DNA of 64,000 nucleotides from Liolophura sinensis. Its lineage: Eukaryota > Mollusca > Polyplacophora > Chitonida > Chitonidae. Numbering within the stretch: position 1 is the stretch's first letter; each line of letters opens with the position of its first letter. The notes beneath the pieces are model-generated. The model was not told the DNA's origin. It made no database searches and worked only from the letters and a program-made list of their open reading frames with translations. Position numbers and translations under genes: made by a program. Location of the stretch: the NCBI RefSeq assembly GCF_032854445.1, contig NC_088306.1, positions 2,041,873 through 2,105,872 on the forward strand. The letters are read 5' to 3'. Of this stretch, positions 1 to 64,000 are shown one piece after another.

Positions 1-3000
1 CATTTGCACTCTGTTCTAATGTTTACCTGAATTGAATTTGGTGCTAGAAAATGTTTATGCATAGGCATCAAGTTGGTCTTCCTAGTATTTAATCGGAGAC
101 CAGTCACATTTTCCTGCCTGTTGTAAACTTTTAATGCGGCCGTTACCAACTCTAAACTCTTTAATGAAAATGTTGTGTCATCTGCAAAATATACACTTTT
201 AACTTGTTACCCCGAATATCCGACTTCTACCTTAAAGTAAGATTTATTAGCTCTGTGCAAAGAACAAACACATACAGCGACAACGGGCAGCCTTGTTTAG
301 CACCTCTATGATTGGGAAACCAATGTGTGGTCGAAGCATTATTTATAACACTGCTTTAAGTATTGGAGTTAAGAATGAGTGAGTGAGTGCTTGGGGTTTA
401 ATGTCGTACTCAACAATTTTTCAGTCCTATGACGACGAAGGAATCCTTAGGGTGCATGCACGTGTAATGTTGCAGGACGGATTTCCACCGCTCTTTTATT
501 TAGTGCTGCTTCACTGAGACGACCTACCGAAGGCAAGTAAGCCGCCCCGCCCGAGCCATTATACTGATACGGGTAAACCAGTCGTTGCACTATCCCCTTC
601 ATGCTGAACGCCAAGTGAGGAAGTTACAACTTCCTCTTTTAAAGTTTTAGGTGTGACTCGATCAAGGATTGATCCTGGATCTACCGGTCCGGAAGCATAC
701 GCTCTACCAACTGTGCTATCCGGGCCGTTGAGTGAAGAATGAGAATCTATCTGGAAATGACAGGCCCAAAGTAAAATGTTACTAGTTCTATGTAATTATA
801 TTCCATTGAATCATACACCTTTTCTATATTTAAAAATAACAGTCATCCTTCTTCCTGGTAAAACTCCAATCAATCAAGTATAAATCTAATTTTTTGTCCT
901 ATGTATCTCTCTGGAACGAAACCTGTCTGGGAGCGATGAATTACGCTTGGTAACACCGTCTTCACTCGTGGCTAAAATTTTGTAGTTGGTGTTCAGTAAA
1001 GTGATAGGTCTCCAATTCTGTAACTAAGTTTTCTCTTTATTCACCTTTTCAATTAATGTAATTATCCCTCGTCTTTGTGAAGTACAGAGTTCTTTAGTAT
1101 CAAACGACATCCAAATCGATTGCAAATACAAGTCGTTCATAACGGACCAAAATGTCCGGTAAAATTCATTTGTCAAGCCGTCACAAGCTGAGCACCTACT
1201 TGATTTTAATGGTTTTGACAGTATCAAACTGTTGTTCAACTATGAAATTCGTATCAAGACTAATAAACTCAGGAGCAGATAAATTTTCCAAACACTGAAT
1301 TAAAAGATTTTTTAAAATCAAACCCGGTCGGCTGTTTAGATTGATAAAAAATTGGAAAACTAAGAAAATATTTTTTGTTCAATGTCTGCAACCTGTACTT
1401 TTTCTCCCATTTTCAATTTAGTAATGGACTTTTTCAAACATTGGCTTCGTTCGACGTCATAAAATACTTTGTACTTTTTTTCATGCTCTGTAGCTCCTTC
1501 TGCTTTTTCTCGCATATTTTATCCAAATTATGTTGCTTATCATCATATTGCTTTAACAATGCTTGACTATTATCCGTTTCTATTGTTTAAGTTAAGAAAG
1601 ATAATTCCCCGGGAAATTCATTCTCTTCTTTTCTAATTCATGCCAACCTTTCTGTACACTACTTAATACTTTCGTTCATTATCGTGTATTTAACCCATTC
1701 CCAGCGACTTATTGGATCAAAGTCTTCTGTCTCATTTCTAACATCAGTGATCGAATTTTTAATGAGCTTAAGATAATCTTCCTCTTCAAATAATGCGTTA
1801 TTGAACTTCCAGTAATTCGGTTTAAATTTTACATTAACGTCATCCAGCTCTAGAATAGTAGTTTTATGGTCTGATTTTATACTTGGCCTAATGCCTGCGT
1901 GCAATGTTGTATTTTTTAAGGTTTTGGAAACAAGCAAAAAATCATTTCTAGACTGCATATCATTAGTTTTTCTCCACGTAAAACTCGACGTTATTGGATT
2001 CTTTTCTCCCCATATATCAACTACGTTAGATGCTGCAATCAAATCATGAGGAGCCAGGCTGCTTAATTTTGAACTTGTATTTCAACTTATAGGTCCCCTG
2101 TTTTAGTTGGATTAAGAACCGTATTAAAATCCCCTCCTATTATTTATTTATGAATAACACAATTATACAGAACAAACTGATTAACGTGGTTAAAAACACA
2201 TTCCTTAAGCTGCAGTATTAGGTGCGTATATCGTGACTAAAGTAAATTAGCGTTTCTCCGAACATATCTCCACGACTATATGCACCTGCCGTCTGAGTCA
2301 ACCTATTTCTTCTTAATCTAATCTTTACCATGTAAGATTATTGCTACGATTATTATGATTATTGCATTATTTCCATGCGAAAACACAATATTTCCACTCA
2401 CTGATTTCTCTAGTACCTTTCATCTTCAGAATAGCTGTGTTTCTTGTGATAAGACCACATCACATTTCTGATTTTTCAGACATAGAAAAAAGTCTTGTTA
2501 TCCCCTCTGATACCCCTGACATTAGAATTACAAAATTTAACCATGTGTAACTTAAACACAGACACACTAACACAAAATAGTCTCTAAATCTCCACCTACA
2601 ATAATTAATGGAACAACCTCTCTCACACTAGAATACCGTAAAATACGGCACACTAACTGGGCTCATGTCACTCAAACATGAGAAGACAACAAAAAAGTTC
2701 ACATCATCTTCCTGTTGGATAGATGTGGGAATTGCCACTGAAATGAGGCCACGCCTTTAGAAGCAAGTATACATCAATCAGTCCTTTGCACGCACTGGTC
2801 GGCCTCTCACTGGTTGCAACACACTGTTCAAGTCTACCCACTTGATAGGATTGGACACACTATAATGTTCTCTCATAAACTAAGATAAGACCGTCGTAAA
2901 ATAAATTTTCATCAACAAAAAAATACATTATTTTCAATTTTATTTGCATCAGAGTATAGTGTCGAGCCTTCCAAGGGAAAAACTTTGCAATAATCGGGCA

Positions 3001-3487
3001 AGTTTTCCCTTGTACATTTCAGCAAACGTACGTCCCGTGTACTTTTCGGCACACGCGATGGCTGTTTTCGATGGTAATTTTATTACACCCAACATCAAGC
3101 ACCTCGCGAATAAAGTTGATAATGATGCGACTGGTCAACAGAAAAAACAAAATTTTAAAACTCTTTGAATATCTCTCCAGAGGCAAGATTTGATCTTCCA
3201 GCTGAGATACCGTCCTGCTGTACTCCAGGTTATTTGTCTCCCTGGTTATAATGTGAGTTTCACGTTCCTTTAACTTGCTTTAACAAACATTGACTTCCTC
3301 TGAAAGGAATTCGAGACTGGCGACGACTTCCTTCAATTACGTTGTTATTCTTTTGCTGTCATTACGCATGTCCGTCTTCATGGACATCATTACCTCACAC
3401 AGTGTCCACAATGGCATGGCGTCACTTTCAGATGGCTCTTCAGAATCAGTGTTCTTCGGTTCCATTGACCAGGAGTCCTCTTCAGTA
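1..3487 (-). mobile_element. L1/Tx1-like LINE remnant (ORF1, endonuclease and reverse transcriptase)
   Basis: Read on the minus strand from high to low coordinates. An ORF1-type acidic, coiled-coil region starts near 3465 (MEPKNTDSEEPSESDAMPLW), and about 2990-3100 has an ORF1-like NSHRV...IIAKF. The APE endonuclease begins near 2550 (NVRGIR), then LSQETQL near 2450, TLVTIYAPN near 2240 and GGDFN near 2125. Its end and the linker follow at 1659-2042 (QSRNDFLLVS, SDHKTT, YWKFNNALF). RT pieces are CDGLTNEFY (about 1175), SQRRGIITLI (about 1070), NWRPITLLN (about 1000), QTGFVPERYIG (about 925), QGCPLSLY (about 285) and the catalytic FADD (about 195). Many stops and shifts show it is dead. The 3' end lies beyond the window. 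A SINE has been inserted at 380-734. Confidence 0.87.
380..734 (-). mobile_element. SINE family A, full-length, inserted in the LINE
   Basis: A tRNA-derived SINE in minus orientation. The head, reading from 734 downward, has a tRNA-like A box (TAGCACAGTTGGTAGAGCG) and a diverged B box; the 3' end is TTAAACCCCAAGCACTCACT. The 9-bp repeat AAGAATGAG at 371-379 and 735-743 is a perfect target-site duplication. This fixes the boundaries and shows that insertion came after the LINE. Confidence 0.92.
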
Positions 3488-6400
3488 TCCCCAGCGACAT
3501 CTACCGGCGAAGTGAAACAGTTCACTCGTCAGTTGGAAACAAGCTGACGTGCATGTTCTGTTGGCTCCTGATATCACCCTCGGTAAGATACTTTATATTT
3601 TACGCCTTGGTGGGGTTTTCTGAGGACACCTGTTGAGAGGTACATTGTTCAAACTTTGGTGTATGTTTGCTCAAGGCATGGAAGGCCAAATCAAAGCTTG
3701 GAGGACTTTGTCTTGTCTAAGTGTTAAATGAGATAGCATGTGCTTTACACGGTATCTTGCACATAGCTTGCCGAGAGGCATTTTCATGATTTTTTTTTTC
3801 GGGAAATTTAAAGTTCTGTGATTTCATATCTTACTTTGCCGTGTTATTTCAATCATCAATTTGTGTTTGTCGGGCCAAAAAGTTATATTGTGCATTGTAT
3901 TTTTGTGATCAGGTCGGACATCAAAATCAAAATGGCGCCTACAGTTATTTTCTTGAAGCGTAAACACATTTTGCCCGGTAGGGCTTTGCTGCCATTGATC
4001 CAGGATTTGGAGGCATGCAGCCAGCAGCCCCGTGATCTGGCCCATGTGACACCTAGCGTCAAGACATAGGATCTCAGTCTACAGCAACCTGAAGGATTCT
4101 TCTTTGATATCACGGGAGAAAGCCTGACTGGTGTGCTGAATGTGGCTGATCGGGAAATGAATGTCCTCAACGTCAGCGTAGCGCTACGCATTTGCGTCCT
4201 GCAAGCTAACCAGGGAGGCCAACCTATGGGTGAAGGATTCGTGGGTCCACAGGTTTGTGAAACTGTATATATCCTGATCTGTAAACGAGTAAAATCTGTG
4301 TAAAAATTTCATAATTAGAACATGGATACGAAATCGCTAGAGCGGGGTGTCGCTATTTCCCCTGATGCCATCGTCTGACGATATACTACGTCATGTGCTT
4401 TGTATTCTGGATTTGGCTGTTCAGCACTGCGGTATTCCACAGTGTATAGTATATATCTTTATATCTTAGCAAGAAATCGGATGTGAGGGAAAGCAATGAT
4501 TTCATTTCAGAAATAATGTTCGTTTATTAATAGTGGTAGTTCTCTTTGCCTGGGGAAATATTTAAGGTTGTTGCACAACTCTGTGATAGTCAACAATGTA
4601 CACTGGATGCTTTCTGTTGATGCATTACCACTTCCAAGCCTGAAACATTTGATACAGCGTTGTGTTTTCAATGTATATACGTTATAGAAAATACACTGTT
4701 AGATATATGGGGTATATACATGTACATGCAGATACATGTATAAAAATCACAGAGTATTTATTTATTTCATTGGTGTTTTTACGTCGTACTCAAGAATGTT
4801 TCACTTATACGAGGCGGCCAGCATTATGGTAGGAGAAAACCGGGCAGAGCCCTAGGGAAACCCAGGACCCATCCGCATGCTGGCAGACCTCCCAACGTAC
4901 GGCCGGAGAGAAATCCAGCATGAGTTAGACGAACTCACACTGACTGCATGGGTAAGAGGCTCCTGGATCATTACGTTGCACTAGCGAGCTAACCAAGAAA
5001 GCCACGGAGGCCCCCAAGATCAAAGAGTAAACCCAAAGCGGTGACCCTTGTGTCATAGTTGGTAAGCAGGGTAACATGACTGATGACACAGAAGTGTATG
5101 GGGTAAAATTTATACTGTTTCAAGTACAATAAACAGTTATGGGTAAAATGGATATTTTGTTAACCACAAGGAGACTCAAGCAAAACGTGAAAGATTATCA
5201 CCGGAACCACAGGTTCTTAAACTGTGGATAGAAAATTTGGAAAGTCGAGAGGATACATATGTGGTACACCAACTGAATGAGGTCAGGGCTTTGTCACTCT
5301 AAGCCCAACTTAGACAGCCTTTAATTCTCAGGATTTTAGATGAATTAGCCAGAGAGGCAATGAAAAAGAGGCCACCGGGACTCGAACAGTGTTTGAAGAG
5401 CTATAACGAAAAGCCAATAGATAACAGTGCAAAAAAAATATATATATATACCTAATTTCTGTTTGTCAGTTATTGCTGGAAAGGCAATACAATATCTAAG
5501 GCTCTGTCAAAATGGTTGAAGGAAAGACAAACTGAAACTGTTAGTGTTGATTAGCCAGTTTTTAAGCATGACACAGCACCTCTCCTTTTACCCATTGCCC
5601 AAGGCCGGTGTGCTTACATCACGGGGGTCTATGTCGGTGGGTCTTCCAATATTGGTGGCTGTGGCGGAGGAAGATATCAAAGGGGACAAAGTCGCTCCTC
5701 TAGCAAACCGCTTGGGTGTCTGTTTCGTTCATCACCTGATCATTACGTTAGAGACTGAGAGAAGATGAAACAGGTTAAAGGGAAGTAACTTATAGATGGT
5801 AAGACCGATGAGTGTCTTTGTTGTATTGTTCTCTTTCTGGGTTTATAAATGTTTGTTGTGTACTTTTACTGATATTTAGATTCTTTGCACCCGTTCACAA
5901 GAAAACTAACTCCCTTAGTGAACTACGTTCACATGGACCAGGGGCACGGTATCCAAATGTCGCTATTATTGTTTGCAGGTAGGGTTATGGTGAAATGTGC
6001 GTTATTCTCAGGCTGAGTTAAAAGAAAACTTCATGTCTTGAAATTAAGGTCCCAGAGTGGGAAGCCTGTTTACTCTTTAACGCTTGACATATTATGCGAA
6101 ATGCTACCATAACCCAAGCCTGGGTGACAGTTAATGGTAGAGTCGGTTCCCGTCCCTTGACTCAAGTACCTGTTGAGGCTGTATTAGACACGGGGCACTC
6201 TTTTGACATTCATTATAGTTTACCTCTGAGAGACCCTAGAATTTAAATCAGGCTAGCTGCATGAACATTTGGATGAATGGGAAAAAATGACGCTTATAAG
6301 GGAAATGTTAAAGATTGGTTGGAGAAGGGAGTTGATGTAACTTCATTTCCTCAGCACTTTAAGGGTAACTTGATAAGGAAACATTATAGCTGTGCTATTC

Positions 6401-9400
6401 CACCGAAACAATATCTACCGAATTCAAAGTCTTGCAAGGCCCACGCGGAGTTCATCGTCACCGAACTTAATAAATGAATTAAGAATGGGTCTATTCAGGT
6501 GTGGGGGAAATTAGGTGAATGTGCCCTCCCTAAAGTTATAATGCCCCTTAGTGTGAAGCCCTCAAAACCACGCCTGTGCCATTATGACAGGTATTTAAAT
6601 TTATGGTCCTGTTTCGATTTGAAACATTAAAAGCTGTACACAGAAATGTTGGGGAAAGTGTGGAAATGGTGACGTGTGACGAAAAGTCTGTTTAGGAACA
6701 TGTAAAAATTACCGTCGAGGCACAAACATACATTGGAGTCCAATTTGGGGGACGGTTTGTGTCCTACACCACCCTGTCCTTTGGCTAGAAGGCATCCCCT
6801 GCCCTATATCAGTCTATAGGCATGGTTGTCACATTCTGTTTGAGATCGCTTGGTGTAAATGTCACTCAGTACTTAGATAATAGCATGGCAGTTACAAAAT
6901 CAGTGCCCCGCACTGGCCAAACATGTTCTAGCCTGGCGGTGGTATATGTTATCCTTGAAATTTTAACCAGGTTAGGTTATGCTCTGAACTTGCGAAAATC
7001 TGTCATACGTCCTTCTACATCACTATGAAGTATTTATTTCCAAGTGAAATATTTGGAATTTATCACAGACTAAGAGAAACAGGCTTATATCCTCCCCGAA
7101 TATAGTCCAGGGAATCATTTCTTGGATGTAGCACTGTAGAAGTAAAGACAATCCAGAGGTTTGCTGGTAAATCTGTTTCAATGGGCCTATCCCGGCCTAA
7201 AGGTTGTAAATAGTGCGATAGGATAGGGCATTTGAAATAGTAGGAGTAACAGTTGAGGGCAAGTTAAAAATGGGGATTGAACCTAGGCCCTGGGACAGGT
7301 GTATGACGTGGAGCCTGAATATCATGAACAAATGTGTATTGTTACAGATGCACGAGGCGTAAAGTATGGAGTGAGAGTCTTGACTGGTGACGTCAATGGC
7401 GTACAGCTAACAGTCTTTTTAGGACCCTGGAGACAAGAAACCCTTTGATTTGAAGGAGGGCGAGGCTCTGTTAAAAGTAAATGAATCAATGAGGCTTTCA
7501 AGTAAGAGGGTAGATTTTTTCACTGACAATATGTCCAATATATATCAGAAATAAACACATGTGTTTCCACCATTTTCACTCCTCTTCCCACTGTTGAATT
7601 TCATGTCAGATCAGCGAGTAAAGCTATGTGCTGCTGTTGTTTCTGTCTTTTACGACCAACCTGTATGACGGCCAACCTTTGTTGGTCACAATCGATCTTA
7701 CGTAGATTTCGGGTAATCAGGGAGATATTGGAATATTAAGAATACCTAGCGAAACTGATCTGGTGTCGGCACCAAAGGGTTTGCGTTGGGAATTAAGGAC
7801 ATGCCAACTAGGTTTCTAAGGGATTATATTTGTAAATGATTTCAAACAGTACTAGCTCCCAAACCTGTTCTAGACCTGGCCGCGATCGACGACCGGTTGC
7901 AATTGTTAGAAAGAAGAAAGGCACAAAATGCATATGTTCGGAAATGTCAAAAAGTTGTAGAAACCTTCGTGGAATTTTGTACAATGTTACCCCATAAGCC
8001 GTCTTTGGCCTCTTGTAGCCCTTGGGATCTCTCAAGGTTTCTTGTATGGAAGGACAAAAGTGGTAAAACGAAAATACATGAACTGCATTGCGAATATTTG
8101 GCGAGTGCACAGAGGACATCGCAGAAAGATTTGCTTGTATTTGTCTATGTCCGATTAGACTTGCCCTCTAACTATTGTTGATGACATTGCTCAACATCTT
8201 TTAGATGCATTTATGGAACTCGGAGGGGAAAGCATGGTATATAGCAAAAGAAACTGAAAACCCGGCCTCTGCCCCAAGCGTAAAACAGTACACTAGATGT
8301 ATTAAAGAAGAACAGCTAAAGCTCATGTCTTCCCGATTCAAGCAAAGCCAATTTTTCCACCAAAACTTAAAAAAATTGCTGTTTATATCCAAAATTATCT
8401 ATTTTGTCCGGATCTCACTGTAAGAGAGCGATTTGTTTTATGTTGGGATGAAGCTTTCTTCAAAGCTAAGCTTTTTTAGCGGAGACTGATTTAGCATCAG
8501 TTGTAACACAGGAAGTTTGTGCCCTGCCGGATAAATCCGCACATGGATTCATCCACACATTTGGCAAGACATTGAGGGGCGACGGGAAAGTAACAATTAA
8601 CAAGACCCGCTTCTGTGTTCAGTTGAGGACCTAGATTTGGACATGAAGAATGCTAGACAGTGTGGTATTAATCTTGGTACATGTTATCTGCTCAGGACTG
8701 TTTTAAGCGCCGGAAGTGCGTTAGATGATAACGTAAGTTTCTCATATGACCGTTTATGTACATATTTGGTGACACTATAGATCTTTAAAGCCGAAACAAC
8801 TCATAGTTTTCGAAGTGGTTGTGCTATATCTCTTACACGTTCACCCCATGTAACTAAAATGACTGATGTAATGCAGCATGTAGGACGGTGGACTCCAGAT
8901 AGCGCCAGATATTATAGTCGCACATCACCATGTGCTGCTTCTCATCTGGCTTAGTTAAAAGGTTCTGTGAGTACCGATACAGCTGAATGGACATGTGATG
9001 TAAACGCGAATGTAAGTTAAGTGGAGGGGGCATTTTGCAACTAAACAGTTGTATTAAATCTTTTGACAGTGAGTTGAAAACTCGAGGCTGTTTGTCATTT
9101 ATATGCAGTGTTTTAAATATTGTAAGCTGGTGTAACATACATCCTATGGAGTGTAAGACTATATTTTTGTATACACGTAATCATATATATAGCTACAAAA
9201 CTAGGGACAGATTTACGTTGTTGGGGAGTTCAATAAAACTTTTGAATTCAGTACACATCATGTGTTGGGCGTTTCCTTCTTATTGTATTTATTGAGTGCT
9301 GGGAGAGGTTATACATGTATGTCCAAATGTACTCATTTTCGGGAGAGGTCGATCTGTATGATTTCTTCCATATATAACCCAGTACTCAATTAATGCAAGT

Positions 9401-9715
9401 ATAACACAGAGATCCAGATGTTGACTAGGATATGGTCATTTCTCCAGCGACATCTAGCGGCGGAGCGAAACAGCTCAATCCTAAATTGGAAACCAGAGGA
9501 TAAACGAAGGGTTAGGAATCATGTATGACAATGTACCTGTACTCATAGTTATGTTTAGATGAGTAGGCACAGATGTTCTGCTTGCCCACCCACCCAACTC
9601 CAAGTAGAGATAAGTCCGCTTTACTACTTCCATGTTTTCGCCCATATTTAACTTTGTACTCAATTAATGCAAGTGTAACGCAGACAACTAGATGTCGACT
9701 AGGATATGGTTACAG
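3488..9715 (+). mobile_element. DIRS-order (tyrosine-recombinase) retroelement fossil, broken
   Basis: Parts in order on the plus strand: a left terminal repeat (about 3488-3560), a decayed gag-like region (to about 5800), a reverse transcriptase-RNase H region (about 6270-7560) with recognisable DIRS-type blocks such as GVDVTSFPQHF and NSKSCK, and a tyrosine recombinase (about 7890-8950) ending in the HSFRSG and VGRW-type catalytic blocks. At the right end a B-A-B arrangement of repeats (about 9300-9440, 9441-9560, 9600-9715), with A matching the left end, gives the split direct repeats known for PAT/Ngaro-like members. It carries many disabling changes and is clearly old. A family B SINE is nested at about 4755-5010. 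Confidence 0.8.
4755..5010 (-). mobile_element. SINE family B, nearly full-length
   Basis: This tRNA-derived SINE has its head at the high-coordinate end (tRNA-like GGCCTCCGTGGCTTTCTTGG near 5008) with the diverged B-box region downstream. A body that includes the CCGGCCGTACGTTGGGAGG block follows, then a 3' tail ending in A/T-rich TAAATAAATA. It is nested in the DIRS fossil, so it is the younger insertion. Confidence 0.88.
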
Positions 9716-12132
9716 TCACTTTTTTAAACTGTGATGGACGTTTCCTGCAGCCTTTTCCCATTTTACGCGACTGATAATACAGCATGAGTGGCCACAGAGA
9801 TGCTCAACTCAAAACACTTCTTCCCTCCCTGATGTCAACATTATTGGTGAGATAGTCCAGTACCTATACCCTTGTTACCTCCCCTGTTCTACAACGGTAA
9901 TTGTTATTCACAGTCACCTGAGCCAATGGGAATATCTCGCTGGCCTCTGCTATAGTAGGACTAGAAAGCTGATCCCATGAATGTGGAAACTTGATGTTTT
10001 AGTTCATAACTTCGATGTTACAAATACAGGATCGAAAACATGAAATCGCGAAGGTAGAAAAGGCGAAACCCGATAGTTTGAAAGTATATTTTCCGATTCA
10101 GTCGACCTTCACACTTTCGCGTTTTGGACTTTCCATCTGAAAGTTTCCATGGGTTTACATTTTCGATTTCTCACTTTCGTGTTTCAACATTACATTTCTA
10201 TATAATAATGTCGAAATCAAGGACATTGTGAGTCGCAGCCTCCGGTTTCCCTATCTATTAAAGATACACCTATCGTTTCTCCCAACTCACATTCACCTTT
10301 ACAGACCAGTCCCATACATATTTCTTAGAAAGAACCCTTTTCGACGTAACTTACCAATCAAACAGATAAATAAAGAGATCCGTTTTTACGGAACCATGGA
10401 ATGTAATGGAAAACGCACGGAGAGGCTCTTGCACACTTAAAAGCACATCAATAGCGCATATATAGACATCTTTAAAGAAATACATGTATACAGAGACGAG
10501 TTGACTCTATAAGAAGTCAGTAATTTACCGCATTGCTTCCGAGAATTTCTTGGGCTTGTTAAATTATTTAAATATATAGTTTTACAAGCCAATTAGCATG
10601 CAATCGAAGTGTTACGTTGATAGTATTTATTTTTTAATTTGGAGAACTCCTTAATTTCAGCTTAAAACATAAAAACGGTGACACAAGACGAATGACTTGC
10701 CATATTCATTGAAAGCATTGTATGAGTCAATCACCACATTCGCTTTTCGTGCCCCAAGCTACAGGACCGCCCAGTCCAGTTCTGTGACAAAACCACACCA
10801 CTGGGATGAATGATCATTTTGACGTCCGCAGTCGGTGCATTTGCATGGGTCCGCACGCACTGAAGACTGAAGGGGCACTGCTTGGTTAATACTGCCATTA
10901 TACATGAAGGTAGTTGATAATCCGTCAATTTTAGCACTGTTGTTTTTCATGCGCCTAAAATATGTCAGAATTTTGTCTGTTTTCTATACAACTGAAAAGT
11001 TTTTGCAACATCTTACTACCCACCCCCTGGAAAGTAACCAAGGTGACAAAATGCTGACTTCACTTCCAGCAACAACATGCAGCTCAATAAATGGTGGTCA
11101 GGCTATATAGGTTGAGTTTTTTTTATATGCTGTAGAGAAAAGTGCAAATTGCATGTGGTGGTATGATATGGTACCACACGAGGGTTAGAGGATATAGGTG
11201 TATATTTTGGGCACTGAAGTTGACAAATACTACATAAGTAGTAAGGAAAATCAACGCGCTCGTGAAACCTTTAACACCTCATTCCCCTATGTCGACCTTA
11301 CATAATGAATTTTCATTAACGTCACAGAAATTCATTAAGAGTGTACTGCAGGCCACAGATGATGCGTCTCTGTGCACGGGGTGTGTCAGGGCAGTGCAGA
11401 AGGGGAAGTCAGGGGAGGTAACTGCAAAGCAACTAACCCGAGTACCGGTACGTGGAAGCCTATATAGTGATCTCGTCATGTTGATTGAAAACTTGTGAAA
11501 CATTTTACATTTACGTGATGTTGCCTCGATTTCATATCACTAAAATAAACAGTGTTTATGTCTTAATTTTTTTTTTTACTTTTTACATTTTTTTTATTTG
11601 ACAGCGGGGCTGTGATTAAGTGATCGTGCATGTGCATGCCCTTACAATCGACTGCTATATGGGACACACTGACGAGGTTAGACACCTCGCGATTTATACT
11701 TTCGCTTCGCCCTTTCGTGCTTTTCCTTCGTCCTTTGGTCGTTTCCAGTTTTCAATCATAGAAAACATGCAACAGCCTGAAACAACGAAACAACAAAAGG
11801 ACGAGATTCCACCAAACCTCGCACTTTTGTACTTTTACCTTCCTGTTTTTAAATCGCTGTGCGCATGATAAGCCGGAAGGCAAAAGGTCGAAAGGACCTC
11901 AAACCTCGCACTTTCGTATACTTTTGGACTTCTGGTTTGTCAAGCTCTAAATTGTTAAAGATCGGTGATACCCTGTGCAGCCAGCAGTCATAAGACTGAT
12001 CGACATCGTATTAGTGAATTTTTTTAGAATGGCGTTAAACAATATAAAATCGAGTTAAGAAATAAATATTTTTAATGAACATTCTTTACCAACTCCGCTA
12101 AAATATATATCAGATACAAAAAGGCTGCACGG
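9716..12132. other. Gene-free stretch with short repeated motifs
   Basis: No convincing coding region, RNA gene or complete element was seen. Two patches (about 10015-10200 and 11690-11935) are rich in CACTTTCG and CTTTCG and their complements, and could be the remains of related non-autonomous elements. The two longest open frames have no recognisable domain and look like chance. Confidence 0.5.
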
Positions 12133-12391
12133 AACCTCCGTGGCCGAGGTATTTAGCGCGTATATACGCCAGCGCGACGCATTGACCGAAAAGCCTATCA
12201 CCAATGCAGTCACTATGAGTTCAACTCCAGCTGATGTTAACCTCCTCTCCTTGCAGTAGCCTGCGGCTGATCGTGGATTTCCCCGGGCTCTGAACGGTTT
12301 TCTCTCCCCATAATGTTGACCGCCGTCTTATAGGTGAAATATTAGAAATATAGAGTAGCGGGTAAAACTCCAGTGAAATGAATAAATAAAT
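12133..12391 (+). mobile_element. SINE family B, full-length but diverged
   Basis: It starts with a tRNA-like head (CCTCCGTGGCCGAGGTATTT) and a B-box-like GAGTTCAACTCC, carries the body blocks around the CCCCGGGCTCTG and ATAATGTTGACCGCCGTC segments, and ends in AATGAATAAATAAATC. Confidence 0.85.
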
Positions 12392-12764
12392 CAAGGCAGC
12401 AGCAAAGAGGCCGGAAAATTACAAATACTTTCCCCTAGGGAAGATAACAGATGTATAGTCCCTTTATTTTACAGTGCATGGAAATATAGCTCTAAACATG
12501 ATGCACTGTACGAAAATCGCCATCAGATACACTGTGCACGGGGGGAAATGGACAATCGTGATTAAAATGATTTTCAAATCACATATAATGCGTACCTTAC
12601 ATAGTGTATATACTGATGACTAATAATAAACGCAAGTGTGAATATAGGAAGGCAAAATGCTTTTCCACAAAAATCTTGCAGAATGCCTTGAGACGCTTCA
12701 AATAAGCACTGCACGGCGCTTTAAGGAACGCCCAGCCCGAAGACGCACCAGCCGGTGGCTTAAA
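12392..12764. other. Unassigned spacer
   Basis: AT-rich sequence between a SINE and the 72-bp minisatellite. Nothing recognisable was seen in it. Confidence 0.4.
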
Positions 12765-13880
12765 GTATCCACATATAGCTACATGTAGCTATACGAACAC
12801 AATTCATGCTGTGTCCCGAAATGCACCGGCATGTCACCTCCAGCATTAACTTTCGTGTACCATACGAATACAGGGACATGCTGTGCCCCAAGAGCACCGG
12901 AATTCGACCTCCAGTATCAAACTTACGTGTAGCTATACGATTACAAGACATGCTGTGTCCCGAAACGCACCGGCATGCCACCTCCACTATTAACTTACAC
13001 GTAGCTATACGAATACAAGACATGCTGTGTTCCCCGAAACGCACCGGCATGTCACCTCCAGTATTAACTTACACTTAGCTATACGAATACAAGATATGCT
13101 CCGCGTCGAGACGTGCTGATATGTGATCTGCAGTATGAACTTACGTGTAGAAGACATGGTGTGTTCCGAGACGCACCAGAATTTGACCTCCAGTATTAAC
13201 ATACGTGTACCATACGAATACCAGACATGCTGTGTCCCGACACGCACCAGCATGTCACCTCCAGTACTAATTTACACGTAGCTATACGAATACAAGACAT
13301 GCTGTGTTCCAAAACGCACCGGCATGTCACCTCCAGTATTAATTTACACGTAGCTGTACAAATACAAGACATGCTGTGTCTCGAAACCCACCGACATGTG
13401 ACCTCCAGTATTAATTTACACGTAGCTGTACAAATACAAGACATGCTGTGTCCGGAGACGGACATGTCACCTCCGGTATTAATTTACACGTAGCTGTACA
13501 AATACAAGACATGCTGTGTCCCGAAACGCACCGACATGTGACCTCCAGTATTAACTTAACACGTAGCTATGCGAATACAAGGCACACTGTGTCTCAGAAC
13601 ACACCGGCATGTGACCTCCAGTATTAACTCACATGCGGTTGTACGAATACAAGACATGCTCTGTCCCGAGACGCACAGATACGTATTAACTCATATGCAG
13701 TGTTACAAATACAAAGACATGCTGTGCCCCGAGACACACCGATATCTATTAACTTACATGCAGCTGTACGAATATAAGACATGCTTTGTTTCGTGACGCA
13801 CCGGCATTTCGTGACAGGCAGTATAGCATACACTTACGGCTTTGTCCTGAGATGCACTGGCATGCGTCCTGAAGTATGAA
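12765..13880. repeat. 72-bp minisatellite, about 15 diverged copies
   Basis: The recurrent segments are ACGTAGCTATACGAATACAA, GACATGCTGTGTCCCGA and CACCGGCATGTCACCTCCAG. The spacing of CATGCTG is exactly 72 bp in several neighbouring steps (12949-13021, 13226-13298-13370-13442). Copies at both edges are degenerate and some are shortened. Because 72 is a multiple of three, long pseudo-ORFs appear on both strands; they are not treated as genes. Confidence 0.95.
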
Positions 13881-13965
13881 CAACTACGAACATTTCTTGT
13901 CTTTCCTTTTTTTAAAAGTTTACCAGATGAAAAGCAAACCGTGATATGTGATGAATGCTGTTCAT

Positions 13966-14205
13966 TTATTTATTAATTTGGCTCGTGTTTTACGCTGACC
14001 AAAGAATATTTCACTTATTGGACGGCGGTCAGCATCATCGCGGGAAGACAGCTCTATCGTTGCTCTATCCCCGTCCTCCTGAGCGCCAAGCGAGGAAGTT
14101 ACAAATTCCTCTTTTTTAAGGGCTCATGTGTGACCCAATCCAGGGTTGACCCTGGATCTACCGCTCCCGACGAGGACGCTCTACCAACTGTGCTATCGGG
14201 GCCGG
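13966..14205 (-). mobile_element. Chimeric SINE: family A head joined to family B tail
   Basis: Reading downward from 14205, this copy has the family A tRNA-like head and its CTTCCTCGCTTGGCG-type body up to about 14050. It then switches directly to the family B 3' module (GCTGACCGCCGTCC, AAATATTCTTTGG, then the A/T tail near 13970). Confidence 0.7.
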
Positions 14206-14279
14206 TCGATGAATAACTGAAGATGCATTTCATTCTACACATGGTCAAACATGAACGTCTTATGAATCTTGTGATGGCT

Positions 14280-14440
14280 TTATTTATTTATTTGATCGAA
14301 CACGCTCGACCATCATCAATTTGCTGGAAGACCACAAGTACAACCACAGAGGAAACCAGCATGAGCGTTTGAACTCACAGCGGCTGCACTGGTGATTGGC
14401 TTCTGAATGGGTGTGCTGCGCCAGCACGCTAACATGGAGC
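14280..14440 (-). mobile_element. Diverged SINE family B fragment
   Basis: It retains the ATTTATTTATTTGATCG tail, the AGGAAACCAGCATGAGC and GAACTCACAGCGGCTGCACT body blocks and a degenerate head. Internal parts are missing. Confidence 0.6.
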
Positions 14441-16225
14441 GCACTCACGTGACACACGTGTCAAAGGTATTCATGATGCAATTAATGACATTCTACATTA
14501 GAATCTGTAAACCCAACAGGCACTAAAGAAATTTTATTTATTGAAAAATATCAGCCTGTATTAAATGGTAATGGTCGTCCTCAAGTCATATTAAACGTAT
14601 ATCTACACTTAAAACTGTACAAGATCAGTAGACTTGAGTTGAATACCTTGACTTCCTTTACACGCAATGCTTTGACAAGCGTCTGCGACCTACAGCAGAG
14701 GCGGATCTACCCCCAACCCCCCAACCCCCAACCTACCCACACCCACCCCCACACCTCCAACATCACCAAAGAAAAATATTATAATGGGCCTACATGGAAG
14801 AAAGACAAATTTTTATTAATTAAAAAAATTATGCTAATTACAGAATTTGCCTTTTTTATTCAGTAGTACATATGGATTTTGTTTGATCATAACATCAGTT
14901 GAGAAATATCCACACAGAGATTATTGCAAGATGTTCGGACAGCACGTAAAATAAAATTAACCGTCTAGTGATAACGATGTGGGTTAAGATTTCAAATGTT
15001 ACCGGTTGCGCGTGGTGAAATTCACACGGTGTCACATTTAAAATGACTACAGCAGTCCTCCACACAAAAGGCGTTTCAAGCAGCCTTCTGTCTGAGGTAA
15101 GACTGCAAACTGGAAATTACACAGATATAAAAGCTTGTTTAGTAGGCCTATCAGTGTGTAGATTAAAAAAAAAACAGTCAAAGTTTTCTTCTAAATACGA
15201 CATTTACTGTTTACCCCACAAATTTGTTGCAATTACAATTCTGCAAATTGTACCAGTTAAACCTTATGTCTTGAATAAAATGTGAATGAATTGAGCTTTC
15301 TCCTTGTACAGCTCCGCGGCCCACACAAAAGCGTTGTGTGTTGCAATCTTCAACAAGCTTTGACACCTGAAGAAAGCACGCATGCAGGGTGTATTGTCGA
15401 CGTTTAACGTTACACCATCATCCACGTGTGATTAACCTTTCTATGCCACATATAAATGGTTAGATAGAAATCATTATTCGTTAATACAACAGATTAAGTG
15501 CATGCATGATTGATTTTTATTTATCTATAGCTGCGCCTAGTTAAACACAGCACTGTACAATTGTTAACTAGATTCTTTTTGGTTTTCAAAAATAACGTAA
15601 TATCAGAAAGTATTCAAAATTATATTAACAATTTGGAAATTTTTTTTCGATCAGATCAGGTCCTTTTGCCAAGCCTATTACACCGTGAAAAAATTTCACC
15701 AAAGGCGGTTATCTCAGGCTGTCATTTAAATCGGGGCCCCAGTGTTATACATAATTGGAATCACGACCCCTAAACTCGGCGCACCAGGCCTCAGTGTTGC
15801 ACATAATTGGAATCACGACCCCTAAACTCGGCGCACTTGAGTTTTAAGTCCTTTACTTTCTTGTCAACCCTACGTCTCTGGGCCCCAATTAACTTGGAAT
15901 GGCCGAAACCCGTACATACGAAAATCTAGTGTCGCGGAGCTTCCTGGGGCCTACGTTGGCCCTGGATCCTCTCCTAATGTGCTCGGATAGACTTTTAAAC
16001 CACCACCAACACCAATCGTCAGGCTTCGTTTATCATCCATGTCCACATGCCATGACTGGTAACCTTGACATTGTAAACAATATCATACATATGTGAGCTA
16101 ACAGAAAATAGTCCTTTAAGCGCTTGAAAACTTTGCAAAAAATGGCCTAAACGGGAGAAGAAAGAGCCTTCAGTCCTTGATTGAAGAAAGCGGTTGTGTA
16201 TGCAATCCACCATATCAATACCAAA
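14441..16225. other. Gene-free stretch with one short tandem duplication
   Basis: No gene was recognised. At 15738-15784 and 15790-15836 a segment containing CATAATTGGAATCACGACCC is duplicated with a 52-bp period. The remainder is AT-rich with scattered short frames without domains. Confidence 0.5.
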
Positions 16226-16555
16226 GGTCATACGTGACAGCCGTGGGGTGTCATGCCTCGTGTCTTCGACACGATGCTTCAGTGGCGGCATGGACTGGTC
16301 CTGCCACAGGAAGACACACTATATATATATGTACACACACACCTAATGACCAGCCCCAATAACACATTTGGTACAGCGTTCGCTTCGGGAGCGCTAGATC
16401 CAGAGTCAAGCCTGAGTCGAGTGACACATAAGACCCTCAGAGAGCATGTTGTAACTTCATCGCATGGAAATCCATTCCGCAACAAGGAGGTACATTACAT
16501 GTACTCTAAGGATTCCTTCGTCGTCATATGACGTAAAAATTGTTACGTACGGCTT
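16226..16555 (+). mobile_element. Composite of a SINE family C piece and a deleted SINE family A
   Basis: 16226-16345 resembles the middle and end of the family C copy at 49197-49437 (TGCCTCGTGTCTTCGACACG, TTCAGTGGCGGCATGGACT). 16346-16555 begins with a family A tRNA-like head, carries GATCCAGAGTCAAGCCTGAG, has lost the central body, and ends with the CCTTCGTCGTCATATGACG module. Confidence 0.65.
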
Positions 16556-17796
16556 TAAACTCTAAGCATATATACATGCATACATTTGACACCCAAACGT
16601 GATCTGAAAGATCCTAATGTGCGAAAAGTACTTGATGACCTTTACAGAGAATACGTCATATTGTTCCTGTGGACAAAGCTCATGATAATATTATATTTGT
16701 TTGCAAGAAATACTATTAAACGGAACCGCGGAAGGGCCATAGTTTCATAATTCTATTTTTTCGACTTTTCCCCGTGTTAATGATTCAGTTATCGTGTTGC
16801 TTGAATTTCTTATTAATAACATCTATTAATTCAGGAAAACAGTAGACCCAGAAAGTATTAAGGAATAATCCTTGCTAAGAACGATCTTTCTCATTCACTA
16901 AACGGTATGTTGATGGTCTGCTGGCTTTGACCAATCTATATACAGCAAAGGCTGTGAAAGATATTTACCCACCTTCGCTGTACTTATAGGCCTACAGAAT
17001 TTGTATCCTGTATTTATAGGAAACCACAGACTCTCCTTCTCTCCAAGTTTGTTAAGTTTTAAAATGAATATTTGGTGGTTTGTGTGATGCGTGGTTTTGG
17101 GACTTGGTCTTGCTGTTATTGACCCGGAAAGTCCTTACTGATTGACGGTTGGAATACGAATGTCTGTTTCCACGAATAGACTCAGGGCATCTTCAGTTGT
17201 CTTGCATCCCAAAGCTTCCGGGACCTAGGCGGCCTCTGTGCCCTCGCCTCTTGTGCTGGGATAGTCTATCGATTGCATTACAAATTTCAAATTGCTTCCG
17301 ATGTGCCTGACACAGAAACCAAACTAATTTCCAGACTGTAAGACCTTCCAGGGCCAAGGCGTCCCCTGGACCCTCACCTGTTGTGCTGTGACAGTCGGAC
17401 CGCCTATACTCGCGCCAACTTGCCTGGCTCGTGCGGACAAGGTGGTGAAAACATTGTCACAACTCTGCTTCAGTCTATCCAGCTTCAGTCTATCCAGATC
17501 ATGTGCAGATTGTTCTGCTATATTCATAATGTAATATCCGGTTATTGTCAGCCGTAATTCTCAGAATACCGTCCAAAGTTGTTCATTTCTTTCACCTCAG
17601 AGCCGTCTGTTTGTCATCGACGTGAAAAATCAGAAGAATAAGCAGGCCACAATTTCTAAATAAGTGAGTAGATAAATACTTGAGAATAAAAATTGTACCC
17701 ATTTATGAAGCTAGCCAAGCACTGAAGAATGAATACTGCAATAATTAAATCATAGTCGCCTAGTTTTGCAGGCTGAGACCAGCAGGTCAGAGACTA
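16556..17796. other. Gene-free stretch with a diverged direct repeat
   Basis: A segment at about 17214-17265 (CTTCCGGGACCTAGGCG ... CTTGTGCTGGGATAGTC) recurs in diverged form at about 17345-17396 (CTTCCAGGGCCAAGGCG ... GTTGTGCTGTGACAGTC). No gene was recognised. Confidence 0.45.
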
Positions 17797-17801
17797 AATA
17801 T

Positions 17802-20800
17802 CAGGGTTCCCACTATTTCAAAAAAACAAAATTCCCTGATATTTCCCTGACTTTTCCCTGATATTTCCCTGACTTTTCCCTGATCAATCCAGGATACAAT
17901 CTTCTCTCTAATTATTGATAAATAAGGATTTCTTTTATGTTACAATGTACTTATGACTACACTTCATGAAATGACCACAGATTCCAGTGTTAAAAATTGA
18001 CGGAATCCCTATTGGAGTGGGACGTAATTAGTGAGGATTAGGTCCCAGAATTAGGAATCCAATCACCCTGAATAAATCTTCTGATGATTAAGACCACCGT
18101 GTCACCACTTCCAGCATGTGATATCATAAATACTGAAAATAACACTTCACTTTCAAAACGATGATTATTCTTATAAAAAAATAATATGTAGCTCTAAGTT
18201 GTAGAGAATATAAAGAAACAAAAGAAAGCTATGTTACTATATTCATTATTTATTCAGTATTTTTGGTGTGCTAACAGGCAGGTAATGGCCTCCCTTCTCC
18301 CCTTATAGCCATCCTCTCCTCACCAAATGCCTGCATGAACATAATCTGAGAAGTATCTGCTTTCAGCAAGAACATTATGTGAAAAATATCTGCTTTATTT
18401 TGACACAGTATACAACTGAAAGTGTCTGGAAGCCTCAATACTTAATTGTACATGAACTTTGATAAATTCAACATACATGTAAACGTGAGCAAAGAATCAA
18501 ACTTTAGCTGTTGGAAGCACATGTGTGTATTTACACATTGATTTGTTGTCCACATAATCAATGTCACTTCACATGCACAAATCTTCACATTGCACCTGAT
18601 GTAGAGAAGCAGATAGGTTGCTAACAAAGTCCTTCTGTTGCTGAATGTCTGTCTCCAATTCCTTGGCTTTGTGTCTCAGAGCATTTGACTTTGCTAGGAG
18701 AGAGAAGCTGTTCTTCTGTTCTGCCTGCAAGGCTTGTTTGTCAGCATCACAGATTAGTGTTTCATGGGTTTGCTCCAACATCTTGAGTTTCTTTTTACCA
18801 TCATGCATCTTGCTTTCATCTGCTTGTCTCTTTTGCAGTTTTCGCTGCTTCTCATGCTCGTCCTTCTCTGCCTGCAGGTGAGCTGTGTATCTGGAATTGC
18901 ACGTGACTGCAAGACTGCAGTAACCCAGGAGTAACCTCAAAGTCGGAAACTTGAGTTTCCGCAAGGGTAAGGGTGTCATAAATCATTCTCTGCAACACAA
19001 CTGTCTGGGTCTTCAGATTTGGAGCCAGGAGGTCACTGTTAATAGAAAAACCTTGTTCTACAGCAGCTTGACCATGAGACAGTGTAAGAAGGAGTTTCAT
19101 CAATTCCCACAGCTCCTTTAGTTCTGGCTTGTGGGGGAGGTCAATCACTGAATTGAAGAAGTCGTCAAGTCGATCAGTGTGAACTGCAAAGTTTTCACAT
19201 TCCAACTTGTGGTGTCTCTGGAGTAACCCAAGGAGTTCTTTATACTGACGTAGGATCTCGTCACATTCACAGTCTTGTTGCCATTTGTTGTCCACAAGTT
19301 TGGTTAGCACTTTTTTGAACTTCTCTTCAGCAGACTGCCGGTGAGCAACCATCAGCCTAGGATCAAGAGCCTGGAGTGAACGCACGAAGGAATACTTCAG
19401 TGGGCATCTCTCCAAGATCTTGTGTGTCATAGCAAGGTACAGTTTCTGGCAAGCCACAAGAAATTCCTTCTTGGCTAGGGGAGAAGTAGCATTAGATTTT
19501 AATGCTTCATCAAGATGCCTTTTTGCTGCAAAGCCTGGATCTACTTTGTCAGGGTTTAGCAGGTTTTACTGGTCATCAACATGAACAGATGCCAGTTTGT
19601 AGGATGTAGTGGCCTCTGTTAGAACTGATGGCTTGATGAACCTGCCCATGAAACTTCTCAAGATATCACACAGATCTTCTGTAATAAATGGTACCATTGG
19701 TTTGTCCGTCTGGTATTTCTTCAGGAATGGCTGAACAAGGTTGCCTGTGGAGATGAAAACTTCTAGCTTTGCCAGGATGAGTGGATCACTGACCACAGAT
19801 TCCTGGAGATTAACAAAGGATGCAACTGTTGGTAGTTGCCGCTTGGGCTCCTTGAGAGTTTCCTTCACATACATCACCAGGTTAGGCCATATCTTTACAG
19901 CTCTCTCAGCGACACAAACATCTTCCGCCCACCTTGTGCTGCAGAACTGGAGCCCAAATAGCCCGGTCTTCGTGATGTCTTTGAAGTCTGCTCGCCTAGC
20001 AGGAGAATCGGCAAAAAGGTACCAAATGGCGCGGAGAAGTTTTTCCAAATTCCAGTCAGTTTTCTGGATGCCTGTAGTGAATGCCCCATGGATTACATGT
20101 AAACTACAACTGCCAAGCTGAAGGATCCCAGGGAGATCTGGATCTTCTTTCTTCCTGTCATCCAATAAGTCATTTAGAAACATGAAGTTCACGTTTGGCC
20201 CATCCATGGATACTTGTAACAGTTTACTTGGATTTAGGTTTGATGTGCCTTGTTTGAATGCAGACAGAAGATCTTTTGCTGTTGCATGCTCCAAAAACTG
20301 ACTGTCTAGGTACTGAGAGACAACTTAACCATTATAGAAATAGCGGACTATGATATCCATCTGTCCCATCCTAATCACAGAGTTAAGTGATTCATCAAAG
20401 CTGACAACATAGCCTACTGCTGCTCTCACATTATTTGGGAGCTTGTCCATGGATGGAGCAATACCAAAGCAAATAAGGTATGTCAATTTTGGTGGCCCAC
20501 ATCTGAAGTTCTTAGCTATGCTACTGTCAGGAAACATTGCCTTAAACACATCCCCAATGTCTGCATTACTGTTGTAGGAGAATTGAGACATAATTGTTTT
20601 CAGAGCCCATCTGATCTCGGCATTCTTGACATCCCTAGAACTGATGTAAGAGGTTATCAGATTCCTTCCAGGAGTTTTAACATCCATTGTTGCTAATTCA
20701 TCATCCCTCGTTTTGCTTGGTTCAGATGACGTTGACGGTACTGTATCAGAGGGATTGTCGCCTGCGCAGAACAGTTTTATAGACGGCTGGGATGTTGCTC

Positions 20801-22221
20801 CAGATTTCAGGGAAAGAATTTGAACATGTTTTTTCCCCTTCATGTGAGATGTGAGTGTTGTCTGCCCCATGCTGCTTAAATCAATTGTCTTCTTGCAGAC
20901 TTCACAGAAGGCCTTGCTACTATCTTGAGGAACTTCCTTTATCCAGTTTTTATACTCTTCCTTTTGCAACCAGACGGAATTTGCACGACATGATGATTGA
21001 CAGACTAGGGTTTTAGTTCGTCAGTATATGTACAGTATGTTAGGACAGGATCAGGCCAAAGCTAGGAGAGAGCACATACCAACACCACAGGACCCATAGC
21101 AAAAAGCAAAAGTTACAACAGGATAACAACACATATGTAGCAAGCAGCAAACAAGCTAATAGATAACGAATGAAATTCTAAATAAGTTCATCCTCTTGTT
21201 GTTATTTCATCTTTGATTAAAACACATAAATGGAAGTTTATACTTTGGAACGGTCAGGATCGTGTCTCAATCGGTGTTATACGCAAGCATGGTGGTTTCA
21301 GCAGGTTTTATAATGATCTACTGGGCATTTCACTAATAACTGATCATATTTTAAAGACCAAATATCAGAAAGTAGAAAATAAATTTACAACCTATATAAA
21401 AAATTTGCATCCACTCTTCTCAGCAATCTTGGTTTGACACAGAACCAATCAAAATGAATGGGGTCATTAGATATGCAAAACATGTAACTCTTCTGTTTTC
21501 AAACATATTGTGAGGACTCCTGAAATAAATGTGGATACCTATTTTAGTCAAAATGAAATAAGTTGGGAAATTGCATGTACTGTTTGAAAACAGAAGTGTG
21601 AAATCAGGGTGGACAGACATATATATGTAGCAAGAATGATGGGTGCATGGACAGACCTACATGTACTTGTAAATTAATATCCCTGACCCTGCTTTTACAG
21701 AAGCATGGGATATAATTAACATAATCAACCTACATGTAAGTCATTCTCCATGCATACTGGCATTAACGCTTTGTGATATGTAGTATTTTTAACTTACAAT
21801 CTCCTTACGCAATGATGCAGGCCTAGGCTATATCATATATGCAGCAGGAGACAGCAGCTGCAGCTCTGGAGGCAAGGGGCGCTACTCCCTTTTGGACTTT
21901 TAGTGTTAGAAGGTGTTGATAGGTTATAATGTACCGAAAGTTCATGCAACACAGCCATCAAGCAAGAAATAAATAAATGTAGAGAGGATCAAGTTTCCAC
22001 ACTAAAAAGCCACCATAACCAAGCATACAATACGGGACTGTGTGTGTGTATAATGGGGACTTCAGCATTATGCAACCTCGACACCTTCAGCAAACAAAAT
22101 TCCCTGATTTTTCCCTGATTTTATTCATTTTTTTTTTTAAATCCCTGATTTTTCCCTGACTGGAAAAACTGAAATATTTTTTCCAGGTTTTCCCTGATTT
22201 CCAGGTAGAGTGGGAGCCCTG
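17802..22221 (-). mobile_element. hAT DNA transposon, about 4.4 kb, transposase disabled
   Basis: The left end is CAGGGTTCCCACTAT and the right end, reverse-complemented, is CAGGGCTCCCACTCT. AATAT flanks both ends (17797-17801 and 22222-22226), consistent with a 5-bp target duplication, as reported for some hAT groups. Both subterminal regions carry clusters of TTCCCTGA (17834-17884 and 22098-22202), likely transposase-binding repeats. They lie in the same rather than opposite orientation at the two ends. The transposase gene on the minus strand occupies most of the interior, about 18569-21000. The element sits about 240 bp upstream of the TM9SF2 start codon. Confidence 0.92.
18569..20999 (-). 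pseudogene. hAT transposase, two nonsense codons and a frameshift
   Basis: One continuous minus-strand frame runs from about 20999 to 18852, broken by TAA at 20325-20327 and TAA at 19566-19568. After about 18900 the homologous reading continues in another frame to 18569. In order it shows a BED-like zinc finger (CEVC ... HMKGKKH, about 20830-20915), a first acidic site in VVSFDESLN, a second in SMDGPNVN (about 20200), the hAT CxxH-type block CSLHVIHGAF (about 20100), a conserved RW in CSTRWAEDV (about 19930), the C-terminal dimerisation region with LSHGQAAVEQGFS (about 19060), and a lysine- and glutamine-rich coiled-coil tail. The N-terminal start is unclear; the codon before the first good residues is not ATG. 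With only three lesions it is a fairly young copy. Assignment rests on motifs, not a search. Confidence 0.88.
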
Positions 22222-22294
22222 AATATGCAGGCAAGCCGCCCCAGGCTGCGGGGAATTCCAGGTGGCGAAAATACCCGTGTCCTGGAGAGCGTAT

Positions 22295-22463
22295 TACCCA
22301 GCATGCCCGCGCATGACGTGTACGACAACAGTAGCCATTTTCGCCAGGTTGGCGTGTCGTCGTTGGAAATATCAACAAAGTGGCAATTTTCTGTGGAACT
22401 CTCTCCGACTTTGACATTTGTGGCTAGTGGTTCTGCTGCAGATAAAGATAATTCGTTGTAGAA
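22295..22463 (+). promoter_or_regulatory. Candidate TM9SF2 core promoter and 5' UTR
   Basis: Between the hAT element and the start codon lie three motifs in tight order. CCCAGCATGCCCGCG at 22297-22311 fits the ZNF143/Staf core, TGACGT at 22314-22319 is CRE-like, and GCCATTTT at 22334-22341 is a YY1-like core. There is no clear TATA box. This motif set is typical of housekeeping genes, which fits TM9SF2. The transcription start is not visible; 22330-22420 is inferred. The start codon at 22464 is chosen because it opens directly into a signal peptide followed by the conserved FYLPGLAP. Confidence 0.5.
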
Positions 22464-25293
22464 ATGACAGCTGTAGGCATAACAATGTTAACGGCACTCT
22501 TCCTAGCAAATGTTTGCAGTAGTTTTTACCTGCCGGGACTGGCCCCAGTAGCTTACTGTACCCAAAAGAAGGAAGGATCCGAAAAAAATTGCAAGGTAAT
22601 AAAAAAGCTGGTGCTTGATGAATGTCACATGAGTGACTGTCAACAGTCTGGCGGGTTTGTGAGGATGGACTCTGTTCTGACAATTACTGTCAAAGTGTTT
22701 AAAATGGGTTCATTTACAAAGCGTTCACATGACATGACTTGTTGACTGTCTCTTCGCCTTTTTATATTTGTTCTGGCGTCATGGCTGGGTTCCATTCATC
22801 CCTGAAGGAGGCATCGGAAAAAAAATAAATAAATAAAAAACGGTCTATTACTTAACATATTCGGTGTGTTCAGTTATTCCTCTACTGTGCATTGGGCCCT
22901 GGGCCTATATACTGTAGACCGCCAGACAGATAAAATCCCGAGCTGTTAATCATCCTCAAACAAAACATATGCATCCGTTTCTCATTAAGGTCAACCTGTC
23001 TGCTCATTCCAAATAAGTCACCTTTGCATTTCAGAAGGCTGCCATTTTTTAACAGAAATGTTGCGGCACATTACACAGGAGCTGGGTGCTAATTTTCTCT
23101 CAACAGCCTATGTTTTAACCTAGCGACAGCATTCTGGCTACATTAAATATTGGTTTCATTGAAATTATGCATTGGAAATCATGTCCCCATTTGCAGTAAC
23201 TTATCGTAATGGAGAAACTGAAAACATCAAGTAAAAAGTATTTTTTTTGTAAGTGTGCGGTTTTATGGGCCATGAAAAGCAGAAATTTCAAAGGCAACTA
23301 TCTGCGAATGGGTGATAATTTGATCACAGCTGCTCTGTCGTAGTGAGTGGAGCGGCGCATTTCCCGAAATGTGAATGTCGCTTATTCCAAAAATGGCCAC
23401 TGTCTTTCGTCTGTTATGTTTCTGGATACAGCAATTATCGTGGTTGCTGGGCTTTATGACTACAAATTGTGGGAATGTGTGGCCCAGGAATGGTGATGGT
23501 GTACATGAGTGAGCGAGTGCTTAGGATTTAACATTGTACTTAACAGTTTTTCAGTATGACAAGGAAAGAAACCATAGAATGTATGTAATGTACCTCATTG
23601 CTGCAGGACAGATTTCCACCGCTCTTTTATGTAGTGCTGCTTCATTGGGACGACCTGCCCAAGCCATTATACTGATACTGGTTAACGAGTTCGCGCTGAA
23701 CGCCAAGGGAAGATGTTACAACTTCCTCTTTTAAGGTCTTAGGTGTGACTCGATTGACCCTGAATCTGCTGCTCTTGAAGCAGACGCTCTACCAACTGAG
23801 ATATCGGGGACGGTAGTGTATATGATGGGCGGCCATCTTTTTTATTTTTTTTACCTGGGATGGTTGACAGCTCAAGGTTTTATCTGTCTGACGGTCTAGG
23901 ACCCTAAGCATTGTAAGGAGTAATTGGACACACTGTAATCAACTGTTTCAGAAATTTTCCGATGCCTCCTCCAGTAGTGAATGGGATCCAGTGCTGAAAT
24001 TCGAGCACCAGTACAAATATAAAAAAGAGAGGTGACAACGTAAAGGTTTATAGACCTTCCTTAAGCAAAGATACTGTTTATCTTTCCAGTCTGTTTCGTA
24101 GCCTGCATATTTATGTTTATTATATTCAATCTTCAAAGAAAGGAGTTGAAAGACATATGTCTGTACTAGCATCAGATTTTTTTTCCCTTTTGCCAGTGTG
24201 GCTAAACTTTGCAGAAATGTTGTAGCCAACATCTGGTGACAACAAAATTTACACCTTGCAAACAGAAATTCAAAGCAAAGTAGTGGATCAGTCAAAATGT
24301 AAAGTTTCATGCATGGCTTGGGAGACTCTTGCTAACGCTTGTTGTTGTCAGTTCCTTCAGCTAGGGTTGGTTTCCTCCCTGGTCGTACGTCGGCAATCTG
24401 CTGATGGTTCTGGGTATCGCCCAACATCAGATAAATGAAATCTTCTTGAATGCAGTGCTAAACACCAGTCAAATAAGTATATGATATAATTTTGAAGTTA
24501 ATTATATAAAGTCCTGGTCTCTTCTTATTTCCCCAAAAGAGTTCGCTGGCAGTAATTTTGCCAAGCTGGAATTAGTTTGTAAAATGCAACAGTGGCCATT
24601 GGCAGCACAGTATGTACATATAAAATCTACTTCATCTAGATGGACAAGGAGTAGTCTTATATAGGATGGCCGTGTTTTATATAGCCTAATGAGTTAAATG
24701 TTATTTCGCTAACAAGAACATATGTCCTGTGTAACAGAGGTCTCTTCCAAAAGCACTAGGTATTTTCCTATCCGCATTTAAAATCATTCGTAGCATTTCC
24801 TTCCCGATATTGTCTCGAGCAGGAATCCATGGCCGAGGGCTTCGCACTCTTGTTGGGCCACAGTGGGCTCCTGTCAGGCTCTTATCGACCGTTTCTGGCT
24901 TATTAGCCAGCAAAAGTCCAAACAGGCAGCCATATTTTCCATCTTTAACCTTTACGGGCATGAGGGTAAAGTGGACTTCTCCACAATATGGATTTTATCA
25001 GTTGTCCCGCACAGCAGACAATATTTATCTTTGGAGAACAGCATCAGCCTGAGGTAATGTCTCCATCCTGGAGATACTCTGCATAGTTCCAAGAAGGCAA
25101 ACATTTCTGCCTGTTCAACATTTCAATGTGTTTTCGGTCTCATTGGCTAATGTAGGATTTGCTTATAGAGATAATGTCTGGTAGGAAACCCTGCGAATGT
25201 TTTAAGTGAGATCCAGCATTTTGGGAAGGGTCCTCTAATTATTTAGGCTATGTTTTATAGTTCTGACTTGACACAGTCCTATCTCAAGTTCAT

Positions 25294-25324
<31 letters not shown>

Positions 25325-28300
25325 TCCCCCAAAGCATCATTACGAATGAATGATTACAGTGTAACAGCACGTCAGCAATGTATCATACATATTTACAGAT
25401 ACTTATGATAAATTTTGCTTTGTTTTTGTTTTTTAGACAGATGTGATGGTATACGTGAACAGGTTGAATTCCCTGGAGACCGTCGTCCCATTTGAATACA
25501 GCAGGTATCTGCACAGGGAAAAACTTATCGTGCTTAAAATCATCATATATATTTATTTATTCGATTCGTGTTTACGCCACACTCAAAAATATTCCTCACA
25601 TATGATGGCAACCATCAATATAGTGGGAGGAAACCAGGCACCACCACATCATACAAAAAAGGAAAACTCTAAGTAGTTTTAACTGTAAGATAAGAACAAA
25701 AGTTTGAAGGATGTTTTTAGTTTATGCTTGACTGCACCCTAAATCAGAACATTTGTCAGTACTTCGTGTACTTGAGGGAGTGATAAGCTGTTCTGTCGAT
25801 TTACATTCCTAAAACCGCCCACGCTCTTATACATGCACTTTTTAGTTACCCTGTTTCTTCTAAAATTATGTCACACTTGGTCTGCTCATTTGAGCCAATA
25901 TATATAATTCTAATAGGAATATTGACATCCTTTTTTCTCACATGGTTAGACCATCTTATGAACAATGTACTCGTATCTTAACTTTTCCAAAATGCTGGTA
26001 AAGAAATGTAATATGTCCCAAGTTTAAGAAAAGTCAGGGAAACAAAAATTGAAGAGAAACGGCAACACCAGTCCATTGAACCAAGTACAGTATTTAGGTA
26101 ATGAAGAGAAATAAGATTAGCTTGTTCATTATGCACATATGCTAGTGGTTACAGTATACACAATTTACAGTTGAGCTCTAATCTTGCAGCAAGCGCAGTG
26201 GGCATATTCATGCAAACTTGCCACACTGCAGTGGTGAAATTCCTTTTACGGTTGCCAAGGATAAATATAAAGAAGTCATCGTGATGTCATTGGTTTTGAA
26301 AATATTTTGAAATATCAAGAGACAGTCCTGAATTTTCTGTAAGCTAATCACGAGGTTGTTTGATAACAGTTGTATGAGTAATGTGTGCATGTACTTGTAC
26401 TGGTTTGCATGCATCTGCCAGGCTAATATAGTTTTGTATCCAAAAAGTGAAACATGCATGAATTGTATTAGAGTTGCTCTTTCATGTGCGAAAAGATAGG
26501 TGAATTAGGGTAAAGAACTTTAACAAGTGGCCTGTGTTGAGGCACAGGAGGCGTGTCCTTTATCTCCATATTTGTGGGGACCTGGTGACAACAAGCAATC
26601 AGCCACTGTCTAATGTTCATTGCAGATGACTTCAATGTAGAATACAGTCTTTATGTCTATTTAATAAACTTTGCATCACACCTTGAAAGGCTGGCCAGTG
26701 GCTTGCCAAAAGTCAGTGGTTTACCCAGGGGCTAGGGCATCCCAGTATGTTTCACCCATAAACCGAATGTCATTGTAAGAGATGGACAAAGAAATAAGCA
26801 AGTAAATAAACAAATATGTGAAATGGTTTTCTTGCTTACGATGGATTGTCATTTATACTTGACCAAGGCTGTAAATAATTTTTGAGTTGGTGCTGGACAT
26901 ACTGGCAAGTCTTTCAGCTATTCACTTTTTCACTGTGGACAGCTTTGGCACAGTTACACAGTTCTGTAGTTTAGTACACTCACCGTTTTAAAAGTAAATA
27001 AATATGTATGTGACTAACATGATAAATGCTGCACTCACAGGTTTGACTTCTGCCCTGAGGATGATGAGGAGCATAGCCCTGTGGAGAACCTGGGACAGGT
27101 CGTGTTTGGGGAGAGGATCCGCCCCTCCCGGTACAAGGTGAGATCATAGTTATTGTACCTGCCTCCTAACACCCACTAAACTTCATCTGCCCATCATTGT
27201 GTGACTTAGCTTTACTACAGCGTAGGGCATTTATGGCGACTAACTTTGTCTAAATACATTTCTTAACCTCTGCAACCTTTCAGTGACCTAATTATTGACA
27301 AGAAGTGAAAGTCTTGCTTAAAAAAAAAATGCTAACATAGAGACATTTGACGTCATATTTGCAGATATTGCATGGACATGACCAGACTTATGCCACCTCT
27401 CTCGTTTAAAGAGTGCAAAATTTACAACCTGTCCTGAGCATAGATTTGTTTTGTCTTAAACAGTATGCCTTCAGACAGGCCCAAACCTTAAGCGCCATAT
27501 GGGACACAGCCCCCTAGCTGTAAATACCTAAATTTGAGACTAGCTTAATCTGTTGAATTTTTGCCTTAAAATACATGTATTTCATAAATTTCTGAGAACC
27601 CTGAGCTTAAATGAACCTTTCCACCTGTTACTCGGAAAAATGACCTGTTGTAGACAGGCAGTGGCTAGTTCGTTTCAGCACCAATGCGGTCGCTGTGAGT
27701 TCAGCTCGTGCTAGCTTCCTGTCCTGCTGTATGTGGGAAGGTCTGCCAGCAACCTGCATATGGTCTTGGGTTTTCCCTGGGCTCTGGCCAGTTTCCTCCC
27801 GCCATAATGCTGGCCGCCGCGGTACAAGTGAAATATTCTGGAGTACGGGGTAAAACACCAATCAAATAAATAAATTAATTTCACAGTTGAACTGTATAAT
27901 TTGTAGTTCTGTTTTTATCAAGCTTGTTGCTGTATGTTTTTGTGTTTGTCTTTATTGTCCTCAGTTTTCCTTCGATAAAAATGTGACATGCAAGTCCGCA
28001 TGTACGAAGTCGTACAAGGATGATAAAGAGTCTATAGAGAAACTAAATTTCCTCCGCAAAGGCATTCGTTTGAATTATCAGCATCACTGGTGAGTTTGAT
28101 CCCTTAACATAAAAATGCGGACATATTTGTACCAGCTTGCTAGTTGGGGATTATCAACGTGATGAAATGCAGACATATTTGTGCCAGCTTGCTAGTTGGG
28201 GATTATCAACGTGATGAAATGCAGACATATTTGTGCCAGCTTGCTAGTTGGGGATTATCAACGTGATGAAATGCAGACATATTTGTGCCAGCTTGCTAGT

Positions 28301-31300
28301 TGGGGATTATCAACGTGATGAAATGCAGACATATTTGTGCCAGCTTGCTAGTTGGGGATTATCAACGTGATGAAATGCAGACATATTTGTGCCAGCTTGC
28401 TAGTTGGGGATTATTAACGTGGTAATTCACAAACTGTGTATATGCTGAGAGGCTTGAAAGAAAAGACAACAATTAACATGTTACTGTGATTCTTCAACCT
28501 TTTCTCCTTTTTACAAAGTGTGTATTCATGCATATTCTGAAGGCATTATTGCGTGTATGCTGATACAATTATACTTTTTATGAAGCCCTGAAATTGGCCA
28601 GTATAACCAATGTAGTTTTGTCTCCCAAATCTGATTATGAATGGGCATAATGTGTGCTGAGAGGTGCTCTTTCATATCCGAGAAGGTTAAAGCATTAGGA
28701 TAGATTTAGCATTTCGGAGACTGATCGGTCAAAAAAAAAATAATGATGCAAATATCAGGTGAAAAGGCTTGAAAAGCTTATATTTTTTCGATTTGTTAGA
28801 AGAAAAGTTTTCCAGCTGTGTGTGGGAAAGTCTGCCAGCAATCTGCAGGTGGTCGTGGTTTTCTCCCCGTTTCCTCCCACCATAATGCTGATCATAAGTG
28901 GAATGTTCTTGAGTATTATTGTGCTCAGACAAAATATTCCAAGAGGTGGTCCCAAGTGCCCACCATACATAAATATTCCAAGAGGTGGTCCCAAGTGCCC
29001 ACCATACAAAAACTTACTTTCAAATGTCTTTTTCTTATTAAAGACTATATAACTAACTTTTTAACCTAATCCATCTGAACTTAATGTAAATTTTTAACTT
29101 TTCTCCAGGCTACACTTTTTAAGGTGATTGCATTCTGAGCAGTAGGACACACAAAGTGCAGGTTTAAGTTTGGCCTTGGACAAACAGCCGTCTTTGTTCA
29201 TGTGGTCGTGGTGACAATAAAGCTCAGTGCACACGGACAACATGTGTTGTGGAAAACGAGATTTCTTGATCCAGACAAAAAAAAAAAAGCTTGAAATTTA
29301 CTTATATTCGAGAAACCACAAGAAGATTTCCTGAATCTGGAACATTTCATCCGATGATTGAGCTTGTTTAATTTTTGGCAACAAAAAAATCCAGAAACAA
29401 ATAAGGCAGCCACAAGATTTCACTTATCTGTGGGCAATCGGGATCTTGTGAGATCATTGTTGTCCTACTTCATCTACCATTCGTCTATGGAATGTAGCAT
29501 GTGGCCTTCCTTCGTTGCTGGTATCTTCAAACATGGACAACAAACGTTGCTGGTGTGCGGGTAACAGATATCCCAAATCAGTGATACAGGGATCTGAAAC
29601 ATTTCGACAACAAATGTTGTCTGTGTGCACTAGGCTTAGATATACTTGATGTTACCGTTTGCTCTATGTCACATTCAGTGACGACTGGTTGTCTTCTGCC
29701 ACTACGCTGAGCTTACATGTACATTTATCACGCATTTGTCACGCGTGGGAAAGTAAGCCAGTACCTTGCCAGGAGTTGGTAGTTTACCTCAGGCACTCTG
29801 GTTTTCTGCAAGCCATATCACTGACCAAACCGTATAAATGAAAATGTTTGAATGGGATGTTAAGCAGTGATCAAGTAAAGAAATACAAGTTTTGAGACGT
29901 TCTAAAAAATCGCTTGCTTCTGCCCCCCTTTATAGGATCATAGACAACATGCCGGTGACATGGTGCTACCACGTGGAGGGGTCCACAGAGAAATACTGCT
30001 CTACAGGTTTCCCCATCGGTTGCTATGTGGACAATAAAGGGGCACCCTAGAGACGCCTGCGTCATCAGTGTGAGTTCAATACCACTATATTCCTTAGGAT
30101 TTTCATACATGAAACGGCAACTTTCAGTAAGATAGACATTTATGTATTTTTGTCATTTAAGATTGGATAAAAAAATTCATTGGTTAAGATGACCAAAATG
30201 TAGGGCTTTCATCACACAAAATAATGAATGAATGAATGCTTTGGGTTTAAAATCGTACTTATCAGTTTTTCAGTCATATGACAACTGGGAGTTTTTTTAC
30301 TTTTACCATTATGATTTTTCAGTGTATACCAGGTTGGATACAAGCTCCCGTTGTGTCCTTCAGAAAAACTCTTCCAAAAAAATCGAGCCAATAATTTTGA
30401 CGTAAAAAAAAAAAAGTTGAGTGAAGTTGTGCATTTCGATAAAGCATTTTGATGTTTTCTGTGCTTTCAAAAGACTAACTGTTAAAGAATCACCTGAACT
30501 ATAATGTTTACTCTAAATAATATCCGATATAATTTTTTTATTCAGTGTGTTATTAATTTTTCTTAAAAAAAAAGCTAAAAAAAAAAACAGCATCTCCTCT
30601 CCTGTCAAACATGGGAAGGCCTTCCAGCAACCTGCAGATTGTCGTGAATTTTCCCCGGGCTCTGCCCAGTTTTCTCCCACCATGATGATGGACGCTGTCG
30701 TATAAGTGAAATATTCTTAAATCAAATAAATAGATCGAACTCTGGACAACCCGAAACCCTACTCAGTAAGATGGGGCGACTGAGTTCCCCTATATTTCCA
30801 TAGCTCATCACTATGGCATACATGAAAATACAATCTCATTCAGGTGGAAAACATGAAAACACTATTAAACCTGCAAGCAAGTAAACTTCATACAAACTTT
30901 CTTGGGGCCTTTATCGCTCATTTGGTTAGCACACTAGCGGAGCATAATAACATTGGAGCCTCTCACCAATGTGGTCGCTGTGAGTTCAAGTCCAGATCAT
31001 GCTGGCTTCCTCTCCTGCTGTAAGTGGGAAGGTCTGTCAGCAGCCTGCAGATGGTCGTGGATTTCCCCCGGGCTCTGTCCGGTTTCCTCCCACCATAAAG
31101 GCGGCCGCCATTGTATAAGTGAAATATTCTTAAGCACGGGGTAAAATACCAATCAGATAAATAAATAAATACAAACTTTCTTTATACAAACTTAAGATCA
31201 TTTCCTCTGTTTTGACTGCAGCCTGAATACAGTGCCAAGGATACGTACTACATCTTCAACCATGTGGATATCGTCATCCAGTACAACGAGGGCAAAGGAG

Positions 31301-34300
31301 AGGACTGGTCCAGCACCTTGATATCTGGTGGTCACCTTATCTCAGCACGCCTTCACCCCAGGAGGTGAGACCAGTCCATACCAGTCCAGTTCAGTCCATT
31401 TCACGAAGAACATGTAATGTTATTTATTTATGTATTTGATTTGTGTTTTACGCCATGCTCAAGAATATTTCACTAATAACATTATGGTTGGAGGAAACCA
31501 GGTCTGCCAGGTTGCTGGCAGACCTTCCCACTTACAGCCAGAAAGGAAGCCAGCATGAGCTGGACTTGAACTCACAACGACCCCATTGATGAGAGGATCC
31601 TGGGTCATTACTCTGCGCTAGTGCGCTAAACAACTAAGCCATTGGGCCCCCCCCCCCACCCCGACTTGTAACGTTACGTTCACTTAACTTTCATGGCAAC
31701 CAGTACTGTAGGTATTACGTCATTGTAGATAGTTGAATGATCCTCAATATGCCCTTTGTGAAACAGGCCCAGGCCTCATGTAAGTAATCAGAGAGACATT
31801 TACTTTCAGGCCCGGAAAAAACGCCACATCATTGAAATGAATAAGCGCTGTATTTCATACGAAGTTTTGCCTTTTTAGAGTCACAATACGCCTAATTCTT
31901 ATTGATTCTTTGACCTTATTGTCCCGAATAATTTTTTGGGGGGTGAAGTTTAATTTGATTAATCTCCTATCAGAGAGTCTTAAGTGTCGAGCTCAAAAGT
32001 GTCGTTTTAAGGCCTTTGTGTGCTTCTGAGATTGGATTGTTACACACCAGACTTCAGGTGAAATGCAGTAAACAACAGGTAGACAAGTTGGTCAGTTTGA
32101 TACTCACTCCAAAGGTAGCTGGTTAAGGCCAAGTTCCCCCACGCATAAAGCTGACTGTCGTGGCAGGAGTGAAGACTTCAGCAATAAAAACACCAGTCAT
32201 GGAAATAAATACTCCCCACACTGTAAATCTTCAACCTTTTCAACCACAAAGGCACTTTTTTTCTGTGTAATTTGTGCATGCAATTATTATGAAAATGATG
32301 CCAAAATTTGTGTCTGGGCAAATTATTTCTCTACTTTTCTCTCAAATCTCTCAAAATGTTGCCAGATATTGGTTGCAGAGGCGGTAGAAAATGTCGAATA
32401 ATTCAGGTAGTTCTGTTTTAAAGAAGAGTTTACATTGAGATTTTCATTCCCTGATTAATCAGTGTTGTTAGTGTGTTTCACCATCTGCACGGCATTTATC
32501 AAGCGACATGTTTTTGTTTGAATTGGATCAAATTGTGCACCTTATAGGTTAAAGGAGAAGAAAACTTAAAAAAATGAAAAGAGGACATTTTTTTCTATCT
32601 GGTGGTACCTGCTGCATAATTTGGCGGTTTTTCTTCACCATACACGTAAAGCCTGAAAAACGGCAAAGCTGGCATAAATCGCTGAGTCCATTGGATCCTC
32701 CATCCTGTAATTACACCCTGTAATTTATGCTAGGGGTGTGTTGCCTCTCAGCCAATGAGAGTCATTAAAACTGCCGGCTTGGTCGTGTAAACTCAGAACC
32801 TACGTCCAACATTCTGGTTTCCCGATCGTCAAGCGGAAAACGAACTGTACTGTTTGCTGCCTTCTGGGAAGAAGAATCCTACCGGAAATGTATGAACTGC
32901 ACTTCGGCGGTTTCCGACGGCAATTCTCCTAACACAAAAGACTTCAGGACTAGTTCTTAGGCAAAATGCAGTCGCCCACAGTGGATGTTGGCGCTAACTT
33001 TATTTATAATTTATCAGCTTGAGGTACATGTTAGATTTTCTTATGACATGCACCTGTGAGGAAATGCATACTCTTTTCAATGGTATTTGTCTGATATTTA
33101 AATTTTCTTCTCCTTTAACTTTCAATGAGTTTTATGTGAAGTGAGATTAATTTCTCACCAGAAAAACTTTAGTGGTGGTATCAAAAGTAATATTTTAAGG
33201 ACTCTGTGCCCCTGAAAGTTCATTTTTAAATATCAGACTTTTGGTGAAGTTTACAGTAAATAATTGTTTATCAAAGTATCAACATACAGAGTCTGCTTTA
33301 GGGGTCGGGTCTCACCTGAAACCTTAAAATAGGAAGTTGTAGCTTCCTTGCTTGGCGTTCAGCATTAAGGGGATAATGCAACAGTTGATCCATATCAGTA
33401 TAATGGCTCAGGCGAATCGGCTTACTGACCTTCGGTAAGTCGTCTCAGTGAAGCAGCACTAGATAAAAGAGCGATGGAAAGACGTCTTGCAACAAGGAGG
33501 CACATTACATGCACACTTAGAACTCCTTCATCATCATAGGACTTGTTATTGTTCAGTATGATATTAAACACCAAGCACTCTTTTACTCACTCACTCAACA
33601 TCATGGGGTTGAAGTATAAATATTTGGGAAGTACCAGTGATGGGAAGGCGGCAGATTTTTGAAATCTCAAGAGGCGGCACAAGTATGAAGCCAGAACTGC
33701 AGCCATTGTTACGTCAAAAATGGTTTGTAGCACAACGTCTACAATGGTTCAGTACAACATGTCAGTTTTTATTGTAAGGTCATTCACATTGTAATGTGAC
33801 GTGGTCATGATGAGCTGGGAAAGGAATATTTGATATCGGTGGGCAACTCACAAAACTCCTTCCCACCTAGCTGTCACAATGCAGTCCAAGCTTATGAAGT
33901 CTTTTGTTCTTTCCTTTACTGCGTCATAATTTTTGGGGTATGTATGCTCATAAAACACCATAGATGTGTAGCTCATACACTGCAATGTCACAGAAGAAAC
34001 CGATGTGTTCTATCGATAATTGTCTGTTTCTTTAGTTCGACCTTGAGTCTTCCATTCAGTGGAGTTGCAGGGTGTTGGACAAGTCTCCATTGATCCTCAT
34101 CGATTGTTGTTGTTGTTTTCAGCTTCTCAAAGGTAACAGAGAATTCTCCAAACTGTGGGGGAAGTGGTCCATTGTCGCTGGGCGCTAAACAGAAGAAGCT
34201 GGACATCACATATTCCTACTCAGTCAGCTTTGTGGTGGGTAACTTTGTCCAACTACAAGAAATTCAGCTCAGTAGATGCCTAGCCTGAAAAAATGTACTG

Positions 34301-37300
34301 ATGCATGTATATGTGGGAAGGGGTTTCAGCAACCTGCAGATGGTCCTGGTCGTGACTCCGCACGTTTCCCTCCTTAACTAATCAAATAAATAATAAACAT
34401 TTATTCTATTAACAATGTTTCTGGATACATCTGCTATCTCTAGTTCTTGTCGAGTGTTTGTACACGGTGATGGAGAGAAAGGTTATCCAGTTTAGGCAGG
34501 AAACTATGGCATGGCTTGGTTTTCGTCGAATTTGCAAGACTCTAACTGGATTCAGGCAAATATTGGCTACAGGAATCCGTGCAAATTCAGTTTTGAATTC
34601 CCACTGTAACGTTTCGTGGAAGTCCAGATCCAAATAATCAGCTGAGTTGAATTACCATTAATTTGTGTTTGTTACTCATACTTGTTTCAACACACAGAAT
34701 ATGCACTGTTTTTCTGAAATAAAAAAAATGTTTCTGGCAGTATATTTGACATTTCGCTGGGTGCAAATCACAGTATGCTTGGCAATTCATGGCCTCAAAT
34801 CACAGTCTATTAAGTTATTTGATTAAATTTTGCTGAAATCCAGTTGGATGAGATGATGAGGTGATATTTCAGGATTACTAACAGTTATCGGGCTCCCGTC
34901 AGAAAGCAAGCCCTGAATAGCTGCTCCACCACAGATCCTTTGGTAGACTTGACAGAAAGAAAGTAAAGACAATTGTTTTCAGAAAGATACGTCTTGTACC
35001 ACTTTTCAGGGTATATGTGAAGCTAGTTATACCTGACAGCTTCCATATACATGTACTGCTAATGGGAGGTATTACACTGTGACAAAAACCGATGCAAAAG
35101 GTTCCTGCTGTGAAGTGGATGACCTGCTAGCTGACGCTCTTACTCAATGCTGTTGTTGTTGTTGTAGGTGAACAATAATGTAAAGTGGTCCTCTCGCTGG
35201 GATTACATCCTGGAGTCCATGCAGCACACAAACATCCAGTGGTTCAGGTGAGATACGTGGAGGAGATCATGTGTAGGAATAAAGTCTTGTCCTAGTAATC
35301 AGTGGTATTAAAATGACGTTAAATTTTCCCCTTTCCCAAAACTTATATTTGGAGGCAAGGCAATGTGTTAAAATATTCCTTTTCATGTTAAAACTTACAT
35401 TTATAATAATACCTTTATTTAAGGTATTAACCTTTAAGGGAGCTCCTTCAATTTATAACGAAACTGTTCTTCCTCAGGCCTACAGAGAGAAAAACAGTGA
35501 ATAGGAAACATGTACTCCAGAGTGCTGTCAAAAATACATCAATGTATAAAATAAGCAAACATCATGTAGTTTGTAAGGTGAACTTAAATACATTCATACG
35601 TGAACAGAAAAAAAGAACAACAAAGTAACGAGTACTGCTATGCTAGCAGCTGTCCCAACCAGCTGGAGACACAGGGTAGTGGGAGACATTTTGTCTGATC
35701 CTGGCTGATCCCTCCACCATGTTGATCCTGACTGATCCATCCACCATGCTGATCCTGACTGATCCATCCACCATGTTGATCCTGACTGATCCATCCACCA
35801 TGTTGACCCTGACTGATCCATCCACCATGTTGACCCTGACTGATCCATCCACCATGTTGACCCACTCAAGATCGTTTGATGAAGTTTGAAATATTCTTGA
35901 GCACGGCATAAAACACCAATCAAATAAATAAATGTACAACAATGGTTGTCAATCTCCTAAACTGAGAGATACATATAGTTGTACATTGCATCATAACGTT
36001 TCCGTCACAACATGAACTCAGTAGTCATTGTGCCTGTGTTGTATGTTTCAGTATCATGAACTCAGTAGTCATTGTGCCTGCGTCATATGTTTCAGTATCA
36101 TGAACTCAGTAGTCATTGTGCCTGCGTCGTATGTTTCAGTATCATGAACTCAGTAGTCATTGTGCCTGTGTTGTATGTTTCAGTATCATGAACTCAGTAG
36201 TCATTGTGCCTGCGTCATATGTTTCAGTATCATGAACTCAGTAGTCATTATGCCTGCGTCATATGTTTCAGTATCATGAACTCAGTAGTCATTGTGCCTG
36301 CGTCGTATGTTTTAGTATCATGAACTCAGTAGTCATTGTGCCTGCATTGTATGTTTCATCATCATGAACTCAGTAGTCATTGTGCCTGTGTCATATGTTT
36401 CAGTATCATGAACCCGGTGGTCATTGTGCCTGTGTCGTATTTCAGTATCATGAACTCAGTAGTCATTGTGCCTGTGTCACATGTTTCAGTATCATGAACT
36501 CGGTGGTCATTGTGTCTGCGTTGTATGTTTCAGTATCATGAACTCAGTAGTCATTGTGTCTGCATTGTATGTTTCATCATCATGAACTCAGTAGTCATTG
36601 TGCCTGTGTCGTATGTTTCAGTATCATGAACCCGGTGGTCATTGTGCCTGTGTTGTATTTCAGTATCATGAACTCAGTAGTCATTGTGCCTGTGTCGTAT
36701 GTTTCAGTATCATGAACTCGGTGGTCATTGTGCCTGCGTCATATGTTTCAGTATTATGAACTCAGTAGTCATTGTGCCTGCGTCGTATGTTTCAGTATCA
36801 TGAACTCAGTAGTCATTGTGCCTGTGTCGTATTTCAGTATCATGAACTCAGTAGTCATTGTGCCTGCGTCGTATGTTTCAGTATCATGAACTCGGTGGTC
36901 ATTGTGCCTGCGTCATATGTTTCAGTATCATGAACTCAGTAGTCATTGTGTCTGCGTCGTATGTTTCAGTATCATGAACCCGGTGGTCATTGTGCCTGCG
37001 TCGTATGTTTCAGTATCATGAACTCAGTAGTCATTGTGCCTGCGTCACATGTTTCAGTATCATGAACTCAGTAGTCATTGTGCCTGTGTTGTATGTTTCA
37101 GTATCATGAACTCAGTAGACATTGTGCCTGTGTCGTATGTTTTCAGTATCATGAACTCAGTAGTTATTGCGCCTGTGTTGTATGTTTCAGTATCATGAAC
37201 TCAGTAGTCATTGTGCCTGTGTTGTATGTTTCAGCATCATGAACTTATTGGTCACTGTGCCTGTGTTGTATGTTTCAGCATCATGAACTCAGTAGTCATT

Positions 37301-40300
37301 GTGCTCTTCTTGTCTGGCATGGTGGCCATGATCATGCTGAGGACTCTCCACAAGGACCTGGCTCGATATAATCAGATGGACAATGCTGTGAGTATCCAGT
37401 GTCTTCTTAAGAATTGTCTCACTACATGTGTGTTTTTCATCTGAAGAAAACAACTGATCAGATAAGCCAATACTAATTGTTCACAGGAGCCCTCTGTGGC
37501 CAAGGTGGTTAGCCCACTAGTGCATTGCAGTAAACCAGGAGTCGCTCACCAATGTGGTCATGGGGAGTTCATGTCCAGTTCAGGATCACTTCCTCTCTAG
37601 CTGTACATGGGAAGATCTGTCATCAATCTGTGGATGGTTGTGTCTTCCCCACCCCCCACCCCCAGCCCAGGGAAAGCACAAAAAATAAATAAATAAATTC
37701 TTATCAAGAACAATAATAATATTTAATTGATTGTTGCATAACGCTGTCATGAAACATTCTGTCACTACATTTGTCAGTTTCATGGGTAATATGAATATAA
37801 GAATATGTTTATGATTCATGATGTAGTGAACAGCATTTCACTTATAAGACAACGATTTAAACAGCAAGTATCTGAATCACAGGTTAGAACGCACATCAGT
37901 GACAATTCACCAGTTCTCACTTGAACCAATTGACTGCAACCCAGTTACAGTTCACATGTAACATATTAAAGGAAACTCAAAAAGGTGTCTACCTCCAGTC
38001 AACATTTGGTTTATTTATTTATTTCATGCGTGTTTTACACTGTGCTCAAGAATACTTGACTTATGCGATGGCAGCCAGCATTATGGAGGGAGGGTCTTAA
38101 TATAGTGTTCAATGCATCTTTGAGTGATAATACTGACCAGTGGTTGATTTGTGACTAACATTTTCCCCACCCCCCAGGAGGACGCTCAGGAAGAGTTTGG
38201 ATGGAAGCTGGTGCACGGAGATGTCTTCCGTCCTCCACGAAAGGGCATGATGCTGGCAGTGCTCAACGGGAACGGCATTCAGATCTTCTTCATGACCCTC
38301 ATCACACTGGGTGAGTAGTGTGTCCCCCGTCTTTGTGTCAGGGATGAGAATTTATAGCTAATTAGCTAATTTCAAGGGAAATCAAGATCTTCAAAGTATC
38401 TAATTTTTGGCCAAAATGGAATTTGATGGAAAAGAATCTCTTCGCTGTCGTAATTGTTGCTCATACATTGCTGATGTGGCATTAAATGGTAATCATTCGT
38501 TCCGAGGCTAATTCTCGCAGGATCAGGATGGTTAATGCTCTGGTTTGCTCAGCTACCAGGCTCTTGTGATCGCATGTTCAAATCCAGCTCATGCTCTCTC
38601 AGCTATTGCTTTGAGGAAGTATATATATTTGGATGCAGGTGCCTTAACATCTGGATTCAAAATTTGAAATGTGATTTAAACAGTGGAAATATCAAACCAT
38701 TAAAAAGTTGCCTGACACCTAACAGGTGGAATTTTTTTTTTTTTTTTTCAATAGCATTCAAATTTCAGTTTAAAAGACAGAAAAAAAAAATTAAAATAAA
38801 CTTTTAGGTGTAGCACTTCGGCAGTATCCTTTGATGCCTCAAGTTGAAAGTCCACTGAAATTTAATTTTAAGTGGTAATAATACTTAGTTTAAACACTTG
38901 TATGTGTATTTAGTGATATATTGTTTGTGTTGTTTCAGTATTTGCTTGCCTGGGATTTCTGTCCCCAGCCAACAGGGGAGCATTAATGACTTGCGCTTTG
39001 GTAAGTTCAGTATTCAAACTATCTAAACCTTGTGGAGATGAAATGCAACTGCTGTCTGTTCAGGGAGCATTCAGAATAATTTGTAACCAATGGTGGTAGA
39101 CTGAATACCTCTGTGTTGAGGGAATGTAACCTAATGAAATTTTTGCCATCAAAAGTTGTGTCCCTTAGTCTACATACATATGATGTTAGTGAATGATGTT
39201 CACATGGATGAGCGCATGAAGATGAAATTAAAACTGATCAGCTGACAGTGATTGTGGAAGATCTGAGGTTTTGTACCTGGTGCATGATTGCACATGATTG
39301 CTATGTGGAGGTATAGTCTGATTTCAGTCGCATTCATTCAGTTAAGACACGGAGTGACTTATTTCACCCAGATTTGTTTCAGTTTATGAAGCCCTCAGGT
39401 GGTGGAATTGTGAAAGTTATTGGCACTATTTGTTTAATTATTTGTACATGACAGTGTACTAAACTGAGATAAACCATGTGTGGCATCATGAGATTGTCAT
39501 CATGGTATGACTGAAATATTGTTGAAAAGAATACAATCAAGCAAAAAGAGGCAATGTCGCAATATTACCATTTTGTGCCTTCTTCTTCTGCTGAAAGCTA
39601 CAGCTAAAATGAGGATGGAACAGTTATAGGAAAACAGAGATATTTTTATTAAGAACTTTTGAGATCTAAGTTGTAAATGCTGCCTTGTTTTCATGGTGAG
39701 TGTGTGTGGACTGTTTACAGGTGCTGTATGTGTGCCTGGGAACACCAGCTGGTTATGTTTCGGCCAGGATTTACAAAAGTAAGCATTGGAGGTGATTTCA
39801 GCTGTAAGACATCACCAAACCAGTGTCACCCATCACTGACATACAGCCTCAAATGACGTCGTATTTTCAAATGCGAAAGACATTATTCCAGCATAACTGC
39901 CTTGCTCGATGTCATATTTGCCCGATTCATTGTCACATGAGAAATATTATCATGCCGCATCAGGAAAGCTTAAGTAGAGGATACACAGTATTGTTCATCG
40001 TAAATCATTTTCAACCGCTGTTAGTTCTCTTCCATAGGGTGTCCTTCATATCATTTTAATATTTTCGCCTCCACTACTTTTGATTACACTAGGGATTAAT
40101 CTTGGGACTGAAGTAGCACTGTAAGGCTGCCCTAATACTTCACAGTGAGATTTGTGTAAGTTAGACACGACAGGTAGACTTTCTTGGTTCCTTGTTAACA
40201 ATGGCCTATTTTCAAGTAAATCCCATGAGTGCCCCTTCATTGAGTGTAATTTTTACCAAACATTATTTGGGTTACATAATAAACATGTTAGTTACATGTT

Positions 40301-43300
40301 TTATTGCTTAAGATGGGTACAGTTTCAATCACATGGAAATGTATGTTTTTATACTATATTTGTGCAGCATTTGGTGGTGAGAAATGGAAGTCCAATGTGC
40401 TTCTGACAGCTTTCTTATGCCCAGGGTAAGTAATGTGTATTTATGAAGGTTGTGCTGAATCCATATACTATGAACTCTGTGACTGAGGTGTTTAGTGGGC
40501 CAGAGTGGTGCAGTGACCCAAGAGCCTCTCAGCAATGAGGTGGCTGTGAGTTCAAGTCCAACTCATGCTGTCTTCCGCTCCAGCCATACGTAGGAAGGTT
40601 TGGCAGCAGCCTGCAGAGGATCGTGGGTTTATCCCAGGGGCTTTCGGATTTCCTCCCACCATAGTGCTGGCCGCCATCGAATAAGTGAAATATTCTTGAG
40701 TACCCTTTAATACACCAATCAAATCAGTATAATTTGAATGTTTTGGCTGGATAAATGGAATTGTATTAAACGAGCACTATTTTGGACAAAAGAATTTAAT
40801 ATGGGGCTAGGTTATGTGTAATAAATTGCTTTTTAACACAGAGTGGGATTATGCTATGTGTATAACTGAGTAAATGTTGATGTTAACTTCAAGGGCCTCT
40901 ACATATACCTACAATGGTTGCAACATACATGTGTACAGGCACCTTTTTTTCAATTTTAATCTTTGGCTTGACATTGTGGGCAGCCTATTGACGTGTAACC
41001 TTATCTGTTTGAGGTCTTGTGGGATTCAGCCTGACCAGATTCATTTTCATTGTGCGCATCTGTGATGTCTGTAACCAGTACGATGCCAGCAGGTATAGCT
41101 CACCTGTTTCCTACTTGATCTTTCAGGGTGATCTTTGGCATCTTTTTCTTGCTAAACCTGATCCTGTGGATCAAGCAAAGCAGCGCGGCGATCCCGTTCA
41201 CCACTCTGCTGGCTCTCCTAGCCCTCTGGTTTGGGATCTCAGTGCCCCTCACATTTGTGGGAGCCTACTTCGGATTTAAGAAACGGGTAAGTCACTGAAG
41301 CATGTAGGTCTTGGGGTAAGTCACTGAAACATGTAGGTTTTGGAGTAAGTCACTGAAACATGTAGGGCTTAGTGTAAGTCACTGAAACATGGATTCCTTG
41401 GGGTTAGTCACTGAAACATGTAGGCCTTGGGGTAAGTCACTGAAACATGTAGGCCTTGGGGTTAGTCACTGAAACATGTAGGTCTTGGGGTAAGTCACTG
41501 GAACATGTAGGTCTTGTGGTAACTTACTGAAACATGTAGCTCTTGGGGTAAGTCACTGAAACATGTAGCTCTTGGGGTAAGTCACTGAAACGTGTAGGTC
41601 TTGGGGTAAGTCACTGAAGCATGTAGTCTTGGGTAAGACACTGAAACATGTAGGTCTTGGGTCTAATCACTGAAGCATGTAGGTCTTGGGGTAAGTCACT
41701 GAAACATGTAGGCCTTGGATAAGTCACTGAAACATGTATGTCTTGGGGTAAGTCACTGAAACATGTAGGTCTTGGGGTAAGTCAGTGAAGCATGTAGGTC
41801 TTGGGGTAAGTCACTGAAACATGTAGGTTTTGGAGTAAGTCACTGAAACATGTAGGCTTGGTGTAAGTCACTGAAGCATGTAGGTCTTGGGTTAAGTCAC
41901 TGAAACATCTAGGTCTTGGGGTTTAATCACTGAAATATGTAGCTCTTGGGGTAAGTTACTGGAACATGTAGGTCTTGGGGTAAGTCACTGAAATGTGTAG
42001 GTCTTGGGGTAAGTTACTGAAAACATGTAGGTCTTGGGGTTAGTCACTGAAACATGTAGGTCTTGGGGTAAGTCACTGAAACATGTAGGTCTTGGGGTAA
42101 GTCACTGAAACATGTAGGCTTGGGTAAGTCACTGAAACATGTAGGCCTTGGGTAAGTCACTGAAACATGTAGGCCTTGGGGTAAGTCACTGAAACATGTA
42201 GGTCTTGGGGTAAGTCACTGAAACATGTAGGTCTTGGGGTAAGTCACTGAAACATGTACATGTAGGTCTTGGGTTAAGTCACTGAAACATGTAGGTCTTG
42301 GGGTAAGTCACTGAAGCATGTAGGTCTTGGGGTAAGACACTGAAACATGTAGGTCTTGGGTCTAATCACTGAAGCATGTAGGTCTTGGGGTAAGTCACTG
42401 AAACATGTAGGTCTTGGGGTAAGTCAGTGAAGCATGTAGGCCTTGGGGTAAGTCACTGAAACATGTATGCCTTGGGGTAAGTCACTGAAACATGTAGGTC
42501 TTGGGGTAAGTCACTGAAACATGTAGGTCTTGGGGTAAGTCACTGAAACATGAAGGCCTTGGGGTAAATCACTGACATTCGTAAGCTTTGGGCTGAATCC
42601 ACTATGTGATTTTTGACATTGCGCTCAATGACTAAGTTTGTTACCTTAGAGTCTTGTGGTTTCTTTGGAACCCAAGTTGGTGTACCCCCTTTCAAACACA
42701 TAAGTTTCAGCATCAGAAGTAATATTTTATGACATTAACTAGTAAAAATGCATTTTTTGGTGTGAAAACTTATTAAGCATAAGTCAGAAGGTAAAACCTG
42801 GATATAATTTGCAGTCTGTTGCCCCAGGAGTTAAAATTTATGTATTTGTGTTGAGATACATGTAAACACTTGGAAACCTTGCCAATTTAACTCGTACTGC
42901 CTGTAAAGTGGCAGTAACAAGTGGTATTTTCTAGTTTTAGTGACATGGTTTATTATTTAGTGGCAGTAACGAGTGCTCACTCTTTCCAGGCCATTGAGCA
43001 CCCAGTCCGCACCAACCAGATCCCGCGCCAGATCCCAGATCAGTCGATCTACACCAAGGCCCTGCCCGGAATCGTCATGGGTGGAGTCCTGCCCTTTGGG
43101 TGTATCTTCATTCAGCTGTTCTTCATCTTGAATAGCATCTGGTAAGCTGTTTTCAGCTATTTGAAGGTGTTTGAAGGTGTTCACCTGTCCATGATGAAGT
43201 CATGATGGCAATGAAGTCATGATGGTAATGAAGTATAGGATTTAGTGGTATGGCATTGACTTCTTTGATCTAGCACGGACCATTTCCGAGTCACAGGAAC

Positions 43301-45988
43301 TGACTGATAGCATAAGGAAAGGTGTAAGCAACTGCTAAAAAACTTTGCTGACAATATTCATGTACATATACATGTACCAGATGTATTCCCATGTTTACAG
43401 GTCTAATCAGATGTATTCCCATGTTTACAGGTCTAATCAGATGTATTCCCATGTTTACAGGTCTAATCAGATGTATTCCCATGTTTACAGGTCTAATCAG
43501 ATGTATTCCCATGTTTACAGGTCTAAGCAGATGTATTCCCATGTTTACAGGTCTAAGCAGATGTATTCCCATGTTTACAGGTCTAAGCAGATGTATTCCA
43601 TGATAACAGGTGTAACCAGATGTATCCCATACTAACAGGTGTAACCAGATGTATTCCATGATAACAGGTCCAACCAGATGTATTCCCATGTTTACAGGTC
43701 TAATCAGATGTATTCCCATGTTTACAGGTCTAATCAGATGTATTCCCATGTTTACAGGTCTAATCAGATGTATTCCCATGTTTACAGGTCTAAGCAGATG
43801 TATTCCCATGTTTACAGGTCAAAGCAGATGTATTCCATGATAACAGGTGTAACCAGATGTATCCCATACTAACAGGTGTAACCAGATGTATTCCATGATA
43901 ACAGGTCCAACCAGATGTATTCCCATGTTTACAGGTCTAAGCAGATGTATCCCATGCTAACAGGTGTAACCAGATGTATTCCATACTAACAGGTGTAACC
44001 AGATGTATTCCATGATAACAGGTCCAACCAGATGTATTCCCATGTTTACAGGTCTAACCAGATGTATTCCCATGTTTACAGGTCTAACCAGATGTATTCC
44101 CATGTTTACAGGTCTAACCAGATGTATTCCCATGTTTACAGGTCTAACCAGATGTATTACATGTTTGGATTCCTGTTTCTGGTATTCCTCATCCTTGTGG
44201 TCACATGCTCAGAGGCCACCATCCTACTCTGCTATTTCCACCTCTGTGCAGAGGTAAGGTTTATGATGTCTCTATGCACATGTACTACTCTGGCTGGTTC
44301 TTGAAAACCTTGCAAGCTCTGTCTTGGTTTAGACCATCTTGAAACAATTATTTTTTGGATTTAACTCATCCTTATAAAAAATATGGTAGACCTATCGAGA
44401 ATAAATGTTAGGGTCCTATGTAAAACTTTCAGGCTGGAAAAAAGGAAGAAGGGCTTAGTAGTACAGCTCAGCTTATTTTAAAAATTGAATGATTCTTGAC
44501 AGTAATGGAAAACATAGAGTCTTTGAAAAACATTTTTTTTGCAGGTGATTATAGTCCTCAGGCATTCATTTTTGTCATTTTTTCTGAGTAACTGACAAGA
44601 TGCAGTGGGTTTGCTCCTTACATAAACATGGCTGTGGTTGACAAAAGCTTTTTTTAAGATTTATCAAACCGACATTGAACACTAATTTAATGATTAACTA
44701 AAAAGATCTATAATTAGCAGGTGAGGTAGCTCCCTGGATCACTCTTGGCCTATTTCCTCCATTCGGTTTTTCAAGGATCATTTTTGGCCTGTTTTCTCCA
44801 TCCAGTTGTTTCCTAAACCATGTCTGGCCTGTTTCGTCCATCCAGGGGTTTCCTTGATCACTCTAGGCCTGTTCCTCCATGTAGTAGTTTCCTGGATCAC
44901 TCTTGACCCGTTTCCTATTTCAGTAGTTTCTAGGATCAGTTTTAACTGGTTTCCTCCTCCCACTAGATTTCTGGATCACTCTTGACCTGTTTCCTCCATC
45001 CAGTGGTTTCCTGAACCATGCTTTGCCTGTTTCTTCCATCTAGTAGTTTCCTGGATCACTCTTGACCTGTTTTCTATTTCAGTAGTTTCTAGGATCATTT
45101 TTGGCCCGTTTCCTCCTCCCTGTAGATTTCTGGATCACTCTTGGGCCTCTTTCCTCCATCCAGTAGTTTACTGAACCATTCTTGGCCTCTTTCCTCCATC
45201 CTTAGTTTCCTGGATCAGTCTAGGACTCTTTCCTCCACCCAGTGGTATCTTGGATCATTTTTGGCCTGTTTCCTTCATCCAGCATTTTCCTGAACCATGC
45301 TTGGCCTGTTTCCACCATCCAGTGGTTTCCAGTGTCACTCTTGACCTGTTTCCTCCAGTCATTATTGTAACTGATAGGTACACTTGTACTGTATTCCTGT
45401 TTTGTTTCGTTGCCATAGGACTACCATTGGTGGTGGAGATCGTACCTGACCAGTGCCTTTACAGGCGTCTATTTCTTCATCTACTGTATCCACTACTACA
45501 TGACCAAGCTGGAAATGCAGGGCACAGCCAGTGCCTTCCTCTACTTTGGTTACACCCTCATTATTGTGTTCCTTTTCTCACTGCTGACAGGTAAGTTAAC
45601 CTGGAATTTTGTCATATGGTGGTCAGGGGACGCCAGTTTTATTTTATTTTGTATGGGTGGGATGATGCTGAAAAGTGCACTCAATGCAATTAAAATAAAG
45701 CTGAAAATCACCTTTCACATTTATGATGGTTTTATTCTGAATTGTGTGCTGTAATGAAGCTTGTTATAATGAAGTAAAGGTGTATTAAGTTTATGACCCC
45801 TTGCACTTAATTAAGGATCTGACAGGTATATACATGTATACTGCATACATGGGCTTATTCCAGATGTTTTAGGGTTCTAATTAATAAAGTAAAGAGACCT
45901 TTTCTCATGTTTATTTGCAGGTTCCATCGGCTTCTGTGCCTGTTTCTGGTTTGTCTCTAAGATCTACAGTAGCGTGAAAGTGGACTAG
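22464..45988 (+). CDS. TM9SF2: TM9SF2 (transmembrane 9 superfamily member 2, nonaspanin), 18 coding exons
   Basis: Exons: 22464-22595, 25437-25504, 27041-27137, 27965-28089, 29936-30069, 31222-31364, 34123-34234, 35168-35247, 37279-37387, 38178-38310, 38939-39000, 39721-39778, 40368-40425, 41127-41286, 42990-43141, 44142-44253, 45419-45590, 45921-45988. All junctions are GT-AG and all phases match. The product is about 657 residues once one surplus G in exon 5 is discounted; human TM9SF2, from memory, is 663. Residues 1-20 look like a signal peptide, followed at once by the family motif FYLPGLAP. A cysteine-bearing luminal domain ([29 protein letters not shown]) runs to about residue 296. Nine membrane segments start with exon 9 ([18 protein letters not shown]) and include [47 protein letters not shown] and [13 protein letters not shown]. 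The C-terminus KVD is the KXD/E COPI-binding, Golgi-retention signal known for this family. The family acts in Golgi/endosome membrane trafficking and glycosylation. TM9SF2 is preferred over TM9SF4 from residue-level match recalled from memory, not an alignment run here. Confidence 0.97.
23509..23815 (-). mobile_element. SINE family A in TM9SF2 intron 1
   Basis: It carries the full family order in minus orientation with internal deletions. The flanks GTGTACATGA (23499-23508) and GTGTATATGA (23816-23825) differ at one base and are read as its target-site duplication. The rest of intron 1 (22596-25436) shows no gene, only a (TAA)n microsatellite near 25294-25325. Confidence 0.88.
25294..25325. 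repeat. (TAA)n microsatellite
   Basis: About ten uninterrupted AAT/ATA units in TM9SF2 intron 1, about 110 bp before exon 2. Confidence 0.95.
25551..25645 (-). mobile_element. SINE family B 3' fragment in intron 2
   Basis: It retains the tail (TATTTATTTATTCGATTCGTG) and the block with ATATTCCTCACATATGATGG through GTGGGAGGAAACCAGGC, then stops. It lies 46 bp downstream of the exon 2 donor. The remaining 1.4 kb of intron 2 shows nothing recognisable. Confidence 0.75.
27668..27881 (+). mobile_element. SINE family B, 5'-truncated, in intron 3
   Basis: It runs from CACCAATGCGGTCGCTGTGA through the ATAATGCTGGCCGCCG block to the AATCAAATAAATAAATT tail, ending about 80 bp before exon 4. The tRNA head is degraded. 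Confidence 0.85.
28109..28425. repeat. 52-bp minisatellite in TM9SF2 intron 4
   Basis: Six copies with a 52-bp period; a shared segment is GCCAGCTTGCTAGTTGGGGA. The first copy, with two or three differences, begins about 20 bp after the exon 4 donor. The following copies are almost identical to one another, showing recent homogenisation or expansion. Unlike the arrays of introns 8, 14 and 15, the unit does not include the splice site. Confidence 0.96.
28810..29010 (+). mobile_element. SINE family B fragment followed by a short tandem duplication
   Basis: 28810-28922 holds the middle and part of the end of family B (TGTGGGAAAGTCTGCCAGCA, CTCCCACCATAATGCTGATC, TAAGTGGAATGTTCTTGAG). Next to it, AAATATTCCAAGAGGTGGTC and its continuation occur twice in tandem (28935-29008). 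Confidence 0.7.
29225..29632. mobile_element. MITE with about 27-bp imperfect terminal inverted repeats, intron 4
   Basis: The left end CAGTGCACACGGACAACATG and the right end, reverse-complemented (TAGTGCACACAGACAACATT), match except at a few positions. There is no coding capacity. A target duplication is not clear (possibly a 4-bp near-match around AGCT/GGCT), so the parent superfamily is left open. Confidence 0.7.
30039..30042 (+). other. TM9SF2: One surplus G in TM9SF2 exon 5 (apparent frameshift)
   Basis: Exon 5 reads cleanly up to the GGGG run, then meets TAG at 30048-30050. Removing one G restores [11 protein letters not shown], which matches the family's KGH..DACVIS segment, and brings exon 5 (134 bp) into the phase needed by exons 4 and 6. 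All other exons are intact. A homopolymer error in the assembly is the simplest explanation; a real null allele or a pseudogene is less likely. Confidence 0.85.
30224..30300 (-). mobile_element. SINE family A 3' fragment in intron 5
   Basis: Only the terminal module remains (AATGCTTTGGGTTTAAAATC, TCAGTTTTTCAGTCATATGAC). Confidence 0.7.
30597..30735 (+). mobile_element. SINE family B, 5'-truncated, in intron 5
   Basis: It runs from the CATGGGAAGGCCTTCCAGCA block through the TTTCTCCCACCATGATGATG block to ATCAAATAAATAGATC. It has the same orientation as the next family B copy at 30908. Confidence 0.8.
30908..31171 (+). mobile_element. SINE family B, full-length, 50 bp upstream of exon 6
   Basis: It starts with a tRNA-like head (GCTCATTTGGTTAGCACACT) and a B box of GAGTTCAAGTCC type. 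The body and the AATCAGATAAATAAATAC tail are complete. It forms an inverted pair with the copy at 31420 across exon 6. Confidence 0.92.
31420..31655 (-). mobile_element. SINE family B, full-length, 55 bp downstream of exon 6
   Basis: In minus orientation, the tail TTATTTATGTATTTGATTTG leads, and the tRNA-like head closes at GCGCTAGTGCGCTAAACAAC...CCATTGGGCC. It is the inverted partner of the 30908-31171 copy. Confidence 0.92.
32553..33114. mobile_element. 562-bp MITE flanked by TTAA, intron 6
   Basis: The ends are AGGAGAAGAAAACTTAAA and, reverse-complemented on the right, AGGAGAAGAAAATTTAAA, each bounded by TTAA (32549-32552 and 33115-33118). A TTAA target with AG-starting ends points to the Kolobok or piggyBac type; it is non-autonomous and has no transposase. 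The interior holds a CCAAT-box-like CAGCCAATGAGAG. Confidence 0.88.
33296..33600 (+). mobile_element. SINE family A, head-less copy, intron 6
   Basis: It begins just after the tRNA-like head (GGTCTCACCTGAAACCTTAA) and continues through TTCCTTGCTTGGCGTTCAGC, CAGTGAAGCAGCACTAGATA and CATTACATGCACAC to the CACTCACTCA end. Confidence 0.88.
34305..34400 (+). mobile_element. SINE family B fragment, intron 7
   Basis: It retains TGTGGGAAGGGGTTTCAGCA, AACCTGCAGATGGTCCTGG and the ATCAAATAAATAATAAAC tail. The head and the ATAATGCTGG block are lost. Confidence 0.65.
35700..35865. repeat. 27-bp minisatellite, six copies, intron 8
   Basis: The unit contains TGATCCATCCACCATGTTGA with a 27-bp period. The unit length keeps three open frames on the minus strand with repeated MDQSGSTWW, which is a by-product and not a gene. 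A SINE B tail follows at 35876-35935. Confidence 0.93.
35876..35935 (+). mobile_element. SINE family B tail, intron 8
   Basis: GAAATATTCTTGAGCACGGC followed by AATCAAATAAATAAATG: the 3' module only. Confidence 0.75.
36011..37278 (+). repeat. 44-bp minisatellite made of copies of the exon 9 acceptor junction
   Basis: Twenty-nine copies before the real exon 9, mostly exactly 44 bp apart (ATG of each copy at 36012, 36056, 36100 ... 37195, 37239; real one at 37283). Each unit joins an intron end (TGTATGTTTCAG-type) to the first 26-27 bases of exon 9 (ATCATGAACTCAGTAGTCAT and following bases). Twenty-six copies keep a polypyrimidine-AG acceptor; the first copy and those at 36364 and 36582 lack it. 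Most carry T rather than C at the first exon base, a silent difference. Splicing to a decoy would read into the next unit and hit TGA in frame after about 17 codons. Confidence 0.97.
37486..37700 (+). mobile_element. SINE family B, intron 9
   Basis: The tRNA-like head (GCCCTCTGTGGCCAAGGTGG) and body are present up to TGGATGGTTGTGTC. The usual ATAATGCTGG block is replaced by a C-rich tract, then AAATAAATAAATAAATTC. Confidence 0.8.
38012..38098 (-). mobile_element. SINE family B 3' fragment, intron 9
   Basis: TTTATTTATTTATTTCATGC followed by the CTCAAGAATACTTGACTTAT and CAGCCAGCATTATGGAGG blocks; truncated after that, about 80 bp before exon 10. Confidence 0.8.
40497..40732 (+). mobile_element. 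SINE family B, nearly full-length, intron 13
   Basis: It has a degraded head (GGGCCAGAGTGGTGCAGTGA), the B-box-like GAGTTCAAGTCC, the CATACGTAGGAAGG block, ATAGTGCTGGCCGCC and a short tail AATCAAATCAG. Confidence 0.85.
41287..42590 (+). repeat. 29-bp minisatellite made of copies of the exon 14 donor site
   Basis: It starts at the true donor itself: GGGTAAGTCACTGAA repeats with a 29-bp period about 45 times, interleaved with ACATGTAGGTCTTGG. I count 32 exact GTAAGT hexamers including the real one, and 13 changed ones (GTTAGT, GTAAGA, GTCTAA and similar). The unit's last bases GGG mimic the end of exon 14 (CGG), so each copy recreates G|GTAAGT. Use of any decoy would extend exon 14 into GTA-AGT-CAC-TGA, a stop nine bases into the intron. 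Intron 14 runs on to 42989 without other features. Confidence 0.97.
43381..44141 (+). repeat. 29/30-bp minisatellite made of copies of the exon 16 acceptor junction
   Basis: Twenty-five ACAG acceptors precede the real one at 44141, spaced 30 or 29 bp. Each unit joins an intron end (CATGTTTACAG, CATGATAACAG or CATACTAACAG) to the first 17 bases of exon 16 (GTCTAACCAGATGTATT or near variants). Every unit thus contains a branch-point-like CTAAC (in the exon-derived half), an acceptor about 24 bases later, and AG|GT. The last four decoys (44021, 44051, 44081, 44111) are in frame with exon 16 and would add 40, 30, 20 or 10 residues. Confidence 0.97.
44720..45365 (+). repeat. Degenerate minisatellite of about 39 bp in intron 16
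   Basis: About 15-17 diverged copies of a unit with TTTCCTGGATCACTCTTG and CCTGTTTCCTCCATCCAGT. Each copy presents a pyrimidine tract followed by CAG or TAG, resembling an acceptor. The real exon 17 acceptor (GTTTCGTTGCCATAG) is not itself part of the unit. Divergence is higher than in the other intron arrays, so it is probably older. Confidence 0.9.
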
Positions 45989-47540
45989 ATAACAAGGGTT
46001 CCAAGATAGGAGAGAACCCTAAACAGTTTTGAGGGGAGGGGGGAGTGTTATAGGGTCTTGGTAATGTGGGTTTCATAATTTCATGTGAAGGGATCTTAGC
46101 TTGTCGCTGCAGGCCTCTGGATAGTGTACAAAAAAAACAAGGGGACTTGAAGTAGAAATTGGAATATGTTATGGGTCTAATGCTCCACTTGGGATCAAAG
46201 CTTTTACTATGTCAAGGATTTAAGGATTCTAATGGGAAGATGGACATCTTGCGGTGAGCTGGTAGTATGGGGCTCTTACAAGAGGTCTTATTTGGGGCCC
46301 AAAGATGACTGTAAATGTACAGATGGATCCATGGTGTACATGGAAAGGTGATTGGCGTGTAGCAGGTTGAGGTGCTGAGGTTTTCACCAGAGAAACTGCA
46401 GGACTTCATTCGAAACATTAACCTTAGAGCAAGGTAATTACCACACCTCAAATACTCTTCAGAGCTATATTATTCGCTTTTTAAAAGTTTCTGTGGATTC
46501 TCAAGACTCTGTATTGATACCAGAAAACGGTCCAAGAGCCTTGTCAGAAATGTAAATTGTAAGCGAATCTGATACCCTGTCAGGGTCCTGATGGCGGTAG
46601 AAGACATCCCTGATCGCCCTCAACGGACAGAACGGTAATCTCCACTGTCATCAGTGCATGTCTACTACAGGGAAGTTTGGCATTCCAACAAAAATATTGT
46701 ACCTGTATTATGAAGTCGCCCTGAGTGCAGATGCATCTGAGTTATGAGCTTAGTTTGGGTATGGACAATGAAAATGGTAAAAACAGCTGTATTTGACGTG
46801 TACATAGATATCAAGCGTTATTTTTGTGGGTGATAATTATATGTTGGGGAGTGATAAATGGACTAGATATTGCATATGTATATCTATATATCTATATATC
46901 TATATATATATATATATGTAAATGTTTATATATTCTTAAACTGACAGGTTATCAGTTGTTAATCTGTGTGAGGTAGAAAAGCTTTGAAACATGGAATTCG
47001 CCAATTATGTGTAAATTATGCAGTTGTATACATTTTTGCCAGTTAAACCGTAGCGTCTTGTAAAGAATTTGGTGCACGTGGAGATCCAGTATTGTATGAT
47101 TTGTACATTATTATCAAGAGATATTGTAAAATACCCATGAGGTAGAAATGTTTTTTTTTTGTTTGTTTTTTTTTTTTGTTTTTTTGCTTTTTTGCTTTTT
47201 TATTGACAAATTGCCTTACACTGATGTAGTTTGACCATATTTTGAATTTTGCCACTTCATTGTATGCTGAAAAGCAATATTTGATGACAGCTTTGCCCTT
47301 TCATGCTAACGCCATAAAAACAAAAACAAAAAATATCTGCTAAAGGATTTTGTCTTTGTATATTCCTCAAACTTACATGTAACATTTTCTTTACTGGTTT
47401 TTGAAAACGGGGTCTTCATGGTACATTGATTATCATTTTCTGAACGACGACAGATCAAGTTGATCGTTGCCTGTTCCAGCGAGTATATATATATATAGCT
47501 CCAACACATTTAATCGAATACCTGGATGCATGGAATTAAA
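45989..47540 (+). other. Probable TM9SF2 3' UTR and flank
   Basis: Downstream of TAG (45986-45988) no AATAAA was found up to about 48000. The first ATTAAA is at 47535-47540, which would give a 1.5-kb UTR. The stretch includes short TA-rich runs near 46880-46918 and a T-rich tract at 47150-47205. The true 3' end is not determined. Confidence 0.35.
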
Positions 47541-47733
47541 TGTTCCAGGCTGCGTACAGAGATGAGAATTTTCAGCTGATCAACTGATTGTAACGCTGAC
47601 CAGGATTTTTAAAGTATCTAAAAGTTATTATGGTCCAGACTAATTGTTTTACTAATGACGTTGCGCTAGTAGATAAAATTTCAACTGAGTTTGATGGAAA
47701 ACATTCTCTTCCCTGTATATAGGGCCGCTGCCC

Positions 47734-47736
<3 letters not shown>

Positions 47737-47798
<62 letters not shown>
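47737..47798. repeat. (TA)n microsatellite
   Basis: About 31 uninterrupted TA units; the IYIYIY frames across it on both strands are artefacts. Confidence 0.97.
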
Positions 47799-47800
<2 letters not shown>

Positions 47801-49190
47801 CGATAACCCACTTAACACAATGACGCTCCCCTATCTTTCTTACACCTGTGATCAGTTTTATCTCACTTGTGGTGTGCTCATGTGCGTGATTGTTAATATC
47901 GCCTTCAGTACACAAGGATTATCGGTACAGATTTATAGCGTAGTGGTAATGCTTGCCTGTATGAAACATTATGTTGCCAGGGTACATGTATGTTAAGTGT
48001 TAGTAACTGGTAACAAAGTAGTCCGGTTCCTGTATAATGTTGCATCTACAATCCATCGTTAGTATGCTGTCAACAGGCAAAATGACACAACACGGGATGA
48101 GATGCCTCCGCGATATGACTCTCACGGGACATAGTTCTTTTGAATATTTTCTCATATTGAAACTGAATTAGCTGTGGCTTGGATTCATTATTTCTTGGTA
48201 AACCATAGTTCATGTAGTTCTTAAATTCATAATCCGTATTTGAACCGTCAGCGGTGGTGATGCCTTGAAGGCAAATACTGGACGGACATTGGAGTACCCG
48301 CCATTAAGAGAGAGGTAGATATAGCCGCTGTCCACCGGTAAAGTAGAACAACGTAGTGCATGAGAGTTCAAGGAGCTCACAATCCTTCAAGTGCATGTAT
48401 CTTTTGGAATAGCCTGTTAAGCGATATCTGGCTGTCATTGAAGTTTGACAGCCGTTTGACTAAAAACATCAATGACAGACAGATTAGGAAATATGACATC
48501 AATCGGTCTGGATGTGAGTTATGAAGAGGAACCAAATTGGTGCACGGCTTATTAGTTACCCATGTTGTTCGGACCTCTTGAGTTTTCGGGAGTGTTTCCG
48601 ACTTTTGAGGATGCCCAGTGGTTACAGCTTTTGTGGTTCTGGAATGGCGACTTCAGAGGTTGCCAAAGGATGGCAGCCTGGTTTAAGGCGACAGTCTCAA
48701 CCATAGCTTCAAACCACAACCAGGTGTGTACACCTCTACGTCATTTTATTTGATAATAATTGGAAATTTAACCAGGTGCTTTCTTCATGGTTTTACGTCA
48801 AATAACATGAAAACCTCAAAAATGCTGTAAATCAAATGGCATTGTGGTTTTCATCCGTGGTTGCGGCTCTTACATCTATATTGGTAATTTGATTTACACT
48901 GTTGGAATCAAACATTACATCGTCCCTGTGTCATGGCTGTTACTCGGTTTGATAGTGGGGCATATCTCCAGTATGACTGGGTCTTATTCCCCATCTTATA
49001 ATGTTATTGCGTGTCTGGTGTTGCTGATTGCCACTCCAAGTGAAAATAGTGGGGTTTGTATGAACATATCCTTTGTGCCCAAATCGGTAATGTATCATAC
49101 ATTTTACTGTGACATTTCAATTTCATGCATGTAATGGGTTTGATATTGACTGAGAAATTAAATATGTACTCCTTATAAAACTTTTTGTCT
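47799..49190. other. Unassigned stretch
   Basis: It holds two unexplained frames. One at 48562-48720 ends at a GTGTGT that could be a weak donor. The other, hydrophobic, is at 48844-49134. Neither has a motif I recognise and no partner exons were found, so no gene is called. Confidence 0.3.
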
Positions 49191-49196
49191 TTTTAG

Positions 49197-49437
49197 TTTT
49201 TCTTCTAACATTGGTTAGAGCGTCCGCTTCAAAGTTGGGAAACCCAGGATCAAACTTGGTGTCGGTATAATTTTAGTGGGTGGAGTATCATATCTGGTGT
49301 CTTCGGCATGATACTTCAGTGGCGACATGGACTCGCCATGCCACAAGGAGACACAGTATATGTTCACACACATAACTCCTCGTCGTCATGTGACCGACGA
49401 ATTGCTAAGTGCGACGTTAAACCCCTAAAAGCGACGT
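49197..49437 (+). mobile_element. SINE family C
   Basis: A tRNA-like start (TTGGTTAGAGCGTCCGCTTC), a middle with GTGTCTTCGGCATGATACTT and TTCAGTGGCGACATGGACTC, and an end CGTCGTCATGTGACCGACGA then GCGACGTTAAACCCC. Part of its middle recurs at 16226-16345. Confidence 0.7.
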
Positions 49438-49519
49438 TAAACCCCATTCCTCTAACATCGACTCGTTGGGTTTAAACCACTTTGTGGAAAGGAAAATGGC
49501 GAATTTTCAATGTTCACAG

Positions 49520-49865
49520 ACCGGCCCCGATAGCAGCGTCCACTTCGGGAGCGGTAGATCCAGGGTCAATCCTGGGTCGAGTTACACCTAAGACAGGAAA
49601 AGAGGAAGATGTAACTTCCTCGCTTGGCGTTCAGCATAAAGGGGATAGTGCAACGACTGGTTGACCCGTATCAGTATAATGGTTTGGGTGGGGCGACTAA
49701 CTTTCCTCCGATAAGGGGTCTCAGTGAAGCAGCACTAGATAAAAGAGCGGTGGAAATCCGTCCTGCAACAAGGAGGCACATTACATGCTCTATAAGGTTT
49801 CCTTCGTCGTCATATGGCTGAAAAATTAAGGTACGACGTTAAACCCCAAGCACCGACTCCTTCAG
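49520..49865 (+). mobile_element. SINE family A, full-length with intact target duplication
   Basis: It has a tRNA-like head (CCGGCCCCGATAGCAGCGTC) with GGTAGATCCAGGGTCAATCC, then the full family body to GACGTTAAACCCCAAGCACC. The perfect 13-bp duplication TCAATGTTCACAG at 49507-49519 and 49866-49878 marks it as the freshest SINE insertion seen here. Confidence 0.94.
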
Positions 49866-49878
49866 TCAATGTTCACAG

Positions 49879-51490
49879 CGACGTTGTTAAATAAAAGCAG
49901 CTATATGAAAGAAATTAGTTTATATTCGGATGAGTACGGAAATGTTCGAATTGCAGTCTTCGTTAGGAAATTAAGAAAACGGGGTGAATGACGCCACGTA
50001 GACCATGCAGATACTCGTAAAGGCGTAATATGCCATAAATTATGTTGAACACAAGGCCATTTGCGTGTGGCTAACGCTGTGTGTCTGAATCTAGGCCTCC
50101 CTGGCTAGCTCGGCAGTAATCTTTCACCGGGCGGTGTGTCGTGCATACCTGGATAAGTGGGATGGTTTTTCACCGCTCTCTGCCAGCTACATCTAGATTT
50201 CCTTTGCCCATATAACTGATGGCAGAGAAATATTGTTGCGTTCGGTGTAAAGCTTCATTCCGGTGAATAAAATGCCCCGTTTGCGCTTCTCTCACACAAT
50301 CTTACGAGGGCCTTATCAGTTTATATTCCACTATGTAAACGGCTGTTCTCGTGTCAGCGGATCTGCCTGACGCTATGTTTTCTTCAGGTCTTTTTTTTCT
50401 ATCTTCACACGTTCAAGAACAATACAGAAACAGCGATGTATTACAGAAAATGACAAATAATGTACACAACTTTTAAGCCAGTTTCTTCAGGTCCAAGTTA
50501 TTCTCTTCAGTTGTTGTGGGTTGAATTCCAAAATTACTAGGTACCTGTCGAGGATTTACTACCGATATTGAAATCAGTATTGATATTCTAATCAAATGTA
50601 CGAAATATTTCACAACCTGGTAAATAACGACAAATCTGGTATCATTTGGTTGTAGCTACTTTAGTATACGATGTCTTTCACACTGCGGAATTATCTCCTC
50701 GGGATATTTTGGCTTCCTTCCATGGTTTCTTCTGAAAAAAAATAGCAGCATTTCTTTGTAATATTAGATATTGCCTTTATTGTCGTATATTCAGAGTTTG
50801 TTCTCGGGGTTAATCGACCAATAAATTAGCAAGGTTTTATTGTTTGTTTGTTTATTATATGATTTGTAAATTAAGAAAGTTTCACTTTTACAGCACCACC
50901 ACCTGTTATATATATATATGAATATATATATATATATATAAATGCTCATAGAAGGAACCATTTCTTTGTTATTAAAATGCATCCGTACCTTGTCAGCTAA
51001 GGTCAAAGCAAGTGAAAAACCTCTGACAAACCAGCGAGATCAAGATTCGAACACGCGACCCAGATCACCAAAACCTCGCGTGAGGCACGTTGTAGGCCTA
51101 CTACTGAACCAACAGGAGCCCTTCAAACCACGTATCTAGGCATGTATACGAATCTGGGGCCATGTCTAGCAATGCCACTTTCTTGCCTTTTATTGTGAAA
51201 CCTCATTCCGTTTTGTTGCGCCGCTTTGACTGGCTTCGCACCCTTACTGTTGAAGATAACTTTTCTTCCACCCATATGATGAGCCCTAGAGACTCCAGTT
51301 TCCTCCACCCGTAAAACTGACCACCAACCTATAAGTGCAATATTCTTGACAGTTAAAGCAATGATTTATTTGATTTTTTGTTATATACGCCATTTAAAGC
51401 AGTATACTGAAACAGCACTTGAAATGGACGTTTTCTGAGCACCAAACCCAATTTCGCTGTTAAAAAGGTTCACTTACTTATACTTTTAAC
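49879..51490. other. Gene-free stretch, possible SINE relics
   Basis: 50096-50280 has a start like CCTCCCTGGCTAGCTCGGCA and an end like GAGAAATATTGTTGCG, which loosely follow the family B layout and may be an old relative. A TA-rich run lies at 50908-50940. A family B tail-like piece is at about 51265-51375. No gene was seen. Confidence 0.4.
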
Positions 51491-51494
51491 CGTT

Positions 51495-52165
51495 CACGAG
51501 TGGACAGGTACACCTGCCGATCAGGCAGGTTGGGCGGGTGGCTGTCCAGCCGTGGCCCCATTCGTCCATGCAGTGCTTTACACAGTCATTATTCGTGTGA
51601 CAGGCTAGCGCGGCCCCTATCAATAAGAAAGCGTGACACAGTGTTTCACATATTTATTGCCCGTGTAACAGGTTATCCGTGTGGCAGGTCAGTGCGACCC
51701 CTATCAACAGGGAAGCGCGATACAGTGCTTCACACGGTCGTTATTCGTGTGGCAGGCCAGTACGACCCTATGAACAAGGAAGCGTGATAGTGCTTCACAC
51801 AATCGTTATTCGTGTGGCAGACCAAGAACGATCCCAGTCGACACGAAAGTGTGATACAATGCTTTACACCACCAATCAACGATAAAGCGTGATGCAGTGC
51901 TTCACACAGTCGTTATTCGCGTGGCAGCCCAGTACGATCCCAATCGACACGAAAGTGTGATACAGTGCTTTACACCACCAATCAACGATAAAGCGTGATG
52001 CAGTGCTTCACACAGTCGTTATTCGCGTGGCAGCCCAGCGCGATCCCAATCGACACGAAAGTGTGATACAGTGCTTTACACCACCAATCAACGATAAAGC
52101 GTGATGCAGTGCTTCACAGAGTCGTTATTCGTGTGGCAGCCCAGTACGACCCTATCAACAAAGTT
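51495..52165. repeat. Minisatellite with a higher-order unit
   Basis: A basic unit of roughly 50-60 bp contains CAGTGCTTCACACAGTCGTT and ATTCGTGTGGCAGGCCAGT. From about 51830 to 52110 two unlike half-units (one with CAGTGCTTCACACAG, the other with CAGTGCTTTACACCACC) alternate as a larger period of a little over 100 bp, repeated about three times almost without change. Confidence 0.92.
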
Positions 52166-52580
52166 ACAAAGTATGTATACAAAAGAATTGCTGTTCTCAA
52201 ATGGCTACTTCTTCTCGTATGATGCACGAATGAATGATTATGGCTTAACACCACTTCGACAATATCAATTAGCCATACCGTGGCGATAACCTGTTTTAAA
52301 AAAGGATAGAAGCGTTCCGTGTAGTTTTGATGCGATATAAGCATCCCAGATCAATCGTAAATCGATGGGCATTTTTAAAACCAGCTAAAACCACATAAAC
52401 CTCAGCTGAACGTTGCTTTGGATATTAGTCTTAAGACTTTATATTGGTATATACTGGTAAAAAACAACTCGTGTCTGTTACTACACCCTTGTCCAAAAAT
52501 ACTCGCTGGACTACATTTTAGGCAAATCATCTCACTTTGACAAAACTGAATAATGTGACCAACCTGAAAATAATTCTTAC

Positions 52581-52626
52581 CTATAGAGATAGCCAGGATT
52601 GCGAGGTATAGCAGAGTTCTCCACAT
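52581..52626 (-). CDS. Signal-peptide-like first exon, minus strand (tentative)
   Basis: ATG at 52624-52626 opens MWRTLLYLAILAISI, then one further base and a good donor (G|GTAAGAAT). This resembles exon 1 of the peptide gene at 53740 (MLRTALLVLVLICCAA, then G|GTGAGT) in length, in the M-x-R-T-x-L pattern and in phase-1 intron position, and it lies 1.1 kb away on the opposite strand. No matching cysteine-rich second exon was found downstream. Reading straight through the donor gives a 74-residue frame with four cysteines that lacks the C-x-C end. It may be a decayed or incomplete paralogue, or coincidence. Confidence 0.35.
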
Positions 52627-52857
52627 GTTGACCTATGTCAGGTGTTGAGCAGAAATGCCGTGTTATCAGACAAACGTTTCTTTATCAGGCCTTGGCCAAG
52701 GTTAAGCTTTCTGGACACCGATGAGATTCGTGCCTTGAACCTCACATGTATCTTATCCTTGTTTTACCTTAAACCGATTTATCATGTTAAACACCTGTCC
52801 AAGCGCACAATGAAGTGCATAAAAACATGCAGAAATCCCAAAAATAAATTAAAGTAA

Positions 52858-53520
52858 GTAAGAAATGTGGTAAGTAATCATATTTCTCCAATGTCCAGCA
52901 CTTACGATAACGTAAGACCTCAATAGTGTAAAATGCAAATTTAAGCAAATAAGCAATTTTCCTGATTTATACTTTCAAGAAATATTCTGTTAAATTGAAT
53001 AGAAGATCTGTTGTCTGAGTGATACTAGAATGGATTCTATTGCAACATATTATTCTGTTGTAGACACATATTGCATTAATTCAACAGAACGATTCTATCA
53101 AACGGGACTTCATGTTGAATGACACATTGTTTTGTTGTATTAACAGAATACATTCGAACATCACCCATCACTAACAGAATTTTTGTTAAAATGAACAGAA
53201 TAATTTCTCTGTTACTGGGTTAGTTATTTGGCTGGTAAGTAATACTTACTATTGTTTACAAATTGTATATTATTTGACTGTTGCCGAGTTCAAGAATGTA
53301 ACGTCGACCAGCGTTATGAGAGTTCTGTGCTTTTTGTTAAACAATTCACATCACGCTCAAACACACAAAGAACACTGTCGCCAACAAGAAGAATAAATAC
53401 ATTATAGCAACAAAAACGTCGCCCTGTCAGAGACATGCAGCTGTAGGTTTCAGGTTAAACCAAACTTAGTCTAGAATAGGCTGGGGGCATTGTTGAACCT
53501 GATTGTTTATTGAATTGCAT
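52858..53520. other. Stretch with repeated inverted TTCTGTT motifs
   Basis: About 52986-53215 holds several copies of ATTCTGTT and its complement AACAGAAT in both orientations (ATTATTCTGTTG, TTCAACAGAACG, TTAACAGAATAC, GAACAGAATAAT). This suggests a small palindromic MITE-like element, but clear ends were not found. Confidence 0.4.
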
Positions 53521-53739
53521 GCAGAATATATATATGTACAATTGTGTAGGTGGACCATGAGTAGTGCGAGACACTGGTGACGAGACCCGGTTTTCTAAGG
53601 TCTGATAAACTTCCGTGGCAGCAGTCGTGGTTCCCACGGCTACGACGTCACATAGATTCAGCTGTCAGCATTACAGCCTGTTCGATATCACCATTACGCC
53701 ATACAGATCTATCTATCTTCGAGAAAACCTGTATCCAGT

Positions 53740-55484
53740 ATGCTGAGAACTGCTTTGCTCGTCCTCGTTCTGATTTGCTGTGCAGCTGGTGAGTTCATTT
53801 TCGTTGGTACAGTTTGAAGAACAAAATGTGATTTTCAAGCGATGACTCATTGACAGACATTATGATATTTCATCTTTCTTGAAACAAACAGACCGGCCCG
53901 TGGCCGAGTAGTTAATATGCTTCCTTAAATCGCTATAAATACACAAGGTGCGGGTACAGGCCCAGTCTAGCATAGAGAGCTGTTTATTTCCCGACACTCA
54001 TGCATTGTTTGTAGTGGGCATTGTGACAAAAAGTGGCCTGACAAACACTTGGCGTAGTCTAACCTTCGTTGAGATCCATTGTGCTAGTCGAGTTGTCAGT
54101 AACTTACCAAAGGTCGATCCTTTAACCTGTCACTTCGTTTCCATCCATAAGACCCGCCGGCCATCTTCAATCGTAGAAATGAGTTTTTACAAAAGTATAT
54201 AACTAATACAAGATATCTTTTAGAAAATAATTTTGATAATCTTAATTAATAATTAAAATTAATATTAATATTGATAATTAAAATTAATAATTTTAATAAT
54301 TTTGATAAGGTAAACAATTCCCGACTCTACGGAAAAAAAGCATTTGTGCTTGTACTAAATACGACATTTCTATCCAATTTTCTAAATCGGTTAGACTGTC
54401 CAACAGAAAAAAAATTCCAGCCATAGCAACATTAACAAAACTTTCAAATTCGATTTCATTTCTTTTCGATTTCACTTCTTTATTTAGAAGTTGAACTACA
54501 TGCCTATCAGAATCCTGTTACACAAAGCGATTATAGACTAGATGTTTATGATTGTAAACCTTGCTTGGAGTCCAAACAGATACAGTATATCAACGGTCAG
54601 CTCTGTAATGGACGTTCAAGATCAGTAATCGCAAAAACCAATTTCCAGAACAACAGAAATCACCAAAAACCAAAAAAGAAAGCAAATAAAGTAAGCATTT
54701 AAAATGATATTATTAAATTATATAAATTAATTTATATAATTAAATAATTAATTAGTTTTAAGTAAATTACTTTTATTTTCAAAATTAGGATGGATTCGTG
54801 TAAAGAGAAGCAGTCAGCAGTTCTCGAAGACGATAGGAATATACCAGGCGAATGAATGTTTGTTTATAATTTGTCGTCATTTAAAATTATGTGTTTGTAT
54901 CGGGTTTTGATTGATCTGTTCATATATGAAACTTGGGGATTTAATTCAGTATTCAATACATACCCTCAATACATACCCTCAGCTGTATATAGGCTAAAAT
55001 CGCTTTGTGGAACAAGGGTGTCTTTTTCATGCAGAGAGTGACCCAGGGGCCTCCCACCAATGCGGTCGCTGTGAGTTAAAGTTCAGCTCATGCTGGCTTT
55101 CTCTTCGACCATACGTGGGAAGGTCTATCAACAACCTGCAGGTGTTCGTGTGTTTCCCCCAGGATCTGCCCGGATTTCCCCCACCATAATGCTGGCCGCC
55201 GTCGTAAAAGTGAAAAATTCTAGAGTACGGCGTAAAACACCAATCAAATAAATTCATGCAGAGTACCGGCACGAAGAGTAGCCTACTTTCTGGCCTTTCC
55301 TCCAATGGAGTCACATTCATCACCCCATTTCTCTTATCTTCTTCCATTCCCTACAGTCGTGTTGGGCTGCTCCAGGAACTCAGACTGTGACAAGTTTTGC
55401 CAAAATATGTACGGCTCTACCTGGACGGCGTTCGCGCCAACCTGCCTACTGGGCAAGTGCGAATGCATTCTTGTCCACGGATAA
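53740..55484 (+). CDS. Small secreted six-cysteine peptide, CS-alpha-beta (defensin-like) pattern, two exons
   Basis: Exon 1 is 53740-53788 (MLRTALLVLVLICCAA, a signal peptide), donor G|GTGAGT. Exon 2 is 55357-55484 after TTCCCTACAG. Both are phase 1, giving 58 residues. The mature part, about residues 21-58, has cysteines spaced C-x5-C-x3-C-x14-C-x4-C-x-C. C-x3-C with C-x-C is the CS-alpha-beta signature shared by invertebrate defensins and scorpion-type channel peptides, and GKCEC near the end is typical. The fold and secretion are well supported; antimicrobial versus another role cannot be told. Intron 1 contains a SINE B (55028-55252). A TATA-like ATATATATA at about 53526-53535 is some 210 bp upstream of the ATG. 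Confidence 0.72.
55028..55252 (+). mobile_element. SINE family B in the peptide gene's intron
   Basis: It runs from GAGTGACCCAGGGGCCTCCC through the CATACGTGGGAAGGTCTATC and ATAATGCTGGCCGCCGTCG blocks to AATCAAATAAATTC. It ends about 105 bp before exon 2; the extreme tRNA head is missing. Confidence 0.88.
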
Positions 55485-55602
55485 AATTTGTAAGCATGCC
55501 ATTGTTTGATTAATTCTCCCAAATCTCTGCTCAGAGGGCTGGTCTTGTTGACACTGTAACGGGTTTTAAACTAGTCGGAATGTCTTCCTCATACTCTTCA
55601 TA

Positions 55603-55975
55603 GCGCATGCGTCAGTCGCTACCTTTCGCTTTACATCACTGCCACTATTAGACAAGCTTTTCTTTGTAGCCTGTGAGACGCTTGTAGGCTTGTATAGGTT
55701 TAGCCTCATCACTTGCGTCCTCCGGCGGAACAATTTAGTACGCATTTATCAATAAAATTGTTTTAGTTTTTGTTAGAATCATGTTAGAATTTTGTTCTAA
55801 AAAGTATGCATGTGTATGAAGTACTATTAGAGACAAAGGTTGAGACACATTTCTGAAATCACGTCCTGCCTCATCACCGTGATTCCAATGACCTCGGCGT
55901 TATTAAAGATTTCTGTACAAAATGTGCTGTTGGTGGCAATGATGTAAAGCGAAAGGTAGAGAGCGACGCATGCGC
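55603..55975. mobile_element. 373-bp MITE with about 48-bp inverted ends and TA target site
   Basis: The left end GCGCATGCGTCAGTCGCTAC then CTTTCGCTTTACATCA matches the reverse complement of the right end (GCGCATGCGTCGCTCTCTAC then CTTTCGCTTTACATCA). TA lies on both sides (55601-55602 and 55976-55977), as for mariner-type elements. It has no coding capacity. It carries AATAAA at 55751-55756. Confidence 0.88.
55751..55756 (+). terminator. Candidate poly(A) signal for the six-cysteine peptide gene
   Basis: This is the first AATAAA downstream of the stop codon (267 bp after it), and it is inside the MITE. No AATAAA or ATTAAA was seen between the stop and the MITE. Confidence 0.4.
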
Positions 55976-56109
55976 TATATAAAGCAGTATGTGTGTCTTC
56001 CTATCATAGTTCGCAAGCATGAGTTACGTTGTTCATACATAGATCCACGTAGCATATGAGCGAGTACAGCCTGCTTCAGTACAGTACCTCCAGAGCTCGG
56101 CTCTACCAC

Positions 56110-56262
56110 ACTGTGTTTCGTCTTTCTCATTGTGCAGTTATGTCTGAGCAAGAGAGAATGTGTTTGCAACATTGTGCAGCGATCGCTGAGCAAGTGAGAA
56201 TATGTTTGCAACATTGTTCAGCGATCTTTGAGCAAGTGAGAATGTGTTTGCACATTGGATAA
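56110..56262. repeat. Short tandem repeat, about three copies of about 40 bp
   Basis: GAGCAAGTGAGAATGTGTTT followed by GCAACATTGTGCAGCGATC-type sequence is repeated three times with small changes. Confidence 0.8.
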
Positions 56263-56302
56263 GTCCGTCGACTCATGCCGTACTGTTGGGGTTGGTGGGA
56301 CG

Positions 56303-57165
56303 GACAAGAGCCCCTTCGGACAAAAACCCCGCGGACAGAACTCCCGGCGGACAAAAGCTCGGGTGGACATAAGCCCCTCGATCAGTATTTAAGTGTATAT
56401 GGAAAATGACATAAGCTGTTTGGTTGTTTGAGAAAACTTGAAACCTTCTCCCTGAAATGCCGTTTCAGATTTCAATACATGTTTGCAAACAATAGAACCT
56501 TTTCTTACTCGTTCAATCTCATGTATTCTAATCGTTTTGGACGACATGGGAAAGAGTTATATATCTCTCGGCGGCATGAATGCCCGACCTCCATTCCAGA
56601 CTTATCTGAAAACCACAAAAGTCCACAAGTATGGTAAACATTTGTTGTATTGCAGCTTGAGTTAGACTTTTTTTCCTATTCTAAGAACACAAATCTAATA
56701 ACACAAATATATATGCATATATGTACCAAAAATATAATTTACGTGCTATAGCCTAACACCGCTAAAGAAAATGGTTGAATCCAAACACTTGTAGGAGTGA
56801 TGGTTTTAACCTCAGAAACCAAAAGAAACAAAACGTGAACGTTTACATCTTTCCGAGTGTAGATGTTCAGAAGCTTGCAGCCAACATTTATTTTTCCGGA
56901 TTTCAGGGAATAATTCATAAATATTAATTTACCGAATTCACACAGAATGCTTCCAATTCAATGCTAAGATCACTGAGTCGTTTGATATATCATATACATC
57001 CATGTAGGGCATATAAAATAGGGGGAAAATACACAGTAGCCTATAAAAATAAAGTATTATTTTTTTTTTAAGGGTATTCAAAAATAATATTTTTCTTGTG
57101 AAATATAATAATATCCACCAGGGATTTTGTCCGTGGGGCTTTCGTCCGTGGGGCTTTTGTACTGA
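56303..57165. mobile_element. Non-autonomous DNA element with repeated GGACAAAAGCCCC ends (tentative)
   Basis: The left edge has four spaced copies of a GGACAAAA-C-rich motif (56309-56375). The right edge has the inverse GGGGCTTTCGTCCGTGGGGC and TTTTGTCCGTGGGG (57122-57160). The interior is AT-rich and has no gene. Exact ends and target duplication are unclear. Confidence 0.6.
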
Positions 57166-57186
57166 ATTCGGCTGGGTTATATATGT

Positions 57187-57440
57187 TAATATATTCATTT
57201 ATTTATTTCTTTGATGCTTTACGTCGTGTTCAAGAATATTTTACTTTTACGGTGGCGACCATCAATATGGCGAGAGGAAATCAGAGAGAGTATACGGGGA
57301 AGCCCACGACCCTCCGCAGGTTGATCGCAGACCTTCCTATGTACGACAAAAGAAGAAGCCAGCATGAGCTGGACTTGAACTCACAGGATCCCATTGGCAT
57401 TGTGCGGCGTCTACCACGCTAATTACAACATCACGGAGCC
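57187..57440 (-). mobile_element. SINE family B, full-length
   Basis: The tail ATTCATTTATTTATTTCTTT leads, then the TTCAAGAATATTTTACTTTT and CGACCATCAATATGGCGAG blocks and the CCAGCATGAGCTGGACTTGA region, closing with a degraded head near CACGGAGCCCC. Confidence 0.87.
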
Positions 57441-58045
57441 CCTCAGCCCCCTCCCCTCTCGTTTCTCACCAGTTTCTTCACACAACCTGTCATTTTGATA
57501 CGGATGCCGGTTAGTGTCATGATTACCCCTCATCTAACTCCCACCCTCACTCCCAATATTGCCATTTACAAGTATCCAGCCCTCGCCCATCCACGCCCTC
57601 TTTGTCTTCCACTGGTTCGATAAGGTCGCGGTCTAGATGGCCGCTGTTAGCCACCATAAAAATGTGCCATTATATTACAAAACACTTTTTTTTCCTTTTA
57701 AAGGGTTTTTCTGGGGAGGAGGTTGTCGGTCTAATCGACGAATATGTATGGTTATCCTTAAAGTAGAAACCATTTTACTTTTTCTGTTTGGGACCCAAAT
57801 CTTCAAATGAATAAATTTTTAGCCCATCTTCTATACTTGTGTTGTTTTGATTGTTTTCGATAATTCATCGGAATTCTCAGTTATACGGTCATATGACTTC
57901 TGTTACAACTCTTACAAGATCTATCATCTTAAGCTGAATGTGAACGATAAAACCAAGTAGTGACAGTTCGTAACGTCCAAAAGAAACTATTATAATTTAA
58001 ATTTTTTTTAAATTTTCAGGCATCTAAAATGAGATTAAACATGGT
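57441..58045. other. Unassigned stretch
   Basis: Between two SINEs; C-rich near 57525-57600, otherwise AT-rich. No coding or structural feature was recognised. Confidence 0.4.
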
Positions 58046-58049
58046 AACA

Positions 58050-58330
58050 TTCTTGGTGTTTTGCGTAGTACTCAGGATAATTTCACTTATACGACTGCGG
58101 CCAGCATTATGGTGGAAGGAAATCGGCAGATCTAGGAAGAAACCCACGACCACCCGCAGGTTACTTGCAGACTTTCAAACGTACCGCCGGAGAGGAAGCC
58201 AGCATGAACTGAACTTTAACTCACAGCGACCGCATAGGTGAAAGACACCTCGGCATTTTTACGGTTCCCTCCACCCATAAATTTAATCACTGTCCTATAA
58301 GTGAAGTACTAATTAGAAAAATAAATAAGT
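58050..58330 (-). mobile_element. SINE family B, with an opposed second tail
   Basis: 58050-58245 is a minus-orientation copy (GGCCAGCATTATGGTGGAAG, CCAGCATGAACTGAAC, CAGCGACCGCATAGG). 58256-58330 reads as a plus-orientation family B tail (CCCTCCACCCATAAATTTAA, CCTATAAGTGAAGTAC, AAATAAATAAG). Either two truncated copies meet or the head was lost by rearrangement. Confidence 0.7.
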
Positions 58331-58808
58331 ATCAGTAAAATAAAGAAACAAATAAGTTTTATTTTTGACTAGGCGTTTCACGCGACTTTTTTGTATATAT
58401 ACATGAGTCAAAAAGACTATAGTATGTCTATGTAATTATTTACCATGCTGCCCTTACACGCATCGTTTGACGACAAAGTTCTATCCACGTTACATCGGAT
58501 GCTTCACCTGCTGACCATGTTTTTAATACTGAACAACAAAATATATAGTACAACTCCAAACGCTGTGTTGGAATGAGCCTTTGAGGTTAAATTTTTGCAG
58601 ATGGGGTGGTTTGGATGATCCACACACATGTAAAATCGGACCCACCTGAAAAACGACCAAGAGGTTATTTATTTATTTCCTGATTACTTGACTGCATGAA
58701 AGATAATGAAAGATATTATATTGCTAGCCCAATCAAATTATCTGTATTTACTGAGCATGGCTCAAATTATTCCCTTTCAGTAAACATCACGCTCGTGCCT
58801 GTACTATG

Positions 58809-58946
58809 TATATTGTCAACATGAGTGTAAAGTGTGATAAGGTTATGTGTACTATATATATATTGTCAACATGACTATAAAGTGTGATAAGGTTGTGTGC
58901 ACTACGTATATTATCAACATGACTCTAAAGTGTGATAAGGTTATGT

Positions 58947-59023
<77 letters not shown>

Positions 59024-59255
59024 CCAACATGACTGTAAAATGTGATAAGGTTGTGTGTACTATGTATATTGTCAACATGACTGTAAAGTGTGAACAGGTC
59101 ATGTGTACTCAGTATATTATCAACATTACCATAAAGTGTGATAAGGTTATGTGTACTAAGTATATTGCTAACATGACTGTAAAATGTGATAAGGTTGTGC
59201 GTATTATGTATATTGTCAACATCACTATAAAGTGTGATAAGGTTATAATTCAACC
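58809..59255. repeat. 48-bp minisatellite, about eight copies, split by a (TA)n run
   Basis: The unit contains TGTCAACATGACTGTAAAGT and GTGATAAGGTTATGTGTACT with about a 48-bp period. In the third interval the TACTATGTATAT junction is expanded into about 36 TA units (about 58950-59021). Confidence 0.95.
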
Positions 59256-59595
59256 CGCTTTATAAATTTTAGGAATTTTTAAACCGATTTTGAATGGTAA
59301 CAAGTGCAAAGGCAAAGCGAGTTTTGTGGGTTTTTTGTGTTTGGGGTGTTCTAAAATAATAACAAAATGCATTGGGATTCGCATGCGCTGATCGAGTTTT
59401 TCCCAAGAATCTCTGATATGACATTTTAAAGCTCTTGTTCTCAGAGGCTGCCAAAGACGTGGTCAATGAAGTCGTGTGTTCGAATGCAGTTCTCTCTGTT
59501 TCGACCGTGGTTTTAGTCAGGAGCTTTCTTAGGTGCTTAGCAAACTTGATGTGGTTTATTCGAACCACATAGGTTTCCGCTACTCATAACCTTTC

Positions 59596-59983
59596 GGGAC
59601 CGGCAGAGTCACACCTAAGACTTTAAAAGAGGAAGTTGTAACTTCCTCGCTTGGCGTTCAGCATGAAGGGGATAGTGCAACGACTGGTTGACCCGTATCA
59701 GTATAATGGCTCGGGCGGGGCTGCTTACTTGCCTTCGGTAAGTCGTCTCAGTGAAGCAGCACTAAATAAAAGAGCGGTGGAAATCCGTCCTGCAACAAGG
59801 AGGCACATTACACGTACATGCACCCTAATGATTCCTTCGTCGACATATGACTGAAAAATTGTTGAGTACGACGTTAAACCTCAAGCACTCACTCACTCAC
59901 TCTACTCATAACCTTGCCGCCGTCATATTAATAGAAACTTCTTGAGTGCGGCGTTAAATGCCAATCAAATAAATAACGCAATG
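59596..59983 (+). mobile_element. Head-less SINE family A followed directly by a family B tail
   Basis: 59596-59905 runs from GGGACCGGCAGAGTCACACC to CACTCACTCACTC of family A. 59906-59977 then gives the family B 3' module (CCGCCGTCATATTAATAGAA, TTCTTGAGTGCGGCGTTAAA, AATCAAATAAATAA). Confidence 0.8.
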
Positions 59984-59991
59984 TAACGTAC

Positions 59992-60078
59992 TTTGGGTCG
60001 TCAGTACACTCCACTTCCATACCACGGGCCTTTATATCTGCCTTCAGCTCTGTTATTGATTTTCCGTTACAGTCTTCT
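59992..60078 (-). CDS. Candidate isolated exon, SAP-like sequence (tentative)
   Basis: On the minus strand a pyrimidine/G-rich tract ending TTTTCAG precedes an open stretch reading EDCNGKSITELKADIKARGM then EVECTDDP, followed by AAA|GTACGT as a possible donor. The phase is 1 at entry and 2 at exit. ELKADIKARGM resembles the first half of a SAP-type helix pair. No neighbouring exon was found; a family B SINE tail abuts it and minisatellites lie upstream. It could be a real exon of a gene extending beyond the window or chance. Confidence 0.3.
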
Positions 60079-60294
60079 CTGAAAACCACACAACAAACCA
60101 GATATTTATTGAGATGGAGCCAAAATTAATGAGATTTGTACATTATACGTTAGCATAGCATTTGTCACTATAGCATCACACTATCCTGAGTCCATTAGTT
60201 TACCATTCTGAAGCATTGCATCAGTACTTATATTCCATACAACATGAAAATAGCGAAAATAAAATGAACCGTGAACTGTAATGAAACTACTACT

Positions 60295-61160
60295 ACTAAT
60301 TAGATATCCTACCATAAGACACATTAGACACACCATCATTAGACACACCATCATTAGACACATTTGACACACCGTCATGAGACATCCCATCATTAGACAC
60401 ATCATCATTAGACACCCCATCATTGGACACCCCACCATAAGACACATTAGACACACCATCATTAGACACCCTACCATTGGACACCCCATCATTAGACACA
60501 CCATCATTAGGCACATCTGACACACCATCATTAGACATCCCATCATTAGACACATCATCATTAGACACCCCATCATTGGACACTCCATCAATAGACACGC
60601 CATCATTAGACATATTAGACACACCATCATTAGACATCCCATCATTAGACACATCATCATTAGACACCCCATCATTGGACACCCCATCATTAGACACGCC
60701 ATCATTAGACACACCATCATTAGACACACCATCATTAGACATCCCATCATTAGACACATCACCATTAGACACATTAGACACCCATCATTAGACATACCAT
60801 CGTTAGATAAAGCACCATTAGACACATTAGACACCCCATCATTAGACATCCATCATTAGACACACCATCATTAGACACATCAGACACCCCAACATTAGAC
60901 ACACAGTCACTGGACACATTAGACATCTCATCATTAGACACATTACACACCCCATCATCAGAAACATTAGACACCCCATCATTAGACACCCCATCATTAG
61001 ACACATTAGACACCCCATCATTATATACCATCATTAGAACCCCCATCATTAGACATCCCATCATTAGACACACCATCATTAGATACATTAGACACACCAT
61101 CATTAGACACCCCATCATTACACATCTCATTATTAGACATCCCATCATTAGACACACCAC
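60295..61160. repeat. 15-bp minisatellite, more than 50 copies
   Basis: CATCATTAGACACAC and close variants (ACCCC, ACATC) are repeated with a 15-bp period, broken by 6-9 bp slips. As 15 is a multiple of three, frames with MMGCL, SNDGV or SLDTP repeats stay open on both strands; no evidence supports translation. Confidence 0.96.
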
Positions 61161-61429
61161 TGAAGTGTTACCTTCTTCTCTTGCTAAAAATTATATCAAA
61201 CTTGTGTCATTTAAATATTTGAATTGGACCTTAAGTGAGTTTTAAGGGCCCTATTTATATCGTTAGGCGCCAATGACGATTTGGCGCTCAGGTTTGATAC
61301 TGAATGAAGCAGAGATTTGATACTGGACGGTGCCCAGGACCTCGTTAAATGAAGAGCTCATGTTAAAATACAGAATGTAAAAAATTAAAACTAAACTGCT
61401 GCTGTTGTCAAAAGCAGACTTCGCCCCAC

Positions 61430-62255
61430 GCGAGGCCGATCTGAGGGTAGCCAAAGTTGACCCCAGTGGTCAGAGAAAAACTCTTAGAGGCCGTTCTGAG
61501 GGTAGTCAAAGTGGCCCGCACTGGACCAAGAAGACCCTATAGAGATCGATCTGAGAATGGTCAAAGTGGCCCGCACTGGATCCTAGAGGCCGATTTATGG
61601 GTAGTCAAAGTGGCCCGCAGTGGACAGGAAAAAAAAAACCCTTTAGAGGTCAATCTGAGGGTAGCTAGAGTGGCCCGCACTGGACAGGGAAAACCTTATA
61701 GAGGCTGATCTGAGGGTAGTCAAAAGTCCAAGTGGCTCTCACTGGGCAGAAATAATTCTAGAGGCTGATCTGAGAGTAGTTAAAGTGGCCCGCACTGGGA
61801 AGAAAAAATCATAGAGGCTGATCTGAGGGTAGTTAAAGTGGCCCGCACTGGGATGAAAAAATCCTAGAGGCTGATCTGAGGGTAGTTAAAGTGCCCTTAG
61901 AAGTCAATCTGAGGGTAGCCAAAGTGGTCCACAGTGGACAGAGAAATCACAGAGGCCGATCTGAGGGTAGTCAAAGTGGCCCGCACTGGACAGAGAAAAC
62001 CTTATAGAGGCTGATCTGAGGGGTAGTCAAAATGGCCCGCACTGGACCCTAGAGGCCGATCTGAGGGTAGTTAAAGTGGCCCGCACTTGACCCCAGAGGC
62101 CCAAATGTAGCCCCCCACCAGACAAAGAAAACCCCTAGAGGCTGAATGAGGGTAGTCAAAATGGCCCACACGGACAGAAAAAATCTAAGACGCCAATTAG
62201 AGGGTAATCAGAGTGGCCCGCACTGGACAGAGAAAACCGTAGAGGTGTCATTGAA
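61430..62255. repeat. Minisatellite of about 50-60 bp, about 14-15 copies
   Basis: The unit has TAGAGGCTGATCTGAGGGTA, TCAAAGTGGCCCGCACTGGA and a purine-rich spacer of variable length. The copies differ mainly by indels in the spacer. Confidence 0.93.
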
Positions 62256-63465
62256 AATTATCATTCTCCAGACTTTTTTTGTTATTGAAAGATCTTTGTC
62301 TTGAGTGTTGAAAAATGGCATTAGTCACATTTCATGCAAACTGGTAATAACTATCTGCACAACTTTAACATGCGTTTGGTATTACATGAGAAGGGTGATT
62401 CCCTCCTCGTGACCTTGTTAACAAGCAGATCAGCATACATTACACCATGGCCTTTAATGCTCATTATGTGTGTACGAATTCATTCCCTTAACTCGAGCAG
62501 CTCAAGGCAGGCGGAGTCTGGCGTGGCCATCAGTTGTCGCCTGTATCTATAGCTTCGGGGAATCCCCGCTTTTGCCAAGACACAGCAAGTTATTAAATCA
62601 AAAAATAAAGGTTTACCTTGCAAAATTGTAAAAAAATCTTTATTCTGTAATGATCGCACTTCCTTAGAATATCCCGACGTCAGTGTGCCACAACGGTACC
62701 AGGAATAATATGTGAAAGTATCTTTCGTCGTGATCGTCATTTTATACAAAAACAACCAAGGGTAACGATAATGCATATTTAGGCTACACTCATGCAGAAT
62801 ATGTGATAAATGTGTCTGCTAAATTATTTTACTGGATCGAACATAGTGATTGTATACATCGAACATACGAGCGAACAAGTAGGGCACACGTACTTAACGC
62901 ATCAGCAGTCGTTTAATGAAGTGTGCATCATTCAAGGAAAGTAACTTGTGTAATTAACTATCATAACGAACGGAAATAGGCATTTATTTTATTTAATCCA
63001 GAAAAATCCAAGATAGCCCATTGGCGACGATTTTGTAAACTGCACTAGACGCCGGCCTTGGAGTTTGTAAATACAACCAAACTTGGTCCAGCCTATTTCC
63101 TTCCATTAATAAATTTTTAGATAACATCGTGGCAAATGTGAAAAGAATCTGTATCTTCTAACGAAAAATTCCAAGAGCATACTTACACGACATGTAATTT
63201 TAGATCGTGGGCGAGTAAAATACGAATCCTGTCCACTTTGGATGTATTCATGGCCGGTAACTCCACTCTGCCGAAAAACCTGCGACAAATGTGAATATCC
63301 CGTGGATCAAATTGCTTCACGAACCTCTGACATTGTAATCAACGATCATTACGCCAGGAGACACGTTCAGATTTGTCGTGCACGTTTTTCCCGAATTAAA
63401 AGCTAGACTATTAACTGAATTCATTGGCAACACCGAAGCAGAACAATACCATATAATTAAAGATG
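62256..63465. other. Unassigned stretch
   Basis: A minus-strand frame at 62480-62776 ends in AGIPRSYRYRRQLMATPD and a short leucine-rich end, without any domain I recognise. No gene is called. Confidence 0.35.
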
Positions 63466-63479
63466 TACAGCATGACCAG

Positions 63480-63925
63480 CATATAGTGTGATAGACGTAC
63501 AGCATAAAGAGTAAAACCAGAACAGCGACAACAGTGTGATAGACGTACAGCATAAAGAGTAAAACCAGAACAGCGACAACAGTGTGATAGACGTACAGCA
63601 TAAAGAGTAAAACCAGAACAGCGACAACAGTGTGATAGACGTAAGGCATAAAGAGTAAAATCAGAGCAGCGACAACAGTGTGAAAGACGTGACGCATAAA
63701 GAGTAAAATCAGAGCAGCGACAACAGTGTGAAAGACGTGACGCATAAAGAGTAAAATCAGAGCAGCGACAACCGTGTGATAGACGTAGAGCATAAAGAGT
63801 AAAGCCAGAGCAGCGACAACAGTGTGATAGACGTACAGCATACAGAGCAAAACTAGAGCAGCGACGTCAGTGTGATAGACGTAAAGCATAAAGAGTAAAA
63901 TCAGAGCAGCGACTACAGTGTGATA
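63480..63925. repeat. 48-bp minisatellite, nine copies
   Basis: The unit contains GCATAAAGAGTAAAACCAGA and CAGCGACAACAGTGTGATAG, with a 48-bp period. On the minus strand it is an open frame of 16-residue hydrophobic repeats (MLYVYHTVVAALVLLF) that continues into non-repeat sequence to 63317. It has no start context or homology I recognise, so a gene is not claimed. Confidence 0.95.
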
Positions 63926-64000
63926 GCTGGCAGATGTTCACGCGTAATCGGTGAAATACGGCCACTTTACCTCAGTCAGGGTTTTATGGGGTTTCTTTCT

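Follow-up and report, generated by a model that had tools for sequence, protein, structure and literature searches.

Gene content of the locus

The genome assembly of the chiton Liolophura sinensis comprises 609,464,459 bases in 632 contigs, and the stretch of DNA analysed here (64,000 nucleotides, hereafter the window) spans positions 2041873-2105872 of contig C12, which is 31,077,156 bases long. As stated in passages of PMC11068029, the assembly (GCA_032854445.1) was built from PacBio HiFi reads (14x, mean read length 8,347 bp) and Omni-C data and was first published as that of L. japonica; the name was corrected to L. sinensis in PMC12441733.

The central part of the window is occupied by TM9SF2, for which splice-aware alignment gave a model of 18 coding exons with GT-AG borders at all 17 introns. 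Exons 6-18 encode 472 residues, which match the NCBI TM9SF2-like protein of L. sinensis with 100% identity over 100% of their length. Exon 5 carries a one-base frameshift (window 30020-30060), beyond which the original frame soon meets a stop codon; it may be either a sequencing error or a genuine defect of this allele, and the protein is labelled LOW QUALITY by NCBI. Apart from this gene, two small open frames (window 55236-55481, forward strand, and 51489-51653, reverse strand) have similar cysteine-rich ends (CSRNSDCDKFCQNMYG..CLLGKCECILVHG and CHTNNDCVKHCMDEWG..CLIGRCTCPLVNG). These frames on opposite strands perhaps encode secreted peptides; a Pfam search of four open frames, including these two, returned no family above the cut-off.

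Features of TM9SF2 (window coordinates)
22464..45988, forward strand: coding exons 1-18, start to stop codon (splice-aware alignment)
28113..28421, forward strand: control array, 52 bp x5.9, intron 4, 23 nt past the donor; exon-side match not above shuffles
35696..35860, forward strand: control array, 27 bp x6.1, intron 8; exon-side match not above shuffles
36011..37304, forward strand: array 1, intron 8, 44 bp x29.5 (TRF); unit of 26 nt of exon 9 and 18 nt of intron 8 ending in TTTCAG
37279..37387, forward strand: exon 9, 109 nt; the exon part of array 1 has its last copy in nt 1-26; real acceptor 37278/37279
41127..41286, forward strand: exon 14, 160 nt; real donor 41286/41287 (CGG/GTAAGT) is the first array-2 copy
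41285..42575, forward strand: array 2, intron 14, 29 bp x44.5 (TRF); most units with GTAAGT
43376..44166, forward strand: array 3, intron 15, 30 bp x26.7 (TRF; 29/30-bp units); unit of 17 nt of exon 16 and the intron end ...ACAG
44142..44253, forward strand: exon 16, 112 nt; its first bases are the exon-derived portion of the array-3 unit; real acceptor 44141/44142
44726..45357, forward strand: control array, intron 16, 40 bp, degenerate; includes several pyrimidine-AG stretches and stops 61 nt short of exon 17; exon-side match not above shuffles

Tandem arrays at three splice junctions

A preliminary description of this DNA had placed minisatellites in introns 8, 14 and 15, and TRF recovers all three at those positions, with the intron numbering holding in the 18-exon model. 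Array 1 ends inside exon 9 and array 3 inside exon 16, while array 2 has its start at the exon 14 donor. Array 3 additionally shows a 237-bp higher-order repeat (TRF). The arrays account for 1,268 of the 2,031 bases of intron 8 (62%), 1,289 of the 1,703 bases of intron 14 (76%) and 766 of the 1,000 bases of intron 15 (77%).

The units had further been described as copying the splice site together with exon bases, which proved correct for two of the arrays. All 26 nucleotides of the exon 9 part recur in register in array 1 and all 17 of exon 16 in array 3, where they are followed, after a one-base difference, by CATG or CATGTTT. Exon-side local-alignment scores were 26 for array 1 (shuffled maximum 14) and 21 for array 3 (shuffled maximum 17; 200 shuffles each), and a chance match was rejected, both arrays lying above every shuffle. 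Among the 34 junctions of the gene, neither array matched any above shuffles besides its own. For array 2 the description has to be amended: only the last two bases of exon 14 (GG) recur, and the exon-side score does not exceed those of the shuffles. Array 2 thus copies the donor, without recognisable exon sequence. Altogether, eight TRF arrays from TM9SF2 introns were tested. In two of them the unit matches the exon sequence at the array's own junction, and a third begins at the junction; in the remaining six, array 2 included, the exon-side match was not above shuffles.

The units are diverse, with 23 types among 28 units in array 1 and 30 among 44 in array 2. Relative to the terminal copy, the units of array 1 diverge by 7.1% in their exon-derived and by 9.7% in their intron-derived parts. 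A genome-wide search, in which the best candidates were scored and very common words skipped, found one locus for each of the three arrays, which makes insertion from a dispersed satellite or transposon family unlikely and leaves that origin unsupported.

Decoy splice sites

Array 1 presents 26 decoy acceptors ahead of the real one (25 TTTCAG and one TTTTAG), and the AG has been lost in two further units (to TTTCAT). Array 2 contains 31 exact GTAAGT decoy donors and array 3 contains 25 ACAG decoy acceptors, so that the figure of about 82 given in the preliminary description is exact in its total (26+31+25) and in its parts. When scored with weight matrices derived from 100 real introns of the neighbourhood (matrices that include the real sites tested), 75 of the 82 decoys fall no lower than the 5th percentile of the real sites (24/26, 31/31 and 20/25 in arrays 1, 2 and 3, respectively). 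A score at least equal to that of the adjacent real site was reached by 7/26, 0/31 and 16/25 of them.

Use of a decoy would preserve the reading frame in 0/26, 0/31 and 4/25 cases, the four being the last decoys of array 3, where each unit adds 10 residues. The NCBI TM9SF2-like protein is without the 10-residue insert and corresponds, at each of the three arrays, to splicing precisely at the site next to the exon, in a model that may itself rest on protein homology. Variants in the exon-derived part of array 1 fall, in raw counts, mostly on third codon positions (40 third, 8 first, 4 second), a skew that arises because a few variants are common to many units; the distinct variants are spread evenly (4 first, 4 second, 5 third), and purifying selection on the decoy exon parts was rejected on this ground.

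Recurrence in neighbouring genes

A further 220 kb beyond the window was read, giving 284 kb in all (including 5 kb of N), 16% of which consists of minisatellites (72 arrays with a unit of at least 12 bp and at least 3 copies). Within the window, further large minisatellites lie outside TM9SF2 at 12780-13785, 60322-61159, 61432-62101 and 63485-63926. A survey of own-junction matches covered 100 introns of five genes, namely TM9SF2, ACADVL (flagged when the flanks of the arrays were scanned), a carrier resembling SLC25A30 and two ABCC genes (ABCCa and ABCCb). The last two were modelled with Branchiostoma ABCC5 as the reference, which was obtained in a protein search with the ABCC exons joined; no chiton protein was among the matches listed. 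Besides TM9SF2 and ABCC5, the gene names used here (ACADVL, SLC25A30-like carrier and, below, CCT7) are presumptive. Arrays were counted if their unit was at least 15 bp and present in at least 3 copies, and where TRF rows overlapped only the row with the best score was kept. Doubtful mini-exons (six in ABCCa, one in ABCCb) were excluded, and some exons of the carrier are short and weakly placed.

These 100 introns hold 38 arrays, and in 8 of these the match with the exon side at the array's own junction exceeds all 300 shuffles (76 tests). The eight represent seven junctions, the two arrays in ABCCa intron 25 being counted as one. Outside TM9SF2, they are the following.

C12:2153567-2157490 (window numbering continued, 111695-115618): ACADVL intron 7 donor, 150 bp x25.5, with 59 exon nt coding SKIWISNGGLAEVFTVFAQ plus the donor
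ABCCa intron 6: donor array, 74 bp x23
ABCCa intron 9: donor array, 71 bp x13.5
C12:2258914-2262779 (window numbering continued, 217042-220907): ABCCa intron 16 acceptor and exon start (TTCCTATCTGACTGTGACAG), 66 bp x58.6
ABCCa intron 25: donor array, 42 bp x4; a second array, 42 bp x3.9, about 6 kb further on, with a related unit

The decoy exon pieces of ACADVL appear as repeated tblastn matches, and in ABCCa intron 16 a SINE-like sequence followed by a few more copies stands between the main array and the exon. In ABCCb intron 5, as in TM9SF2 intron 14, an array edge lies at most 2 nt from the junction without exon sequence. Taken together, the eight matching arrays amount to 12,864 bases, a figure that takes in a few exon bases. 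Relative to totals of 121,604 intron bases and 28,398 array bases, this is 10.6% and 45%, respectively; arrays of all kinds make up 23% of intron bases in the five genes. The earlier proposal that tandem duplication at junctions lengthens introns is supported both by the share of introns 8, 14 and 15 that the arrays occupy and by their recurrence in ACADVL and ABCC.

A sample from elsewhere in the genome comprised 47 introns of four genes: TM9SF relatives on contigs C1 (C-terminal part, 6 introns), C3 (14) and C7 (17), and CCT7 on C6 (10). These introns, some of whose exon borders are approximate, hold three arrays under the same thresholds, and none of the three matches the exon side of its own junction above shuffles. 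All three lie in the C3 gene, where one TRF row lying inside a larger array was not counted separately; no array that reaches these thresholds was found in the relative on C7 or in the C-terminal part of that on C1. Junction-spanning arrays of the type seen in TM9SF2, which in amphioxus have been named mirages (see below), were looked for in the three TM9SF relatives (C1 in its C-terminal part) and none was found. Repeat units matched the exon side of their own junctions better than shuffles in 8 of 38 arrays in the neighbourhood and in 0 of 3 elsewhere. With no mirage in these 47 introns, mirages are not uniform across the genome, and array density, and mirages with it, varies between regions in this small sample.

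In the C3 relative (C3:14445001-14460000, reverse strand), a 38-bp x5 array starts 30 nt past a donor and its units faintly resemble that donor (CAGGTTTGTT compared with CAGGTATGTT); its exon-side score is no better than shuffles and it was not counted. It is possibly a decayed mirage.

Proposed origin and tolerance of the arrays

The reading that we favour, with a probability of roughly 0.85, is that arrays 1 and 3 are mirages, born in place by tandem duplication of a splice junction and tolerated since the copy bordering the exon preserves the site of splicing. In this view, a short segment spanning a functional junction would have been duplicated in tandem, giving a minisatellite in place, and slippage and unequal exchange would then have raised its copy number. 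The copy adjoining the exon (the last for an acceptor, the first for a donor) would continue as the splice site, while the other copies would become intron carrying decoys. In the modelled genes, the exon-bordering copy is predicted to be the functional one because the reading frames require it. Array 2 may have arisen by the same process, seeded at the donor and essentially inside intron 14; as it is without exon sequence, its seed may equally well have lain just within the intron.

The seed itself was probably a duplication between short direct repeats straddling the junction, the clearest case being array 3. Here, CATGTTT occurs before the acceptor in the intron and again in exon 16 (window 44160 on), one 29-nt unit apart; the exon sequence past the array-3 exon part, ACATGTTT, is a short direct repeat of the intron-side motif. 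The shorter, 29-nt units equal the spacing between these CATGTTT copies, with one base changed. This arrangement of bases fits a first duplication between direct repeats flanking the junction, and it is in array 3 alone that such a seed appears convincing. In array 1, 8 of the 18 bases past the shared 26 still agree in register, an agreement that is only suggestive as a trace of a direct-repeat seed. Later growth would have proceeded by blocks of units, as the 237-bp period and the order of units in array 3 suggest, in the manner that unequal exchange leaves. In the one haplotype analysed, such block duplications within the array point to earlier changes in its length.

Tolerance of so many decoys could be explained by exon definition, in which factors at both ends of one short exon bind together. 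Across the short exons concerned (9, 14 and 16), the nearest copy would win and the decoys would be tolerated, most decoy products being expected to be frameshifted or truncated. The remainder of each array would then be neutral ballast. Such neutrality would agree with the decay of the units, namely the two lost acceptors, the 7-10% divergence and the even spread of variants over codon positions. At the position of intron 14 (residue 490), the TM9SF relative on C7 likewise has an intron (in a comparison of residue numbers only), which speaks against gain of this intron; intron 14 looks older than its array.

Seeding at random or directed to junctions

In a minisatellite-rich stretch of chromosome, duplications would arise at many places and some would fall on junctions. 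The question of seeding was approached with a null model in which a seed as long as the unit (u) lands anywhere, with equal chance, in an intron whose length before the array was I0. Such a seed reaches 5 nt or more into both sides of a junction with a probability of about 2(u-10)/(I0+u-10). For the 38 arrays these probabilities add up to 3.58 expected against 7 junctions observed, with P(>=7) = 0.051 and P(>=8) = 0.017, values that are only descriptive because several cut-offs were tried. The same reservation applies to the subsets: without TM9SF2, which had been chosen for its arrays, 5 junctions (6/32 arrays) stand against 2.87 (descriptive P = 0.14 for 5 and 0.05 for 6), whereas among arrays of at least 10 copies 6/15 stand against 1.9 (P=0.005) or, without TM9SF2, 4/12 against 1.58 (P=0.05).

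For the seeding step, it is fairly probable that no preference is involved at all and that the C12 stretch is so rich in minisatellites that its junction arrays reflect chance together with the choice of a striking gene. The array load (72 arrays in 16% of 284 kb; 23% of intron bases in five genes) and the modest figure left once TM9SF2 is set aside (5 against 2.87) agree with this, while the long arrays and the concentration of array bases at junctions (12.9 of 28.4 kb) do not. The opposite view holds that active junctions start tandem duplications more often than other parts of introns and so channel intron growth through splice sites, for example by way of R-loops or stalled replication at transcribed exon ends. 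It draws on the overall excess and on that of the long arrays, as well as on the two further arrays in TM9SF2 intron 14 and ABCCb intron 5; it is weakened by the figures without TM9SF2, by the number of cut-offs tried, and by selection, which may mimic a seeding bias by sparing growth that is directed into the intron at junctions. We regard directed seeding as rather doubtful, and a junction bias as possible. The earlier statement that a recurring junction-seeded process acts rather than chance is accordingly upheld for the recurrence, and the excess over chance is weak (7 against 3.6, descriptive P=0.051; P=0.14 without TM9SF2). A bolder and unlikely extension would be that tandem duplications in chitons originate preferentially at splice junctions and that the resulting arrays, which account for about 10.6% of the intron sequence of the five genes, are a main route by which introns grow. 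Occasionally they would give rise to new introns or to repeat exons in frame, the latter being something that array 3 could already do.

A regulatory role, with the decoys as competitors for U1 or U2AF or with array 3 as a source of protein variants carrying 10-residue inserts, so that TM9SF2 output is tuned, appears very improbable. The strength of the decoys (75/82 not below the 5th percentile set by 100 real sites of the neighbourhood) and the frame kept open by the last four of array 3 are what such a role would need; nevertheless, the distinct exon variants of array 1 are even over codon positions, units decay to the point of losing two acceptors to TTTCAT, the NCBI protein has no insert, and arrays with a unit of at least 15 bp and at least 3 copies are absent from the C7 relative and from the C-terminal part of the C1 relative. 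That the arrays were collapsed or expanded by the assembler can hardly be credited, even with a frameshift in exon 5, a LOW QUALITY protein and a HiFi coverage of only 14x, since reads averaging 8,347 bp (both figures from passages of PMC11068029) compare with arrays of 0.8-1.3 kb, the units are diverse (23 types/28 in array 1, 30/44 in array 2) and amphioxus has the same kind of array.

Implications

Under the favoured reading of birth in place at the junction, the presence of mirages in a mollusc, at 7 junctions per 100 introns in one neighbourhood, suggests a wider, perhaps ongoing, way of lengthening introns. The arrays also serve as natural experiments on how the spliceosome chooses among dozens of near-identical sites, the expected choice being the last copy in an acceptor array and the first copy in a donor array. 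Moreover, duplication as a route of intron growth and gain can be tested with the public HiFi and RNA data of Liolophura sinensis.

Comparison with known systems

The closest counterparts are the mirages of amphioxus (Adh3, troponin C, the globins BflGb6 and BflGb9, and PGBD5), described in passages of PMC3087553 and PMC3902484 as minisatellite-like tandem duplications spanning or adjoining an exon-intron boundary. According to the same passages, they occur on the acceptor or the donor side, carry splice signals in many copies and are reported to be spliced regularly; the PGBD5 study (PMC3902484) adds further lancelet mirages and cites troponin C, and the earlier reports in these sources come from amphioxus only. 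The TM9SF2 arrays share the tandem copies at an exon-intron boundary, on either side, with signals retained. A unit with exon and intron sequence across one boundary is found in arrays 1 and 3, array 2 with its 2 nt falling outside this strict form; in all three, the array adjoins the exon with the real junction as its terminal copy, and splice signals persist in many copies (the 82 decoys). The differences lie in copy number (27-45 per TM9SF2 array and 59 in one ABCC array, against 3 and 6 in the two amphioxus BflGb6 haplotypes), in the presence of three arrays in one gene, in the near absence of exon sequence from array 2, and in the evidence, which for the chiton arrays is genomic sequence. 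The host is a mollusc instead of a cephalochordate, which concerns taxonomic range and not structure.

Internal tandem repeats in human segmental duplications, according to passages of PMC2812944, stem from minisatellite expansion (mean 30-bp units, 4 copies), which can make exons or introns longer; where it occurs at an exon-intron boundary, a novel intron may result or a cryptic splice site may become active. As portrayed there, these repeats belong to recent primate paralogues, lie half in coding sequence and have few copies; they are not arrays of the junction itself. Tandem duplication has also been linked to intron gain (PMC2891723, PMC4974935). In the cases portrayed there a new intron arises, whereas intron 14 of TM9SF2 looks older than its array. 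A human minisatellite in IFI6 (6-16), with 12-bp units that include the donor, reportedly provides multiple donors used in alternative splicing (Turri and colleagues, 1995). Those donors are said to be in use, whereas the TM9SF2 decoys are candidate sites.

The preliminary description knew of no standard account of such arrays. Among the matches listed from the open-licence PMC literature, no report of mirage-like arrays in molluscs, chitons or TM9SF2 was found, so this stands for the gene and the phylum; it does not stand for the kind of array, which is that of the amphioxus mirages. The main text of PMC11068029, on the L. sinensis assembly, has no word beginning with intron or satellite, and in the eLife chiton genome paper intron appears once, in a reference, and minisatellite and satellite are absent. 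Thus, the phylum, the three arrays in one gene and the recurrence nearby are new, while the kind itself is the known, if little-known, mirage of amphioxus.
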